Positions 1 to 64,000 of a stretch of DNA of 64,000 nt are shown piece after piece. A model generated the notes under the pieces. It was not told the origin of the DNA, made no database searches, and worked only from the letters and a program-made list of their open reading frames with translations. Position 1 is the stretch's first letter. Each line of letters starts with the position of its first letter. Position numbers and translations under genes: made by a program. Source of the stretch: Streptomyces sp. MP131-18 (GTDB taxonomy: Bacteria; Actinomycetota; Actinomycetes; Streptomycetales; Streptomycetaceae); the NCBI RefSeq assembly GCF_001984575.1, contig NZ_LZNS01000001.1, forward strand, positions 1-64,000, given 5' to 3'.

Positions 1-33
1 CCGCAGGAACGACGCCCGGCCCTACGGGCCGGA

Positions 34-127
34 ACCGAATTCCTCCGGAATTCGGTCCTGAATTCCTCCGGAATTCAGGAGCAATTCCTCCGGAATTGCT
101 GAATGTAATTGCTCCGCAATTACATTT
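34..127. repeat. Array of four abutting hairpins with identical TCC loops
   Basis: Four perfect inverted repeats follow each other with almost no spacing: 34-56 (10 bp stem), 56-80 (11 bp), 80-100 (9 bp) and 102-126 (11 bp). Each has a three-base loop reading TCC on the plus strand, at 44-46, 67-69, 89-91 and 113-115. The stems share a core (AATTCC/GGAATT, or AATTGC/GCAATT in the last) but differ in their outer pairs, always in a base-pair-preserving way. A fifth, GC-only hairpin (16-22 with 26-32, loop TAC) precedes them. On the minus strand, which is the sense of the adjacent P450 transcript, the loops read GGA. Function is unknown; a 3'-end mRNA structure or terminator, a REP-like element, or telomere-like palindromes are options. 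Confidence 0.85.
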
Positions 128-128
128 C

Positions 129-276
129 TCATCTGCGGGTTGATTTCGTGTTGTTCGGGTGTGTGACTGTATCGCCTGGGTTGGCACCTCGTCAGGGGCT
201 GGCGGTCGGGCACCTGACGGGGTGCCGATCGGAATTCTTAATGCGTCTTTGTGTGTTTCTTCCGAGTTTTCACGGC
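129..276. other. AT-rich non-coding stretch beyond the P450
   Basis: This stretch is clearly less GC-rich than the rest of the window, with runs such as the T-rich segment around 240-300, and no convincing gene. A 7-bp inverted repeat (arms CGTCAGG and CCTGACG, roughly 189-222) could be a weak terminator for the minus-strand P450. With the hairpin array it may mark a border of the terpenoid cluster. Confidence 0.5.
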
Positions 277-1668
277 TTATTGTCTTTTGCTGTTTGTGTC
301 TACGGGGGTTTCCGGTTGAGTGGAGGTTTCGTGGCGCGGGGTCACGCGTAGGCGCATGCGCCGGGGCAGCAGGGTTGTTGCCAGCGTCTTGGGGCGGGGG
401 TCGGTTTGCGGCTCGGGGGTGAGTCGCCAGCGGCTGGCGACGGTGGCGAGTGTGAGGGTGGCTTCGGTCATGGCGAATTCGTCGCCGATGCATTTGCGGC
501 CGCCGTTGCTGAAGGCGGCGAAGGAGCCGCGCGGCAGGGCTGAGGCGTGTTCGGGTAGCCACCGGTCGGGGCTGAACTCGTCGGGTTGGGCGTAGACATC
601 CGGCCGGTGCTGGACGGTGCAGGGGCTGATGAGGATGAGGGAGCCGGGCTCCAGCACTTGGCCCGCGATGGTGGTGCGTGTGGTGGTGGCCCGGGTGAAC
701 ACCCAGCCTGGCGGGCGCATCCGTAGGGCCTCGGTCACTACACGTCGGGTGTAGGGCAGTTGGGGAAGGTCGGCGAAGTCTGCGGGGCGGCCGTGGAGGA
801 CTTGGTCGACTTCGTCTTCCAGTTGTCGCTGGGCCGTGGTGTTTCCGGCAAGTAGCAGGAACATCCAGGTTAGGGCGGCTGCGGTGGTGTCCGTGCCGGC
901 GCTTAGGAAGGCGATCGCTTGTTCGCGCAGCTGGTCGTTGGTCAGGGGGCGGCCGTCCTCGCCGTGGGCGTCGAGCAGCAGCGCTAGCAGGGAGGCGGGG
1001 TGGGGGCGGACGCGGTGTTCTGCCACGAGGCGGTCCATGGCGGTCAGGAAGGTTTCGCGGGCCTTGGTTTGCCGGCGTATGACGGGCAGGGGGAGGGTTT
1101 GGATGACTTTGGGAAGCAGGAGGTCTACGGCCAGGCCGCGGGTGAGGGTGGCGATCGACTGTTGCACGGTGGTGGCTGCCTCGTTTGTGCAGCCGGCGCC
1201 GAAGATCATGCGCATTGCTGTGTTCGCGCTCAGGCGGAAGAAGGTCGGGAATGCTTCGAAGGTGTGTCCGCTGTGCCAGGAGGCGGTGAGTGCGGTGATC
1301 TGCTGTTCCATGATGGCGCCGTAGGCTGCGATGTTGTCTGCGCCGAAGGCGGGTTGCAGCATGCGGCGTTGGTGGCGGTGTCGGGCGTGCGGGCAGAGAC
1401 CTAGGCTTTCTCCGAAAACTTCTCGGGCTCGATCGTAGAGTGGGCCGCCCTTGTCGAAGGTGCGGTAATCGACAAGCATGTGGCGCAGGATCTCGGGGTG
1501 GCAGGGTACGTGGGCCTGTCGGGGGCCGAGGCGGATGGTGACCAGGTCGCCATGCCTGGACAAGGAGCCGAGGAACTTCAGGGGGTTGCGCATCAGGTGG
1601 GGGGCGTGTCCTAGCATGGGCAGGGCGCCGGGGGCTGTGGCATGGGTGAATTCGGTGCTGGTGTTCAT
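277..1668 (-). CDS. Cytochrome P450 (terpene-cluster type)
   Basis: A 463-residue P450 monooxygenase. The heme-binding loop FSNGGRKCIGDEFAM has its cysteine at about residue 393. The I-helix oxygen-activation motif AGTDTT is near residue 250 and the ExxR motif (EALR) near 310, so it looks catalytically intact. The overall pattern recalls actinomycete P450s that oxidise cyclised terpenes (pentalenene-oxygenase-like), although that assignment is from memory. It is the last gene of the minus-strand terpenoid cluster, about 360 bases downstream of the methyltransferase fusion, so it may have its own promoter. Expected role: hydroxylation or further oxidation of the cluster's terpenoid product. 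The redox partner is not encoded nearby. Confidence 0.9.
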   Translation of the reverse strand: MNTSTEFTHATAPGALPMLGHAPHLMRNPLKFLGSLSRHGDLVTIRLGPRQAHVPCHPEILRHMLVDYRTFDKGGPLYDRAREVFGESLGLCPHARHRHQRRMLQPAFGADNIAAYGAIMEQQITALTASWHSGHTFEAFPTFFRLSANTAMRMIFGAGCTNEAATTVQQSIATLTRGLAVDLLLPKVIQTLPLPVIRRQTKARETFLTAMDRLVAEHRVRPHPASLLALLLDAHGEDGRPLTNDQLREQAIAFLSAGTDTTAAALTWMFLLLAGNTTAQRQLEDEVDQVLHGRPADFADLPQLPYTRRVVTEALRMRPPGWVFTRATTTRTTIAGQVLEPGSLILISPCTVQHRPDVYAQPDEFSPDRWLPEHASALPRGSFAAFSNGGRKCIGDEFAMTEATLTLATVASRWRLTPEPQTDPRPKTLATTLLPRRMRLRVTPRHETSTQPETPVDTNSKRQ

Positions 1669-2030
1669 TGTGTGACCTGTCTTTCACGGGCGCTGGCGGC
1701 GGATGGAGCGCGGGTCTTTCCTGTTTCCCGGCCGATCGAGTGAGCGGGCTGGGGCACCAGTGTTTGGAGGTCATCTCCGCGGCCGGTGGATGTGGATGCT
1801 CATTTCGTGGGCGGTGGGGGTGGCCGGGGGCGCCACGAGTGGTGTATTTCTCAGGAGTTGTTGGCTCGCAAGAAGATGGCAGGGAGCTGTGGCGGGGTTT
1901 TTGTGGGGAGAGGCTCGGTGAGGATGGCAACGGGCTGTTGTGGTTTCGTGCCGCCGCGGATTCTGGGTACCGGCATCAGGTTGGGCCGGCTCGGGGGTTG
2001 AGGCCGTAGGTGGGGTTTGCTGCGCGCATG
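1669..2030. other. Intergenic gap between P450 and methyltransferase fusion
   Basis: About 360 bases with no open frame that resembles a protein I know. It should contain the leader and perhaps a promoter for the downstream minus-strand P450. No clear hairpin terminator or operator was seen. Confidence 0.4.
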
Positions 2031-3662
2031 TCACACTGCTTCGCCTTGTCCGCTGCTCTGGCCCGGTCGGAACCGGGCGGCCGCGCGTTTGTAGTGCTGT
2101 ACGAACAGTGGATCGGCGACGCCGCCTTTGGTGAAGCGGTCACCGAATCGTTCGGCGTATGCGTGGAAGCATCTGGCATCGTGGTGCAGGAATAGGATGT
2201 CGTGGAGTGCCATGTTTCTGATCGCGATGAGTGGTACCGGCGACTGGGACACGGGGAAGGTGTGGTTTCGCGCTGCGGATTCCGCGCAGTGTTCGTGGAA
2301 TTGGCCCATCATCACGCCGCGGGTGGCGAGTTCGGGTTTCAGGTCCGCCTGTGTCTGGTCGAGCTGTTGGCAGCCAGCGCGGCTCAGCTGCGGGAGCACG
2401 AGGACGAGGGAGTGCAGCGATTTGTTCCCGTGGTCCCATGTTCTGTTGCGGAACTTCGCGACTGCGCCGAGGATCAGGCGGCGTAGTTCGGCGGGGTTTT
2501 CGCCGTCGATGTCTTCTGCGTGTTCGAAGGCGATCGTGCCGGCCCGGTGCGCTGGTTCGACGAATGGGCAGACGGGTCCGGTGCGGCCGAGTTCGGGGTG
2601 GTCGCGCATCAGGTAGGTGCGGAACCATTCTGCGACGAGTTCCTCGGCTTTGTGTGGTCGGCCGAGGGTCAGTACGGCGCCGCCGGGCAGGGGGGTGTGG
2701 TTCGCCACGTCGAGGCCGCTGGAGTGGAGCAGCTCGGTCATTTCCTGTGTGTTGCGCTCGCGTCCCCCGGCGAACAGGCACATCATGTAGAGGTCCATCA
2801 CGGCCGCGTCCCAGGCCCGTTCGTCCTGGTGTGCGCCCGTTTCCGGTGCGGCCATTTCGATGAGGGCGAGTCTGCCGTCGGCTCGCAGGGCGCGCCGGCA
2901 TGCACGGAGGACGGTGGCCGCGTCGTCGTCTCCGAGGTCGTGCACGATGTGGCGGAGCAGTACCAGGTCCCCGGTGGGCACGTCGTCGGTGAGGAAGTCC
3001 CCCGCGTGGAAGGTGAATCGGTCGGCGAGCCCGGCGCGTTTCATTCGTGCGGTGGCGGGTTCGCGGGATTCCGGGCGGTCCACGAGGACTCCGCGGGTGC
3101 CGGGGTGGTGGGTGAGTATGTGTTCGAGCAGTGCGCCGTCGCCGCCGCCGACGTCCACGGCGACTCCGGGCGGGGTGGGGCCGAGGGCGGTGAGGATTCC
3201 GGGTAGTTCGGCGTGGAGTCCGGCGGCTTGGGAGGCGTCGAATACCGATCTGAGGGGCTGGTTGTCGCTGAGGTAGGGGAAGAACGGGGTGCCGGTGATC
3301 TCCTCGAACGCGGGCTTGCCGGTGCGGACGGCGTGGGTCATCCCGTCCCATGCCTGGCCTACGACGTTCGCGGCCAGCAGTGCGGTCGGGTGTGCTGTGC
3401 GGGGGGTGTCCGAGCGCAGTTGGTGGCCGAGTGGTTCGAGGGCGAAGGTGTCGTGGGCGGTTTCCTGGACGACTCGGAAGGCGGCCAGTGCTCGCAGCAG
3501 GCGGCGCAGTGAGGTGGGGTTGGCGCCGACGGACTGCGTCAACTGTTCGAGGGGGTGTTCCGCGTCCCGCATCAGGTTGGGCAGGTCGAGGAGGACGAAT
3601 GTCTGCACGGCCTTGGACACGATTTGCCCGTAGATCAGGTGTCGGACGTCCTCAGCCGTCAT
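2031..3662 (-). CDS. O-methyltransferase fused to an uncharacterised C-terminal domain (DUF6875-like)
   Basis: A 543-residue protein. Residues ~1-340 are a class I SAM-dependent O-methyltransferase of the dimerising plant/antibiotic type: an N-terminal helical dimerisation segment, then the SAM-binding loop DVGGGDG and the HIVHDL segment expected near the active site. Residues ~345-543 form a second domain with motifs GPVCPFVEPAHRAG, NRTWDHGNKSLHSL and HEHCAESAARNHTFPV; I believe this is the DUF6875 family, with no known function. The start is the ATG at 3662, which overlaps the stop of the Mpo1-like gene by four bases (ATGA), implying translational coupling. Probably methylates a hydroxyl or carboxyl of the terpenoid or meroterpenoid; the second domain's role is unknown. 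Confidence 0.85.
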   Translation of the reverse strand: MTAEDVRHLIYGQIVSKAVQTFVLLDLPNLMRDAEHPLEQLTQSVGANPTSLRRLLRALAAFRVVQETAHDTFALEPLGHQLRSDTPRTAHPTALLAANVVGQAWDGMTHAVRTGKPAFEEITGTPFFPYLSDNQPLRSVFDASQAAGLHAELPGILTALGPTPPGVAVDVGGGDGALLEHILTHHPGTRGVLVDRPESREPATARMKRAGLADRFTFHAGDFLTDDVPTGDLVLLRHIVHDLGDDDAATVLRACRRALRADGRLALIEMAAPETGAHQDERAWDAAVMDLYMMCLFAGGRERNTQEMTELLHSSGLDVANHTPLPGGAVLTLGRPHKAEELVAEWFRTYLMRDHPELGRTGPVCPFVEPAHRAGTIAFEHAEDIDGENPAELRRLILGAVAKFRNRTWDHGNKSLHSLVLVLPQLSRAGCQQLDQTQADLKPELATRGVMMGQFHEHCAESAARNHTFPVSQSPVPLIAIRNMALHDILFLHHDARCFHAYAERFGDRFTKGGVADPLFVQHYKRAAARFRPGQSSGQGEAV

Positions 3663-4072
3663 CGGTCGCCCGCCTGGTCGGCGAGCAGGCGCTGGAGCTC
3701 CTCGATCCGCTCGGCGAGTTCGCGGTTGCGTCCGGTGACCATCATCCAGATCATGCGGAGGTCGCCGGAGAATGCGGCTTTGGAGTCGGTGAATCCGACC
3801 GGCATGTTGCGTTCGAAGATGAAGTGGCTGGGCCAGGCGATGGAGAAGAACACCGGCACGCCCAGCAGTGTCCGGCGCAGGCGCTTGCCTTTCGGGGCTG
3901 TCACCGGGGTTGCGAGGGCGGCGCCCATGGCGACGACGTGGCCCCACCGCGTGCTGGCCTTGGTGTGTGCCAGGAGGTAGCGGTCGAAGCTCGACAGTTC
4001 CAGCGGGGCGGTTGTGGGCGTGGTGGTGTTGTTGTTGTCCACGGCCGGCTTCGGCTGGTTGATCGTTGTCAT
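3659..4072 (-). CDS. Mpo1-like (DUF962) membrane-associated protein
   Basis: 137 residues, a usual length for this family. The motif set fits the Mpo1/DUF962 family: His36 and His45 (in TRWGHVVAMG), then WPSHFIFERNMP with His83, Glu87 and Asn89. Yeast Mpo1 is an Fe(II)-dependent dioxygenase that shortens 2-hydroxy fatty acids by one carbon, the histidines binding iron. Here the gene lies inside a biosynthetic operon, 66 bases after the upstream P450 and overlapping the methyltransferase start by four bases, so it probably serves the pathway rather than lipid turnover. An oxidative one-carbon cleavage of a hydroxylated intermediate is a possibility, not shown by the sequence. Confidence 0.75.
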   Translation of the reverse strand: MTTINQPKPAVDNNNTTTPTTAPLELSSFDRYLLAHTKASTRWGHVVAMGAALATPVTAPKGKRLRRTLLGVPVFFSIAWPSHFIFERNMPVGFTDSKAAFSGDLRMIWMMVTGRNRELAERIEELQRLLADQAGDR

Positions 4073-4138
4073 CGTCGTGTCCTTCTGTTTCGTTGTTTGG
4101 TGTCGGTTCGCAGTCGGCGTTTCGTGTTCTGGTGCGGC

Positions 4139-5524
4139 TCAGTGGGGTTGGTGGACGCGGACGGGGAGTCCGGCTTTGGGCCGCAGTGCCGCGAATCCGT
4201 CGAGTCGGGGTGGGCGGTTGTCGGCCAGGGTGATGTCTCCTGCCTGTAGCACGGCCGCGAGTACTGCGGGCACGATGACTGCGGCCATGCCGCTGCCGGG
4301 GCACCTGCGGCGTGGGGAGCCGTAGGGGAAGTAGGCGGCGGGCGGGACGGCGGCGGTTGCGGTGCCGGTCCTGTCCCACCGGTCGGGGTCGAATCGTTCG
4401 GGGTCGGGCCAGGAGTCGGGCGAGCGGTGGGAGGTGAACTGGCTGAGCATGAGGCGGCTGCCGGCGGGGATGTGGTGGCCGTGGATTTCGAATCCTTTGA
4501 CGCAGTGGCGGGCGCTTGCCACGACTGGTGGGTGGACGCGGATGGCTTCCGCGACTACGTGGCCGAGGTACTTGAGCCGGCGCGCGGTGGCGGCCCGTAC
4601 TGGTTCGTCGCCGAGTTCGCGGGCGACTTCGCGCTTTGCCTCGGCCAGGACTTCCGGGTTGGCCAGCAGGCCGTACAGTGACCAGCCGAGCGCGGAGCTG
4701 GTTGGGTCGTAGCTGGCGATGAGGAGGCTGACGACCGTGTCGCGGACTGTGTGGTCTCCGGCCGGCAGCTCGGGGTAGATGCCGGGGCGCAGCAGGAAGC
4801 CGATGGGGTCGATCGGGTCCGGTGTGGGTGTGGCCCCGGCGCGCCTGCGGGTGATTTCGGCGTGCACGACCCGGTCGATGCGGCTTAGGGGCTTTCGTAG
4901 CCGCAGTCGGCCCAGGCGGGGGGCGTTCCACACCAGCAGGGTCAGGATGGAGGAGCGGTTCAGTACGGTGTGGAGTTGTTCGAGGGTGGTGTCGAGGGCG
5001 TTGCCTTCGCGGTTGAGGACGCCGGGGCCGATGAAGGAGTCGACGGATGCCAGCCGTACTGCGAGCCGTAGTTCGGCGTAGGCGTCCACTGTCGTGCGTT
5101 GGGGCCAGGCTGCGAGGCGGTCGCGTACTCGGTCGAGGACGCGGTCCGCGTAGGCGTCCACGTGTTCGCGGTCGAACAGTGGGCGCAGGAGTTGTCGCAT
5201 GATGCGGTTTTCGGCGTTTGGCAGGGCCACCAGGGCGGTGTCGCCGGCGATGGCTTGGAGGCCGCCGTAGGAGAATTCGAAGTTTTCGGTGTTGCCCAGT
5301 ACCAGGTCGTTGGCGTCGGTGCCGAACAGGAAGGTCCAGCGCAGTGGTCCGACGCCGAGGGCCGCGACGGGTCCGTAGGTGTGGTGCAGGTGGCTCATTC
5401 CGGCGGCCACGGAGTCCCGGAAGTTGTCGAGGGCCGCTGCGACTTCCCGCGGCGTCCGTGGGCCCGGTAGGCGCGGGCGTCGGCCGCCGGGCGCGGTCAC
5501 CGGACCTGACAGGTGTGAAGTCAC
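4139..5524 (-). CDS. Cytochrome P450 with atypical I-helix
   Basis: 461 residues. The heme loop FPYGSPRRRCPGSGMA places the thiolate cysteine at about residue 408. An ExxR motif (EAIR) is present. The I-helix reads LLIASYDPTSSALGW, so the usual acid-threonine pair is shifted and preceded by Ala-Ser-Tyr in place of the common AGxD/ET, which may affect proton delivery or indicate non-hydroxylating chemistry. It starts 49 bases after the UbiA stop and precedes the Mpo1-like gene by 66 bases in a co-directional cluster. Predicted to oxidise the prenylated or cyclised intermediate. Confidence 0.88.
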   Translation of the reverse strand: MTSHLSGPVTAPGGRRPRLPGPRTPREVAAALDNFRDSVAAGMSHLHHTYGPVAALGVGPLRWTFLFGTDANDLVLGNTENFEFSYGGLQAIAGDTALVALPNAENRIMRQLLRPLFDREHVDAYADRVLDRVRDRLAAWPQRTTVDAYAELRLAVRLASVDSFIGPGVLNREGNALDTTLEQLHTVLNRSSILTLLVWNAPRLGRLRLRKPLSRIDRVVHAEITRRRAGATPTPDPIDPIGFLLRPGIYPELPAGDHTVRDTVVSLLIASYDPTSSALGWSLYGLLANPEVLAEAKREVARELGDEPVRAATARRLKYLGHVVAEAIRVHPPVVASARHCVKGFEIHGHHIPAGSRLMLSQFTSHRSPDSWPDPERFDPDRWDRTGTATAAVPPAAYFPYGSPRRRCPGSGMAAVIVPAVLAAVLQAGDITLADNRPPRLDGFAALRPKAGLPVRVHQPH

Positions 5525-5573
5525 GGCATTCTCCCATCGGTTGGGGTGGGGCGGGGGGGCGGCCGCCCGGGGT

Positions 5574-6698
5574 TCAGCCCGCGGTTGTGCGGGTGAGGTT
5601 GTTTTCGCGGGAGTCGACTCGGAGGGCGTCGACGGCGACCATGAGCAGTGCCGTGGCGGCGAGCGCCGGTGCGGTGACCGCGGCGGGTGCGGAGAGCGCG
5701 AGGACCAGGGCGATGAACAGGAAGGTGAACCACATGTCCTGTTTCAGGACGCTGTTGGCGTGTGTGCCGACGGCTCGGGCCATTCGGATGGCCTGGAGTA
5801 GGGCGAACGGCACGGCCGGTACCAGCAGCAGCCATCTGAGGCTGCCCGTGCCTTCGTTTCCGTGGGCGAGGAAGGTGAACAGCGGGGCGACCAGGTGCAC
5901 GCCGACTGTTGCGGTGCCGGCTGCGATCGCGGCGGCCCGTCGGGTGGGGAACACGGTGGCCGAGGTGCGCAGTCCGGTGCGCTTGTCACCGTCGTAGTCG
6001 GGCACGTTTTTCACCAGGCCTTTTGCCACGAACCACAGTGTGATGAGGGCGAGCAGCCATAGGAGCGCGGCGGGGTTGGGTGGCGGGTCGACCTGGCCGG
6101 TGGCGGTGCAGGCCACGGCGTATCCGAATATGAGAGGGCCGTAGCCGGCGAGGGCGAAGCCGAGCAGGCCGGCGACGGGCTTGGCTTTGAGTCGCAGCGG
6201 CCGGTAGGAGTACTGGTGGGAGCCTGCCAGTACGAGCAGGAAGATGCCGAGGGGGCCGGGTCCGAGCGGTATCGACGACAGCACCACTGCCGCGCTCCAG
6301 ATGGCCAGGGTGGTGCGGTAGCGGCGCCAGCCGATCTCGCCGACCAGGCCGAGCCGGCCGGGCATGTTGACGCTGTCCTCGTCGAGGTCGGTGTGGACGT
6401 TGTAGAGGTTGGCCAGCATTCCGGTTGTCAGCATCAGGAAGGCGCCGAGCCAGAACTGCCAGCGGACTTCGCTGGCGACGATGCCGTAGCCGAGCGCGAA
6501 GATGGTCAGGCTGGGCGTGCATGTCCGCGGTCTGCTCAGGGCGATCAGCAGGCGTGCTGTCCGCGCGGGGCCCACGGTTCCTGGGCTGCTGCGGACGAGG
6601 ATCACCAGTTCGTGTGGCGGCAGCGTTGTCCAGTTCTGGGGGGGCTGCCGGTGCGTCGGCTCGGCCTCGGACAGGGTTTCGCCGTCACGCGGCGCCAT
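5574..6698 (-). CDS. UbiA-family prenyltransferase (or UbiA-type terpene cyclase)
   Basis: 374 residues with about eight to nine hydrophobic segments. Both Mg2+/diphosphate-binding motifs of the UbiA superfamily are intact: N-x3-D-x3-D at Asn100/Asp104/Asp108 (NVHTDLDED) and DxxxD at Asp234/Asp238 (NVPDYDGDK). The family transfers prenyl groups to aromatic acceptors in the membrane; some members instead cyclise prenyl diphosphates. The N-terminal ~50 residues are an extra cytosolic extension. The start overlaps the stop of the SHC-like cyclase by 14 bases, so the two are made together. With that partner, prenylation of a small acceptor followed by polyene cyclisation is the most economical model. 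Confidence 0.85.
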   Translation of the reverse strand: MAPRDGETLSEAEPTHRQPPQNWTTLPPHELVILVRSSPGTVGPARTARLLIALSRPRTCTPSLTIFALGYGIVASEVRWQFWLGAFLMLTTGMLANLYNVHTDLDEDSVNMPGRLGLVGEIGWRRYRTTLAIWSAAVVLSSIPLGPGPLGIFLLVLAGSHQYSYRPLRLKAKPVAGLLGFALAGYGPLIFGYAVACTATGQVDPPPNPAALLWLLALITLWFVAKGLVKNVPDYDGDKRTGLRTSATVFPTRRAAAIAAGTATVGVHLVAPLFTFLAHGNEGTGSLRWLLLVPAVPFALLQAIRMARAVGTHANSVLKQDMWFTFLFIALVLALSAPAAVTAPALAATALLMVAVDALRVDSRENNLTRTTAG

Positions 6699-8631
6699 GG
6701 CCGCTCTCCTGCTCCGCGGCGAGCCGGGTGTGCGGTGGGTCGAGTTGGCCGGGGGGCCGTGCGGGTGCGAGGTATCGGCCGAGGGCGATGACGGGCATTG
6801 CCTGGACGATCGCCGGATAGCCGAAGTAGATTTCGCCCGGCTGGCCGGTTGCGGTGAAGACTTCTTCGTCCCATGAGCCGTCGGGGCGCTGGTGGTCGGC
6901 CAGCCAGGTGAACGCCGCTCGCACCTGCTTGTCGTCGGCGCCGACGCCGGCGGCGTGCAGGGCGAGCAGGGCCCAGGCGGTCTGCGAGGGGGTGCTTCGG
7001 CCGCGGCCGCGGTGGGCTGGGTCGTCGTAGGACCGGCAGTCCTCGCCCCAGCCGCCGTCCGCGTTCTGGTGTTGGCGCAGCCAGTCCACTGCCCGTCGGA
7101 TGTGCGGGTCGCCTGGGCCGATTCCGGCGGCCGCGAGGCCGGGGACGGCGCTTCCGGTTCCGTAGATGTGGTTGACGCCCCAGCGGCCGAACCAGGAGCC
7201 GTCCGGTTCTTGCTGGGCGAGGAGCCATTCGGCCGCGGCCGACGGCCTTCGCGCTCCGCCTTCTGGTGCGGCGGCGGTGAGGGCTTCGAGGACGTGGCCG
7301 GTGACGTCGGCGGTGGGTACGTCGAGCATCGGGCCGTGGTCGTTGTAGGGGAGGCGTTGCGAGAGTTCGGTGAGCGGCGACAGGTCGCCGGATTCGTAGG
7401 CGGCCCATCCTCCCTTGCGGGACTGGAGGCCGGCGAGCCAGCCGCGGCCGCGTTCGACCGCTGGTGCCACGGCGGGCGGGAGTTGTCCGTTGCTGTCGCG
7501 GAGCCGGGTGAGCGCGGTGATGGCGATGGCGGTGTCGTCCAGGTCCGGGTAGTTGTTCAGGCCCGGGGAGAACGGCCAGCCGCCGGGAGGTACCCGGGGC
7601 CGGTCGCGTTGCCAGTCGCCGCCGCTGGTGGACTGCTGGGCGATGAGCCAGGTGCAGGCGCGTTCGATCGCCGGGTGGGTGGGCTCCACCCCGGCGTCCA
7701 GCAGGGCGAGCAGTGAGTAGGCCGTGTCCCATACGGGTCCGGGGCAGGGGACGATCCGGCGCGCGGCCCCGTCCGGGGTTTCGACGGGTGCGCCGAAGCC
7801 GTCCAGCGCGGCGAGTGCGGAGCGGTAGGCGTTGTTGTCGGTGGTGTAGCCGAGGGCTTTGAGGGCCAGTGTTCCCAGCGCGGTGAAGAGGAAGACGTGG
7901 AACCAGGAGCCGTTCGCCTGCTGGTTGCGCAGCAGCCATAGTTCCGCCCGTGCCAGTGCCCGGCCTCGCAGTGGGCGCAGCGGGTGTTTGTGGTAGGCGC
8001 GCATGACCCGTTCGGCTTTGCCGGGTGGTGTGGTCTCGGCGGGGGATGCGGGGTCGTACAGTTCTGGCAGGTCGAATCCGGCGGGCCAGGTGGGTCGCTG
8101 GGCTGCGATGACCGATAGTGGTGTGAGCAGGTGCCGTGACCATACGCCCAGCGAGCGCACTGCGACCGGGGTGCCGGCCGGGAACAGGATCTGTTCGGGC
8201 AGGATGGGCGGAACGCGGTCCCACGCGTGGATGCCGAGCACCGCGAGCCAGAAGTGGGTTTCGGTGCGTGCTGCGCCGAGCCCGCCGTGGCGGCGGCAGT
8301 ATTGCGCGGCGGACTGCATGTGCGGCTTGTCGGGCGGGTCGCCGGCCAGCCGTAGCGCGAGGTATGCCTCGGCGGTGACGGACAGGTGCCCCGGCCCGCC
8401 GGGGAACATGGGCCAGGATCCGTCGTCGTGCTGTCCTCGGCGTACTCGCAGGGCGGTGCGTTCGAGGGCGGCCGTGTCGGTGATGCCCAGGCAGTGCCGG
8501 GCGATGATGTCGGCCGATTCGGCGCTGACGTTGGTGTGCGGTCCTTCGTACCAGTGTCCGTCGTCGAGTTGGCGCGCCAGGAGGTTGTCGATTCCGCGGG
8601 CGAGGGTGTCGTCGGCGTGGATGTCGTTCAT
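6685..8631 (-). CDS. Squalene-hopene-cyclase-type class II terpene cyclase
   Basis: 648 residues, the normal length for the SHC family. The protonating aspartate motif DLDDTA is at residues 363-368 (SHC consensus DxDDTA). Several QW-type repeats are visible: QLDDGHW (~21), QHDDGSW (~67), QQANGSW (~237), QSRKGGW, QQEPDGSW, QNADGGW and QRPDGSW. The ATG at 8631 was chosen because homology begins there; the frame is open upstream but the extension is arginine-rich and unlike the family. No hopanoid genes (hpnCDE, squalene synthase) are nearby, and the neighbour is a UbiA gene, so it more likely cyclises a prenylated specialised metabolite than makes hopene. It is the first gene of the cluster. 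Confidence 0.88.
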   Translation of the reverse strand: MNDIHADDTLARGIDNLLARQLDDGHWYEGPHTNVSAESADIIARHCLGITDTAALERTALRVRRGQHDDGSWPMFPGGPGHLSVTAEAYLALRLAGDPPDKPHMQSAAQYCRRHGGLGAARTETHFWLAVLGIHAWDRVPPILPEQILFPAGTPVAVRSLGVWSRHLLTPLSVIAAQRPTWPAGFDLPELYDPASPAETTPPGKAERVMRAYHKHPLRPLRGRALARAELWLLRNQQANGSWFHVFLFTALGTLALKALGYTTDNNAYRSALAALDGFGAPVETPDGAARRIVPCPGPVWDTAYSLLALLDAGVEPTHPAIERACTWLIAQQSTSGGDWQRDRPRVPPGGWPFSPGLNNYPDLDDTAIAITALTRLRDSNGQLPPAVAPAVERGRGWLAGLQSRKGGWAAYESGDLSPLTELSQRLPYNDHGPMLDVPTADVTGHVLEALTAAAPEGGARRPSAAAEWLLAQQEPDGSWFGRWGVNHIYGTGSAVPGLAAAGIGPGDPHIRRAVDWLRQHQNADGGWGEDCRSYDDPAHRGRGRSTPSQTAWALLALHAAGVGADDKQVRAAFTWLADHQRPDGSWDEEVFTATGQPGEIYFGYPAIVQAMPVIALGRYLAPARPPGQLDPPHTRLAAEQESGHGAA

Positions 8632-9040
8632 GGGGCGACCGGGCCCCCTTTCCGGTGGGCCGGTCGGTGCACGCACCGTTGTGGTGCTCGTTGCGGTACC
8701 AAGAGCCTTTGCGGAATGAGCGCCAAGATCGCTTCCTTCTGCTGGGGCAGACTTGTGCACCGGGGTAACGCGCCACGGGCGGCTTTCCGCCACGTGCGCG
8801 GCCAGGTACCCCTTGCTTGTCTGCCGTCTCGGGCAACGGCTCTCAGGTGTAGCGCAGGCCGGTCGGGACCGGTCGCGCCTGCGGAGTGGTAGCCGCGTCC
8901 GGCGGGCGGGAGCGCGGAGACTGCCGGACTTGGCCGAACTGCCTTGCTTGTCAGGGTCGTTCGGGGTGGGGGCGGGAGGGCTGGAGGGGCGTCCGCATGG
9001 TGGGATGGGGCCGAATCCGCTGATGTAGAGGAGCGTGAGC
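8632..9040. other. Divergent intergenic region
   Basis: About 400 bases between the minus-strand SHC-like gene and the plus-strand DUF574 methyltransferase. It must carry the promoter of the terpenoid operon and of the methyltransferase. No clear operator palindrome or canonical -35/-10 pair was seen. Confidence 0.5.
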
Positions 9041-9841
9041 ATGAGCGAGAGCGCGTCGCGGCCCATCGACACGTCGGTACCGCACTCGGCCCGCATCTGG
9101 AACTACTTACTGGGAGGCAAGGACTACTACGAGGTCGACCGGGTGGCCGGCGAGGCCTATCGGGAGGCGTTCCCGGGCATTGTGGACATCGCCCGTGGGC
9201 AGCGGTATTTCCTGGATCGGGCGGTGCAGTTCCTGGCCGGTGAGGCGGGGATACGGCAGTTCCTCGACATCGGGACGGGCCTGCCCACCCAGGACAACAC
9301 TCATGAGCTCGCGCAGCGCGTCGCGCCAGAGGCGCACATCGTGTACGTGGACAACGATCCGCTGGTGCTCGCCCACGCGGGGGCGCTGCTGACGAGCTCG
9401 CCGGAGGGCCGCACGTATTACGTGGAGGCCGATGTGCGTGATCCCGACGTGATCCTGGCCGCCGCGGCCGAGCGGCTGGACTTCTCGCGCCCGGTCGCGT
9501 TGACCATGCTCGGCGTGCTGGGGCACATCGGTGATGAGGAGCAGCCGCACGCCATCGTTCGTCGCCTGGTCGAGGGGCTGCCCGTGGGCAGTTATGTGGC
9601 GCTGGCCGACGGGACGGACACGAACCGGGAGTTCGCCGAGGCGCAGCGCCGGTACAACGAGGGTGGTTCGGTGCCGTACACGCTGCGCAGCCCGGACCGG
9701 ATGGTGGCGTTCTTCGACGGTCTGGAACTCGTCGAGCCGGGGGTGGTTCCGCTGCCGCAGTGGCGTCCCCAGTTCGCCGAGGTGGGGGCGGCGACGGACA
9801 TCACCCATGAGTTGTGCGGGGTGGGCCGGAAGCTCGCGTAG
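9041..9841 (+). CDS. DUF574-type SAM-dependent methyltransferase with a TTA codon
   Basis: 266 residues from the ATG at 9041. A GTG at 9035 is also in frame, but the ribosome-binding AGAGGAG at 9027-9033 leaves only one base before it and seven before the ATG, so the ATG is preferred. The start SARIWNYLLGGKDYY and FLDIGTGLPTQDN are hallmarks of the actinobacterial DUF574 (Methyltransf_19) family, abundant in Streptomyces and mostly without known substrate. Codon 23 is a TTA leucine (9107-9109), rare in such genomes and read by the bldA tRNA, so expression is likely limited to development. It diverges from the terpenoid cluster and may or may not belong to it. Confidence 0.88.
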   Translation: MSESASRPIDTSVPHSARIWNYLLGGKDYYEVDRVAGEAYREAFPGIVDIARGQRYFLDRAVQFLAGEAGIRQFLDIGTGLPTQDNTHELAQRVAPEAHIVYVDNDPLVLAHAGALLTSSPEGRTYYVEADVRDPDVILAAAAERLDFSRPVALTMLGVLGHIGDEEQPHAIVRRLVEGLPVGSYVALADGTDTNREFAEAQRRYNEGGSVPYTLRSPDRMVAFFDGLELVEPGVVPLPQWRPQFAEVGAATDITHELCGVGRKLA

Positions 9842-10094
9842 GCGCGGGTGGTGTCCGGGGGCGTTCGGTAACGGCCGTGCGCCCCCGGGGGCCGCTGTCC
9901 GGCGGCGATCCTTCGGCGTCAAGGGCGGGGAGGGGCGGGGTCGTTGGCGCGGGGGGAGCCGGTGGGCGGGGCCGTCGCCGGTCTCGGTGGCGGCGGGCCG
10001 CCTGGGGGTGCAGCACGGTGTTCCGCACCGCTGTACGATGGGGCGCCCGTCTCGGGCCGGATTCCGGACGGGCGTTCGGGGGCGGGGGCGTCTT

Positions 10095-10766
10095 GTGAAA
10101 CGTGCGCGTCGTCGGAGGGCCGGGATCGTTCCCGGGGCGGTCGCCGTGGCCGTGGCCGTGCTGGGCGGGTGTGGCGGCGAGGGGGAGCCGCCGGCCGACG
10201 GGGTGCCCGCGGTGCCGACCAGCCCGAAGCCCCGCGAGATCCCGACGCCGCCCAGGCCGCCGGAGACCAGGGACGGCTACGACGCCTGTGGCGGTGACCC
10301 GTTCGACGCCGGGGCGGTGGTGGCCTACTCTCCGGACGGCCCGGCCTGGAGCGGGCCCGGGCCGCATCCGGCCGTGCTGTTCCGGCCGGGTTCTATTCCC
10401 GAGGTGGAGGTGCCGCAGCTTCCGCAGGAGTGGTCGCCGTCGGCGCCCTACGACTTCACCCAGCTGGTGGTGTGCGAGTACGCGGACGACGAGTTCGAGG
10501 GCGAGAAGGTCGGCGACTGCAGTTACCTGGGGGGCGCCCCGTACGGGGATCGCAATCCGGAGGTGTTTTCCGAGCGGTACGTCTACCGGGTGTTCGAGGC
10601 GAAGACGGGCGAGCTGGTCGCCGAGTTCAGCCTGGACGGTACGACCAGCCCGGACGAGAGCTGCCCGGAGACGTCGTACGCTCCCCCGTCGACGTATTGG
10701 CAGCGCGTCGAGAGTGACGCGCTGGAGGAGGAGCTGCGGCCGCTGGTCGAGGGGAACGCGCCCTGA
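10095..10766 (+). CDS. Predicted secreted lipoprotein, function unknown
   Basis: 223 residues from a GTG at 10095. The N-terminus has a basic cluster (KRARRRR), a short hydrophobic segment and a lipobox-like VLGGC, after which the mature protein would be lipid-anchored at the cysteine. A proline-rich linker follows, then a globular part with several cysteines (CGGD, VCEY, GDCSY, ESCPE) that could form disulfides outside the cell. I do not recognise the domain. DUF3558-like lipoproteins share this layout, but that is a guess. Confidence 0.75.
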   Translation: MKRARRRRAGIVPGAVAVAVAVLGGCGGEGEPPADGVPAVPTSPKPREIPTPPRPPETRDGYDACGGDPFDAGAVVAYSPDGPAWSGPGPHPAVLFRPGSIPEVEVPQLPQEWSPSAPYDFTQLVVCEYADDEFEGEKVGDCSYLGGAPYGDRNPEVFSERYVYRVFEAKTGELVAEFSLDGTTSPDESCPETSYAPPSTYWQRVESDALEEELRPLVEGNAP

Positions 10767-10847
10767 GCGGTCGGCTCGGGTGCGCGATGCGGTGCCGGGC
10801 CCGCGTCAATCCGGTGGCGCTGTTCCGCCCGTCCGCGTCATGATCCG

Positions 10848-11762
10848 GTGATGGTCGAGAGCCTGAACGACGACGGCCGCGCGGGGATCGACGCGGCGCT
10901 GGTGAAGCGGCTGATCGCCGTGCAGTTCCCGCAGTGGAGCGGTCTGCCGGTCGAGCCCGTGCCGGTCGACGGCTGGGACAACCGGACCTACCGTCTCGGC
11001 TCCGGGATGACGGTGCGGCTGCCCACCGCGGCGGGGTATGCCCCGGCCGTGGAAAAGGAACACCGGTGGCTGCCCGTTCTGGCGCCGGCGCTGCCCGTGC
11101 CGATCCCGCCGGTGCTGGCGTTGGGCGAGCCGGGAGAGGGGTATCCGTTCCGCTGGTCGGTCCGCGGGTGGCTGGCGGGCGACACGGCGCGGCCGGACCG
11201 TATCGGCGATATGGCGGGCTTCGCGACGTCGGTCGCCGAGTTCGTGCTGGCGCTCCAGCGCATCGACGCGACGGGCGGCCCTGCGGCCGGTGCGCACAGC
11301 TTCTACCGCGGCACGCCGCCCGGCCACTACGACGGGGAGACCCGCCGGGCGCTGGCGGCGCTTGCGGGCCGCATCGACACCCGGCGGGCGGCGGCCGTGT
11401 GGGAGGCGGCCCTCGCGGCGGGCTGGCGGGGCGCGCCGCTGTGGTTCCACGGGGATATCGCGGGCGGCAATCTGCTGGTCAGGGAGGGGCGGCTGGCTGC
11501 GGTCATCGACTTCGGCACGTCGGGGGTGGGCGACCCGGCCTGCGATCTGGTGATCGCGTGGACGATGTTCCGTGGGGAGAGCCGGGAGGCGTTCCGCGCG
11601 GCCGTCGGGCAGGGCCGGGGGATGTGGGCGCGGGCCCGGGGGTGGGCGCTGTGGAAGGCGTTGATCTGCCTGGCGGCCGACATCGATGCCCGTCCGGCTC
11701 CGGCGGCGGAGCACCGCCGTGTCATCGGTGAAGTCCTCGACGACCACGACGAGTTCGGCTGA
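10848..11762 (+). CDS. Aminoglycoside phosphotransferase-family kinase
   Basis: 304 residues from a GTG at 10848, or one codon less from the ATG at 10851. The APH/choline-kinase fold signature is clear: the catalytic loop WFHGDIAGGNLLV (HGDxxxxN) and the metal-binding VIDFGTSGVGDPACDL. The N-terminal lobe has DNRTYRLG near residue 45. These enzymes phosphorylate hydroxyls on aminoglycosides, macrolides or small metabolites; the substrate cannot be read here. It stands alone, with no antibiotic cluster of matching type beside it. Confidence 0.85.
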   Translation: MMVESLNDDGRAGIDAALVKRLIAVQFPQWSGLPVEPVPVDGWDNRTYRLGSGMTVRLPTAAGYAPAVEKEHRWLPVLAPALPVPIPPVLALGEPGEGYPFRWSVRGWLAGDTARPDRIGDMAGFATSVAEFVLALQRIDATGGPAAGAHSFYRGTPPGHYDGETRRALAALAGRIDTRRAAAVWEAALAAGWRGAPLWFHGDIAGGNLLVREGRLAAVIDFGTSGVGDPACDLVIAWTMFRGESREAFRAAVGQGRGMWARARGWALWKALICLAADIDARPAPAAEHRRVIGEVLDDHDEFG

Positions 11763-11962
11763 GTGGGGCGTTCGACCGGCTGGGGCGGGCAATATCGCGT
11801 GCGGCCTGGCGTGGTGGTGGGGGAGCCGGTACGGTCCCGCCAGGCGCGTCAGATCATGGAACGTGACGGAATCCGGGCCGGAGCGCGGTGCCGCGGACGT
11901 GATGTCACGGGCCGGGCGCGCCCGTGCACTCCCAGGAACCACCCCTCGCCCCTGGAGCCGAC

Positions 11963-13531
11963 ATGTCGAAAAGACGCTGGGCAGGTCCTGCCCTGCTCGC
12001 TTTGTCGCTGACGCTGATCGCCCCCCTGACGGCGTCCGCCTCCCCACCCGTCGCCCCCTCCGCGGTCTCCCCGTCCGCCGCCGGTTCGGACGGCGCCGGG
12101 CCGGCGGCGGAGGCCGCCGCGGTGCCCCTGGAAGAGGTGACCGCAAGCGCCACCCAGGTGGCGTCCGGCCTGCGGCGCCCGACCGCGCTGGTCGGGCCCG
12201 ACGACGGAACGGGCCGGCTCTTCATCGTGGAGAAGAGCGGAACGGTCCGCGTCTACCACCCGGACACCGGTCTTGAGCAGACGCCGCTTCTGGACATCAC
12301 GTCCGCGGTGGACGAGTCGGGGAACGAGCGCGGGCTGCTCGGCATCGCGCTCGCGCCCGACTTCAACGAGAGCCAGGAACTGTACCTGGCGTACACGGCG
12401 TTGCCGGACGGTGCGGTGACGCTGGCGCGGTACGGGCTGGAGGACGCGAGCCTGGAGCCGCTGCTGTCGCAGGAACACGCGGAGTACAACAACCACAACG
12501 GCGGCCAGTTGGCGTTCGGCCCCGACGGGTACCTGTACTGGGCCATCGGGGACGGCGGCGGCTCCGGTGACCCGTTCGACACCGGGCAGCGGCTGGACAC
12601 GCTGCTGGGCAAGATTCTGCGCATCGACGTCGGCGGGGACTGCGGCGGCCTCGGCTACTGCGTTCCCGAGGACAACCCGTTCGTGGGCGTGGCGGGCGCC
12701 CGGGAGGAGATCTGGATATGGGGGGTGCGCAACCCCTGGCGGTTCTCCTTCGACCCGGCGGACGGCTCGCTGTGGATCGGCGACGTGGGTCAGGGCCGCT
12801 GGGAGGAGATCGACCACCTCGGGCCCGCCGAGCAGGCGGGGGCGAACCTCGGCTGGTCCTGCTACGAGGGCTCGGAGGTATTCGACGAGGCGCAGTGCGA
12901 CCCCGGCACCGAGTACACCGACCCGGTCTTCACCTACTCCCCGCAGACCGGCGGCTGCGCCGTCATCGGCGGACGCGTGTACCGCGGTGAGGAGTTCGCG
13001 GATCTGGTCGGCGGCACCTACATCGCCACCGACTACTGCTCGTCCACGGTGTGGGCGCTGCGCGAGGACGGCGCGGGCGGCTATCTCCAGGCGGAGATCG
13101 GGGAGATGCCCACGCAGGTGACGGCGTTCGGCACCACGGCGGAGGGCGAGTTCTACGTCGTGAACGACCTGCCGGGCGGCCTGCACCGGGTGTCGTTCGA
13201 GCGGACGGAGCCGACCTGCCGGGTCGAGGCCACGGCGAATGCCTGGGGCGGCGGCATGACGGTCGACCTGACCATCACCAACTCCGGTACCGAGCCGGTC
13301 GACGGGTGGTCGCTCACCTTCCCGTTGCCCGCGGGGCAGACGGTTCTGTCGGACTGGAACACCACGATCACCCAGAACGGCGACATCGTCACCGCGACGA
13401 ACGCCTCGCACAACGGCGCGATCGCGCCGGGCGCGAGCGTGAGCATCGGCTACCTCGTCAGCCATTCTGGGGAGACGGCGGTGCCGGGCAGGTTTGCCCT
13501 CAACGGGGCGAACTGCGGCGTCGGCGGCTGA
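11963..13531 (+). CDS. Secreted PQQ-type sugar dehydrogenase with C-terminal CBM2
   Basis: 522 residues from the ATG at 11963, preceded by GGAG at 11954-11957. Residues 1-~27 form a signal peptide ending near TASA. Residues ~60-410 match the soluble glucose/sorbosone dehydrogenase beta-propeller (NERGLLGIALAPDF, YNNHNGGQLAFGPDGYLY, GVRNPWRFSFD), which uses PQQ and calcium. Residues ~420-522 are a family 2 carbohydrate-binding module (TCRVEATANAWGGGM, VDGWSLTFPLPAG, conserved Trp and terminal Cys), which would hold the enzyme on cellulose or chitin. AA12-like oxidation of sugar ends is the likely activity. It is a convergent neighbour of the hydrolase gene. Confidence 0.9.
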   Translation: MSKRRWAGPALLALSLTLIAPLTASASPPVAPSAVSPSAAGSDGAGPAAEAAAVPLEEVTASATQVASGLRRPTALVGPDDGTGRLFIVEKSGTVRVYHPDTGLEQTPLLDITSAVDESGNERGLLGIALAPDFNESQELYLAYTALPDGAVTLARYGLEDASLEPLLSQEHAEYNNHNGGQLAFGPDGYLYWAIGDGGGSGDPFDTGQRLDTLLGKILRIDVGGDCGGLGYCVPEDNPFVGVAGAREEIWIWGVRNPWRFSFDPADGSLWIGDVGQGRWEEIDHLGPAEQAGANLGWSCYEGSEVFDEAQCDPGTEYTDPVFTYSPQTGGCAVIGGRVYRGEEFADLVGGTYIATDYCSSTVWALREDGAGGYLQAEIGEMPTQVTAFGTTAEGEFYVVNDLPGGLHRVSFERTEPTCRVEATANAWGGGMTVDLTITNSGTEPVDGWSLTFPLPAGQTVLSDWNTTITQNGDIVTATNASHNGAIAPGASVSIGYLVSHSGETAVPGRFALNGANCGVGG

Positions 13532-13549
13532 CCCGGGGACAGGAGAGGA

Positions 13550-13586
13550 GGTGCCCTCACCTGCCGGTACGGCGGGTGAGGGCACC
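13550..13586. terminator. Bidirectional hairpin terminator
   Basis: A 12-bp perfect stem (13550-13561 with 13575-13586) contains a smaller inner GCCG/CGGC stem. It lies 18 bases after the sugar dehydrogenase stop and overlaps the last codons of the convergent hydrolase gene, so it probably ends the plus-strand transcript. There is no U-tract, as is common in these genomes. Confidence 0.7.
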
Positions 13587-14456
13587 GGGCCGTTCGGCGG
13601 GCCCCGGGCGGGACCGGCGGTCGCGGCAGGCTTCGAGGAAGGCCAGGACGCGCAGGTGGTACTGGCGGGCGGCGTGCCCGAGGCTGATGTTGTGACCGGC
13701 ACCGGCGAGGCGCCCGGTGTGGACGAAGGGGGCGGCCAGACGCGCGGCCATGGCGTGCACGGCATCGTGGTCGCAGGTCCAGAAGTGTTCGTGCTCGGCG
13801 AAGGTGAGGCTGACCGGTATCCGGATGCGGCGGGCCAGCCGGGGGTATTGCCGCGGCCAGCGGAGCATCTCGCCGGCTTCCCTGGGTGGGATGGGGCCGA
13901 CGAGGTGCTGGGCCAGGCGGAAGGTGCCGGGCGGGTAGAGCGCGAGCGGACCCCAGTGGAGACGGTGGGTGTTCCGGGGGCGGGCGAGGCGGTCGGGGGG
14001 CAGCGCCCACCGTTCGCCGACGCCGGAGACGTCGACGCCGAGGAGGTCATCCTCGGCGGCGCCGGCCGCCGTGGTGAGGGCGAGTTTGCCGCCGAGCGAG
14101 TGGCCGACCAGCAGGAAACCGGCGCCGGTCGGGCGGGTCGCGGCGTAGCCGCGCAGGGCGGCCCGCAGGCAGGTCGCCTGTTCGGCGAGCGTCGCGCCGT
14201 CGGGGAAGGCCGCAGCGGAGGCGCCGTAGCCGGGGCGGTCGATGGCGAGGGCCGCGTATCCGGCGGCGGCGGCCAGGGTCAGCAGGGAGGTTGCGGGATC
14301 GGCCCGGCCGTGGAAGTAGCCGGCCCGCATGCCGCCGCCGTGGAGGGCGACGAGGACGGCACGCGGCTCGTGTGTGGCGGGCTCGGCGAGCAGGGCCGAC
14401 AGGCGTGCCCTTCCGGCAGGTAACTCGACCTCGCGGGCCGTGGCCGGCTGCGGCAT
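13557..14456 (-). CDS. Alpha/beta hydrolase
   Basis: 299 residues. The nucleophile elbow GHSLGG, the oxyanion-hole HGGG segment near residue 40, an acid in EHEHFW and the late histidine in GAGHNIS make an intact serine hydrolase triad. AIDRPGYGAS is typical of the family. No signal peptide. The substrate is unknown; esters or thioesters are likely. It is convergent with the sugar dehydrogenase and separated by about 100 bases from the FMN reductase on the same strand. Confidence 0.85.
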   Translation of the reverse strand: MPQPATAREVELPAGRARLSALLAEPATHEPRAVLVALHGGGMRAGYFHGRADPATSLLTLAAAAGYAALAIDRPGYGASAAAFPDGATLAEQATCLRAALRGYAATRPTGAGFLLVGHSLGGKLALTTAAGAAEDDLLGVDVSGVGERWALPPDRLARPRNTHRLHWGPLALYPPGTFRLAQHLVGPIPPREAGEMLRWPRQYPRLARRIRIPVSLTFAEHEHFWTCDHDAVHAMAARLAAPFVHTGRLAGAGHNISLGHAARQYHLRVLAFLEACRDRRSRPGPAERPGALTRRTGR

Positions 14457-14554
14457 GGAGGACTCCGTCCTTCAAAGGCGTGGTCGCGTCGGGTGGCAGG
14501 ACACGGGAGCCGCCCGGGGGGCCGGCCGCCCGCGGCGGCCCCCGGGCGGTGCGG

Positions 14555-15139
14555 TCAGGGCAGGTAGGGGCTGCTCGCGCGGGCCCGGCGCAGGGCCTCG
14601 GCCCACCAGGCCAGTTGGTCGAAGAACTTCTTTGCCGCGGCCTCGGCGTCCGGCAGCGCCTCGTCCCCGTCGAAGGCTCCCCAGGCGTTGTGGAAGGAGA
14701 GCATCTCCCTGATAGTCATGGCGTGCACCTCGGGAAAGACCTGCCGCAGGTGCTCGGCAGCCCGCAGGCCGCCGCCCATTCCGCCGTAGGAGACCAGGCC
14801 GACGGGCTTGGCCGACCACTCCGTGAGATGCCAGTCGATAGCGTTCTTCAGTGACGCGGGGAAGGAGTGGTTGTACTCGGGCGTGACGACGACGAATGCC
14901 TCCGCGGCGACGAGCCGCGGGGTGATGGCGTCTTTGACGCGCTGCACCTCCTCCGCCACCGGCTGGCCCATGCCCGCCACGGCGAGCGGCAGGGGGTGGT
15001 CGGCGAGGTCCACGACGTCCACGTCCCACTTCGCGTGCAGGGCGGCCTGAGCGGTGACCCAGCCGGCCACCTTCTCCCCCATGCGGCCCTCGCGCACGCT
15101 CCCGACCACCACCGCCAACTTCAACGGCTCGTTGCTCAC
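14555..15139 (-). CDS. NADPH-dependent FMN reductase (flavodoxin-like)
   Basis: 194 residues from a GTG at 15139, with AGAGAGGA eight bases upstream. Family signatures: VVGSVREGRMGEKVAGW (phosphate loop for FMN), TPEYNHSFPASLKNAIDW and SYGGMGGGLRAAEHLR. Such enzymes reduce FMN or quinones with NAD(P)H. It diverges from the response regulator that opens the angucycline cluster, about 300 bases away. It could supply reduced flavin to the cluster's ABM oxygenases, as flavin reductases do in gilvocarcin and jadomycin pathways, but it could equally be a housekeeping quinone reductase. Confidence 0.87.
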   Translation of the reverse strand: MSNEPLKLAVVVGSVREGRMGEKVAGWVTAQAALHAKWDVDVVDLADHPLPLAVAGMGQPVAEEVQRVKDAITPRLVAAEAFVVVTPEYNHSFPASLKNAIDWHLTEWSAKPVGLVSYGGMGGGLRAAEHLRQVFPEVHAMTIREMLSFHNAWGAFDGDEALPDAEAAAKKFFDQLAWWAEALRRARASSPYLP

Positions 15140-15440
15140 GCCGGTTTCCTCTCTGAAGGGCTGCCCGGGGCAGCCGTCGGCCGATACCCGTACTGCGTCT
15201 CGTGCGGGAATTGTTGCAGTCGGCGGCGCTCGCGGATACCGAGCATGGCCGGGCCCGCGGCCCGCTGCCGACGTGAATCTCCCGGCCAAGATGCCTGTCA
15301 GCAAGGGCGGTTGAGGCACATGGTCAACCAAGGTGTCATCAACCCCTCGGCGCGCGCCGTTCCTGTGAAAGGGTCTCGGTGAACGGCAATGCGCCAGTGA
15401 ATCCCCGTTCTTCTGACGGCAAAATTGCAGGAGGATTTCC
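15140..15440. promoter_or_regulatory. Divergent regulatory region at the edge of the angucycline cluster
   Basis: About 300 bases between the FMN reductase and the response regulator. A 6-bp inverted repeat GGTTGA...TCAACC (15309-15314 and 15324-15329) is a weak operator candidate. The regulator's ribosome-binding site GGAGGA is at 15430-15435, directly ahead of its GTG. No canonical promoter was identified with confidence. Confidence 0.4.
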
Positions 15441-16169
15441 GTGCGGCACCAGACGCAGCACGATTCCACGCAGTTCATGGTCGCGGGACCATTGCAGGAT
15501 GCGCATTCGTGGCAGATCCTCGTGGTCGAATCCGACGAGCGCGCCGCGCGCAGTCTGTGCAGGCGCCTGGAGGAACACGGACACCGCGTGCGCTGCGTGC
15601 GGACGGGCATGGAGGCGCTGCGGGCCCGTCAGGGCGCGGACGTCATCCTGATGGACTTCGAACTTCCCGATGTGGACGGGCTGGACATGTGCCGGTCGCT
15701 CACGGCGACGTCCCAAGTGCCGCTGCTCGCCGTGACCGGGCGGTCCGACGAAGCGGACCGGGTGCTCGGTCTGCGGGCCGGCGCCGATGACTACCTGGTC
15801 AAGCCATACGGATTTCAGGAGCTGCTGGCCCGTATGGAGGCGGTGATGCGCCGTTCCTCCCCCACGCGCAGGGAGCAGCGAGTCGTGCGGATGGGGCCGT
15901 TGAGCGTGAATCCCGCCGTCAGGACCGCGGTGCTGTCCGGGCAGCCGCTGCGGCTCACCCGCAAGGAGTTCGACCTGCTGCACGTGCTGATGGCGCGGCC
16001 CGGTGCCGTGGTGAGCAGGGAACAGCTCATGCAATGCGTGTGGCAGGAATCCGACACCGTTCACAGCCGCACGCTCGACACGCATGTGTCCGGGCTGAGG
16101 AGAAAGCTCGGATCGACCGGCTGGATCGTGACCGTGCGCGGTGTGGGATTCCGGCTCGCGCAGCCATGA
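15441..16169 (+). CDS. Atypical OmpR-type response regulator (JadR1/LanI-like)
   Basis: 242 residues from GTG 15441, with a strong GGAGGA site. The N-terminal receiver keeps the phospho-acceptor Asp72 (LMDFELPDVDG), Thr99 and Lys121 (VKPYG), but the acidic pocket reads VESDE: Glu30-Ser31 where Asp/Glu-Asp is normal. The C-terminal winged helix (about 145-240) is complete, ending TVRGVGFRL. No histidine kinase is nearby. Orphan regulators of this kind control angucycline clusters (JadR1, LanI) and some respond to end products instead of phosphorylation. It is followed after 30 bases by the HTH protein, probably in one transcript, and is the likely pathway activator. Confidence 0.88.
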   Translation: MRHQTQHDSTQFMVAGPLQDAHSWQILVVESDERAARSLCRRLEEHGHRVRCVRTGMEALRARQGADVILMDFELPDVDGLDMCRSLTATSQVPLLAVTGRSDEADRVLGLRAGADDYLVKPYGFQELLARMEAVMRRSSPTRREQRVVRMGPLSVNPAVRTAVLSGQPLRLTRKEFDLLHVLMARPGAVVSREQLMQCVWQESDTVHSRTLDTHVSGLRRKLGSTGWIVTVRGVGFRLAQP

Positions 16170-16199
16170 CGGGGCCCGTCGTTCTCGGAAAGGACCGCT

Positions 16200-17108
16200 A
16201 TGCCGGTACAGCACGCGGAATGGGAATGCGTGGGGTTTTCCTGTTCGAGCCGTAAGGCGGCCGGGCGGGCGCCGCGAAGGGCCGCGGCGGAACTCCGCCT
16301 GTGCCGCTCCTGCCGCGAGGGGCTGACGATGCACCTGTCGGAGGCGGCGCACCTGTATGCCGAGTGCGGTGAACTGCTGGCGCGTCAGGCCCCGCGGCAG
16401 CTGCGGGAGAGAACCAGCGGCGGTGGCGCGTCCACCGGTATCCGGCTCAACGAGGCCGCGGCGCGGGTGCGCGGTGAGCTGCTGGCGCTGGCCGGCTCCT
16501 GGAGCGCGCTGGTGGCGCAGGAGCGGTCCGTCGGGGCGCCGCCGCGCGACATGGCCGCTCGGGCCGCTTTCCTGCGGGCGCACGTGGGGTGGCTGGCCGG
16601 CCATGCGGCGGCGGCCGAGGTGTGCGGGGAGTTCGCCCTGGGCGTGCTGGCGGCGCGGCGCGTCGCCAGGCCGGGTGAGGGTCCCGGCCGGCTGCATCTG
16701 GGCGCGTGCCCGGAGGCGGGGTGCGGCGGGGAACTGGTCGCCACGGCGCACCCCGCGGCCGAGGCGGTGCCCGATCTGGTGACGTGTACGGCGGATGCGG
16801 GCCACCGGTGGCCGAGCGAGCAGTGGACGCGGCTCGCCCGGCGGCTGCCGGCCGCGGCCGGGGCGGGCGGTGCGCGCCGCGAAGGGCCCGAGCGCTGGCT
16901 GAGCGTGGAGCACGTCACCCGGCTCTTCCGCATTCCGTCGGGGTCGGTCTACCGGCTCGCTTCCGAGCACGGGTGGAGCAGGCGGCGCCGAGCGGGCCGG
17001 GTGTACTACCGGGAGGCCGAGGTGCACGACAGCTTCGCCCGGCGCGCCGGGGAGGCCGGCGGGGGCTTGCCGGCCCCCGGCGATGCGGCCGGACGGGGGC
17101 TCAGTTGA
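16200..17108 (+). CDS. Putative DNA-binding protein with zinc-ribbon-like N-terminus and C-terminal HTH
   Basis: 302 residues from ATG 16200, preceded by AAAGGA. The N-terminus carries cysteines in ECVGFSCSS and LCRSC (residues ~10-37), which could bind zinc; a second group lies in GACPEAGCGGEL and LVTCTADAGH (~175-205). The last 60 residues (WLSVEHVTRLFRIPSGSVYRLAS...) look like a MerR/excisionase-type helix-turn-helix. Proteins of this layout accompany angucycline regulators in some Streptomyces clusters, where they carry the label OvmZ; I cannot check the match. Its last 8 bases overlap the convergent exporter gene. Confidence 0.7.
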   Translation: MPVQHAEWECVGFSCSSRKAAGRAPRRAAAELRLCRSCREGLTMHLSEAAHLYAECGELLARQAPRQLRERTSGGGASTGIRLNEAAARVRGELLALAGSWSALVAQERSVGAPPRDMAARAAFLRAHVGWLAGHAAAAEVCGEFALGVLAARRVARPGEGPGRLHLGACPEAGCGGELVATAHPAAEAVPDLVTCTADAGHRWPSEQWTRLARRLPAAAGAGGARREGPERWLSVEHVTRLFRIPSGSVYRLASEHGWSRRRRAGRVYYREAEVHDSFARRAGEAGGGLPAPGDAAGRGLS

Positions 17109-18615
17109 TGCCGCGCACGATGTGCGACTCGGCCGCTTCGGAATCGTCCTCTCCGGCAAGGAGCGGCTGTGGCGGCCCGGGAACGGCCGCGGGCTGCGCG
17201 GTGCGGCCCGGCCGCGAGGCGGTCGCCCCGCGGCGGCGCGGCGTGCCTGCGACGGCGGCGAGCCAGCCGAGGGCCGCGACGGCCAGGACGGCGGTGAGGG
17301 CAGGGGCGCGGCCGGGCAGGGGGTGGGCGGGGGCGGTGGGCAGCAGTGCGGCCGTGCCGGCCACGGTCAGGGCGGCACCGATCTGGACCGCCGTCTGGTA
17401 GGCGGCGCCGGCCCTGCCCTTGTCGCGATCGGGGATGCCGGCGGTGGCCTGGGTGTTCAGGGCGGCGAACGCGAGGACGAAGCCGGCGCCGACGGCGAGC
17501 AGCGCGGGCAGCAGCCCTGTCGCGTAGGGGCCGTCGAGGCCCTGCTGCCACAGCAGCGCGAAGCCGGCGAGTGCCGAGGTGAGGCCGCAGGCGATGAGAC
17601 GGCGCGGGCCGAAGCGTTCGACCATGCGGCCGGAGTGGAGGGCGCAGAGGGCGAGGGGCGCGGCGGCCGGCAGGAAGGCCAGGGCGGTCGGCAGCGGGCC
17701 GAGGTCCCGCTGGGTCTGGAGGTGCAGGGAGGCGGTGAGCAGGGCACCGAGATGGGCGCCGTTGAGCGCCGCGGCCACGAGGGCGGCGCGGACGAGACCC
17801 GGGCTGCGCAGGACGTGGGCGGGCCACAGCGGTCGGGCGGCGGTGCGTTCGCGCAGTACGAGAAGGCCGGATGATACGGCGCACAGCAGCAGGAGGGCGG
17901 TGCCGCGGCGGCCCGCCCAGCCTTCGGCGGGGACGTGGGAGAGCGCGCCGATCAGCGCGGCGATGGCGGCGGTGAGCAGGAGGGCACCGGGGATGTCGGG
18001 GCGGCCGGGGGCGCGGTGCCGCCGGGGGCCGTCGCGGGGGATCAGGCGGGTGCCGGCGGCGAACAGCGCGGCGACGACGGGGGCGGGGAAGGCGAGGGTC
18101 AGGCGCCAGTGGGCCTCGGTGAGCAGGCCGGACAGCAGCAGGCCCGTGGTGAAGCCGACGGCGCCGAAGAGGACGTACACGGAGACGGCCCGGCGGCGGG
18201 GCGCGCCGTCGCGGAAGGACGAGGTGATGATGGCCAGCCCCATGGGGGCGGTGAGCGCGGCGCAGCAGCCCTTGACGAAGCGGGTTGCGACCAGGAGGGC
18301 TGGGTCGCTCGTCGCGGCGGCGGCCAGCGAGGCCGCGGCGAAGACGGCCAGGGCCGCCAGGTATACGGGGCGGCGTCCGAAGCGGTCCGCGAGTTGAGGG
18401 CCGAGCAGGAGCAGGCCGGCGAAGCCGAGCGCGAACCCGCTGAGCATCCACTGGACGCCGGCGGGTGCCAGGTGGGACTCGGCGCCGATGGCCGGCGCGG
18501 CGATCAGGAGGGCGGAGACCTCCAGGGCGTCGATCAGCATGTTTCCCGCAAGGACGGCGAGCAGGGCCCACGGCCGCGGCGCGGCGGCGGGCCCTGGGGC
18601 CGCGGAAGTCGTCAT
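17101..18615 (-). CDS. MFS transporter (drug:H+ antiporter type)
   Basis: 504 residues with about 12 to 14 membrane segments. The DRFGRRPVYL loop between helices 2 and 3 is the MFS signature, and the order of segments fits the DHA2 drug-exporter group. It lies just downstream of the polyketide operon on the same strand, separated from the oxygenase-reductase gene by 69 bases containing a strong hairpin, and is a likely exporter or self-resistance pump for the angucycline. It is the second such pump in the cluster. Confidence 0.88.
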   Translation of the reverse strand: MTTSAAPGPAAAPRPWALLAVLAGNMLIDALEVSALLIAAPAIGAESHLAPAGVQWMLSGFALGFAGLLLLGPQLADRFGRRPVYLAALAVFAAASLAAAATSDPALLVATRFVKGCCAALTAPMGLAIITSSFRDGAPRRRAVSVYVLFGAVGFTTGLLLSGLLTEAHWRLTLAFPAPVVAALFAAGTRLIPRDGPRRHRAPGRPDIPGALLLTAAIAALIGALSHVPAEGWAGRRGTALLLLCAVSSGLLVLRERTAARPLWPAHVLRSPGLVRAALVAAALNGAHLGALLTASLHLQTQRDLGPLPTALAFLPAAAPLALCALHSGRMVERFGPRRLIACGLTSALAGFALLWQQGLDGPYATGLLPALLAVGAGFVLAFAALNTQATAGIPDRDKGRAGAAYQTAVQIGAALTVAGTAALLPTAPAHPLPGRAPALTAVLAVAALGWLAAVAGTPRRRGATASRPGRTAQPAAVPGPPQPLLAGEDDSEAAESHIVRGIN

Positions 18616-18642
18616 GGTCCTTCTCTCCTCGGGTCGTGCGGC

Positions 18643-18678
18643 GGGCCCGGGCCGGCGGCGCGTCGCCGGCCCGGGCCC
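18643..18678. terminator. Hairpin between the polyketide operon and the MFS gene
   Basis: A perfect 15-bp GC stem (18643-18657 with 18664-18678) with a 6-base loop lies directly after the stop of the oxygenase-reductase fusion. It should end or attenuate the polyketide operon before the exporter gene. Confidence 0.75.
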
Positions 18679-18684
18679 CGGGGT

Positions 18685-20985
18685 TCAGCCCAGCAGCGTG
18701 CCGCCGCTGGCGTCGACGAAGGAGCCGGTGATCCAGCGGGCGTCCTCGCCGGCGAGGAACGCGACGACGTCGGCGATGTCCTCGGGCTCGCCGACGCGGT
18801 TGAACGCCGAGAGTCCCGCCATCTGTTCGACGGCCGCCGGGATGTCGAACGCCGGGTTGCTGTTGCGGGTGATGCCGGGCGCCACGGTGTTGACGGTGAT
18901 GCCGCGTGGTCCGAGGAGCTTGGCGAAGTGCAGGGCGAGCTGTTCGACCGCGCCCTTGGTCATGGCGTAGGCGATCTCGTCCGGGTTGGCGAAGTGGGTC
19001 AGCCCGGAGGAGATGTTGATGATGCGTCCGCCGTCGGGCATGTTGGCCAGGGCGCGCTGGATGAGGAAGAAGGGCGCTTTGGCGTTGACGGCCATGAGCG
19101 TGTCGAACGCTTCCGGCGTGGTGTCCTCGACGGAGAGGCCGCCCATGCGGCCCGCGTTGTTGATCAGGATGTGGAGGTCGGTGCTGCCGGTGCGCTCCTT
19201 GAGTCCTGCTTCGAGGCCGAGGAAGAGTTCGTGCACGTCGCCGGGCATGCCCAGCTCGGCTTGGATCGTGAACGCGCTGCCGCCCTCCCCCTCGATGGTC
19301 GTGACGGTCTCCTCGGCCGCGTCCCGGCCGGTGGCGTAGTGGACGGCGACGAGCGCGCCCTCGCGGGCCAGGCGGACGGCCGTGGCGCGTCCCATGCCGC
19401 GGCTTGATCCGGTGACAAGCGCGGTCTTTCCGGTGAGTTTGCCCATCGGGTTCCTCCCGTTCGTGCGGTCGGTGTGGCGGGTCGGGTTCGCGCTGTGCCT
19501 GCGGGGTGCGGTCCGCGGGGCGGCCGGGCCGAACCAGCGGTTCAGGGCCTCGGCCAGCCCGTGCGTCCCGTCGCCGGCCCATGCCACGTGCCCGTCGGGA
19601 CGTACCAGGACGGCGGGGGCGGCGGGCGGCGGGCCGGTTGCCGGGCCGCGGGCGGGGGTGATCCGGTCGGTGCGGCCGGCGGCGGCCCGGTGCAGGGCCG
19701 CGGCCCGTTCCTCGTCGCCGTCGAGGCTGAGCAGCAGCCCGCGGCCGGTGCGGAGCAGTTCCGCGGACGTGGTCGGCCGGCCGTCCGCGGCGAGGAGCGG
19801 GGTGGGCGGCAGGCGGGCGCCGAGCAGGGGGTGGCCGGGGCCGAGGTCGTAGCGGACGCCGAGGCCGGAGATCATTCCGGCCAGGTGGGCCCGGGCGGCC
19901 TCGTGCGCGGTGAGCTCGGCCATGACGGCTCGTACGGGCGCAACCTGCGGCCCGTCGAGCAGCAGCGTCGCCTGGGCGCGGATGTTGGCCAGGACGTGGG
20001 CGCCGACGGGGTGCCGTTCGGCGTGGTAGGTGTCCAGGAGTCCGTCGGGGGCGTGGCCGCGCAGGTGCGCGGCGAGCTTCCAGCCGAGGTTGACGGCGTC
20101 CTGGAGGCCGAGGTTGAGGGCTTGTCCGCCGATCGGCATTTGCCGGTGTGCGGCGTCGCCCGCGAGGAAGATGCGGCCGCTGCGGTAGGCGGCGGCCTGG
20201 CGGGAGGCGTCCCCGAACGAGTTGACCCACAGCGGGGTGCCTTCGGAGATGTCCTCGCCGGTGACGCGCCGCCAGGCGTCGGCCAGTTCGGCGAACGCCG
20301 GTTGTGCGGTGCGGGTGCGGGCCGGGGCGCCGAACTCGTGGACCATGACGCGGGTGACGCCGTCGCCGCGGCGGGCAGCGATGGCCAGGCCCCGTGCGAG
20401 GCGCTGGAAGCGGCGGTCGGGCACGTCGATGCCGGTCACGTCGGCCCGCAGGAGTTCGCGGGCGGCGTCCCGGCCGGGGAAGGCGATGCCGGCCAGGCTC
20501 CGCACGGTGCTTCGTTCGCCGTCGCAGCCCACGACGTAGCGGGCGCGCAGGCGCACCGGGCCGCGGGCGGTTGCGATCTCGGCCTGGACGTGGTCGCGGT
20601 GCGGATGCAGGCTCCGCAGCCGGTGCCCGCGGTGCGGCCGGGCTCCGAGCCCGGCCGCCCAGGTGCCGAGCAGTTCCTCGGTGCGGGTCTGGGGCACCTT
20701 CCACTGCCCGGGGTGGGAGCCGGGCAGGGTCAGGTCGAGGGGAATTCCGCCGAAGTGGCCGCGTGGCTCGGCCGGGACGGGGCCGAGCGGCGCGAGCAGG
20801 CCGCGGGCGTCCAGGATCTCCATGGTGCGCGCGTGGAGGGTGGAGGCCCGGGATTCGGTGGTGGGCCGCTCGCGCCGCTCGACGACGACGATGTCGGCGC
20901 CGCCCAGCCGGAGTTCGCCTGCGAGCATGAGGCCGACCGGGCCCGCGCCGACGACGAGGACGTCGGTATCGGGTGCGGCGCCCAT
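18685..20985 (-). CDS. pgaM: Angucycline oxygenase-ketoreductase fusion (PgaM/UrdM type)
   Basis: 766 residues. Residues ~1-500 are a flavoprotein hydroxylase of the PHBH group: GAGPVGLML for FAD, and GDAAHRQMPIGGQALN. Residues 514-766 are a short-chain dehydrogenase: TGSSRGMG, NNAGRMGG and the catalytic YAMTK. This is the layout of PgaM and UrdM, which perform the C-12b hydroxylation/dehydration step and stereoselective C-6 ketoreduction in gaudimycin and urdamycin pathways. Internal Met514 (19446) is preceded by a strong GGGAGGAA, so free reductase is probably also made. The start at 20985 lies one base after the aromatase stop. The symbol is by analogy. Confidence 0.9.
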   Translation of the reverse strand: MGAAPDTDVLVVGAGPVGLMLAGELRLGGADIVVVERRERPTTESRASTLHARTMEILDARGLLAPLGPVPAEPRGHFGGIPLDLTLPGSHPGQWKVPQTRTEELLGTWAAGLGARPHRGHRLRSLHPHRDHVQAEIATARGPVRLRARYVVGCDGERSTVRSLAGIAFPGRDAARELLRADVTGIDVPDRRFQRLARGLAIAARRGDGVTRVMVHEFGAPARTRTAQPAFAELADAWRRVTGEDISEGTPLWVNSFGDASRQAAAYRSGRIFLAGDAAHRQMPIGGQALNLGLQDAVNLGWKLAAHLRGHAPDGLLDTYHAERHPVGAHVLANIRAQATLLLDGPQVAPVRAVMAELTAHEAARAHLAGMISGLGVRYDLGPGHPLLGARLPPTPLLAADGRPTTSAELLRTGRGLLLSLDGDEERAAALHRAAAGRTDRITPARGPATGPPPAAPAVLVRPDGHVAWAGDGTHGLAEALNRWFGPAAPRTAPRRHSANPTRHTDRTNGRNPMGKLTGKTALVTGSSRGMGRATAVRLAREGALVAVHYATGRDAAEETVTTIEGEGGSAFTIQAELGMPGDVHELFLGLEAGLKERTGSTDLHILINNAGRMGGLSVEDTTPEAFDTLMAVNAKAPFFLIQRALANMPDGGRIINISSGLTHFANPDEIAYAMTKGAVEQLALHFAKLLGPRGITVNTVAPGITRNSNPAFDIPAAVEQMAGLSAFNRVGEPEDIADVVAFLAGEDARWITGSFVDASGGTLLG
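19446..19458 (-). promoter_or_regulatory. Internal ribosome-binding site and start for free reductase domain
   Basis: Within the fusion gene, GGGAGGAA (minus strand, 19458-19451) precedes an in-frame ATG (19446-19444) by four further bases. Translation from here gives a 253-residue SDR that begins exactly at the domain boundary (MGKLTGKTALVTGSS). Internal initiation of the reductase is known for PgaM. Confidence 0.8.
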
Positions 20986-20986
20986 C

Positions 20987-21931
20987 TCAGCGCTTGGCCT
21001 CGGCGTATTCCTTGGCGTGTCGGAGGGTGGCGCGGCTGTTGGTGCCGAGCGCGCCGCGCACGTACTCCTTCGCACGGGCGGCGTCCGCGTCCGGGCCGAG
21101 GACTGTGACGATGGCGTCGGTGTTGATGACGACGGTGTGCCGGGAGGTGGCGGCCACGCCCCGCGCGGTGTCCTCGAACGTCCACAGGCCGGTGTGCAGG
21201 GCCATCAGCGCGGGGAGCGTGACCTGCTTGTAGGCGATTTTGCGGTGGGGGAAGCACACGCGGTGGGATTCGGTGGTGTGCGTGGAGCCGTCCTTGGCTC
21301 GGGTCTCCATCCGCAGGGTCTGCAGGCCGGGGGACGGCTCCGCCAGGTGGACCTGTGCGACGTGCGGCAGCCGCTCGGACCAGCGGTCGGCCTCGTTGAC
21401 GAAGTCGTAGACGTCCTTGGCCGCTCCGTCGATGTGCACGGTGTCCTCGAAGGAGAAGGTGAGGTCCCGGGCCGCGTGGGCGAATTCGATGGTCTTCTTC
21501 AGCGCCGCCAGCTCGGAGCGCGAGTTGCGGTCGACGGCCCGGTCGATCCACTCGAGCGAGGCCGGGTCGTCGTCGATGGCCCGGTAGTCGTGCAGGAGGC
21601 GGATGCGGCTGGTGCCGGCGGGCAGTTCCTCGATGATCCATGTGCCGCCCATCGCGGCGACGGGCGGGGCGGAGACCTCCTGGCGGAAGCCGATGCGGCG
21701 GGTTGACTCGTCCAGGGTGCGGTGGGAGGTCCAGTTCTTGGGTTCGCCGTTGGCCGTGGCCCAGATTCGGATTCGTTCGTTCCGTTCGCTGCGCTCCACG
21801 TGGTCGACGAAGATGGCGGGGGGAAAGATTGCCGGCCAGTTCGCCACGTCGGCGATCAGGCGGTAGACGGCGGCGGCCGGGGCAGAAACGGTGATCTCGT
21901 GCTCGACCTCGCGCAGTGCGGACAGCGGCAT
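20987..21931 (-). CDS. Polyketide aromatase/cyclase (didomain, UrdL/JadD-like)
   Basis: 314 residues from ATG 21931, with GAGGAG upstream. Two START/Bet v1-like halves can be seen: residues ~1-150 begin with EHEITVSAPAAAVYRLIADVANWP and residues ~160-314 repeat the pattern with DTVHIDGAAKDVYDFVNEADRWSERLP. Didomain aromatases of this type act on C-9-reduced polyketides to close and aromatise the first ring. It sits between the ketoreductase and the oxygenase-reductase, as in angucycline clusters. Confidence 0.9.
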   Translation of the reverse strand: MPLSALREVEHEITVSAPAAAVYRLIADVANWPAIFPPAIFVDHVERSERNERIRIWATANGEPKNWTSHRTLDESTRRIGFRQEVSAPPVAAMGGTWIIEELPAGTSRIRLLHDYRAIDDDPASLEWIDRAVDRNSRSELAALKKTIEFAHAARDLTFSFEDTVHIDGAAKDVYDFVNEADRWSERLPHVAQVHLAEPSPGLQTLRMETRAKDGSTHTTESHRVCFPHRKIAYKQVTLPALMALHTGLWTFEDTARGVAATSRHTVVINTDAIVTVLGPDADAARAKEYVRGALGTNSRATLRHAKEYAEAKR

Positions 21932-21957
21932 GCTCGGTGCTCCTCGGTCGGTGGGGC

Positions 21958-22740
21958 TCAGAAATTGCCCAGGCCGCCGCAGACGTTCAGCGCCTGGGAG
22001 GTGAGGGACGCGGCGGTGTCGGAGGCCAGGTAGCCGACGAGGCCGGCGACTTCCTCGGGTGTGGAGTAGCGGCCCAGCGGGATCTTGGCGCGGAACCTGG
22101 TGAGGACCGCCGCCTCGTCGGTGTCCCAGGCCGCGGCGTAGCCCGCGCGCACGCGCTGGGCCATGGGGGTTTCGACGTATCCCGGACAGACCGCGTTGAC
22201 CGTGATGCCGGTGGGGGCCAGCTCGTTGCCGAGCGCTTTGGTGAAGCCGACGACTCCGTGCTTGGAGGCGGAGTAGGGGGCGCCGAGTACCACGCCCTGC
22301 TTGCCGGCGGTGGAGGCGATGTTGATGATGCGGCCGCGGCTCTTGAAGCGCATGCGGCCGGTGTTGAGGACTTCCCTGGTCATGCGGAAGACGCTGTTGA
22401 GGTTGGTGTCGATGACGTCGTGCCACAGGTCGTCGGCGAGGTCGGCCGTGACTCCCCCGCCGCTGCGGCCCGCGTTGTTGACGAGTACGTCGACGCTTCC
22501 GTGGCGGCCGACGGCCGCGCGGACGAACGCGTGGACGCTGTCGTCGTCGCGGACGTCGAGTTCCGAGCCGTCGGCGTCGATCCCCTCGGCGCGCAGCTGT
22601 TTGACGGTCGCGGTGACATTCTCGGCGGTGCGGGCGCCGAGGAAGACGGTGTGGGCCTGCCTGCCGAGGATGCGGGCGGTGGCCAGGCCGATGCCGCTGG
22701 TGGCACCGGTGACCAGGGCGAGGCGCGGGGCTTGGGGCAT
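21958..22740 (-). CDS. Polyketide C-9 ketoreductase (ActIII-type SDR)
   Basis: 260 residues. TGATSGIG is the NADPH-binding loop, NNAGRSGGG follows at about residue 90, and the catalytic Ser-Tyr-Lys is in IASTAGKQGVVLGAPYSASK. The LGRYSTPEEVAGLVGYLASD tail matches the actIII family. It reduces the C-9 ketone of the nascent decaketide, setting the folding for angucyclines. Twenty-six bases separate it from the aromatase gene. Confidence 0.92.
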   Translation of the reverse strand: MPQAPRLALVTGATSGIGLATARILGRQAHTVFLGARTAENVTATVKQLRAEGIDADGSELDVRDDDSVHAFVRAAVGRHGSVDVLVNNAGRSGGGVTADLADDLWHDVIDTNLNSVFRMTREVLNTGRMRFKSRGRIINIASTAGKQGVVLGAPYSASKHGVVGFTKALGNELAPTGITVNAVCPGYVETPMAQRVRAGYAAAWDTDEAAVLTRFRAKIPLGRYSTPEEVAGLVGYLASDTAASLTSQALNVCGGLGNF

Positions 22741-22784
22741 GGGAACTCCCAACGTCGGGGGCGGTGTTCTGCGTCCGGTCGCGG

Positions 22785-23048
22785 TCAGGCCGCGGCCGTG
22801 CCGATGTGCGTGTTGACGGCGTCGATGAGGCCGCGGGGGGTGGCGGCGTCGGCGAGGGCGGAGTCGTCCAGGGTGATGTCCCACTCCCGTTCGATGCGTC
22901 CCCCGGTCTCCAGGAGCGCCAGCGACTCGTAGCCGAGATCGGTGAACGGCGTGTCGAGGATGTCGGCGTCGAGGTCGACGCCCTCTTCGGTGCCGGCTCC
23001 TTCCAGGAGGATGCGTTTGAGGTCGTCCAGGGTGAATGCGGCAGGCAC
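22785..23048 (-). CDS. Acyl carrier protein of type II PKS
   Basis: 87 residues from a GTG at 23048, preceded by GGAGGAAG. The phosphopantetheine-bearing Ser42 is in DLGYESLALLE. It carries the growing polyketide between KS-alpha/KS-beta, ketoreductase and cyclases. Normal size and position directly after KS-beta. Confidence 0.95.
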   Translation of the reverse strand: MPAAFTLDDLKRILLEGAGTEEGVDLDADILDTPFTDLGYESLALLETGGRIEREWDITLDDSALADAATPRGLIDAVNTHIGTAAA

Positions 23049-23089
23049 GTGTCTTCCTCCGTGGTGTGTGGTGGGGCGGGCGGCGGCCG

Positions 23090-24319
23090 TCAGCGCGGGG
23101 CGCGCAGTACGGCGGCGGAGTTGAATCCGCCGTGGCCGCGGGCGACGACCAGCGCGCAGCGCAGCTCGGCGGCGCGGGGGCGGCCGGTGACCAGGTCCAG
23201 GCCGTGGGCCGGGTCGGGACCGGTGTTGACGGTGGGCGGGATGACTCCCTCGGTCAGGGCCAGCAGGGCGGTGGCGACATCGAGGGGCGCGGCGCCGGAG
23301 TAGAGGCGGCCGGTCATGGTCTTGGGCGCGGTGACCGGAACGCCGCGCTGGCCGAAGACGGCGCGCAGGGTCCGTGCCTCGTCCCGGTCGAGTGCGGGCA
23401 CGGCGGCGGCGTCGGCGAAGACGACGTCCACCTCGGCGGGCTCGGCGCCCGCATCGTCGAGGGCCAGTTCAATGGCGCGGCGCAGGCCGCTCTCCGCACC
23501 GCGGCCCGGGGCCGGGGCCGGGTCGAACGTGGCGGCACAGCCGTCGAGGGTGCCGTAGACGCGGGCGCCGCGGGCTTGTGCGGCCCGCGCGTCCTCAAGG
23601 ATGAGGATGGCCCCGCCCTCGCCGGGGACGTGCCCCGCGGCGTGCCGGTCGAAGGGGAGGTAGGCGCGTTCCGGCCGGTCGCTGCTGCTCAGGCGGCCGC
23701 TGGTCAGCAGGGCGGCCCAGCCCCAGGGGCAGATCGAGGCGTCGACGGCGCCGGAGACGACGAGCCCGGTGCCCTTGCGGACGGCGCGGCGGGCCTGCGC
23801 GAGGACGTCGAGTCCGCCGGCACCGTCGGCGACGAGTACGCCGCTGGGCCCTTTCATTCCGTTGCGTATGGAGATCTGGCCGCTGTTGACCGCGTAGAAC
23901 CAGGCGAACGACTGGTAGGCGCTCACATGCTGGCTGCCCAGGCTCCAGAGTTTGCGCAGTTCGTTCTGGCCGAATTCGAAGCCGCCGGAGGAGGCCGCGG
24001 TGATCACTCCCATGCCGAACGCGTCCCGCCGGGCCGGGTCGACGTCCGCGTCGGCGAGCGCCCAGTCCGCGGCGGCCAGGGCCAGGCGTGTCATGTGGTC
24101 GGTCTGCGGCAGCAGCCGGCTCGGCAGGTGCCGCGCCGCGTCGAACCCGGGCACCTCGCCGGCCAGCACGGCCGGGTAGCCCTCGGCGCGGAAGCGGGTG
24201 ACCGGGCCGATGCCGCTGGTCCCGGTGCGGATGGCGGCCCAGTAGGCGTCCTTGCCGAGGCCGTTGGGTGCGGCCACCCCGAGTCCGGTGACGGCGACGG
24301 TTTGTGTGGCGGCACTCAC
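23090..24319 (-). CDS. Ketosynthase beta / chain length factor
   Basis: 409 residues from a GTG at 24319 that overlaps the KS-alpha stop by four bases (GTGA), the usual coupling. The thiolase fold lacks the active-site cysteine, as expected for a chain length factor. The position normally taken by the decarboxylating glutamine is Gly166 here (VADGAGG where VAEQAGG is common). It pairs with KS-alpha to set chain length, presumably decaketide. The loss of the glutamine is unusual. Confidence 0.93.
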
Positions 24320-25587
24320 GCCGCGCTCCGCCGGGGGCGGGTCAGCACCATCGCGGACTGGAAGCCGCCGAAGCCGCTGCCGACGGTCAGCACGGTGTCG
24401 GTGCGGTGTCCGCGCGCGGTCAGCGGGACGTAGTCCAGGTCGCACTCCGGATCGGCGGCGTGCAGATTGGCGGTGGGGGGCACGGTGTGGTGCTCCATGG
24501 CCAGGGCGCAGGCGGCGATCTCGATGGAGCCGATGGCGCCGAGCGAATGCCCCACCATGGACTTGATGGAGCTGACCGGCACCCGGTGGGCGTGCTCCCC
24601 GAGGCTCCGCTTGAACGCGGCGGTCTCGTGCCGGTCGTTCTGCTTGGTGCCGGAGCCGTGGGCGTTGACGTAGTCGATGTCGCCGGGCGCGAGCCGCGCC
24701 TCGGCGAGGGCGGCACGGATGGCCTCGGCCATTTCGGCGCCGTCGGAGCGCAGTCCCGTCATGTGGTAGGCGTTGGACCGCGTGGCGTAGCCGGCGATCT
24801 CGGCGTAGACGTGGGCCCGGCGGCGGTCGGCCGACGCCAGCTCCTCCAGCACGAAGAACGCGGCGCCCTCGCCGAGCACGAAACCGTTACGGGAGGCGTC
24901 GAAGGGGCGCGAGGCGCGCCCCGGTTCCTCGGTGCGCGGCGTGGTCGCCTTGATCGCGTCGAAGCAGGCGAGGGTGATCGGGGAGATCGGCGCGTCGGAG
25001 GCGCCGGCCACCATCACGTCGGCGCTGCCCTCCCGGATCAGCTCGACGGCGTGGCCGACCGCGTCGATGCCGGAGGTGCAGCCGGTGGAGACGACGGCCA
25101 CCGGGCCCTGGGCGCCGGAGGTCCAGGCGACCTCGGCCGCGAAGGAACTGGGCACCAGAGCGTCGTAGAGGTGGGGCGGCGCGTAGCTGTGGTCCACCAG
25201 TTCCAGACGCCCGCCGTCGCTGACGACGCGGTACTCCCGGTCCAGGGTCATGGTGGCGCCGACGGCCGTGCCGACGACGGCGCCGGTGCGGCAGGGGTCG
25301 GTGCCGGCGTCGGCGATCCTGCTGTCGGTGAGCGCTTCCCTGGCGGCGACGACGGCCAGTTGGGCGGCCCGGTCCATGCGCCTGATCTCCTGGGGGCCGA
25401 GGCCGTGCTCCTCCGGGTCGAAGTCGATTTCGGCGGCCACCCGGGAGCGGAACGGCGACGGGTCGAAGAAGGTGATGCCGCGGGTCGCGGTGCGGCCCTC
25501 GCTCAGCAGGCTCCAGAACGGTTTCACGCCCACGCCGCCTGGGGCGACGACGCCGATGCCGGTGATGGCCACGCGCCGTCCGGTCAC
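24316..25587 (-). CDS. Ketosynthase alpha of type II PKS
   Basis: 423 residues from a GTG at 25587. The active-site Cys170 is in VSTGCTSG; the two catalytic histidines are in [11 protein letters not shown] and [20 protein letters not shown] is typical. It condenses malonyl units on the ACP with KS-beta. It overlaps the cyclase gene before it and KS-beta after it by four bases each, so the three are made in fixed ratio. Confidence 0.96.
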
Positions 25588-25913
25588 TGTCCGGCCTCCC
25601 AGGCGTAGAAGCGGGTGGCCATCGCGTCCTTGGGGGAACGCCAGGTCGCCGGGTCGTACGCCTGGACGTACGGCTTGAGGTCTTCGCTGATGCCGACGAA
25701 TCGGGGGTCGGTCCTGGCGTCCTGGATGCGTTCCCCGCCGTCGTTCTCGTCGAAGTCCTGGAGGTGGAAGTACAGGCCGCGGTAGAAGAACAGCTGGCGG
25801 CGGCGGGTGCCCATGCGGTGGGGCATCTCGGTGCCGTCGAAGGCGTCGAACAGCTCCGCGATCTGCCCGGCGGAGTCGGGTGCCAGCCGCGCCACGATGA
25901 GAGTGCTGTGCAT
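25584..25913 (-). CDS. TcmI-family polyketide cyclase (UrdF/JadI-like)
   Basis: 109 residues, the usual size. Begins [12 protein letters not shown] and has [23 protein letters not shown] and [17 protein letters not shown] (shown in part), typical of the SRPBCC-unrelated ferredoxin-like TcmI/PgaF cyclases that close the later rings and give the angular fourth ring. Positioned directly before KS-alpha, overlapping it by four bases, as in angucycline clusters. Confidence 0.9.
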
Positions 25914-25936
25914 GAGTGGTCTCCTGGGGTTGCGGG

Positions 25937-27412
25937 TCAGGCGGCGGCCCGTGCGGGGCCGAACCACCGGGCGAGGGACGTAGGGAGGTCCTGATGGCTG
26001 CCGGGCGCGACCCAGGCGACGTGGCCGTCGGGCCGCAGCAGGACGGCGGAGGTGCGGGGGGCGCCGGCTGCGGGCTGCCGCGGCGCGGCCGTCACGACGT
26101 CGACACGGTCGTCCCAGCCGGCGGCGCGCCGGCGCAGGTGGGCGTTGTCCTCCAGGTCGAGGAGCACGCCACGGCCGCGGCGCAGGAGCGCGGTGCTGCG
26201 GGTGTCCCCGCGCGGCCCGGACAGTGGCAGGTCGGGCATGCGGCGGCCGAGGAGCGGGTGGCTGCCGCCGCCGACGTCGTAGCGGATCTCCAGGCCGGAG
26301 ACCATGGCGGCCAGGTGCCGGGAGACGTCCGGGTAGCGGATCAGTTCGGACAGGACGTCGCGCAGCGGCTGGACCTCGGCGCCGGAAAGGAAGAGGAGCC
26401 CTTGGGCGCGGGTGTTCATCAGCAGCCGCTCCCCGACCGGGTGCCGCTCGCCGTGGTAGGTGTCCAGGAGCCGTTCTTTGGCGCGTCCCCGCACGACGGC
26501 GGCGAGCTTCCACCCGAGGTTGACGGCGTCCTGGATGCTGACGTTCATGCCCTGGCCGCCGGCGGGCAGGTGGATGTGCGCGGCGTCGCCCGCGAGGAGG
26601 ACCCGGCCGCGCCGGTACTCGGTGACCTGCCGGGTGGCGTCGCCGAAGGAGCTGACCCAGACCGGTTCGCCGTGGGAGATGTCCTGGCCGGTGACGCGCT
26701 TCCAGCCGGCCACGACCTCCTCGTAGGAAGGGGAGTCCGTGCGGCGCTGCGGCGGGGTGCCGCGTTCGCACAGGATGAGGCGGGTGACGCCGCCCGGCAA
26801 GGGGCCGACCATCACCATGCCGGCCTCGTAACTCCTGCCGATCATGCGGGGTTCGAGGTCGAGGCCCTTGACGTCGGCGAGGAACATCTCAAGCGTGGCC
26901 GGGCTGCCGGGGAAGTCGAAACCTGCCGCTTTGCGCACCGTGCTGCGCCCGCCGTCGCACCCCACGAGGTAGCGGGTCGTCAGGCTGCGGGGGGTGTCTT
27001 CCGGGGTCTTGACCCGGAGGGTGACGTGGTCGTCGCCGTCGTCGAGGGAGAGCAGTTCGTGTCCGCGGCGCAGGTCGGCGCCCAGCTCACCCGCCCATGC
27101 TTCGAGGACGGCCTCGGTGGCCGACTGCGGAACGGACTTGGCCGCCTGGTGCGCGCCCGCCAGGACACCGAAGTCGACGGGCAGGCCGCCGAAGTGGCCG
27201 ACGTTGCTCGTCTCCACCTCGCCGAAGCGGCTCAGCAGGCCGCGCTGGTCGAAGACCTCCATGGTGCGGGCGGTGAAGCCGAGGCCGCGGGACTCGCCGG
27301 TGCGGTCGGGAAGCTTCTCCAGTACGACGACGTCCACGCCGGCCAGGCGCAGTTCGCCGGCGAGCATCAGCCCGGCGGGGCCGGCGCCCACGATTGTCAC
27401 GTCAGCGTCCAT
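25937..27412 (-). CDS. pgaE: FAD-dependent angucycline hydroxylase (PgaE/UrdE-like)
   Basis: 491 residues from ATG 27412, with AGGAGG upstream. FAD-binding [13 protein letters not shown] at the N-terminus, the DG motif in [12 protein letters not shown] near residue 155, and [16 protein letters not shown] near 280. PgaE and UrdE hydroxylate C-12 of the early angucyclinone. It is the first gene of the core operon. A C-terminal thioredoxin-like domain (~400-491) is normal for the group. The symbol is by analogy. Confidence 0.9.
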
Positions 27413-27581
27413 CTGCTTGGTCCTCCTCGGGATGCGGGGCGCCCGTGCGGGGCGGCGCGGGAGCACGCACAGGGCCCCCGGTGCCCGGAGCGCGTGCTGC
27501 TCGCGTCCGGCCGGGGGCCATGGCTGTCGTTCGGGGTTGGTGGTTTCTGTTGTCGCGTCGCGGGCGGGGCCCGCCCGGGGG

Positions 27582-28220
27582 TCAGCGCGACACGGCGTCC
27601 GCCAGGAGGTACCGCTTGCCGCCTATTCCGCGCACACCGGGCATCGACAGGGCTTCGAAGCACTCCTTGGGCCGCTCGCTCTGCATGAAGCGTTCGTGGG
27701 CCTCCTCGTCGACCCACTCGGCCCAGTTGAGGACGCGCGTGCCGTCCTGGCTGAGGTGGAAGTGGGAGCCGACGAGGCCGGGGAACGGCGTGCCGAGCGG
27801 GCCGTCGAGCAGATTGTCCGCGGAGCGCCGCTGCCGGTCGCGGCCGTCCACGTCGAAGACGGGCGGAACGAGCAGGCCCGGGGTGCTGCCCGGTTCGAGA
27901 ACGCGCCCGCGGTACAGCGTGTAGCGCACGGGCTCGGTCGCGTCCGGGTCCTCCGCGCCGCGCCCGGCGTCGTGCGCGAAGGTGCGGTAGGCCGCGTCGG
28001 AGGTCCACTGCGCGTACGTCAGCACGTTCTCCGCCTCGGTGCAGGTGAAGACGTTGACGGACAGCATGCCCTCGGGGAGGGCACCGCGCCGGTAGGGGGC
28101 CAGGACGCGCTCGGTCTCGGCGCGCTGTGCCTCGGCGGAGCCGACGTACAGGGGGGTGACCAGCACGATCCCGGCGTCGGGGCGGCTGACGTCGGGGAAG
28201 GGGACCTTCGGGTGCGCCAT
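27582..28220 (-). CDS. Tandem antibiotic-biosynthesis-monooxygenase (ABM) domain protein
   Basis: 212 residues from ATG 28220, preceded by AAGGAG. Two ferredoxin-like ABM domains in tandem: residues ~15-110 (NVFTCTEAENVLTYAQW) and ~110-210 (SHFHLSQDGTRVLNWAEW). ABM-fold oxygenases act without a bound metal and include anthrone oxygenases; B-ring-opening enzymes of jadomycin and gilvocarcin have a related two-domain build with reduced flavin. A ring oxidation or cleavage step on the angucyclinone is possible. The same module is fused to the next upstream gene's flavoprotein. Confidence 0.8.
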   Translation of the reverse strand: MAHPKVPFPDVSRPDAGIVLVTPLYVGSAEAQRAETERVLAPYRRGALPEGMLSVNVFTCTEAENVLTYAQWTSDAAYRTFAHDAGRGAEDPDATEPVRYTLYRGRVLEPGSTPGLLVPPVFDVDGRDRQRRSADNLLDGPLGTPFPGLVGSHFHLSQDGTRVLNWAEWVDEEAHERFMQSERPKECFEALSMPGVRGIGGKRYLLADAVSR

Positions 28221-28250
28221 ATGCGGAATCTCCTTGTGAGACTGACTGAT

Positions 28251-28263
28251 TGACGCGACGTCA
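28251..28263. promoter_or_regulatory. Short perfect dyad upstream of the ABM gene
   Basis: TGACG-CGA-CGTCA is a perfect inverted repeat located 31 bases before the ABM gene start. A second small hairpin (28308-28313 with 28319-28324) lies between it and the fusion gene's stop. The dyad could bind a cluster regulator; the hairpin could be a terminator. Confidence 0.35.
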
Positions 28264-28342
28264 GAACTTGGGTGCGGCGAAGTGCCTGGCGTCTTCCCGA
28301 GGTTAACAACCGTGGGTGACGGTTTGGTGGCTCGGCGCCGGG

Positions 28343-30457
28343 TCAGCGGCCGAGGCCGCGGTACAGGTGGTAGCGCTTGAATCCGATCGGTCTGACCCCC
28401 GGCGTCTCGTGGGTGGCCTTGAGGTTGCCGTGCCGGCTGGCGCCGTCGAGGAACGCCAGATGCGCCTCGTCCGTCGTCCACTCGGCGAAATTGGTCACGC
28501 GGCTGCCGTCGAGGCTGAGGTGGAAATGGGAGGCGATCAGGCCGCGGCACTCGTCCGCCGGCGCGCGCCGGAGCCGGGCGGCGATGGAGTCCGCGATGTG
28601 CCGTTGGCGTTCGGCACCGTCCACGTCGAACATGGCGGTGACGAGTGCGCCGGGCGGCGCTGCCGAAGGGGCGAGCACCACGCTGCGGTACAGCCGGTAC
28701 TCGACGGGCTCGGTGCGGGCCGGTCCGGGCGGAAGCGCGCGCAGGAACGGCCGGTAGGCCGCCGGGTCGGCGCACTGCGCGTACGTCAGTACGTTCTTCC
28801 CGTCCGCGTCGAGGTAGCAGGCGAGGCCGAGGACGCCCGTCGGCCAGGGCCCGGCCGCCCACGCGGCCAGGACCTCGTCGAGCTCGGCGCGGCCGCGTTC
28901 CGCGTCCCCCGCGTACCAGTGGGCGGTGAACACCGCGTGCGCGTCGGGGCGCGGGATGTCCGGCGGCGTGGTGCCGGCCGGGGCGGGCAGCGACGTGGGG
29001 GCGCCGAGGTGGCGGCCCAGCGCCGCTTCCAGCACGTCCCCGGAACCGGCCGTCCAGGCCACGTAGCCGTCCGGTCGCAGGAGGAGCGCCGCGGTGCCGG
29101 GCGCGGGGCCCGCGGGCCGGGCGCGCACCACGTCCAGTCGGTCGGCCCAGCGGCGCGCGGTACGCCGGGGCCCGTCGTCGCCGTCGTCGCCGTCGAGGAG
29201 GAGGAGCACGCCGCGGGCGGTGTGGAGCAGGTCCGTGGTGGTGGTCCTCGAGCCGTCGGGCAGAACGAGTCCGGTCTTCGGCATGCGCCGGCCGAGCAGC
29301 GGGTGCTCGCCCGGGCCCACGTCGTAGCGGATGTCGAGTCCGCTGATCAGTCCGGCCAGCCGGCGGGCGGCCTCCCGGCCGGCGAACACGCCGGTGAGCA
29401 CCTCGCGCAGCGGCTGCATCTCCTCGCCGCCGAGGAACAGTGTCGCCTGGGCGCGGGTGGTGCGGACCAGTTCGGCGCCGACGGGGTGTCGTTCGGCGTG
29501 GTAGGCATCGAGCACGCCGTCGGCGGCGCGGCCCGTCGCGACGGCGCCCAGCCGCCAGCCGAGGGCGACGGCGTCCTGGATGCTGACGTTCATGCCCTGG
29601 CCGCCGGCCGGAAGGTGCACGTGCGCGGCGTCGCCGGCCAGCAGGACGCGTCCGCGGCGGTAGGTGTCGGCCTGCCGCGCCGCGTCGCCGAAGGAGCTGA
29701 CCCACAGTGGGGTGGCCGAGGAGATGTCGTCGCCGCTGACCCGCTTCCAGGCGTCGGCAACCTCGGCGTAGTCGGGCGGGCCGGAGCGCGGGCGGGGGGC
29801 CCGGCCGTGCTCGTGCACGACGATGCGCATCACGCCGTCGCCGAGCGGGGCGGCCAGGAGCATGCCCCGCGGGCGGCGCGCGCCCGACCACAGCGGGCCG
29901 AGGTCAAGGCCCCGCACGTCGGCGAGCAGCAGTTCGGCGGTGGCGTCCGTGCCGGGGAAGCCGAAGCCGCAGGAGCGGCGCACCAGGCTGCGGCCGCCGT
30001 CGCAGCCCACCAGGTAGGGAGCGGTCAGCCGCACGGTGCCGTCCGGGGTACGGACGGTGGCCCCGACGCACTCGCCGTCGTCGACGTCGACGGAGAGGAC
30101 GCGGTGCCCGTGGCGGATGTCCGCGCCCAGCTCCCGGGCCCACTGCGCCAGCACCTGGACGGTGCGCGCCTGCGATACGCCGGTGACGGCGGCGTGCGTG
30201 CCGTCGCCGACCGCGAAGTCGACGGGGACGCTTCCGAAGTGGCCGCCCGGCGCCCGTTCCAACGTCCCGAACCGCTCCAGCAGTCCGCGCTGGTCGAAGA
30301 CTTCGAGCGTGCGGGCGGTGAAGCCCATACCGCGGGACTCCGTGCTCGGCCCGTCCTCCTTCTCGAGAACGGTGACACGTGCGCCGGCCAGCCGCAGTTC
30401 CGCGGCGAGCACGAGTCCCGCGGGGCCCGCGCCGACGACGATCACGTCGCTGTCCAT
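28343..30457 (-). CDS. FAD monooxygenase fused to tandem ABM domains
   Basis: 704 residues from ATG 30457 (GGAGG/GGAG upstream; an in-frame GTG four codons earlier lies within that site). Residues ~1-495 are a PgaE-like flavoprotein: [41 protein letters not shown]. Residues ~500-704 are a two-domain ABM module closely matching the separate ABM protein (SHFHLSLDGSRVTNFAEW). The join follows the flavoprotein's thioredoxin-like domain, and no stop or start intervenes. I do not recall a characterised angucycline enzyme with this layout. Likely performs two successive oxidations on one scaffold. Confidence 0.88.
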   Translation of the reverse strand: MDSDVIVVGAGPAGLVLAAELRLAGARVTVLEKEDGPSTESRGMGFTARTLEVFDQRGLLERFGTLERAPGGHFGSVPVDFAVGDGTHAAVTGVSQARTVQVLAQWARELGADIRHGHRVLSVDVDDGECVGATVRTPDGTVRLTAPYLVGCDGGRSLVRRSCGFGFPGTDATAELLLADVRGLDLGPLWSGARRPRGMLLAAPLGDGVMRIVVHEHGRAPRPRSGPPDYAEVADAWKRVSGDDISSATPLWVSSFGDAARQADTYRRGRVLLAGDAAHVHLPAGGQGMNVSIQDAVALGWRLGAVATGRAADGVLDAYHAERHPVGAELVRTTRAQATLFLGGEEMQPLREVLTGVFAGREAARRLAGLISGLDIRYDVGPGEHPLLGRRMPKTGLVLPDGSRTTTTDLLHTARGVLLLLDGDDGDDGPRRTARRWADRLDVVRARPAGPAPGTAALLLRPDGYVAWTAGSGDVLEAALGRHLGAPTSLPAPAGTTPPDIPRPDAHAVFTAHWYAGDAERGRAELDEVLAAWAAGPWPTGVLGLACYLDADGKNVLTYAQCADPAAYRPFLRALPPGPARTEPVEYRLYRSVVLAPSAAPPGALVTAMFDVDGAERQRHIADSIAARLRRAPADECRGLIASHFHLSLDGSRVTNFAEWTTDEAHLAFLDGASRHGNLKATHETPGVRPIGFKRYHLYRGLGR

Positions 30458-30487
30458 GCCTGTCTCCACCTCCGTGGCGTGCGGTGT

Positions 30488-30706
30488 TCAGGTGGTGCCG
30501 GCTCCGGGGCCGGTCACGGTGATGGCACCGGCCGGGCAGCACTCCGCTATCTCCCTGAGCCGTTCCGGTCCGGCCGCCCGGTCGCCCGCGGGGCGGGCGA
30601 CGGCGTAACCCTCGTCGGTCAGCGAGAACACGGCGGGCGCCATGGCCTCGCACAGTCCCGTGCCGTAGCAGAGGGTCCGGTCCACGCGGACGGCGGCCCG
30701 CATCAC
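30488..30706 (-). CDS. [3Fe-4S] ferredoxin
   Basis: 72 residues from a GTG at 30706 (or the ATG one codon on). Cysteines in CYGTGLCEAMAP and CCPAGAI fit the single-cluster P450-type ferredoxin. Its start overlaps the P450 stop by 4 bases (GTGA), so it is the dedicated electron donor of that P450. The reductase is not in the window. Confidence 0.9.
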   Translation of the reverse strand: MMRAAVRVDRTLCYGTGLCEAMAPAVFSLTDEGYAVARPAGDRAAGPERLREIAECCPAGAITVTGPGAGTT

Positions 30707-31938
30707 GCGTGCCGGGAGGTCGACGTGGTGACCGGCAGTGAGGTGAGGCGCCTGATGGCCCAGTTCTCGATGTACCGCACCCTGTCCCTGGGCACGGCGA
30801 GCGCCAGGGTGGGGAACCGGGCGACCAGGGCGGGAATGGCGATCTCGCCCTCCATCCTGGCCAGCGCCGCGCCGATGCAGTTGTGCAGTCCGTGGCCGAA
30901 GGCGACGTGCCGCGGGCTCTCGGCGGTGATGTTGAGGCGGTCGGGCTCGGTGAAGCGCCGCGGGTCGCGGTTGGCCGCCAGCAGCCCGGCGATGACGGGG
31001 GCGCCCGCGGGCAGCCGGGCGCCCGCGAGCTCGACCGGCTCCGTGGTGACGCGGAACAGGGCGGTGCTGAGGGCGCCCTCGTAGCGCAGCAGTTCTTCGA
31101 CGGCGCTCCTGGCGAGTTCCGGCTGGGCACGGAGCCGGTCGCCCTGCCCTGGGTTGTCCAGCAGCGCGAGGGCGGCGTTCCCGATGAAGCCGCGCACGGT
31201 GTCGCTGCCGCCCATGATGAACGCGGCGACCAGGCCGGTCAGTTCGTCGCCGTCCAGGCGCGTTCCCTCGTCGGTGGCGTCGATGAGTGCCGAGGTGAGG
31301 TCGTCGGCCGGGCGGCTGCGCTTGTCGTCGATGAGCTCGGCGGCGTAGGCGCAGATCCTGCCGAACGCGGCGGGCACGCGGTCCATCAGCGCGGGGTCGG
31401 AGGGGAACGCCTCGTTGAGCGCGGTGACCAGCTCACGGTGCCGCTCGATGCGGAAGCCGAGGATGGCGCCCAGCACGCCCGCGGAGACCTCGCCGGCGTA
31501 GTCGTCCATCACGTCGAAGGCGCCGCGGCGCTCGCAGTCGTCCAGCGCGCGTTCGACGACCGCGTGTACGGTGCCGCGCCACTGTTCCACCCGGCGGGTG
31601 GTGAACGCGCTCATCGCGAGGCGGCGCAGCCGGGGGTGGTCCGGCGGGTCGATGACGGCGATGCCGCGTTCGAGGATGGTGCCCGCGGCACTGACCAGCC
31701 CTGCCGCGCGGAACTCGGCGTTGCCCCAGGTGGCGCCTTCGGCGCTGAACCTGGAGTCGGCGAGCACGGCCCTGACGTCCTCGTAGCGGGTCACCATCCA
31801 GGTGCGGACGTCGCCCACGGGGAAGGGGAATTCGTGCACGGGGGCGTGGTCCCGCAGCCAGGCGAGGGTGGGGAAAGGATCTTGATAGTACGCGGGGGTG
31901 AAGAGCGCCGGGATGTCCGGTGCCACGGTTGACGTCAT
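30703..31938 (-). CDS. Cytochrome P450 of the angucycline cluster
   Basis: 411 residues. The heme loop FGHGLHNCIGAALAR has Cys354; the I-helix is AAFIMGGSDTVRGF and the ExxR motif is EELLR. Cys is present, so it is a working P450 and not the degenerate partner protein some glycosyltransferases need. Coupled to the ferredoxin downstream and to the SCO6745-like gene upstream (4-base overlap). Presumably hydroxylates or couples the aglycone or sugar. Confidence 0.92.
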   Translation of the reverse strand: MTSTVAPDIPALFTPAYYQDPFPTLAWLRDHAPVHEFPFPVGDVRTWMVTRYEDVRAVLADSRFSAEGATWGNAEFRAAGLVSAAGTILERGIAVIDPPDHPRLRRLAMSAFTTRRVEQWRGTVHAVVERALDDCERRGAFDVMDDYAGEVSAGVLGAILGFRIERHRELVTALNEAFPSDPALMDRVPAAFGRICAYAAELIDDKRSRPADDLTSALIDATDEGTRLDGDELTGLVAAFIMGGSDTVRGFIGNAALALLDNPGQGDRLRAQPELARSAVEELLRYEGALSTALFRVTTEPVELAGARLPAGAPVIAGLLAANRDPRRFTEPDRLNITAESPRHVAFGHGLHNCIGAALARMEGEIAIPALVARFPTLALAVPRDRVRYIENWAIRRLTSLPVTTSTSRHA

Positions 31939-32864
31939 GTCCTGTCCTTTCTCGTTGCGGTGCCCAGACGGTTCCACCGCTCGGTGGCGGGCGCGAAGAA
32001 GCCGCGCAGCGGGCCGGGGAACGCTCCGGCATCCGCCGCCCTGTTGACCAGGCCGTGGACGAAGGCCGCCAGTTCGCCGGTGCGGGCGGTGCCGAGGGCC
32101 GCGTAGGGCCCCCGGTCGAGCCGGCCGGTTTCGCGTTCGACGGTGTCCCGCAGTGCGGTGCCGCGTGCGGTCAGGCGCCCGTCGACGTCGACGAGACCCC
32201 GGTCCGCCAGCCGTTCGGCGGCGGCCGACCACTCTTCCTGCCGCCAGCCCCGCTGGGGCATGACGATGTCCTTGGACATGCCGTGCCCGCTCGCGCAGTC
32301 GATGACCAGGGCCTCGATGCCGGTGAGTTCGGCGTGGCCGAGGACGGCGATGTGCCCGTCGCCGCGGTGCTCCCGCAGCAGCGTGGCGGCGTGCCAGAGG
32401 GCTGTGTGGGGTTCCTCCGGTGCTTCGACGGCGGTGTTCGCGGCGTACAGGGGCCGGCCGGGCAGGGCGCCGGCGGTGGCGGCCGCGGCGGCGAGCCGGG
32501 CTGCGTCCGCCATGGCGCGGGAGGTGGTGATCTCCTTGCCGATCAGGCGTTCCAGTGCCCGGCCGATGGCCTTCTGGCGTGCCGCGACCGCCTGCCGCGG
32601 GGTGATGTGCCCCCACAGGGCGGGCAGGCGGGCGGCGATGAGGCCGGGCGCGAAGGCGTTGAACGCCGCGGTCACCAGCTCGGGCCCGGCCGCGCCCAGG
32701 GGGGAGGCCCGGCCGGCGAGGTAGATGCTCGTGTGGTCGTCGATGCCGAAGGTTTCGAGTTCGCCGGCGAGGTCGGGGGTGAAGTAGAGGAGTGAGTGCA
32801 GGGAGTTGAGTGCCTGCGCGCAGCGGCGTGCGGCGGCGGTGGCGTCGTTCGGCGTCGGATGCAT
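31935..32864 (-). CDS. SCO6745-family protein with C-terminal winged-helix-like part
   Basis: 309 residues. The family, as I recall it, is an actinobacterial group of about 290 residues of unknown biochemical role; features are LHSLLYFTPDLAGELETFGI at the start, ALWHAATLLREHRGDGH mid-way, and a MarR-like wing (WSAAAERLADRGLVDVDGRLT) near residues 225-250. Stop overlaps the P450 start by four bases, so it belongs to the tailoring operon. A regulatory or scaffolding role cannot be told from sequence. Confidence 0.65.
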   Translation of the reverse strand: MHPTPNDATAAARRCAQALNSLHSLLYFTPDLAGELETFGIDDHTSIYLAGRASPLGAAGPELVTAAFNAFAPGLIAARLPALWGHITPRQAVAARQKAIGRALERLIGKEITTSRAMADAARLAAAAATAGALPGRPLYAANTAVEAPEEPHTALWHAATLLREHRGDGHIAVLGHAELTGIEALVIDCASGHGMSKDIVMPQRGWRQEEWSAAAERLADRGLVDVDGRLTARGTALRDTVERETGRLDRGPYAALGTARTGELAAFVHGLVNRAADAGAFPGPLRGFFAPATERWNRLGTATRKDRT

Positions 32865-32987
32865 GGCGGCCTCGGGCGTGCGCGTGTCGGGTCCTGGACG
32901 GTGGTGCGGTGGGGCGTCCGAGCCGGGCGTGCCTTCCCGGGGGACGGCTCGGTGCCGGGTCGTGCCCGGTCCCGGACGCCCGGCGCC

Positions 32988-34271
32988 TCAGTGGTTCTGC
33001 GCGGTGCGGTGATGCGCGGTCAGCCGCTCCAGTGCGGGCACGATCTCCGGCGGCGAGGGAGCGGCCAGCCGGTCGGCCTTGAGTCGGGCGGCGCCCTCGC
33101 CGAAGGCGGGCTCGTCGAGGACGCGGACGAGCTGGCGGCGCAGCTCGCGCGGGGTGAGGCCCTGCGGGTCGACCAGCGGTCCGGCGCCGCGCAGGGCCGC
33201 GTAGCGGGCCGCGACCCGCTCGTCCCAGGTGGGGACGGGCAGGATGACCTGGGGGACCCCGTGGGTGGCCGCGACGGAGAAGGTGCCCCAGCCGCCGTGG
33301 TGGACGATGGCGGCGCACGAGGGCAGCAGCTGGTTGAGGGGGACGAAGTCCACCGCGCGCACGTTCTCGGGCAGCGGGCCGATGCCGGTGAGCTGGGCCC
33401 GGTTGAGCGTGGCGACGACCTCGATGTCGAGACCGGCGGCGGTCTCCAGCGTCTCTTCGAGGGGGAAGCCCGTGTCCTTCCCGAACAGGGCGCGCGAGCT
33501 GACGCCGAGAGTGAGGCAGACGCGGGGGCGGGCCGGCGGTTCGCGCAGCCAGTCCGGCAGGACGGCGGCCTCGTTGTAGGGGACCCACCGCAGGGGAACG
33601 GTGCGGGTGTCCAGTGGCAGCCGGGCGGCCTGCGGGACCAGGTCGAGGCTCCACTGGCCGAGGATCAGGTCTTCGCCGAAGTCGAGGTGGTGGCGTTCGA
33701 GCAGCGGGGTCAGCCACCGCGCCATGGGGTCGCGGGCGGCGGACCGGCCGCTCACCTTCTCCCAGCCCCAGCCCATCTTGTCCTGGCCCCACAGGATGCG
33801 GGCGTGGGCGGCTCCGGTCACCCTGGCGGCCACCGCGGCGGGCAGGCACAGCGGGTCCCACAGCACGAGGTCGGGCCGCCAGGAGCGGGTGAACCCGATC
33901 AGCTCGGCGACCATGCCCTTGTCCGGGTCCCCGAGCGGGTAGCACTGGCCGATGATCGCCATGAGGCGGGCCTGTAACTGCTCCCAGTCCCCCGGACCGC
34001 TGCCCACGACGTCGAGGGCGAAGGCGTCGGGCGGGATGTCGAGCCGGCTGCCCTCCTCCTCGGTCCGGTCCTCCTGCTGGGCGACCACCGTGTCCCCCAC
34101 CGGGACGGCGATGAGACCGGCGCCGGTGACCGTTGCGGCCATGTCGTCCGACCCCATGCCGGGGTGACCCACCACGCACACCTCGTGGCCCGCGCTCTGC
34201 AGAGCCCAGGCGAGCGGTATGACGGGGTACAGGTGCGACGTCGACGGGAACGTCGCGATCATCACGCGCAT
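32988..34271 (-). CDS. GT1-family glycosyltransferase
   Basis: 427 residues from ATG 34271. N-terminal acceptor lobe begins MRVMIATFPSTSHLYPVIPL; the donor lobe has the nucleotide-sugar signature IVHHGGWGTFSVAATHGVPQV and a later WDERVAARY. This is the fold of macrolide and aromatic-polyketide deoxysugar transferases. With the aminosugar N-methyltransferase next to it, the donor is probably a dTDP-aminodeoxysugar and the acceptor the angucyclinone. It is 34 bases after that methyltransferase. Confidence 0.9.
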   Translation of the reverse strand: MRVMIATFPSTSHLYPVIPLAWALQSAGHEVCVVGHPGMGSDDMAATVTGAGLIAVPVGDTVVAQQEDRTEEEGSRLDIPPDAFALDVVGSGPGDWEQLQARLMAIIGQCYPLGDPDKGMVAELIGFTRSWRPDLVLWDPLCLPAAVAARVTGAAHARILWGQDKMGWGWEKVSGRSAARDPMARWLTPLLERHHLDFGEDLILGQWSLDLVPQAARLPLDTRTVPLRWVPYNEAAVLPDWLREPPARPRVCLTLGVSSRALFGKDTGFPLEETLETAAGLDIEVVATLNRAQLTGIGPLPENVRAVDFVPLNQLLPSCAAIVHHGGWGTFSVAATHGVPQVILPVPTWDERVAARYAALRGAGPLVDPQGLTPRELRRQLVRVLDEPAFGEGAARLKADRLAAPSPPEIVPALERLTAHHRTAQNH

Positions 34272-34305
34272 GTCGTCTCCTCCTCTGCCCACGGGCGGAC
34301 GTGCC

Positions 34306-35046
34306 TCACCCGCGGGTCCCGATGAACATGCCGCGGCCGTTGGGGCCGCCCTCCTGGAACTCGGCTTCGACGCCCGCGCGCGCGAATCCGGCAAGGTACT
34401 CCTCGCGCGAGAACAACGAATGGATCTCGGTCTCGGTGAAGTCCCGGATGCCCTGCGCATTGGCGACGGTGTAACGGACGGTCATCCGGCTCCTCCCGCC
34501 CTCCCTGACGGAGTGGGACACGCGGCTGATGACGTGGCCCCGTTCGTGGGTCACGGCTCCGGAGACGAATCCGTCGAGGAATTTCTCGGGGAACCACCAG
34601 GGCTCCGCAATGACGACTCCGCCCGGATTGACGTGCCGCACGAGGCTCGCGATGGCCTCGTGGAGCTGCCCGACCGACGTCATGTAGCCGAGCGAGAAGC
34701 ACATGCACGTGACGACGTCGAAGCGCTGCCCCAGGTCGAAGTCGCGCATGTCACCGGCGTGAATGGTGACGCCCGGAAGTTTCCGTTGCGCCAGCTCCCG
34801 CATTCCGGCGGAGAGTTCGAGGCCCGCGACCGTGGTGAAGCGTTCACGGAAACGCCGCAGATGCTCCCCCGTTCCGCAGGCCACGTCGAGCACGGAGTCG
34901 GCTCCGGGGCGTTTTGCCACGGCGATGTCCGCGATCGAGTCGGCTTCCGCGGCCCAGTCACGGCCTCGTCCGGAGTGGATCATGTCGTAGATGTCGGCGT
35001 GCTCTCGGCTGTAGGCCATTGATTCCACGGCCGGGTCGACGGTCAT
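34306..35046 (-). CDS. dTDP-aminosugar N,N-dimethyltransferase (TylM1/DesVI-like)
   Basis: 246 residues. YDMIHSGRGRDWAAEA at the start, the SAM motif LDVACGTGEHLRRF, GDMRDFDLG, EPWWFPEKFLDGFVSG and GGPNGRGMFIG together match the DesVI/TylM1 group that dimethylates the 3-amino group of dTDP-deoxysugars. It predicts a dimethylamino sugar on the product. The aminotransferase and dehydratases for such a sugar are not in this window. Confidence 0.88.
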   Translation of the reverse strand: MTVDPAVESMAYSREHADIYDMIHSGRGRDWAAEADSIADIAVAKRPGADSVLDVACGTGEHLRRFRERFTTVAGLELSAGMRELAQRKLPGVTIHAGDMRDFDLGQRFDVVTCMCFSLGYMTSVGQLHEAIASLVRHVNPGGVVIAEPWWFPEKFLDGFVSGAVTHERGHVISRVSHSVREGGRSRMTVRYTVANAQGIRDFTETEIHSLFSREEYLAGFARAGVEAEFQEGGPNGRGMFIGTRG

Positions 35047-35453
35047 CAGGGATCTCCTTCTGCCACTCGGGACTTTCCCGTTCGGGCGAGCAGCCTGGGC
35101 GGTGAACGTTCGGGCCGTAGCCGTGGCGGACCGGCGCCGCCGGCCACCCCCGCCTGGTCATCCGGCGGTAATCGGGCGGGAATTCCGAATCCACGCAGGA
35201 CTCATTCGCGCCCACTTCCCGAGTAACCGCTCTGGCGTTCAGGAACGACCCTTTCCTCCGCATGCACACGTGTTACCGGCTACGGGCGCACCGGGTGGTG
35301 CGCACAGCCCTGCACGTGAATTCAGCGGTCGATCCCGCCGCTGCCCAGGGCACAATACCCGCCTGGCGTACGGCACATGCCGGGGAATTCTTCCGGGCCG
35401 GGAACGCCTGCCGTCCGACGGCCCGCATTCCGCACGGCTCACGGCGCATTCCT
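35047..35453. other. Intergenic region upstream of the glycosylation genes
   Basis: About 400 bases between the N-methyltransferase start and the terminator of the rmlA-like gene. It should hold the promoter for the minus-strand glycosylation/P450 transcript. No protein-like frame was found on either strand and no operator was identified. Confidence 0.45.
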
Positions 35454-35496
35454 GCCCGCCTGAGGGGCCGGCGCCGGCCCGGCCCCTCAGGCGGGC
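35454..35496. terminator. Strong 18-bp hairpin at the end of the rmlA-like gene
   Basis: A perfect 18-bp stem (35454-35471 with 35479-35496) and 7-base loop. It contains the TGA stop of the thymidylyltransferase (35489-35487), so the gene's last codons are part of the stem. Confidence 0.85.
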
Positions 35497-36550
35497 ACCT
35501 TGACCCGGGTGTGGTCGCCGACGAACAGCCGGTGGTGAACGGCCCGTTCCGGGGCGGGGCCGACCGTGGCCCCGCGCCCGATCAGCGAGCCGTGCAGGCC
35601 GGTGACGTGGGAGATCCGGGCACCGTCGAGGACGATCGAGTAGTCGATGTGGGTGCGGCGCAGCTCGCAGCCCTTGCCGAGGGAGGTGTGCGGTCCGATG
35701 TGGCTGTCCTCCACCACGGTCTGGGCGCCGATGGCCGGACCTTCGATACAGGAACGGGTCACGCGGGCGCCGGCCTCGATCACGACCGGCCCGCTGAGGC
35801 GGCTGGCGCCGTCCACGCTGCCGTTCAGCGAGGTGCGCAGGCCGCCCAGCAGGTGCCGGTCGCACTCCAGCACGTCCTGGACGCGCCCGGTCTCGCGCCA
35901 GTAGCCGGTGTACCGGCTGACCTCGACGCGGGCGCCGCCGTCGAGCAGCCGCTGAACGGCATCGGTGATCTCCAGTTCACCGCGCGCTGGGGCCGATGGC
36001 GGCGACGGCCTCGTGGATGGCGGGCGTGAAGAAGTACACGCCGACGAGCGCGAGATCGCTGCGCGGGGGTGCGCGGCTTCTCGACCAGCCGCAGCAGGGT
36101 GCCGTCCCCGTTCAGCTCGGCGATGCCGAACGCCTCAGGATTCCGCACCGGGTGGACGACCAGTTGGGCGTCCGGCCGCCCGGCGCGGAAGGCGTCCGCG
36201 ACGCTCTTGACGCCCTCGGGCAGCATGTTGTCGCCGAGGTGGAGCACGAAGTCGTCGTCGCCCAGGAAGTTCCGGACGAGCCGCACGCAGTGCGCGAGCC
36301 CGAGGGGCGCGTCCTGGCGGATGTACTCGACCTTCAGGCCGAAACGGCGGCCGTCGCCGATGGCGGCCATGATCTCCGGGGCCCGGTCGCCGACGACGAT
36401 CCCGGCTTCCGTGACGGACAGGTCTGCGATGTTGGCGAGGACGTGTTCGAGGACGGACTTGTTGGCAACCGGAATCAGCTGCTTGGGCATCGAGTAGCTG
36501 AAGGGGCGCAGGCGCGTGCCCGCGCCCCCGGACAGCACGAGGGCCTTCAT
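35487..36550 (-). pseudogene. Glucose-1-phosphate thymidylyltransferase broken by two indels
   Basis: The start (MKALVLSGGAGTRLRPFSY) and the C-terminal left-handed helix part (GARVTRSCIEGPAIGAQ) match the long RmlA/StrD type that makes dTDP-glucose. The frame is lost at two places. In the C5 run at 36065-36069 one base is extra: removing it restores VEKPRTPRSDLALVGVYFF. Near 35982-35986, in a GC-dinucleotide run, two bases appear missing: adding them restores PSARGELEITDAVQ. Repaired, the gene is 1065 nt, 354 residues, the usual length. Either a recent pseudogene or two sequencing errors. As given, no complete protein results. Confidence 0.85.
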
Positions 36551-36606
36551 GGCGTTCCTCTCCGCCGCACGCGCGGCGTGCGGCGGGCCGCGGCGGCTCG
36601 GGGACA

Positions 36607-36647
36607 GCAGGGGCTGCCGCCCGCATGCGGCGGGTGGCAGCCCCTGC
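36607..36647. terminator. Hairpin downstream of the MFS exporter gene
   Basis: A 12-bp perfect stem (36607-36618 with 36636-36647), continued by five more pairs after one mismatch, lies 19 bases after the exporter stop on the minus strand and ahead of the rmlA-like gene. Confidence 0.75.
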
Positions 36648-36665
36648 GAAGGACAGACGTCGGGT

Positions 36666-38258
36666 TCAGCTCTTGGCCGGCTCTTCTTGCAGGCCGGGGG
36701 CCGCGGGTGACGTCTCGGCGCCCGCGGCCGGCTCGGCCGCCGCCTCCTCCTCGGCCGCCGCCGGCCTGATCTGACGCAGCAGGAACGACACGGCCAGTGC
36801 CATCAGCAGCATCAGCGGCGCGGCGACGAACGAGTTGACCTGGAGGCCGCGGGCGAAAGCCTCGCGCGCCGCGGCGGCCAGCGTCTCACCGGCCTGGTCG
36901 GGCAGCCGGGCGGCGGCCTCCAGGGCGGAGGCGAGGGTGTCCTCGGCTCCCGCCGGTACGCCGTCGGGGTAGTCCTGGTCCATCTGGCCCCGGTACACCG
37001 CGGTACCGATGCTGCCGATGACGGCGATGCCGAGCGCGCCGCCGAACTCGTTGGACGTCTCGGAGATCGCGGCCGCGGGTCCGGCCTGGTCGGGTGGTGC
37101 GGCGCCGACGATCATGTCGATACCGAGGGCGGAGACGGGGGCGAGCCCGGCGAACATCAGTACCGAGGCGAACATCACGAGGCCGGGCCCGGAGGATGCG
37201 GAAACGCCCCACAGCACGGCGAAGCCGGCGGCCGCGAGCACCATTCCGGCGCCGAACACGTACGCCGGGCGCACCTTGCCCACGATGGCGGAGGCGGCGA
37301 GGGCCGCCACCATGCCGGAGAGCACGGCGGGCAGCAGCCACAGGCCGGCCCGGAGCGGCGAGAGTTCCAGGACGCTCTGGAGGAACTGCGCCACGACGAA
37401 CTGGACGCCCATCAGGAACATGACGGTCAGCAGGAGCGTCGACAGCGAGGCGCTGAACGCCCGGTTGGCGAAGAGGCGGACGTCCAGCAGCGGGTGTTCC
37501 AGAGTGCGCTGGCGGCGGATGAACACGTAGCCGACGAGCACCCCGGCCAGGATGGCCGCGCTGGGCACGGGCTGGAGGCCGTGCTTGGCGACTTCCTTGA
37601 GGCCGTAGATCGCGGCCAGGACGGCGGCCAGCGACAGCAGAGAACTGGCGAGGTCGACGCGCCCGCCCTCGGGGTTGCGGTACTCGGGCAGCAGGAAGGG
37701 GCCGAGGGCGAGCAGCAGCACCATCACGGGCACCGCGAGCAGGAAGGCCGAGCCCCACCAGAAGTATTCGAGGAGCACGCCGCCGACGACGGGGCCGAGC
37801 GCCCCGCCCAGCATGAAGCTGGTCGACCACACGGTGATCGCGGTGGTGCGCTGGGCGGGCGAGGGGAACATGTTGCGGATCAAGGACAGGGTGGAGGGCG
37901 CGAGGCAGGCCCCGGCGATGCCCAGGATGGCGCGGGTCACGATCAGCATTTCCGGCGTCTGGGCATACGCGGTGAGGACCGAGGCAATGCCGAACGCCCC
38001 CGCGCCCCACATCAGCAGCCGTCGCCGCCCCACCCGGTCGCCCAGGGTTCCCATGGTGACGAGGAACCCGGCGATGAGGAAGCCGTAGATGTCGGTGATC
38101 CATAACAGCTGCGAGCTGGAGGGGTTCAGATCTGCGCTCATCTGCGGCACGGCCAGGTGCAGCAGGGTCAGGTCCATCGTGACCAGCATGGACGGAAGCG
38201 CGAGAACGGCGAGGCCGATCCATTCGCGTTTCGTGGCCCGCGGCGGGCTCTCGGACAT
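36666..38258 (-). CDS. MFS multidrug exporter, 14-helix DHA2 type
   Basis: 530 residues with about 14 membrane segments. MTMGTLGDRVGRRRLLMWG-like loop (LGDRVGRRR) between helices 2 and 3 and GxxxGPVxGG (GGALGPVVGG) in helix 5 are antiporter motifs. A Glu/Ala-rich cytoplasmic tail ends the protein. Relatives JadL and LanJ export angucyclines. Its promoter carries a SoxR-like box with a 19-bp spacer, suggesting induction by redox-active product. It follows a 326-base gap after the NarL-type regulator. Confidence 0.9.
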   Translation of the reverse strand: MSESPPRATKREWIGLAVLALPSMLVTMDLTLLHLAVPQMSADLNPSSSQLLWITDIYGFLIAGFLVTMGTLGDRVGRRRLLMWGAGAFGIASVLTAYAQTPEMLIVTRAILGIAGACLAPSTLSLIRNMFPSPAQRTTAITVWSTSFMLGGALGPVVGGVLLEYFWWGSAFLLAVPVMVLLLALGPFLLPEYRNPEGGRVDLASSLLSLAAVLAAIYGLKEVAKHGLQPVPSAAILAGVLVGYVFIRRQRTLEHPLLDVRLFANRAFSASLSTLLLTVMFLMGVQFVVAQFLQSVLELSPLRAGLWLLPAVLSGMVAALAASAIVGKVRPAYVFGAGMVLAAAGFAVLWGVSASSGPGLVMFASVLMFAGLAPVSALGIDMIVGAAPPDQAGPAAAISETSNEFGGALGIAVIGSIGTAVYRGQMDQDYPDGVPAGAEDTLASALEAAARLPDQAGETLAAAAREAFARGLQVNSFVAAPLMLLMALAVSFLLRQIRPAAAEEEAAAEPAAGAETSPAAPGLQEEPAKS

Positions 38259-38315
38259 CAGCAGTGTCTTCCTCTCCTCGACGGCCGAACGGGCTCGGCC
38301 AGGTGGACGCTCAAG

Positions 38316-38346
38316 ACCCTAGAACTTCAAGGCGAGTTGAGGTCAA
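38316..38346 (-). promoter_or_regulatory. SoxR/MerR-type promoter of the MFS exporter
   Basis: On the minus strand a -35 TTGACC (38346-38341) and a -10 TAGGGT (38321-38316) are separated by exactly 19 bases, the long spacer that MerR-family activators twist. The spacer holds an 18-bp dyad, CCTCAA-CTCGCC-TTGAAG (38342-38325), close to the SoxR-box half sites CCTCAA/TTGAGG. Predicted transcription start is about 50 bases before the exporter ATG. Confidence 0.7.
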
Positions 38347-38584
38347 GTGCGGGTCCCTGGAGAGGCGGTGGGCCTGCCCGGCACGCCTCCTGCGTCCCGC
38401 TCCGCCGCCGGGATACCGGCCGTGCCGCGGGCTGTGGAGCGCCCCGACGCCGTGCCGTTCCATTCGGGAACAACACACCGGAACGTACTCACCACTTTCT
38501 TCGCCGCGGTGCAGGGATTCAATCCCCGCTATGTCAGGTCTTCGCGAAGTTGTGCAATGTCTCGGCCGGATACGCCACGCGCCG

Positions 38585-39202
38585 TCAGTTCTGCGCGCCG
38601 CCGAGGGCCGAGGGCACATGACGCGGCAGCAGCCCGACCGATGCGGCTTTCGACACCGCGTCCAGCCGGGAGACAGCCCCGAGTTTGCGGAACACGACGT
38701 GCAGGTGCCGTTTGACCGTTCCGATGCTGATGTCCAGGCTCCGGGCTATCTGCTTGTTCGACAGCGCCTCGGCGGCGAGGGCGAGCACTTCCTGCTGACG
38801 CGGAGAGAGCGTCACCCCCTGGTGGCGGGACGGCTCCGGCGCGGGCGAAAGCTCGCGCACGGCACTGAGCAGGGCGGCCTGGCCGGCGCCCGCCGGCAGG
38901 CACCGGTGGGCCCCCGCCGCGAGGAGGTGCCCGCGATTGACCCCGCGCGTCGCCAGGACCAGCAGCGCGGCACGCGGGACGCGGGCACGCAGGGCACGGA
39001 TGACGCGAACGGCCGCCAGCGGTGGCGGCCACGGTTCGAGAAGGATGACGTGGGGTCGCAGCTCGGCGGCACGGCGCAACATCTCGGCCTCGCCGGCGAC
39101 CGCTCCCAGCACGTGCATGTCCTGATGCGCGGCGAGAAGCTGGAATACCGCTTCTTGGAGCAATTTGTTCTCGCCGGCGAGAAGCACACGGATGACGGGC
39201 AT
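38585..39202 (-). CDS. NarL/LuxR-type regulator with degenerate receiver
   Basis: 205 residues from ATG 39202, preceded by GAGGAAGG. Residues ~1-120 have a receiver fold, but the acidic pair is Gly10-Glu11 (LLAGENK) and the phospho-acceptor position is Glu56 (VILLEPW). The C-terminal HTH (~132-190; LSPRQQEVLALAAEALSNKQIARSL in part, then GTVKRHLHVVFRKLG) is complete. Phosphorylation seems impossible, so activity may depend on level or a ligand. It marks the right edge of the angucycline cluster. Confidence 0.87.
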   Translation of the reverse strand: MPVIRVLLAGENKLLQEAVFQLLAAHQDMHVLGAVAGEAEMLRRAAELRPHVILLEPWPPPLAAVRVIRALRARVPRAALLVLATRGVNRGHLLAAGAHRCLPAGAGQAALLSAVRELSPAPEPSRHQGVTLSPRQQEVLALAAEALSNKQIARSLDISIGTVKRHLHVVFRKLGAVSRLDAVSKAASVGLLPRHVPSALGGAQN

Positions 39203-40174
39203 GGCTTCGCCTTCCTCGTGAATGTTCCCGGTGCGTGTCGTGGGAATCGGCCGGGCGGCCGGCTCGGGTGACCGGGGGGCGCGGGTCGGCCGGAGGCGCC
39301 CGTTCCTCATGGGCGGGGAGTGGAGTCACGCAACAAGCCGGATAAGGCGGACCGCCGTGGTGTGCGCATTGCTTCGCCCCGCGCCGCGCCGTTCGAAGTC
39401 CCGGGCGGCGCGCCATCCGCTTGCGCCCTGCCGCAGGAAGCGGTGTCAGATTCCGGCACCGCCGACCGGTCGGCGGGCGGCTTCCCGGAATCTCTTCGCA
39501 CCGGACGTGGCCCGGCCGCGAGAAGTCGTCCTTCGCGTCATGGCATCTCTCCCCCGTGCCCCCGTAGCAGTTCCCCCTGCGTCCGCTGTGCCGACGGCCC
39601 CCGAGGGCTTCCCGGTGCCTTCCGGACCGACGGCGCGGTCACCCGTGCACGACACCGGATATCGAACACAGGTACACGCCCAGTCATGGTGGGGCAAAGA
39701 CATGAGTGCTGCAACGCCGTTGAACAAGCCAACTTCACCAGCAGGTCATGGCAGCCCAGTGCGGATTACTGCCGATAAAAGCGCCGATATCGCCTTCAGG
39801 GGCTTTTTCTTGCACAGGAACGGTCACCGCGCGGCCCTTCCGCGGCCCGTCCGGCGCGCCCCGGCCCGCCCGGTGACCGCGTCTGAGGAGTCGGTTCTCC
39901 GCATGCCGCACGCGGTGGCCGGAGCGGGCGCCGCCGCTCCGGCCACCGCGGCAGCGGCGGGTGGACGGGCGGCGCGCCGGTGTCCGCAGCACGTTGCCTT
40001 TCCGTACGCGACCGCATGCCGGGCAGGTCAGTGGCGTGGATGCCCGCAAACGGGCGCACGAGCGGCGCGAATCGTATACGTGGCCGGTTGGTGCCCGTCC
40101 CCGTGCGGTCCCGGATGCCCGTCAACACCGGGACCGCGCGGGGACGGACCACCGACCGCCACCGGATTCGCGCG
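39203..40174. other. Long intergenic region at the cluster edge
   Basis: Nearly 1 kb without a convincing gene. The centre (about 39640-39830) is less GC-rich than its surroundings, holds a possible 30-codon ORF on the minus strand, and a hairpin-like AAAAGC...GCTTTTT element around 39776-39806. The promoter of the NarL-type regulator must lie at the left end. Confidence 0.45.
39735..39827 (-). CDS. Possible 30-residue peptide (weak)
   Basis: A GTG at 39827 follows GGAAGGG by seven bases and opens a 30-codon frame ending ...NPHWAAMTCW. Codons are unlike the rest of the window, with many A/T third positions (GTT, CCT, CAA, GAA, AAA). No modification enzymes are adjacent. It could be a real small peptide, a leader, or chance. 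Confidence 0.2.
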   Translation of the reverse strand: MTVPVQEKAPEGDIGAFIGSNPHWAAMTCW

Positions 40175-40321
40175 CTAGCGACGCCCGCGCAGCCGACCGA
40201 GCAGGCGCCTGGCCTGCGCACGCTTCCTCGGGTCCGATGCCGCCCGGCGCGCAGAGGCGATCGCCCTGCGCCCCTGGGGCGTGCGGCTGAACTGCCTGAT
40301 CCGCTGTATCAGTCGGGGCAT
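40175..40321 (-). CDS. Small basic protein, 48 residues
   Basis: Starts at ATG 40321 after a strong GGAGGG with four further bases. The sequence begins MPRLIQRIRQFSRTPQGRR and ends LLGRLRGRR; about a third of residues are Arg or Lys, with an amphipathic helical pattern. Short basic proteins of this look recur in Streptomyces genomes with unknown function; nucleic-acid or membrane binding is plausible. It stands alone. Confidence 0.6.
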   Translation of the reverse strand: MPRLIQRIRQFSRTPQGRRAIASARRAASDPRKRAQARRLLGRLRGRR

Positions 40322-40493
40322 CGTGCCCTCCGGTCCTTCCGTCGTGAAGCAGCCGTACTTCCCGGACGCTTACCCGTTGATGAGCCGACGATGCCTGCCC
40401 GATGGGCGCACGGTCAGCAGCGGGCACCCATCGCCCGGGCCACCACCGCGGGCGAGGACGCCCGAACCGCACACGGGCCGGGCCCTCCCGGCG

Positions 40494-40895
40494 TCAGATG
40501 TGGGCGAGGGCGTCGATCTCGACGAGCATCGCCTCGTTCGGCAGCTCGACGAACACCGTCGTCCGGGAGGGCAGCACCCCGCTCGGGCAGTGCTCCCCGA
40601 CGAAGGCGCCGTACGCCTCGTTCATCGCGGCGAAGTCCTCGCGCCTGGTCAGGTAGACGCGGAACATCAGCACGTCCTCGATGCTTGCGCCGCCCGCGTC
40701 GAGGACGGCCTTCACGTTCTCCAGCGTCCTGCGGGTCTGCGCGCCCACGTCCCCCGGGTGCAGGTACGCGCCGGTGGCCGGGTCCTGCGGGCCCTGGCCC
40801 GAGACCTGCACCAAAGGCCCCTTCCGCAGGCCCTGGGAGAAGTTCCAGGCAGGTGCGGGAGCTGCGTCGGTGTGGATCTGCACCTTGTCGGCCAT
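40494..40895 (-). CDS. RidA-family protein (enamine/imine deaminase)
   Basis: 133 residues from ATG 40895. GPLVQVSGQGPQDP, TLENVKAVLDAGGASIEDV and RTTVFVELPNEAMLVEIDALAHI (in part) match the YjgF/YER057c/RidA family. The catalytic arginine is probably the one in PSRTTV. These proteins hydrolyse reactive imines made by amino-acid-degrading enzymes. It diverges from a D-aminoacylase-type amidohydrolase, consistent with joint use in amino-acid catabolism. Confidence 0.88.
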   Translation of the reverse strand: MADKVQIHTDAAPAPAWNFSQGLRKGPLVQVSGQGPQDPATGAYLHPGDVGAQTRRTLENVKAVLDAGGASIEDVLMFRVYLTRREDFAAMNEAYGAFVGEHCPSGVLPSRTTVFVELPNEAMLVEIDALAHI

Positions 40896-40978
40896 CGTTG
40901 TGCCTCTCTGGTTCCCCGGCAGGTACTGCCGTCCGGTCACGCGTGCGGGGCCGGGAACGACGGGCCGCCGCACCCCCG

Positions 40979-41008
40979 TTGACCTGCGCAAGTCGGCGAT
41001 GCTACAAC
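40979..41008 (+). promoter_or_regulatory. Vegetative-type promoter for the amidohydrolase
   Basis: TTGACC (40979-40984) and TACAAC (41003-41008) with an 18-base spacer, close to the consensus. Expected start is near 41015, leaving an 86-base leader that includes a tiny ORF. Confidence 0.6.
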
Positions 41009-41065
41009 CGCTGCGTTGCGCGGCGCAATCGCCGCCGCGCGGGCGCGGCGCGGGAAGGCGGAGGC

Positions 41066-41101
41066 ATGGGCGGCGGGGCACCAGAACCGGCGCGGCGCTG
41101 A
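41066..41101 (+). CDS. Eleven-codon leader ORF coupled to the amidohydrolase
   Basis: ATG 41066 follows GGAAGG by seven bases and encodes MGGGAPEPARR before TGA at 41099-41101. The TGA shares its A with the ATG of the amidohydrolase (TGATG). No ribosome-binding site of its own stands before the amidohydrolase start, so re-initiation after the leader is likely. Confidence 0.55.
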   Translation: MGGGAPEPARR

Positions 41102-42693
41102 TGGCCGACCTCGTCATCCGCGGCGCCACGGTCGTCGACGGCACGGGAGCCCCCGGTCGGGTCGCCGATGTGAGCGTCACCGACGGTCTGATCGAGTCCG
41201 TCGGCGGCCCGCTCCCCACCGGCCGCCGGGTCGTCGACGCGGCCGGGCTCGTGCTCTGCCCCGGATTCATCGACATGCACGCCCACTCCGACCTCGCCCT
41301 GCTGACGGACCCGGCGCACGAGGCGAAGGTGAGCCAGGGCGTGACGTGCGAGGTCCTGGGGCAGGACGGTCTCTCCTACGCCCCGGCCGACGACGTCACG
41401 CTGCCGCAGATCCGCCGGGCCGTCGCCGGATGGAACGGCGACCCGCCCGGCTTCGACTGGAACTGGCGGAGCGTCGCCGACTACCTGGAGCGGCTCGGCC
41501 GCGGCACGGCCGTCAACGCCTGCTACCTGGTGCCCCAGGGATCGGTGAGGATGCTGGCGATGGGCTGGGCGGACCGCGCGCCGACCGGGGCGGAGCTGGA
41601 CCGGCAGCGCGAACTGGTGGCCGCCGCCCTGCGCGAAGGGGCGGTCGGCATGTCCAGCGGGCTGACCTACGCCCCCGGCATGTATGCCGGTAAGGACGAG
41701 CTGGTCGAACTGTGCCGCGTCGTCGCCGCGTTCGGCGGCCTGTACGTGCCGCACCACCGCTCGTACGGCGCGAGGGCGCTGCCGGCGTACGCGGAGATGA
41801 TCGATGTCGCCCGCAGGTCCGGCTGCCGCCTGCATCTCGCACACGCCACCATGAACTTCCGCGTCAACGAAGGGCGTGCGCCGGAGCTGCTCGCGCTGCT
41901 CGACGCCGCGATCGACGCCGGCGCCGACCTGTCTCTGGACACCTACCCCTACCTGCCCGGCTCGACCACGCTCGCCGCGCTGCTGCCGAGCTGGGCGGCC
42001 GAGGGCGGACCGGCCGCCACCCTGGACCGGCTGCGCGACCGGGCCGCACGGGAACGCATCCGGCACGGTCTCGAGGTGGTGGGCTCCGACGGCTGCCACG
42101 GCGTCCCCGTCGAGTGGGAAACGATCCGGATCTCCGGCTCCCGCGACCCGGCCGCGGTGGGCAGAACCGTGGCCGAGATGGCCGCCGCGTCGGGACGTCC
42201 GCCGTTCGAGGTCTGCCGCACCCTGCTGATCGCGGACGAGCTGTCCACGACGGTCCTCCAGCTCGTCGGGAACGAGGAGAACGTCCGCGCGATCATGCGG
42301 CATCCCGCGCACACCGGCGGCAGCGACGGGCTGCTCGGCGTGGCCCGGCCGCACCCGCGGGCCTGGGGAACCTTCCCGCGCTACCTCGGCCATTACGTCC
42401 GGGAGCAGGGCGTGCTCGGGCTGGAGGAGTGCGTCGCCCACCTGACGGGGCGCGCCGCGCGGCGGCTGCGGCTCAGGGGCCGCGGGTTCGTGGCGCCCGG
42501 ATACCACGCCGACCTGGTGCTGTTCGATCCCGGGACGGTGCGCGACACGGCGACGTTCGAGGAGCCGCGGCGCCTCCCCGAGGGCATCCCGCACGTCCTC
42601 GTCAGCGGGGTGTCCGTCGTGCAGAACGGCCGGCACACCGGCGCGCTCCCCGGCCGCGCGCTGCGCCGCGCACCGGATGGCACCACCCGTTGA
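41101..42693 (+). CDS. N-acyl-D-amino-acid deacylase-type amidohydrolase
   Basis: 530 residues. VLCPGFIDMHAHSDLALL gives the first metal histidines; further metal-site residues are in YVPHHRSYG, LHLAHATMNF and VGSDGCHG. The D-aminoacylase metal cysteine may correspond to that in GVTCEVLGQDG. The family removes acyl groups from N-acyl-D-amino acids or related amides. Start is set by the TGATG overlap with the leader ORF. The C-terminal beta domain (LVLFDPGTVRDTATFEEPRR, in part) is complete. Confidence 0.88.
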   Translation: MADLVIRGATVVDGTGAPGRVADVSVTDGLIESVGGPLPTGRRVVDAAGLVLCPGFIDMHAHSDLALLTDPAHEAKVSQGVTCEVLGQDGLSYAPADDVTLPQIRRAVAGWNGDPPGFDWNWRSVADYLERLGRGTAVNACYLVPQGSVRMLAMGWADRAPTGAELDRQRELVAAALREGAVGMSSGLTYAPGMYAGKDELVELCRVVAAFGGLYVPHHRSYGARALPAYAEMIDVARRSGCRLHLAHATMNFRVNEGRAPELLALLDAAIDAGADLSLDTYPYLPGSTTLAALLPSWAAEGGPAATLDRLRDRAARERIRHGLEVVGSDGCHGVPVEWETIRISGSRDPAAVGRTVAEMAAASGRPPFEVCRTLLIADELSTTVLQLVGNEENVRAIMRHPAHTGGSDGLLGVARPHPRAWGTFPRYLGHYVREQGVLGLEECVAHLTGRAARRLRLRGRGFVAPGYHADLVLFDPGTVRDTATFEEPRRLPEGIPHVLVSGVSVVQNGRHTGALPGRALRRAPDGTTR

Positions 42694-42728
42694 GCAACGC
42701 CCCGCGCCGCACCCGGAATGCGCCGGTA

Positions 42729-43130
42729 CTACGCCGCCGCGCCCGTGGCCTCCTCGCAGGCCGCCGCACCCGCGGAATCGTCCGGCACGGCCGAGATGAG
42801 GGTGTCCAGCGCGTTACGTGCCGCCAAAAGATCGGACATCGCGTCGTCGATGCGCTCCCGTTCCCGTTGCAGGTCGGGGCCCATGCCGGCGCAGACGGGA
42901 ACGAGCCGCCCGTCGTCGTCGGCCATGCACGGAAGCAGCTGGGCGATCGTCGCGGTGTTGAGCCCGGCGGCGAGCAGGGTCCTGATGCCGCGCACGGTCC
43001 TGACGTCCTCCTCGGCATACGTGCGGTATCCGCTCGGCAGCCGCTTCGGGCTCAGCAAGCCCTGCTCCTCGTAGTACCGCAGCAAGCGCTCGCTGACCCC
43101 CGTTCTGGCGGACAGCTCTCCGATGCGCAT
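42729..43130 (-). CDS. MerR-family transcriptional regulator
   Basis: 133 residues from ATG 43130; a GTG at 43145 would add five. MRIGELSARTGVSERLLRYYEEQGLL is the N-terminal DNA-binding helix pair (first 20 residues quoted in part); a coiled-coil dimerisation helix covers ~75-115. The sensor segment has PCMADDDG and VCAGM, so two cysteines are available. It diverges from a damaged imine-reductase-like gene across a dyad typical of MerR operators. Confidence 0.88.
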   Translation of the reverse strand: MRIGELSARTGVSERLLRYYEEQGLLSPKRLPSGYRTYAEEDVRTVRGIRTLLAAGLNTATIAQLLPCMADDDGRLVPVCAGMGPDLQRERERIDDAMSDLLAARNALDTLISAVPDDSAGAAACEEATGAAA

Positions 43131-43152
43131 GGGATCGATCACCACTCACCGA

Positions 43153-43183
43153 GTTGACTCTCACACTGATGTGACAGTCTAAC
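43153..43183 (+). promoter_or_regulatory. MerR operator-promoter
   Basis: A near-perfect dyad GTTGACTcTCAC...GTGAcAGTCtAAC covers the space between a -35 TTGACT (43154-43159) and a -10 at about 43178-43185. The spacer is 18 to 20 bases depending on the -10 chosen, fitting MerR-type activation. The ATG at 43193 would be almost leaderless. Confidence 0.65.
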
Positions 43184-43192
43184 TTCGCCGGC

Positions 43193-43845
43193 ATGACAAC
43201 TCGGATCATGAACGAACGACCGGCGCCCCCGTCTCCGTCTCCGTCTCCGTCTCCGTCTCCGTCATCGGGCTCGGGCCGATGGGCCACGCACTTGCCGAGG
43301 CGCTCCTGGCACGCGGGCACGTCACCACCGTCTGGAACCGCAGCCGCGAGAAGGCCGACGGTCTCGTCTCCCGGGGCGCCCGCCTCGCCGAATCGGCCGC
43401 CGCGGCCGTGGCCGCAAGTACCGTGAGCCTCGTCTGCCTGAAGGACTACGCCACGATGTACCGGGTCCTGGACTCCCTCTCCGGCGCTCCGGACGGCCGG
43501 GCTCTGGTACACCTCAGCTCGGGAACGCCTGGCGAGGCCCGCGCCGCGGCCGACTGGGCGGCGGAGCGGGGGTACGGCTATGTCGACGGCGCCGTGATGG
43601 TGCCGCCGGCGGCGGTCGGGCAGCCCGACGCGGTGCTCCTCTACAGCGGCCCGGCGGACGTCTTCGACCGGCACCGGGAGACGCTGACGGTTCTCGGGAC
43701 ACCCCGGTACCTCGGCACCGACCCGGGATTGGCGGTACTGCACAACGCGGCGCTGCTCGACCTGATGTATGCGTCCCTGAACGGTTTCCTGCACGCGGCC
43801 GCCCTGGTGGGAACGGTGGACGGCCTGCTCAGTGACCGACGGTGA
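43193..43845 (+). pseudogene. Broken imine-reductase-like NADPH enzyme
   Basis: The Rossmann start VIGLGPMGHALAEALLARGH and VWNRSREKADGL match IRED/beta-hydroxyacid dehydrogenases. The only start before it, ATG 43193, is in another frame; a C5 run at 43226-43230 is the likely site of the indel, and the correct frame has an upstream TAA at 43180 with no usable start between. The 3' end is also cut: the protein stops after about 217 residues at GTVDGLLSDRR, lacking the C-terminal helical dimer domain of a ~290-residue family, and runs into the convergent SDR gene by 17 bases. Confidence 0.75.
43231..43260 (+). repeat. Five tandem copies of GTCTCC
   Basis: A perfect (GTCTCC)5 hexanucleotide repeat next to the presumed frameshift; in the enzyme frame it encodes alternating Val-Ser just before the Rossmann motif. 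Copy changes would keep frame, so the frameshift lies outside it. Confidence 0.95.
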
Positions 43846-44461
43846 AGTGCTGGTGCTCGCGGGGGTTTTCGAGTTCGTCGAGGACGGCCACGGCGAGGTC
43901 TTCGGCTGAGATCCGGGATGTGCCGTCGGCGCTGGTGATGAGTGTGGTGGTGCCGCGTCGGTACGTTCCGGTGCGGTGGCCGGGTTCCAGTACGGCGGGC
44001 GGGCTGAGGTAGACCCAGTTGGCCGGGTGTGCTCGGCACGCGTCCAGCTGAGCGGCGCTGGCGGCCGCGAGGGTGCGCCATTCCCGTGGCACGTACTCCG
44101 GGCTGTCGACGACGAGCCGGTCGGGGCGTCCCGGAACCCGCAGAGGGGCGGCGCCGCCGACAACGAGGATACGCACCCGGGCTGTTGCGGCCGCGTCGAG
44201 CAGCGCGGTCGTGGTCGTGACGGCGGTGTCCTCGTGCCCGGGGGCGGGACGGGTCGCGGCCACGGCCGCGTCGGCGTCCTCGAGCAGCTCGCTCATGTGG
44301 CGGGGATCGTTCGCATCGCCCTCGACGGCCGTCACGCCGGGCGGCAGGAGCGCCGGCCTTCCCCTCCGGAATACGGCGATGACGCCGTGTTCCCGGCTTG
44401 CGGCCTCGCGAACGACGCGCGAGCCGACCATTCCTGCGGCTCCGATCACGGTGATCCTCAT
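43829..44461 (-). CDS. NAD(P)-binding atypical SDR (NmrA-like)
   Basis: 210 residues. ITVIGAAGMVGSRVVREAASR is the nucleotide-binding start (quoted in part), followed by GDANDPRHMSELL and VVGGAAPLRVPG. The ISAEDLAVAVLDELENP tail is typical of NAD(P)H-binding epimerase-like proteins. Start overlaps the EamA stop by four bases. Role unknown, perhaps a quinone or aldehyde reductase. Confidence 0.85.
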   Translation of the reverse strand: MRITVIGAAGMVGSRVVREAASREHGVIAVFRRGRPALLPPGVTAVEGDANDPRHMSELLEDADAAVAATRPAPGHEDTAVTTTTALLDAAATARVRILVVGGAAPLRVPGRPDRLVVDSPEYVPREWRTLAAASAAQLDACRAHPANWVYLSPPAVLEPGHRTGTYRRGTTTLITSADGTSRISAEDLAVAVLDELENPREHQHFTVGH

Positions 44462-45414
44462 CGAGGTGTCCTTTCCGGCGTGGGGTGGGAAACAGAAGGG
44501 GGCGAGCGGATGGGTTCGGGAAGCTGCCCCGCGACGATCGCGGCGAGTGACAGCGCGAACCCCAGGAGCTGGATCAAGCCGAGGGTCTGACCGAGCAGGG
44601 TGGCGCCGAGTACCGCGGCGACCAGCGGCGATATCAGGCCGAGAACCGCGACCGAGGTGACCGGCAGTGTGGTGATGCCGCGGAACCACAGGATGAACGT
44701 GACCAGGCCGCCGACCAGACCGAGCCAGAGGTAGCCGAGGGCCGCGGTCGGGCCGATTGCGGGCGGGGGGCCTTCCCCGAGAAAGGTGAGGGGCAGCAGG
44801 AACAGACCGCCTGCGGTGAGCTGCCAGCCGGCGAATGCGGTGGGACCGACGTCGGCGGGCCGTCCCCAGCGCTTGGTGAGCGTCACCCCGAACGCCATGG
44901 CGGCCGCGCCGGCCAGGCCGGCCACGAGGCCGACGCCGTCGAACGCCGCATTCGGGCCGATCACCACCAGGCCGACACCTGTCGCACCGACCAGCCCCCA
45001 GATCAAGCGCCGTGCGGAGAGGCGTTCGTGGAGAACGGTCACGGCCAGGAGGGCGACGACGAGCGGCTGCGTAGCCGCCAGGGTCGCGGCAACGCCTCCC
45101 GGCAGGCGTTCGGCCGCGACGAACAGCAGGGGGAAGAGCAGGCCGATGTTCAGCACGCCGAGCACCGCGGCCTTGCCCCACCACGCTCCGCGCGGCAGCG
45201 TCCGGGTGATCGCCAGCGCGATCAGGCCGGCGGGCAACGCGCGCAGGAGTCCCGCGAACAGTGGGTGCCCCGGCGGGAGAAGCTCGGTGGTGACGACATA
45301 GGTCGTGCCCCACACCGCGGGAGCGAGCGCGGTCAGAGCGGTGCGAGACAGATCTCCACGGAGTGCGCCCCGGCCGGCTCCGCCGGAAGCCCTCGGTACG
45401 GCTGGACTTGTCAT
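44458..45414 (-). CDS. EamA/DMT-family transporter
   Basis: 318 residues with ten membrane helices and two EamA repeats (ALTALAPAVWGTTYVVTTELLP near residue 28 and AFAGWQLTAGGLFLLPLTF near 190, both in part). Such proteins export metabolites. It forms a two-gene operon with the SDR and diverges from a LysR regulator, the probable controller. Confidence 0.87.
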   Translation of the reverse strand: MTSPAVPRASGGAGRGALRGDLSRTALTALAPAVWGTTYVVTTELLPPGHPLFAGLLRALPAGLIALAITRTLPRGAWWGKAAVLGVLNIGLLFPLLFVAAERLPGGVAATLAATQPLVVALLAVTVLHERLSARRLIWGLVGATGVGLVVIGPNAAFDGVGLVAGLAGAAAMAFGVTLTKRWGRPADVGPTAFAGWQLTAGGLFLLPLTFLGEGPPPAIGPTAALGYLWLGLVGGLVTFILWFRGITTLPVTSVAVLGLISPLVAAVLGATLLGQTLGLIQLLGFALSLAAIVAGQLPEPIRSPPSVSHPTPERTPR

Positions 45415-45441
45415 ATACGGAGTCTCAACGCGACGCGATCA

Positions 45442-45470
45442 ATGAGTCCAACACATGTTTGTCATCTCAT
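45442..45470. promoter_or_regulatory. LysR-type dyad between EamA and LysR genes
   Basis: ATGAG (45442-45446) and CTCAT (45466-45470) form an outer inverted repeat around a nested CAAcACATGTTTG near-palindrome. Its place in the 79-base divergent gap fits a LysR autoregulatory and target site. Confidence 0.5.
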
Positions 45471-45493
45471 CGATCTCGATACAAGATGAATTG

Positions 45494-46384
45494 ATGGAGC
45501 TCCAGCAGCTGCGCTATGTCCTCGCCGTCGCCGAGACCAACAGCTTCACCCGCGCCGCCGAACGGTGTCTCGTGGTCCAGTCCGCCCTCAGTCACCAAAT
45601 CGCGCGCCTGGAACGGGAACTCGGCGCGAGGCTCTTCGAACGCACCAGCCGCCGCGTGCGGCTGACGCCGGCCGGTGAAGTGTTCCTCCCGGCCGCGCGC
45701 CAGTGCCTGGACGCCGCCGAACGCGCCGTGGCCGAGGTCGCCGCGGCCGTGGGAGAGGTGCGCGGGCGGCTCGCCGTGGGCCTGATCCCTACGGTTGCCG
45801 CGGTCGACATCCCGGGCGCGCTGCGTGACTTCCGCCGGCAGTACCCGGACGTGCGCATCAGCCTGCGGGTGGGCGCGAGCGAGGACCTCGTCGAGCGGGT
45901 CGAGCAGGGAACCATCGACGTGGCATTCCTCGGGCTGCCGACCACGGCGCGACCCCGAGGTGTAGCCGCCCGTGAACTCGCCCGTGACCGGCTCGTCGCC
46001 GTGGTCCCGCCGGACCACCCACTCGCCGGTGAAGCAGCGGTCACCCTGGAGAGGCTCTCGTCCGAGGTGTTCGTGGACCTTCCGGCCGGGACAGCCGGAC
46101 GTGAACAATCCGACCAAGCCTTCTCGGCCGCCGGTCTCGGCCGTGACGTCGCCTTCGAGGTGACCACCGCGGACTTCATCGCCCGACTCGTCGGGCAGGG
46201 CCTCGGCGTGGGCATGCTCCCCTCCGCCTACGCGCCCCAGCTCACCGGAGTCATCACCATCGAGGTCGCCGACGCACCGGCCCGCGTCGAGTACGTCATC
46301 TGGAGCCGCTTCACCCGCACGCCGGCGGCGACCGCGTTCCTCGACGTTCTCGACATCACGGCGCAGAACCGGCATGACCCGTAG
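45494..46384 (+). CDS. LysR-family transcriptional regulator
   Basis: 296 residues from ATG 45494. MELQQLRYVLAVAETNSFTRAAE starts the winged HTH (in part), with SALSHQIARLERELGARLFER following. The remainder is the two-lobed ligand-binding domain (GVGMLPSAYAPQL near 245). Divergent from the EamA-SDR pair, which it likely controls. Confidence 0.92.
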   Translation: MELQQLRYVLAVAETNSFTRAAERCLVVQSALSHQIARLERELGARLFERTSRRVRLTPAGEVFLPAARQCLDAAERAVAEVAAAVGEVRGRLAVGLIPTVAAVDIPGALRDFRRQYPDVRISLRVGASEDLVERVEQGTIDVAFLGLPTTARPRGVAARELARDRLVAVVPPDHPLAGEAAVTLERLSSEVFVDLPAGTAGREQSDQAFSAAGLGRDVAFEVTTADFIARLVGQGLGVGMLPSAYAPQLTGVITIEVADAPARVEYVIWSRFTRTPAATAFLDVLDITAQNRHDP

Positions 46385-46750
46385 AGCGCCTCGGCCCCCG
46401 TGATCCGCGCCCGTGCCGATCGGCCACGGACTCGCATCACTCGCGGGCGGACGCGCGGCGGAGGTGGCGTTCTCGTCGCCGGAGCTTCTTCTCGCGTCTG
46501 GCCGACTCGGCGCGCTCGTTCAGCAGGGCGTGGGCGAGCGCGGCGGGTGCACGGACCCGAGGGGCGCGCCGTCGGGCGCTCGGCGTCCGCCAGGGCTTCG
46601 GCGGTCTTTGCCCGTCGCCGCCGCCGGTCAGGGATTTCAGCGCCCGATCCGTGACGTCGGTCGGTGTCCTGCTCTCCTGGACGGGCAGGCCATGCCGCTC
46701 GATCGAGGGCGGGAAACCGGCCGCGAGCGGGGTGGCGCGACGCCGTCCTT
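46385..46750. other. Gap between convergent LysR and VOC genes
   Basis: About 365 bases. An arginine-rich open frame runs on the minus strand after the VOC stop but lacks an acceptable start and resembles no family I know. Nothing else supported. Confidence 0.4.
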
Positions 46751-47122
46751 TCAGCCGATGAGCGTCTCCTTCGGCCGCACGACGCAGAACTCGTTCCCCT
46801 CGGGGGCGGCCAGCACGGTCCACGACTCCTTGCCGGTCTGGCCGATGTCCACTTTTTCGGCGCCCAGCGCGATGAGGCGGTCGATCTCGGTATCGCGGTC
46901 GCCGGCGGTCGTCGTCAGGTCCAGATGCAGGCGGTTCTTGGTCTGCTTGGTCCCGACGGCCGGCATGAAGCACATGCCGGCCGGCGCCGCCTCGTCCGGC
47001 CCGATCACCACCTCCCGCTCGCGCTCGGACAGCACGCGCCAGCGCAGCGCCGCGGCCCAGAAGCGGGCGAGGGACGGCAGATCGTGGGCGTCGACGACGA
47101 TGTGGTGCACGGAGAGAGGCAT
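46751..47122 (-). CDS. VOC-superfamily (glyoxalase-like) protein
   Basis: 123 residues from ATG 47122. SVHHIVVDAHDLPSLARFWA, NRLHLDLTT and PEGNEFCVV give the paired beta-alpha-beta modules and metal ligands (His, His, Glu) of the glyoxalase/bleomycin-resistance fold. Often annotated as glyoxalase-like; substrate unknown. Confidence 0.88.
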   Translation of the reverse strand: MPLSVHHIVVDAHDLPSLARFWAAALRWRVLSEREREVVIGPDEAAPAGMCFMPAVGTKQTKNRLHLDLTTTAGDRDTEIDRLIALGAEKVDIGQTGKESWTVLAAPEGNEFCVVRPKETLIG

Positions 47123-47434
47123 GGCCGCCAGTATGCGCCGGGGCGGCCCCGGCCCGCGCGCCGTTCCCCCGCACGCATTGCCGCCGACACGAACGGTAGG
47201 GGATCCGTGGGCAAACTGTGACGCCCGGCACGTGACGCCGGTCACCTACGAAACGGCTTAGGGGGCGCGGTGCCGCGTCGGCCCTTGCGGCGCGCGGATC
47301 GCGGGGCGGGCGGGCGGGCGGGGCTACGGGGCCCGGACGTAGGTCACGGCTTTGTCGGGCCGCTCCGGCCCCGCTAAGAATGGCCGTCGTCCGCATTCGC
47401 GGCATTCCCCCTATTTCGAAAAGGTGCGTCTTAC
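47123..47434. other. Intergenic region upstream of the secreted SLT protein
   Basis: About 310 bases. GC-rich tandem-like GGGC runs near 47300-47325 and then the SLT gene leader. I looked for the conserved c-di-AMP riboswitch that often precedes cell-wall hydrolase genes and did not find a convincing match. Confidence 0.4.
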
Positions 47435-48112
47435 ATGTCCGCAAGCAGCACCCATGGCCCTCGCCTGACCAGGACCCGCCGGGTCTCGATCGCCGGCGTC
47501 GTCGCCGCAGGCGCTGCCGCGGCGGCCGTCTCGCTCGTCCCCGACGAGGCCGCCGCCGCACAGACGACACCGTCCGTCGCCCCCTCCCCCGTCGCCACCG
47601 GCACGGTCTCTCCCGTCGCCTTCACCGCCGAGGCCCAGGGCGCGCAGGTCAGCACGGTGCGCGACGGCATCGGCGGGAAGCAGTCCGCGCTCCTCCCCAC
47701 GCCCGCTCCGGCGCAGCAGCCCGCCGCGGAGGAGGAGAGCACCTCGGAGAACGCCGAGCCGGAGAACGAGCCGGAGAACGAGCCGGACTACCCGAACACG
47801 CTCGACGGGTGGATTCGCGAGGCCATGGCGATCATGGACAAGCACGACATACCCGGCTCCTACGAGGGCATCCACCGCAACATCATGCGCGAGTCCAGCG
47901 GTGACCCGAACGCGATCAACAACTGGGACATCAACGCCCGCAACGGCGTCCCCTCCAAGGGCCTGCTCCAGGTGATCCAGCCGACGTTCGACGCCTACCA
48001 CGTCAAGGGCACCGAGTACGACCTGTACGACCCGGTCGCCAACATCGTCGCCGCGTGCAACTACGCCGCCGACCGCTACGGCTCCATGGACAACGTCAAC
48101 GGCCCCTACTGA
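47435..48112 (+). CDS. Secreted transglycosylase-like (SLT) protein
   Basis: 225 residues. A Tat-like or Sec signal (TRTRRVSIAGVVAAGAAAAA) ends near AAAAQ; a Pro/Glu-rich linker with repeats of EPEN (~108-118) follows. Residues ~125-225 match the lytic transglycosylase/lysozyme-like domain of actinomycete wall hydrolases: IMRESSGDPNAINNWD holds the catalytic Glu, then SKGLLQVIQPTFDAYH and ANIVAACNYAADRYGS. It would cleave peptidoglycan outside the cell. Confidence 0.88.
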   Translation: MSASSTHGPRLTRTRRVSIAGVVAAGAAAAAVSLVPDEAAAAQTTPSVAPSPVATGTVSPVAFTAEAQGAQVSTVRDGIGGKQSALLPTPAPAQQPAAEEESTSENAEPENEPENEPDYPNTLDGWIREAMAIMDKHDIPGSYEGIHRNIMRESSGDPNAINNWDINARNGVPSKGLLQVIQPTFDAYHVKGTEYDLYDPVANIVAACNYAADRYGSMDNVNGPY

Positions 48113-48128
48113 CCGGGCCGTCCGGAAC

Positions 48129-48169
48129 GCGGCGGGGTGAGCAGGCCCGTGGCCTGCTCACCCCGCCGC
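48129..48169. terminator. 18-bp hairpin after the SLT gene
   Basis: A perfect 18-bp stem (48129-48146 with 48152-48169) and 5-base loop, 17 bases after the SLT stop. Among the strongest hairpins in the window. Confidence 0.88.
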
Positions 48170-48224
48170 ATTCGCACGGGCTCCGAGGGACCTGCGCCCC
48201 GCGGCGCGCGGCCGCTCCGTTACG

Positions 48225-49184
48225 GTGACACGCATGCCGTCCTCCCCCGTCACCCCGGATGCCAGTCCGCGCGCCGAAGCACTCCTCGACCTGCTGTACC
48301 GGCTCGGCGGCCGGGCGCTGCTGACCGGCCAGCACAATCAGCCGGTGCACGGCTCCGCGTGGACCGAGCGGATCACCGAGCTCACCGGTGTCGTCCCTGC
48401 CCTGTGGGGGCAGGAGATCGGTTTCTCCGCCCCGGGCACCCTGGACGGCATCGACCGGCGCGCGGCGAATGTCGCCGAGGCGGTCGGCTGGCACCGGCGC
48501 GGTGCCGTCGTCACGTACACGTGGCACGCGGTCTGTCCGGCCGACGACGAGCCGGTGGAGTTCCAGGGCGGCATCATCCGGGACCTGTCCGAGGCGGACT
48601 TCGACGCCGTCCTCGACCCGGGCTCCCCTCTCCATTCCCGCTGGTGCGCGCAGGTCGACGATGCCGCCGCCGTGCTCGGCCGGCTCCAGGACGCGGGCGT
48701 TCCGGTGCTGTGGCGGCCCTACCACGAGATGAACGGCGGCTGGTTCTGGTGGGGCGGCCGGCCGGAGCGGCTGACGCTGCTGTGGCGGCAGTTGTTCGAC
48801 CGGCTGGTGCATCACCATGGCCTCAGGAACCTGATCTGGGTGTGGAGCCCGAACGCCGCCTACGACAGCGCGCAGCCGTTCGCCCCCTACTTTCCCGGGC
48901 TCGACGTGGTCGACGCGCTGGCCATGGACACCTACGGCGGGCACTACGAGCCGGAGCACTACCGCGGCCTGCTCGACCTCGCGGAAGGGCGGCCGCTCGG
49001 GCTCGGCGAGGTGGGCGAGCTGCCGTCGGACGAGGTGCTGGCCGACCAGCCGCTGTGGGCCTGGTTCATGGGCTGGCCCGACGTGGTCACCGACGCCAAC
49101 GATGCCGCCCGCGTCCGCGCCCTCTACCGGCACCCGCGCGCCCTCGGCCTCGACGGCCTCACGGGGCCGCCGTTCGGCGGCTGA
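48225..49184 (+). CDS. GH26-family glycoside hydrolase (beta-mannanase-like)
   Basis: 319 residues from GTG 48225, or 316 from ATG 48234. The acid/base glutamate is in WRPYHEMNGGWFWWG and the nucleophile in LGEVGELP, both GH26 signatures; TGQHN near residue 35 also fits. No signal peptide or CBM, so it acts inside the cell, perhaps on imported manno-oligosaccharides. Confidence 0.87.
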   Translation: MTRMPSSPVTPDASPRAEALLDLLYRLGGRALLTGQHNQPVHGSAWTERITELTGVVPALWGQEIGFSAPGTLDGIDRRAANVAEAVGWHRRGAVVTYTWHAVCPADDEPVEFQGGIIRDLSEADFDAVLDPGSPLHSRWCAQVDDAAAVLGRLQDAGVPVLWRPYHEMNGGWFWWGGRPERLTLLWRQLFDRLVHHHGLRNLIWVWSPNAAYDSAQPFAPYFPGLDVVDALAMDTYGGHYEPEHYRGLLDLAEGRPLGLGEVGELPSDEVLADQPLWAWFMGWPDVVTDANDAARVRALYRHPRALGLDGLTGPPFGG

Positions 49185-49339
49185 GGCGGCTCCGGCGGGA
49201 ACCGGGGGTGCGGTCGGTCGGGGCCCAGGGCGGCGTTCTCGGGCGCGCCGCGCCGCGGGCGAGGCCCGTTGGTGGCAACTCCTGCCGGACCGTGGTGAGC
49301 AGCCGTCGCCAGGCGGTGACCCGAGGTGGCGGAGGCCGG

Positions 49340-50107
49340 TCAGGGGGCGGCGACCTCGACGGTGCACAGCGGGTCCGCGTGGAACGGCCGCAGCTGCTCC
49401 TCGGTCGCCGAGGCGTCGGTGATCAGGGTCCAGCGCCGGTCGAAGGTCGCCCACCAGTGGGAGTTGGCGCGGCCGAGCTTGCCCGAGTCGGCCAGGACGC
49501 AGACCTCGCGGGAGCGGTCGATCATCAGCTGCTTGAGCGCGGTCTGTTCCGGCCGTGCCTCGCAGATGCCGCGGCCGGCGACGACGCCGTCGGCGCCGAG
49601 GAACGCCGCGTCCGCGGTGAGGCGGGACACGGCGGACTCCGCGAGCGGGCCGACCATGCCGAGGCTGAGCTGCCTGACCGTGCCGCCGAGCACGATCAGT
49701 TCGATGCCGGGCACGCCCGCCAGTATGTTGATGGAGGTCAGCCCGGTGGTGGCGACGGTCAGGCCGCCGCGGGCGGCCAGCCGCCCGGCGAGGGCACCGA
49801 CCGTGGTACCGGCGTCGAGCAGCACCAGGCGGCACTCGGCGGCGTGCGGCTCGGCGGTGCGGGCGATGGCCGCCTTTTCGGCTCCCGCGAGCTGTTCGCG
49901 TTCCCGCAGGGGCTGTTCCTCGGCCGTGCCGGAGGAAAGCGCGCCGCCGTAGGTGCGCACGATCTCCCCCGACTCGGACAGCCGGGCCAGATCGCGCCTG
50001 ATCGTGGACTCCGAGACGTTGTACCGCTCCGACAGCTCGGCGACCGCGATGGGCCCCACCCGGAGCAGGTCGCGGATCTCGCGGCGCCTGGCCGCCCCGT
50101 TCATCAT
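49340..50107 (-). CDS. DeoR/GlpR-family transcriptional regulator
   Basis: 255 residues. RRREIRDLLRVGPIAVAEL and SESTIRRDLARL form the HTH; residues ~75-250 are the sugar-phosphate-sensing DeoR C-terminal domain (LDAGTTVGALA, GGTVRQLSLGMVGP). Last gene of the acid-sugar operon; its ATG overlaps the PdxA2 stop by one base (TGATG). It probably represses the operon until a phosphorylated C4 intermediate accumulates. Confidence 0.92.
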   Translation of the reverse strand: MMNGAARRREIRDLLRVGPIAVAELSERYNVSESTIRRDLARLSESGEIVRTYGGALSSGTAEEQPLREREQLAGAEKAAIARTAEPHAAECRLVLLDAGTTVGALAGRLAARGGLTVATTGLTSINILAGVPGIELIVLGGTVRQLSLGMVGPLAESAVSRLTADAAFLGADGVVAGRGICEARPEQTALKQLMIDRSREVCVLADSGKLGRANSHWWATFDRRWTLITDASATEEQLRPFHADPLCTVEVAAP

Positions 50108-51105
50108 CAGTCGCCGCCTCCGGGGGCCAGCTCGGTGGCCTGGCGGAGCGCCTCGACCATACTCGCCTCGTCGGCCCGGCCGGTGCCGGCGATGTCGAAC
50201 GCCGTGCCGTGGTCCACGCTGGTGCGGATCACGGGCAGGCCGACGGTGATGTTGACGCCCGCGTCGAGACCGAGCACCTTGACCGGGCCGTGGCCCTGGT
50301 CGTGGTACATCGCGACGACGAGGTCGAAGTCCCCGCGCACGGCACGGAAGAACACGGTGTCGGCGGGCAGGGGGCCCTGCGCGTCGATGCCGTCGGCCCG
50401 GACCGCCTCGATGCCGGGCACGACCTTCTCCTCCTCCTCGCCGTGGCCGAACAGGCCGTTCTCCCCGGCGTGGGGGTTGATGCCGCAGACGGCGATGCGC
50501 GGTGTGCTCACGCCGGCGGCGGTCAGGGTGGCGTGGCCGCGCCTGATGGTGCGCTCGACCAGGCCGGGCTCGATCTTCGCCACCGCGTCGACCAGGCCGA
50601 TGTGGGTGGTGACGTGGATGACCCGCAGCCGGGGCGCGGACAGCAGCATGGACACCTCGGGGGTGCCGGTCAGCTCGGCCAGCAGCTCGGTGTGGCCGGG
50701 GTACTTGTGCCCGGCGGCGTGCAGCGCCTCCTTGTTCAGCGGGGCGGTGCAGATGGCGGCGACCCGGCGTTCCCCGGCGAGCCGGGTGGCGGCGGCCACG
50801 TACTGGTAGGCGCCCTCGCCCGCCACGGCGGAGAGACGGCCGAACGGCAGGTCCTCGGGGATGTTGCGCAGATCGATGCAGTCGACGGTGCCGGGCTGCC
50901 AGGCGGCCTCCTCGGGCGAGCCGACGGGGTTGACGTCGAGTGGGACGCCGGTCAGCTCGACCGCGCGGCGCAGCCGGGCGGCGTCCCCCACCACGAGGGG
51001 GCGGAACGGCAGGCGGGCGGCGTCGCCGGCCAGGGCCTTCACGACGACCTCGGGGCCGACGCCTGCGGCATCTCCCATGGTGATCGCGACAACGGGGTGG
51101 GACAT
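50107..51105 (-). CDS. pdxA2: PdxA2-type 4-phosphoerythronate/threonate dehydrogenase
   Basis: 332 residues. AITMGDAAGVGPEVVVKAL, CTAPLNKEAL, KYPGHTELLAELTG and CGINPHAGENGLFG are PdxA motifs including the metal histidines (GHTE, HVTTH, YHDQGHG). The operon with a DtnK-like kinase marks it as the catabolic PdxA2 branch, which oxidises and decarboxylates D-threonate- or D-erythronate-4-phosphate to dihydroxyacetone phosphate, and not the vitamin B6 enzyme. Confidence 0.88.
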   Translation of the reverse strand: MSHPVVAITMGDAAGVGPEVVVKALAGDAARLPFRPLVVGDAARLRRAVELTGVPLDVNPVGSPEEAAWQPGTVDCIDLRNIPEDLPFGRLSAVAGEGAYQYVAAATRLAGERRVAAICTAPLNKEALHAAGHKYPGHTELLAELTGTPEVSMLLSAPRLRVIHVTTHIGLVDAVAKIEPGLVERTIRRGHATLTAAGVSTPRIAVCGINPHAGENGLFGHGEEEEKVVPGIEAVRADGIDAQGPLPADTVFFRAVRGDFDLVVAMYHDQGHGPVKVLGLDAGVNITVGLPVIRTSVDHGTAFDIAGTGRADEASMVEALRQATELAPGGGD

Positions 51106-51143
51106 GGGGGCCAGCTTTCCTGAGGAGGTGCGGGGGAGACAAA

Positions 51144-52355
51144 TCAGGGCCGGGAAGGCCCGGTTGCCGCGGGCGCGGGCCCCGGCGGCGCGGAGGCGGC
51201 GCGGACGACGCGCAGCAGGGTGCGGGCGTCGCCGAACGCACCGGCCTTGGTGATGACGGACAGTCCGGCGGGGGTGCGCAGGTGGACGACGCCGGGTTCG
51301 GCCTCGCCCTGCACGTCGAGGGCCACAACGCCCGCGGCGAGCAGGACGGCGCGGGCCGTCTCGCCGCCGGTGACGACGAGCGTGCCGGCCGCGTCGAGCG
51401 CGGGCCGCAGGACGGCGGCGAGGCCGGCGGCGACGGCCGCGGCCCGGTCGGGGCGGACGGGCTCGGCGGGGTCGGGGAAGGCGACCACGGGCCGGTCCGC
51501 GGCGAGTTCGGCGGTGATGCGGGCCCCGGCGGCGGCCGCGGGGGCCGGCGCGGAGGGCACGGGCACGGCGAGGGCGGGCAGTTCACCGGTCAGGGTGCCG
51601 CGCTGGGCCTCGGCGACCTCGGTCCTGCTGCCGATGCAGACGAGGAAGGGACCGGCAGGGCCCGCCCGGTCGTCGGGCCGCCCGGCCGGCGCGGGCGGGC
51701 CGGGCAGGTGGTGGGCCAGGCCGCCCGAGCCGACCAGCAGCGCGGGCAGCCCGGCGGTTGCGGCCACGACCCGCGCGAGGTCCTCGTCGGTCACGGCGTC
51801 CACGACGACGGCGTCCGTGTGCGGCGCCGCGGCGGCCAGCGCGGCGGCGGCCCCGCCGTCGCGCAGGGTGGCGAGGCCGAGGGCCGCGACGGTCAGCCCC
51901 GCGGCCGTCAACTGTTCGGCGAGCGGCCTGCGTTCCTGATGGCGCGCCTCGACGGGCTCGCCGTCGATGAGGACGCGGCCGTCCCGCACGGTGCGGCCGG
52001 TTGCGGGGAACGCCGGGGCCACGACGGCGAGGTGGCGTCGGCCCGCGCGGCCGCGGAGCGCGGCGAGGGCGGCCGCCGTCTCGGGGCCGATGTTGCCGCG
52101 GAGGGTCGAGTCGATCTTCTTGTAGACGAGGGTGCCGGGCCCGGCACGGCCGACGGCCGCCCCGACGCGGGCGGCGGCGTCCGGCCCGGGCAGGTAACGG
52201 CTGTCGGTGTCGGCGGCGATCACCGTGGCGTCGGGCCATGGCGCGGCGGCGTCCAGGACGACGGTGGTGCGGGCGCGGGCGGCGAGCGCGACGGCGCTGT
52301 CGGCGGCTCCGGAGAGGTCGTCCGCGACGATCAGGACGGCGGGGTGGGCGTTCAT
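51144..52355 (-). CDS. dtnK: Four-carbon acid sugar kinase (DtnK/OtnK family)
   Basis: 403 residues from ATG 52355. [18 protein letters not shown] at the N-terminus binds the sugar acid; [15 protein letters not shown] and the C-terminal [14 protein letters not shown] and [21 protein letters not shown] (in part) are DUF1537/NBD kinase motifs. It phosphorylates D-threonate or D-erythronate at O4. Start overlaps the permease stop by four bases. Confidence 0.88.
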
Positions 52356-53485
52356 GCGCGTCCGGTCCTGTCGACGGGCCGCTCCCGTTCTTGCGCGTTT
52401 CGCGCATCGTCGGCGGCGGGGCTCGTACCGTCTGGGTCCGTGTCGTCCCGGCCCGGGCCGGGTTTCGCGGGCGCGGGCGGCGCGGGTCCTTCGGCCGCGT
52501 CGAGTGCGGGGTCCGAGGGGTACTGGTCGGGGTGACGCCGTGGCAGGTGCCGGTAGTAGGCCAGCGTGATGACCGGCACCAGGAGCGAGGTCACGACGAC
52601 GGAGGCGGCCACGAGCACGGTGGCCTTCTCCGCCGCCGCCTCGTAGGCCGGGTTGGCGGCGGCGACCAGGGCCGGCACGGCGGCGGCGTTGCCCGCGGTG
52701 GAGGCCGCGGCGAGGCCGGCCAGGCCGCTGCCGCCGACCATGCGGTCGGCGACGAAGAGGGTGCTGCCGCTGACGACCAGGACGAACAGGCCGAGCCCGA
52801 CGCCGAGCAGGCCCGCCGTCCACACGGTGCCCAGGTCGATGCCGGAGCCGAGCGCGAAGCCGAAGAAGGGGATGCAGACGGGGACGGCCGGGGCGAGGAA
52901 GGCGCGCATCTGCGGGTCGAGGTTTCCGATGAGCATGCCCACGATCAGCGGCAGGATCGCGCCGAGCATGGTCTCCCAGGGGAACGCCGCGAGGCCGGCG
53001 ACGCCCAGGGTGAGCATGGTGAGGAACGGCCCCGACTCCAGGCTCATCAGGGAGTACGCGGCCGCGTCCTTGGACCGCCTGAACTGGCCCATGAGCGCCA
53101 TGTACAGGCCGCCGTTGGTGTCGTTGAGGGCGGCGACGACGGCGAGTGTGGAGATGCCCGCGAACGCTCCGCCGTCGACCGGGGCCTCCCCGATGAAGTG
53201 GCCGAGGACGACGCCCACGACGACCGCGACCCCGGCCTTGGTGAGCAGGAGCGTGCCGCCCTTCTTCAGAATGTAGGGCGTCGTCCTCACGTCGATCGTG
53301 GCGCCCATGCAGACGTAGAACACGGCCAGGATCGTGAGGGAGCCGGAGAACAGCGCTCCGGTGAAGGAGCCGAAGAACTCCCCGGTCCCGTCGTGAATGG
53401 TGTTGATCACCGCCCCGAGGAGGAGCGGTACCAGCATCATCCCGCCGGGTACGCGCTCCACGCTTGCCTTGATCGGAATTGCCAT
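52352..53485 (-). CDS. KdgT-family 2-keto-3-deoxygluconate/acid-sugar permease
   Basis: 377 residues from ATG 53485, with GGAAGG upstream. About ten membrane segments; [35 protein letters not shown] and [15 protein letters not shown] match the KdgT family. The last ~50 residues are a charged cytoplasmic tail absent from typical members. First gene of the operon; the substrate is probably the C4 acid sugar handled by the next two enzymes. Confidence 0.88.
52392..52406. promoter_or_regulatory. Internal copy of the operon palindrome
   Basis: TGCGCGTTTCGCGCA, identical over 15 bases to the copy in the operon promoter, lies inside the permease tail 37 bases before the kinase start. Likely a second operator site. 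Confidence 0.6.
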
Positions 53486-53560
53486 GGCGATCTGCCTTCC
53501 ATCCACGTCCTCGTAGACCGGCCCTCGGGGAGTCGGCACGTCGGCGACCCTACGACTGTG

Positions 53561-53575
53561 TGCGCGTTTCGCGCA
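53561..53575. promoter_or_regulatory. Palindromic operator upstream of the permease gene
   Basis: TGCGCG-TTT-CGCGCA, a perfect inverted repeat 76 bases upstream of the first gene of the operon. Best candidate for the DeoR-type regulator's operator. Confidence 0.65.
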
Positions 53576-53682
53576 AGCTGCTCAGTTCACGCACTCAGGC
53601 GCGAGGCCACCGCGGGCGGGGCAGGACGGGAAAGGGCAGGAGTTCAGCTCAGGACGCCGGCTCCGGGCGACGGCTCAGAACG

Positions 53683-54405
53683 TCAGCTGAAGAGGACGTC
53701 GCTGCACAGGAAGTGGAACTCGTCCTGGTCGGCCAGCTTCCAGACGGTGAGAACGACGGCCGGGCCGCTGTGGTCCGTGGAGGCGTTCGTCCAGACCGTG
53801 TTGGTGCGGCCGGGGAGGTGGGGCTCGGGCGACGGCGCGCCCCAGTCGGGTCCGTAGCTGCCCGTCGTCAGGGTGAGTTCCAGATCGTCCCAGCTCAGCG
53901 GCTCGGTGGTGGGGTCGTAACCGGGCCGGCTGACGTAGATCCAGTAGTAGTCGGCACCGTGCATGGCGGAGTCGTGCACGGACACGGTGACGTTGTCCCA
54001 GGGGTCGGTGATCACGGTGGGGTGCCAGGAGCCGACCGCGTCCAGCGAGTCGTACCGGCCGCCCGCCGCGCCGCCCGCGCTGCACAACTGCCCGTCGGGG
54101 ACGTTCCAGTTGTTGTACGGGCCGAGCCCTGCGCCGGTCTTCGACACCTGGTCCCACAGCAGCAGCGCGTCCGGGTCGTCCTGCCACGCCTGCCAGCACA
54201 TGGGGTCCTGCGCCGCCAGCGCCGGGTTCTGCCAGTCGTCCGCCCACCGCAGCCAGCAGCTGTAGTTGCGGGAGGCGGGGTCGATGACCGTGCCGTGGGC
54301 GTGCGCCGGAGCCGTCCACGGCACCGTGCACAGCGCGGTGGCCAGCGCGACGACGGCGCCGCGCGACAGCCAGGAGCGGGATCTTGCAGGGTCGGCGGGT
54401 CTCAT
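53683..54405 (-). CDS. AA10 lytic polysaccharide monooxygenase (LPMO)
   Basis: 240 residues. The signal peptide ends at AHA36, leaving His37 (HGTVIDPASRNYSCWLRW) as the mature N-terminus, whose amino group and side chain bind copper. The second copper histidine is His128 (SWHPTV) and the axial aromatic is in DEFHFL. No carbohydrate-binding module follows, so it is the single-domain type acting on chitin or cellulose. It stands between the acid-sugar operon and the isomerase-like gene. Confidence 0.93.
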   Translation of the reverse strand: MRPADPARSRSWLSRGAVVALATALCTVPWTAPAHAHGTVIDPASRNYSCWLRWADDWQNPALAAQDPMCWQAWQDDPDALLLWDQVSKTGAGLGPYNNWNVPDGQLCSAGGAAGGRYDSLDAVGSWHPTVITDPWDNVTVSVHDSAMHGADYYWIYVSRPGYDPTTEPLSWDDLELTLTTGSYGPDWGAPSPEPHLPGRTNTVWTNASTDHSGPAVVLTVWKLADQDEFHFLCSDVLFS

Positions 54406-54706
54406 GCGGGAGTCCTCCCTCGATCGGCGGGACCACCGGCGGTGCCCGCCCGTGCCCGACAGTGTGCGCCGGGGGCCGGAAGCCGGTCAGGGTCCTTCCC
54501 GCCAAAACGCGGCGCCGGCACCGACCCGCCGAGAAGGCCGAGGCTCCGGGCGAACGGCGCGGCATCGGCGGCATGCGCACCACGCGCATCCCGTGGCCCG
54601 CCGCACCCTCCGGCGCGCCCGCCCGCTCGCCGCTGCGGGGCGGGACGGCCCGCCCCCGGACGGCCGAACTTCGTCGGCGCCGCGGCCGGCCCGCCGCCCC
54701 ACCGCG
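54406..54706. other. Upstream region of the LPMO gene
   Basis: About 300 bases that must hold the LPMO promoter. A GGGAG/CTCCC element next to the LPMO start is explained by the ribosome-binding site. No other signal was recognised. Confidence 0.4.
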
Positions 54707-55357
54707 CTACGGCCTGGGGGTGCCGTCCCACCGCCACGTGGTGAGCCGCGGGCGGCCGGGAAGCTCGCCGCGACCGGTGGCCCACCGGAGCGTGGGCCAT
54801 GGGCCGGTGCCGGCCGGGGCATCGGGGAAGAGGCGGGCGAGGACCGGCGCGCACAGGTCGGCGGGCGGGGACCAGGGCAGGCCGAGCCCTTCGGCCAGGT
54901 CGTGGGTGTGGACCAGAATCTCCACGATCCCCATGGCTGCGAAGCCCTCCGGGTCCGAGACGCCGTTGCTGTGGTAACTGCGGACGTGCGGCGGCGTCGT
55001 GCGCACCATGGCGGCCAGGAGGGCCCCGCAGGACTCCAGGACCTGGAGCAGGCCCGCAGACCCGGCGGAACGGTCGGCGCGCACGCTGGTCGCGGGGCCG
55101 CCGGGTCTGCGGCTCCCGGTCACGAACGGCACCTCACCGTCCAGCGGCGGCGTGCGGGGACCCAGTTGGACGGCGTAGGCGAACAGGTCGTCGGCAAGGT
55201 GCTCGGCGGTTTCCCAGCAGGTCCACTCCAGCCCGCCGGCCTGGCGCTCCCAGTCCGCGCCGGACGCCTCGGCGAGGGTGGTGACGGCGAGCCGCACGGC
55301 TCGGGCGACATCGTCGGCGGTGACGGGGAGCGGGGGTGGTTGCGGCGTTCCTGGCAT
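54707..55357 (-). CDS. Mycothiol-dependent maleylpyruvate isomerase-like (DinB fold) protein
   Basis: 216 residues from ATG 55357. WTCWETAEHLADDLFAYA with the helix-bundle His and HTHDLAEGLGLPW are the metal-site motifs of the MDMPI N-terminal domain. Common in mycothiol producers, usually with unknown substrate. Separated by 11 bases from the ABC permease gene on the same strand, so possibly co-transcribed. Confidence 0.82.
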   Translation of the reverse strand: MPGTPQPPPLPVTADDVARAVRLAVTTLAEASGADWERQAGGLEWTCWETAEHLADDLFAYAVQLGPRTPPLDGEVPFVTGSRRPGGPATSVRADRSAGSAGLLQVLESCGALLAAMVRTTPPHVRSYHSNGVSDPEGFAAMGIVEILVHTHDLAEGLGLPWSPPADLCAPVLARLFPDAPAGTGPWPTLRWATGRGELPGRPRLTTWRWDGTPRP

Positions 55358-55368
55358 GGAACGCCACG

Positions 55369-57009
55369 CTAGCGCCCGCGGCCCGCCCGGCGGGCCCGCG
55401 ACCAGGCGCCGGCCAGCAACGCGGCGGCCAGCGGCCAGCAGAGGAAGAAGGCCGGCCAGGCGGCCGTGCCTCCGGACAGCTGCGGTGTCAGCAGGACCGT
55501 CAGCCCGGTCACGGCGGCGAGCGGGCCCGCCGCGTACCAGGTGCCGGCCAGGGCCGGTCCCGAGGCGCCGAGCATGCCGCTGTGCAGGACCCAGCCGGGG
55601 AGCACCGGCCGGTGCACCGCCATCAGCGCGCCCGCGGTCAGCACCGGCGCCGCGGCGAACAGCAGGGAGACCGCGGGAACGCCGGTGGTCAGGGCCAGCG
55701 GTACCGCGAAAGGCAGTCCGGCGAGCAGCAGCACGGCGGTGGGCACCACGGCGTGGGCGAGGGTGAGCGCCGCCGCCGAGCGGGGCCACCACAGGGCCGC
55801 CCGGCGCGGGTCGTCGGCGTCGAGGCGGGCCGTTTCCACCAGCCGGGCGGCGGCCGCGTGTCCGAGGCAGGCGGCGAGGGCGGTCGGCACGAGGGCGGCG
55901 GCACCGGAGACCGCGGTGGTGGCGGCTGCCGCGGTGCACGCGGCGGCGAGGAGCAGGAGCGCCGCCGCCGGGCGGCGAGGGGCGCCGAGCAGCGCGACGG
56001 TGTCGCGCCACAGCACCGCGAGCCACAGCCGACGGGGCGGGCGCAGGCGGCGGGTCAGGCGGGCGAGCCGTCCGGGCGGGCCGGCACCGTGGGCGGCGCC
56101 CGTGGCGGCGTCCGCCATCGCGAGCCGCACGGTGCGCAGGTCCATGGCGAGCAGCCCGCCGGCGACGCGCCCGACCGCGCGGGAACGCGTGCGCAGCACG
56201 GCGGCGGGCATGCCGCTGACCAGCCGCGGCAGCGGAAGAAGGGCCACGGCCGCCGCGGCGGCGAGCAGTGCCGCGGCGACCTGCCAGTGCGGGGGGTGCG
56301 TGCCGGCCGCCGCGAGCGCGGGCTGTGCCGCCCAGCCCCACGGGCCGGACCACAGGACCGCGGTGCGCACCGCGTCGGGCGCGCCGCCGCCCGGCTCGGC
56401 CGCGTCCCGGGCGGCCAGCACGGCGAGCAGCAGCGCACCGAGCAGCGCGGGGCCCGCTGCGGCGCGTGCGAGGCGGGCGGCCGTCGCGAAACGCTGGACG
56501 GCGACGGCTCCGGCCGCGGCCAGCAGGGCGAGGCAGACGGCGGGCCCGGTGCACGCCAGGATCAGCGGGCCCGGATCGCCGAGCCGTGCCGCCGCGAGGA
56601 CGAGCCCGAGGCCGAGCCCGGCGAGCAGCGCGCCGAGGCAGAGCAGGCCGAGCGACAGCAGGAACCAGGGCCGCAGCAGCGGCCACCGGGGCACCGGCAT
56701 GGGCAGCAGCCAGTCGGCGTCCGGCCGGGGCAGCAGCACGGGCCCGCGCCACAGCGCGTCGCCGAATATCAGGCACAGGGCGACGAGCCCCGCCGCCACG
56801 GCGCCGAACGGCAACGCCTCGCGCACCGCTTCCTCGTGCGCGGGGAAGGGGCCGCCGTCCCTGCTGATCTGCATGGCCAGCCCGATCGCGTACAGGCCGT
56901 ACCAGCTGGTGAGCAGCACGAGGGTGACGTAGGCGGCGTAGCCGGACGTGCGCCGTCGCGCGGCGCCGCGCCGGGCCCGCAGCCACAGGAGCGCCTCCGG
57001 GGCGGTCAT
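55369..57009 (-). CDS. ABC transporter permease (large, Streptomyces type)
   Basis: 546 residues with about twelve hydrophobic segments in two halves, matching the DUF6297-like ABC permeases of Streptomyces. The GTG/ATG junction ATGA overlaps the ATPase stop by four bases. It forms an exporter with the ATPase; substrate unknown. Confidence 0.8.
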   Translation of the reverse strand: MTAPEALLWLRARRGAARRRTSGYAAYVTLVLLTSWYGLYAIGLAMQISRDGGPFPAHEEAVREALPFGAVAAGLVALCLIFGDALWRGPVLLPRPDADWLLPMPVPRWPLLRPWFLLSLGLLCLGALLAGLGLGLVLAAARLGDPGPLILACTGPAVCLALLAAAGAVAVQRFATAARLARAAAGPALLGALLLAVLAARDAAEPGGGAPDAVRTAVLWSGPWGWAAQPALAAAGTHPPHWQVAAALLAAAAAVALLPLPRLVSGMPAAVLRTRSRAVGRVAGGLLAMDLRTVRLAMADAATGAAHGAGPPGRLARLTRRLRPPRRLWLAVLWRDTVALLGAPRRPAAALLLLAAACTAAAATTAVSGAAALVPTALAACLGHAAAARLVETARLDADDPRRAALWWPRSAAALTLAHAVVPTAVLLLAGLPFAVPLALTTGVPAVSLLFAAAPVLTAGALMAVHRPVLPGWVLHSGMLGASGPALAGTWYAAGPLAAVTGLTVLLTPQLSGGTAAWPAFFLCWPLAAALLAGAWSRARRAGRGR

Positions 57010-57743
57010 GTCGTGTCCCCGTCGGCCTCCTCGGGCAGGACGTGCCCGGGCGGACCCTCCGCGGTGACCACGCCGCGGTCGAGCACGAGCACGCGGTCGG
57101 CGACGGCCCGGGCGAGGGCGCGGTGGTGGGTGGCGAGCAGCAGGGTGGTTCCGGCCGCGCGGCGTTCGGCGAGCCGTGCGGCCAGCCGTTCCCTGGCCGC
57201 GGGGTCGAGCCGCTGCTCGGGCTCGTCGAGCAGCAGCAGGTCCATGGGCCGCAGCAGCGCGGCGGCGAGCAGCATCTCCTGGAGCTGGCCGGAGGACAGC
57301 TCGGCGGGCAGCGCCGCAGCGCGCGCGGTCAGCCGGTGAGTCTGCAGGGCCAGGTCGATGCGCGCCTGCGGTTCGGGCACGCGATGGCCGACGGCGACCA
57401 GCTCCAGGTGCTGGCGCACGGTCAGGTCGGGGTAGCAGGCGGGTGGGTCGCCGACGACGGCGACCCTGGAGCGGATGTGCGGGTCGTCCTCGCTCATCGG
57501 CAGGCCGTCGAACGCGACGCGCCCCGTGGACGGTTCCTCGCGCCCGGCCGCGAGCCGCAGCAGCGTGGACTTGCCTGAGCCGTTGCGCCCGAGCAGGGCG
57601 ACGCACTCCCCCGCGGAGACGTCGAGGTCGAGTGGGCCGAGCACCTGCTGCTCGCCGTAGGCGCGGCTGACTCCCGCAAGGCTCAACACGATGGGCCTGG
57701 TCCCCCTGTACACGGTCCCGGCGTGCTGCCGGGCGGCCTTCAC
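57006..57743 (-). CDS. ABC transporter ATP-binding protein
   Basis: 245 residues from a GTG at 57743. Walker A GRNGSGKST near residue 53, signature ELSSGQLQ near 150, Walker B LLLLDEPEQRLD near 170 and the switch histidine in LATHH. Exporter-type subunit coupled to the permease gene. Confidence 0.92.
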   Translation of the reverse strand: MKAARQHAGTVYRGTRPIVLSLAGVSRAYGEQQVLGPLDLDVSAGECVALLGRNGSGKSTLLRLAAGREEPSTGRVAFDGLPMSEDDPHIRSRVAVVGDPPACYPDLTVRQHLELVAVGHRVPEPQARIDLALQTHRLTARAAALPAELSSGQLQEMLLAAALLRPMDLLLLDEPEQRLDPAARERLAARLAERRAAGTTLLLATHHRALARAVADRVLVLDRGVVTAEGPPGHVLPEEADGDTT

Positions 57744-58006
57744 CGTACGTCAGGGCGCGGCGGGCAGGGCGTTCGGGACCCGGCGGCCGGGCGGGCGTGA
57801 CCGCCCGCGGCGCGGGCGTACAGGTCGTACGGGTCGGGACCGAAGCTGCTCGACGGCATGGCGACGGTGAGTCCCGCGGCGCGGGCCTCACGGGCCAGAC
57901 GGACCATGTGCGTGGCCTGGCGCACGCCCGCCCAGGCGCGGCCCGTCAGGCGGAAGGCCGCCCGGCCCGCGGGAGCATGCTCGCGCGCGTACGATCGGGG
58001 GATCAC
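57740..58006 (-). CDS. Small conserved-looking protein ahead of the ABC genes
   Basis: 88 residues from a GTG at 58006, its stop overlapping the ATPase start by four bases (GTGA), as throughout this operon. Core AWAGVRQATHMVRLAREARAAG looks helical, then SSSFGPDPYDLYARA. I recall similar short proteins beside this ABC pair in other Streptomyces, unverified. No ribosome-binding site is obvious. Confidence 0.45.
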   Translation of the reverse strand: MIPRSYAREHAPAGRAAFRLTGRAWAGVRQATHMVRLAREARAAGLTVAMPSSSFGPDPYDLYARAAGGHARPAAGSRTPCPPRPDVR

Positions 58007-58034
58007 CCGTCCCGACCCGCCGTGTGGAGTCGCC

Positions 58035-58649
58035 GTGTCCGAGGGCCCGTTGACCGCCGACTTCTGGTTCGATCCCTCGTGTCCCTACACGTGGCTGACG
58101 TCGCGGTGGATGCTGGAGGCGCAGCGCGTCCGGCCGGTGACGGTGCGGTGGCGCGTGATGAGCCTTGCGGTGCTCAACGAGGGCCGCCAGGACAATCCCG
58201 AGGGCGAGTGGGGCGACTTCCTGTGGCGGCCGGTGCGCATCTGCGCCGCGGTGGCCGAGGAGTTCGGCGAGGAGGCCCTCGGCCGGCTGTTCACGGCACT
58301 CGGGGCCCGGCTCCACGAGCGTGGCGAGTGGGACACGGCCGGGGCGGCGCTCGCCGAGGCGGGGCTGCCCGCGCGGCTGGCGTCGGCAGCCGACTCCTCC
58401 GTCTGGGACCCGGCGGTGCGCGCCTCGCATGCGGAGGCGATGGCTTTGGTCGGGCCCGAGGTCGGCACCCCGGTCATCGCGGTCGGTGGCGAACGGGGCG
58501 GCCGGGCGGCGTTCTTCGGCCCCGTCGTCGCCCCGGTGCCCCGCGGCGAGCAGGCCGGACGGCTGTGGGACGGGGTGCTGCTGCTGGCCGGGGAGCCGGG
58601 ATTCCACGAGCTGAAGCGCTCGCGCCCGGAGCAGCCGCCGACCGGCTGA
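58035..58649 (+). CDS. DsbA-fold mycothiol-dependent nitroreductase family (Rv2466c-like)
   Basis: 204 residues from GTG 58035, with GGAG five bases upstream. DFWFDPSCPYTWLTSRWMLE, VMSLAVLNEGR and FFGPVVAPVPRGEQAGRLWD (in part) closely track Rv2466c, which uses mycothiol to reduce oxidised substrates and activates nitro prodrugs. The active site is CPYT where Rv2466c has CPWC, so the resolving cysteine is lost and a monothiol mechanism is implied. Confidence 0.88.
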   Translation: MSEGPLTADFWFDPSCPYTWLTSRWMLEAQRVRPVTVRWRVMSLAVLNEGRQDNPEGEWGDFLWRPVRICAAVAEEFGEEALGRLFTALGARLHERGEWDTAGAALAEAGLPARLASAADSSVWDPAVRASHAEAMALVGPEVGTPVIAVGGERGGRAAFFGPVVAPVPRGEQAGRLWDGVLLLAGEPGFHELKRSRPEQPPTG

Positions 58650-58657
58650 GCCGGCGG

Positions 58658-59509
58658 TCAGCCGCCGCGCGCCGGCCCCGGGGCGGCCAGCGAACCGAGC
58701 AGGGCCAGGGCGTCGGCGGAGGGGCTGCCGGGCTCCGCGTGGTGGACGACGAGCCGCTGGCCGCGCGCCCCGTCGACGGTGAACGTCTCGCAGTGCAGGT
58801 CGAGATCGCCCACCTCGGGATGGTGGAACAGCGCGGTACCGCCCAGCCTGCCGCGCATGTCGCCGCGGGCCCACAGCGTGCGGAACTCCTGACTGTGCAC
58901 GGAGAGTTCGCCGACGAGCCGCACGAGACCCGGGTCGTTCGCGCAGGTGTCCGCCGCCTGCAGCAGCAGAGCGGCACACGCCGCGGCGCTGCGGCTCCAG
59001 TCGCGGTGGACGTCGCGCGCCGCCGGGTCGAGGAACGTCATGCGCGGCAGGTTGTCGGACCGGGTGAACGGGGCGTGCAGGGCGTCGGCGAGCCCGTTGC
59101 GGGCGAGGATGTCGCCGGTGCGGCCGAGGACGAAGGCGGGTGTGTCGCACCAGGTGTGGATCATCTGCCGCAGGCACCGGTCCACCCGTTCGGTGCGCAC
59201 CGTGCGGGGGACGCGGCGTGCGGTCGGGGCCAAGCTGCGGAGGTGGGCCGCATGCCGCGCGTCGAGGCGCAGCGCAGCCGCCACCGCGTCGAGGACCTGC
59301 GCCGAGGGGTGCCGTTCCCTGCCCTGTTCCAGGCGCCGGTAGTAGTCGGTGCTCACTCCGGCCAGCAGGGCGACCTCTTCACGGCGCAGTCCCGGCACCC
59401 GGCGGCGGCCGGTTGCGGGCAGTCCGGCGTCCTCGGGCCGCAGCGAAGCTCGCCTGGTGCGCAGGAAGGCGCCCAGCACGTTGCCGGGGGCGGGCTCGTC
59501 TTCTCCCAT
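58658..59509 (-). CDS. XRE-family regulator with MmyB-like ligand domain
   Basis: 283 residues from ATG 59509. The HTH is VPGLRREEVALLAGVSTDYY, followed by RLEQGRERHPS; residues ~110-270 are the MmyB-like sensor domain (ILARNGLADALH, LHCETFTVDGARGQRLVVHHAE in part). These proteins bind a fatty acid-like ligand and often control a divergent dehydrogenase or reductase. Eight bases separate its stop from the convergent DsbA-fold gene. Confidence 0.88.
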   Translation of the reverse strand: MGEDEPAPGNVLGAFLRTRRASLRPEDAGLPATGRRRVPGLRREEVALLAGVSTDYYRRLEQGRERHPSAQVLDAVAAALRLDARHAAHLRSLAPTARRVPRTVRTERVDRCLRQMIHTWCDTPAFVLGRTGDILARNGLADALHAPFTRSDNLPRMTFLDPAARDVHRDWSRSAAACAALLLQAADTCANDPGLVRLVGELSVHSQEFRTLWARGDMRGRLGGTALFHHPEVGDLDLHCETFTVDGARGQRLVVHHAEPGSPSADALALLGSLAAPGPARGG

Positions 59510-59666
59510 GTCATCGAGGCTAGGCCGGGAAAGGGACGCCGTGGGTGCCCGAACGTGGCCGTGCGGGAACCAGGATTGCCAGGACCCGGCAGCCGCCGGG
59601 GTATGGACCGGCGGATAACACGGACATACGATGTCCCACGTCCGGCCGTACGTCCCTGGGGAGCCG

Positions 59667-60596
59667 ATGCACGCACTCAACTCCGGGAGCCTGGCGGGTG
59701 TCTGGTCCACCGTGCTGCTGCCCGTCGTCCCGGACGAGACCATCGACTTCCGCCGCCTGGAAGCCGCGCTGGACGCCGTCCTCGGGGCGGGGGTGCACGG
59801 CGTCTACACCAACGGCACGGCCGGGGAGTTCCACACCCTGGAGGAGTCCGAGTGCGACCGGCTGCACGAGATGGTCGCCGCGCGGTGCACGGCTGCCGGC
59901 CTGCCGTTCCAGCTCGGGGCGGGCCACCCCAGCGGCCAGGTGTCGCTCGGGCGCATCAGGCGCGCCGCCGCGCTGCGGCCGGGCGCCGTTCAGGTCGTGC
60001 TGCCCGACTGGCTGCCCCTCTCCCCCGACGAGGTGCTGGACGCACTGCGGCGCATGGCGGGGGCGGCCGACGGGGTGCCGCTGGTGCTCTACAACCCGCC
60101 GTACGCGAAGACGCAGGTGAGCCGGGCGCTGCTCGCCCGCATCGCCGACGAACTGCCCGAGGTGATCGGCCTCAAGGTGCCGGGGGCCGAGGTCGCGAGC
60201 GGGCTGACGGAGCGTTTCGCGGTGTTCGTCGCGGGCCACACGCTGGCCTCGGCACGGCGCGAGGGGGCGGCCGGGTCGTACTCGAACGTGGCCTGTCTGA
60301 GCCCGGCGGGCGCGGTGCGCTGGTACGAGCTGATGACGGCCGACCCGGCGGCGGCGCTCGACGTCGAGAAGCGGTTGCGGGCCTTCCTCGACCGGCACGT
60401 CGCGCCGCTGGCGCGTGAGGGGTTCAGCGATCCGGCGCTGGACAAGGCGCTGTGCGCGGTCGGCGGCTGGGCCGAGGTCGGCACCCGCGTCCGCTGGCCG
60501 CACCGGTCGGTGCCGGAGGCGGCGGTGCCCGCGCTGCGCGAGGCGGCGGTGCGGGCCGTTCCCGAACTTCTGGCGGACCCGGTGGGCAGCCGCTGA
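59667..60596 (+). CDS. DapA-family (dihydrodipicolinate synthase-like) aldolase
   Basis: 309 residues from ATG 59667, preceded by GGGGAG. The barrel motifs are NGTAGEF (where DapA has the double-threonine TTGE), the Tyr in LYNPPY and the Schiff-base lysine in GLKVPG. The missing second threonine argues against true DapA; sialate-, KDG- or other pyruvate-aldolase activity is likelier. Confidence 0.86.
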   Translation: MHALNSGSLAGVWSTVLLPVVPDETIDFRRLEAALDAVLGAGVHGVYTNGTAGEFHTLEESECDRLHEMVAARCTAAGLPFQLGAGHPSGQVSLGRIRRAAALRPGAVQVVLPDWLPLSPDEVLDALRRMAGAADGVPLVLYNPPYAKTQVSRALLARIADELPEVIGLKVPGAEVASGLTERFAVFVAGHTLASARREGAAGSYSNVACLSPAGAVRWYELMTADPAAALDVEKRLRAFLDRHVAPLAREGFSDPALDKALCAVGGWAEVGTRVRWPHRSVPEAAVPALREAAVRAVPELLADPVGSR

Positions 60597-60799
60597 CGCC
60601 CTGGTCGCGGCGCCGCGCCGGACGGCCGTGGGGAGGGGAGGGCCCCGGCCCCGGCACGCATTCGGTGACCCGTGCGGCGGCGATTGCGTTCAGCGGCATC
60701 GCGAGGCAGGCGCCGCATACCGATTGCCCCCGGGCCCACGTCCGTGACGGGCACCCGCCCTTTTCCCGCTCCGACGCGCAGCCGGGCACACAGGTGAAA

Positions 60800-60842
60800 G
60801 CGGGTGCGCGAGGAGGCCATCACCCACCCCTCGCGCACCCGC
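60800..60842. terminator. Bidirectional hairpin between convergent genes
   Basis: A 14-bp perfect stem (60800-60813 with 60829-60842) and 15-base loop lie between the aldolase and DoxX stops. Confidence 0.75.
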
Positions 60843-60861
60843 GGTCCATGCGCGGGCCGGC

Positions 60862-63527
<2,666 letters not shown>

Positions 63528-63594
63528 TCAATGCGAGAACCGCCGCCGGGTGGTGACTGCCTCAGCACCCCGGATGGGTGATCGGCAGTCGGGT

Positions 63595-63608
63595 TGGGAG
63601 CGCTCCCA
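63595..63608. promoter_or_regulatory. CebR box
   Basis: TGGGAGCGCTCCCA, the exact 14-bp palindrome bound by the cellobiose-responsive repressor CebR in Streptomyces, 95 bases before the GH9 start. Predicts induction by cellobiose or cellotriose. Confidence 0.92.
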
Positions 63609-63704
63609 CCCGGCGGCGGCGGCTTTATCGTCCGGAGCCGACATGGCCCCGTCAATACTCTGATCGCTTTCGACTTCGAACGGTTCACGCCCGGAGTCGC
63701 CGCA

Positions 63705-63753
63705 CCCGCCCCGGATGACTTCACGACCCGTCGACACGGTCATCCGGGGCGGG
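63705..63753. terminator. Hairpin near the right edge
   Basis: A 15-bp perfect stem (63705-63719 with 63739-63753) with a 19-base loop. It probably ends a minus-strand transcript entering from beyond the window. Confidence 0.65.
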
Positions 63754-64000
63754 GGTCCGTTCCGCACCTGTTCGTCCCTGACAGGCGCGGAACGGGCGGC
63801 ACCCGCTGCCCACCGGACACCCCCTCCCGCAGGGGGTCCGGAGCGGCTGACACCACGGCAGGAAGCGGGGGCTGCGATCAGCTGCCGGCGCGCGTCCCAG
63901 GCGGTGACGCGCGCCGCGGGTTCACAGTCCCGCTCCCCGGCTGCGCCGGTTGAACGAGCTGCGACGGTTGACTTCCTGTATCCGCGTGCGGAGCGGCGGA
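63754..64000. other. Right edge, no gene recognised
   Basis: The final ~250 bases, with the stretch from 63501, are GC-rich and hold the GH9 promoter region on the left; no convincing coding frame was seen on either strand. Confidence 0.45.

Follow-up and report, generated by a model that had tools for sequence, protein, structure and literature searches.

In the lug (lugdunomycin) cluster, LugOI oxidises C12 and LugOII reduces C6, and the ABM proteins named there are LugOIII and LugOV, which are 30% identical to each other (PMC10728087). Deletion of LugOIII halts the pathway after C6 reduction, and the protein is proposed from mutants to be a C6a-C12a epoxidase. LugOV is proposed to stabilise the epoxide and to lead to C-ring cleavage; the same account describes the route from LugOV to C-ring opening after the epoxide as unresolved and calls HrbF a direct homologue of LugOV (PMC10728087). 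The rubiginone paper tabulates RubM1 as a homologue of HrbF and gives RubD3 and RubM1, with lengths of 221 and 228 amino acids, together with their gene order (PMC8487521).

Two other groups of enzymes are relevant. In vitro, the PgaE-like FlsO1 performs C12 hydroxylation, 6a,12a-epoxidation and a subsequent Baeyer-Villiger oxidation (PMC9474520). Members of the AlpJ family work without a cofactor on the hydroquinone CR1, the product of JadH/AlpG, and need reduced flavin when supplied with the quinone, to which CR1 converts spontaneously in air; the AlpJ monomer has been likened to the ActVA-Orf6 dimer (PMC11181247).

The window analysed in this study comprises 64,000 nucleotides of Streptomyces sp. 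MP131-18 (contig NZ_LZNS01000001.1, positions 1 to 64,000, forward strand) and contains a gene in which a PgaE-type flavoenzyme and a tandem ABM module are encoded in one chain. The gene appears to be a genuine and rare fusion of two known kinds of enzyme rather than a new kind.

The fusion gene and its genomic context

Based on translation, Pfam and comparison with relatives, the fusion gene (28343..30457, minus strand) was found to be a single frame of 704 residues plus stop codon, which encodes a PgaE-type FAD monooxygenase followed by a tandem ABM module. It starts with ATG, preceded by GGAGGTGGAG. The flavin (FMO) half covers residues 1-488 (28994..30457, minus strand; motifs, Pfam and tree) and is followed by a join region of about residues 489-500 (28958..28993, minus strand), in which no stop codon, Shine-Dalgarno sequence or ATG remains. 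ABM half-domain 1 spans about residues 501-594 (28676..28957, minus strand; alignment and model), and half-domain 2, which falls in the RubD3 group, about residues 603-704 (28346..28651, minus strand; alignment, tree and model).

The GC content at third codon positions stays between 0.90 and 1.00 over the join (residues 441-565). Within residues 471-520, translation could start internally only at the GTG codons 475 and 509, neither of which has a clear ribosome site. Given the even third-position GC and the lack of a clear internal start, the gene reads as one coding frame. In the full-length model, residues 491-507 form a low-confidence linker (pLDDT below 50), which suggests a flexible tether between the flavin and ABM halves, although the underlying alignment is imperfect. 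In all 11 ABM rows inspected, it misplaced about 60 residues per row, and for this reason the relative placement of the two halves in that model was left unused. A 769-aa frame (27582-29891) would extend upstream beyond the small ABM gene and across the fusion gene, but is spurious in this part, with a third-position GC of 0.57.

All genes listed in the following are located on the minus strand. Conserved neighbours on one side of the fusion gene encode a ferredoxin (30488..30703), a cytochrome P450 (30703..31938, Pfam p450 E 8.5e-22) and an HTH_67 family protein (31935..32864), followed by an EryCIII-like glycosyltransferase and a SAM methyltransferase (32988..35046). On the other side lie a separate tandem ABM gene (27582..28220, 212 aa, assigned by Pfam and tree to a group of ABMs other than that of the fused module) and a PgaE/BexE-type monooxygenase gene (25937..27412), whose product has PgaE as best PDB match (778 bits) and is probably LugOI-like. 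Next come an angucycline-type type II PKS core with cyclase, KS-alpha, chain-length factor, ACP, ketoreductase and aromatase/cyclase genes (20987..25913) and a gene for an FMO-SDR fusion of PgaM/UrdM/LugOII build (18685..20985). The gene order of the PKS core is the same as that annotated in locus L131. Judged by its likeness to the table of the rubiginone cluster, the MP131-18 cluster is an angucycline-type set, and its gene content thus supports the setting that the initial annotation had assumed for the fusion. No product name was found for the sister clusters.

A TDP-glucose synthase-like gene (35487-36550, minus strand) is split over frames, with the nucleotidyl transferase part at 35825-36550 and the C-terminal part at 35487-35873; it is either a broken sugar gene or affected by base-call errors. 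The distance between the methyltransferase gene and this gene is about 0.4 kb in MP131-18 (35047-35486) and about 2.5 kb in S. tailanensis (L039:271-2751), which points to a possible loss of sugar genes in MP131-18.

Characteristics of the flavin half

The flavin half features Pfam FAD_binding_3 at residues 3-333 (E 3.6e-82) and Rng_hyd_C at residues 385-487, and its sequence matches PgaE over the whole length, with 544 bits for PgaE, 542 for CabE and 530 for the BexE entry 4x4j. With both domains and the full-length PgaE match, it is a PgaE-type group A flavoprotein monooxygenase. BexE and PgaE also rank first in the structure comparison, where the identity to PgaE-type enzymes is 55-56% in the structure alignment; the corresponding value for FlsO1 is 51-52%. 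The motifs GxGxxG, CDGGRS and GDAAHVHLP are retained.

In the tree, which does not have PgaE itself among its rows, the flavin half belongs to a distinct subfamily of 14 rows, next to the PgaE/LugOI type. This separate clade and the closer match of the neighbouring gene product (25937-27412) to PgaE (778 vs 544 bits) led us to reject the flavin half as the PgaE/LugOI orthologue proper.

Characteristics of the ABM half

The whole fusion protein yields no Pfam ABM match at E values up to 1, and the ABM half (about residues 490-704) alone reaches 12 bits against PF03992 (E 0.24), which misses the curated cut-off of 23.1. The free-standing sister from L039 also stays under this cut-off (17 bits), and RubD3 is over it (29.5 bits). 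The C-terminal part is nevertheless identified as a tandem ABM module by its 46% identity (residues 490-704) to the protein of the neighbouring gene 27582-28220, by its position in the 44-row group of RubD3 (see below) and by its AlphaFold model. The model (pLDDT 94.6) has two ferredoxin-like units, and its structural matches include PenE (9kdp; Z 19.4, rmsd 2.7, 198 residues) and the 'anthrone oxidase-like' entry 5f9p (Z 18.7, rmsd 2.7, 197 residues), which we take to be AlpJ. Half-domain 2 aligns with ActVA-Orf6 (1lq9) with a Z of 12.3 and an rmsd of 2.3 over 107 residues. As modelled, the module resembles an ActVA-Orf6 dimer contained in a single chain. Together with the 704-residue translation and the tree, these results confirm the earlier statement that one frame joins a PgaE-like enzyme to two ABM domains.

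With a profile of the ABM family, ActVA-Orf6 is the top match (E 2e-17); 5f9p and 9lsd follow at 1.3e-7 each and PenE, whose entry is named anthrone monooxygenase, at 8e-7. The site residues of ActVA-Orf6 are presumably numbered Asn62 and Trp66. Carrying over the alignment of the neighbouring ABM protein to ActVA-Orf6 places Asn656 and Trp660 of half-domain 2 at these positions, so that the ABM half has both the paired ferredoxin-like units and the Asn/Trp pair of ActVA-Orf6. Half-domain 1 has Thr and Cys instead and is therefore probably not catalytic; its Trp place is occupied by Cys, Trp, Ala or Ser among the relatives, with Cys in several free-standing ones. It is likely from these comparisons that each module has one catalytic site, located in half-domain 2, and that half-domain 1 is degenerate.

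The Cys in half-domain 1, the Pfam E value of 0.24 and the end branch of the ABM half, which is the longest of its 15-row subclade (0.37, next 0.31), would also fit a non-catalytic docking or substrate-shuttle partner tethered to the flavoenzyme. We regard this as very unlikely, as the ABM half has all 27 invariant columns of a 17-row alignment, including the half-domain 2 Asn and Trp, and its pairwise dN/dS values against three relatives are 0.45-0.61. The values for the flavin half against three relatives are 0.27-0.29. With all of these values below 1, neither half looks dead.

Phylogeny of the ABM modules

The ABM tree was calculated with 129 modules and midpoint-rooted; AlpJ, JadG and GilOII are not among its rows. 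RubD3 and RubM1 were recognised as L061:9944-10609 and L061:10704-11390 by the strain (CB02414), the exact lengths and the gene order. The fused ABM module belongs to a 15-row subclade (100/93) within a 44-row group (100/100) that includes RubD3 and is hence of RubD3 type. The neighbouring module 27582-28220 falls in a separate 9-row group (100/98), and a third group of 21 rows (100/100) contains RubM1. Since the latter excludes both MP131-18 modules, a LugOV/HrbF-type identity was rejected for either of them. The Pfam E value of RubM1 obtained in this analysis, 2.2e-4, is similar to the 3.8e-4 reported for LugOV (PMC10728087). With RubM1 as the homologue of HrbF and LugOV, and with two ABM proteins named for the lug cluster in the available account, RubD3 would by elimination be the counterpart of LugOIII. 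Through RubD3 and RubM1 we thus infer that the fused ABM half is of LugOIII type.

Another ABM reaction, either quinone formation of the anthrone type or an AlpJ-like cleavage of the B ring, could be performed by the ABM half, given the retained Asn and Trp of half-domain 2 and a profile that finds ActVA-Orf6 first and then 5f9p, 9lsd and PenE. The grouping with RubD3 of LugOV-containing clusters, in a tree without AlpJ, JadG and GilOII, argues against such a reaction, which we consider quite unlikely.

The initial annotation had pointed to near-identical motifs in the fused module and the neighbouring gene 27582-28220 and had concluded that duplication and fusion took place. That the neighbour encodes a tandem ABM module alone holds true in the light of its translation and a Pfam ABM match (E 3.4e-8). 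The quoted motifs are present as well; they are residues conserved throughout the family. A fusion of adjacent genes is upheld, whereas the duplication is not: at 46% identity and with positions in different, well-supported groups of the tree, the fused module was rejected as a copy of the neighbouring ABM gene. Because each of the two groups has its own orthologues in the sister clusters, the divergence of the modules predates the fusion.

In two LugOV/HrbF-type modules (L061:10704-11390 and L054:17134-17835) the Asn of half-domain 2 is replaced by Ile or Ser, a loss that may bear on the odd role of LugOV. The tree rows L089-L118 belong to a wide ABM family common in the genus, which was found in 206 of 392 genomes, often at 35-40% identity and in frames of about 250 codons.

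Relatives with separate genes and search for further fusions

A scan of one genome each for 84,980 species yielded 309 ABM-module relatives, the best 80 of which were used together with a search of 392 genomes of the genus. In this set, the flavoenzyme subfamily was found beside a fused-type ABM in 14 loci including MP131-18, and in all 13 others the two are separate adjacent genes. There the flavoenzyme gene ends with TGA just past the conserved C-terminus, followed by 21-193 nt and an ATG (12 loci) or GTG (one locus); three of the 13 seem to be strains already represented, with zero-length branches in the flavoenzyme tree. The genes are also separate, with a TGA ending the flavoenzyme ahead of the ABM gene, in L121, in L122, which by its contig number appears to be the L040 genome (S. 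benahoarensis) again, and in the plasmid locus L131 (Streptomyces sp. Mut1). For the flavin half as well as for the ABM half, L039 (S. tailanensis) and L010 are the nearest relatives, and the sister clusters share the gene order of MP131-18. The shared closest relatives and the separate genes elsewhere indicate that adjacent genes fused in the MP131-18 lineage. Judged from these sequences, the fusion looks recent and the two-gene adjacency older.

The fusion is present in the assembly. As a singleton among its relatives, with the TDP-glucose synthase-like gene 35487-36550 split over frames nearby and indel errors in the vicinity therefore possible, it could be an assembly or sequencing artefact that joins two genes. 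However, stop codon, spacer and start are all lost in MP131-18, which is no simple frameshift; the 86- and 107-nt spacers that the nearest sisters have are entirely missing rather than frame-shifted, codon usage is smooth over the join and the assembly consists of 10 contigs. An artefact is hence extremely improbable.

When 133 distinct ABM modules were checked for upstream-joined coding, only MP131-18 and L099 were flagged; three of the 133 are located within 180 nt of the locus end and can hardly be judged. L099 was rejected as a second fusion because its ABM is joined to a phosphofructokinase stretch and not to a flavoenzyme. Its frame (L099:8933-10693) leads from PFK (Pfam E 3.5e-68) to an ABM module that belongs to another group and may be the read-through of a truncated gene. 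Further candidates were discarded due to non-coding base composition of the long open frames (L019 and L029), a TGA between the two parts (L122) or an upstream transporter in another phase (L125, genome G614). A junction search in 394 genomes of the family returned 12 matches outside the MP131-18 genome that start ahead of the join. Eleven of them were rejected from their lengths, as frames of at most 330 codons cannot accommodate the two parts; the remaining one, G614 (L125), was rejected after its sequence had been read. No second flavoenzyme-ABM fusion was thus found in the loci, genomes and literature (titles and abstract beginnings) searched, in agreement with the earlier remark that no characterised angucycline enzyme of such build is known.

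Among the relatives, the sister cluster L131 (NZ_CP120998.1 277179-313799) is carried by a linear plasmid (330 kb) in Streptomyces sp. Mut1, and three more plasmid records (H2-H4) carry a like module at 55-56% identity. At the place of the sisters' second ABM gene, S. benahoarensis has what by eye appear to be pieces of an acyl-CoA carboxylase gene (L040:9880-10652).

Distribution of the flavoenzyme subfamily and LugOV/HrbF-type ABMs

For 37 loci with flanks of up to 10 kb, some shorter, score thresholds distinguished 12 fused-type loci, 24 RubD3-type loci and one unclear case (L064). The flavoenzyme only was found in nine loci, a LugOV-type gene only in 20, neither in eight and both in none. 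All nine flavoenzymes are located in the 12 fused-type loci and all 20 LugOV-type genes in the 24 RubD3-type loci. The naive probability of zero overlap is 2e-4, which ignores kinship; the split follows the ABM tree and may thus represent one historical event.

In a whole-genome check of 16 genomes, the flavoenzyme was present at 72-74% identity in four, and the other 12 had nothing above 59%. The subfamily is absent from the RubD3-type loci, including nine such genomes searched whole (counting L064). A search for LugOV-type genes with E values up to 1e-20 detected both positive controls (L061 and L054) and no such gene in 16 other genomes, 12 of which are fused-type; weak matches in G701 (34%) and G703 (33%) have the coordinates of their own ABM modules. 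The MP131-18 genome likewise has no LugOV-type gene beyond its two ABM modules.

Three of the 12 fused-type loci (L041, L045 and L048) lack the flavoenzyme and also LugOV, and five of the 25 other loci lack LugOV within the stretch examined. L053, L064 and L065 have neither partner in the whole-genome check. The three fused-type loci and the five others indicate that ABMs of this kind can be present without either partner, which counts against a simple replacement of one by the other.

Proposed function

The sequences establish the fusion in this assembly, its split state in relatives, the group membership, intact flavoenzyme motifs and one conserved ABM site per module. With somewhat less than even confidence, we favour a bifunctional angucyclinone oxidase, in which the ABM half would epoxidise C6a-C12a and the flavin half would act next in the same region. 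The fusion itself suggests that the halves work sequentially on the same molecule. Beforehand, the separate PgaE/LugOI-type enzyme would oxidise C12 and the FMO-SDR enzyme would reduce C6. Using no bound cofactor, the ABM half would then form the epoxide at C6a-C12a, after which the attached flavin half would carry out the next flavin-peroxide oxidation nearby, either a hydroxylation or an FlsO1-like Baeyer-Villiger opening of the C ring. The flavin half would perhaps fill the place that LugOV/HrbF has in lugdunomycin-type clusters, and, owing to the tether, an unstable intermediate may stay near the second active site. In this sharpened form, as a LugOIII-type epoxidation plus a flavin step, the two-step oxidation put forward in the initial annotation, which might lead to ring cleavage, is plausible.

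A stricter version, in which one polypeptide opens the C ring by cofactor-free ABM epoxidation and a subsequent Baeyer-Villiger-type step, the flavoenzyme subfamily having replaced LugOV, is rather doubtful. If true, the fusion would identify the missing partner of LugOIII-type epoxidases in clusters for which no product name was found.

The halves could also work in the reverse order, with a hydroxylated angucyclinone in hydroquinone form passed from the flavin half to the ABM half for oxygen activation, as from AlpG/JadH to AlpJ/JadG. This order is in line with the cofactor-free use of the JadH/AlpG hydroquinone CR1 by the AlpJ family (PMC11181247). The ABM model matches 5f9p (Z 18.7) and PenE (Z 19.4) over about 198 residues, and the flavin half, with Pro-Val where PgaE has Pro-Ile and the variant 4icy Gln-Phe, retains the Pro at this altered position, a feature considered for a possible C12/C12b hydroxylase activity. 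On the other hand, the cluster already contains a closer PgaE relative for C12 oxidation (25937-27412; 778 vs 544 bits), and the RubD3-type loci lack the flavoenzyme subfamily. We consider the reverse order somewhat unlikely.

Since a natural fusion is evidence that its halves act together, it nominates the flavoenzyme subfamily as partner of LugOIII-type ABMs where a cluster has no LugOV. So far only one such fusion has been found, and it may be a neutral accident. Its value is that of a pointer to enzymes acting together around LugOIII-type epoxidation, and it provides a single chain in which ABM and flavin oxygenases can be assayed together or apart.

Comparison with known systems

RubD3, and presumably also LugOIII and TacS, resemble the fused ABM half in belonging to one 44-row group, in their type II PKS surroundings and in the Asn-x-Ala-Glu-Trp site. 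In contrast to the fused half, RubD3-type ABMs are free-standing in the loci examined, and 20 of the 24 RubD3-type loci have a LugOV-type ABM nearby, whereas the MP131-18 genome is without any. AlpJ, JadG and GilOII are likened here by description: they cleave the B ring, act on the product of a flavoenzyme and have a monomer resembling the ActVA-Orf6 dimer (PMC11181247). AlpJ and JadG are separate from their flavoenzymes AlpG and JadH, while the MP131-18 halves share one chain.

On the flavoenzyme side, PgaE, CabE and BexE align with the flavin half over the full length, but the latter forms a separate subfamily, and those enzymes are free-standing. FlsO1 is PgaE-like as is the flavin half; however, one flavin site does all steps in FlsO1, which has no ABM part as described (PMC9474520). 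In build, PgaM, UrdM and LugOII are the closest parallel, as they likewise combine a PgaE-like domain with another tailoring enzyme in a single chain, and one such protein is encoded in the same cluster (18685-20985). Their fusion partner is a reductase (SDR), whereas that of the MP131-18 flavoenzyme is an ABM oxygenase.
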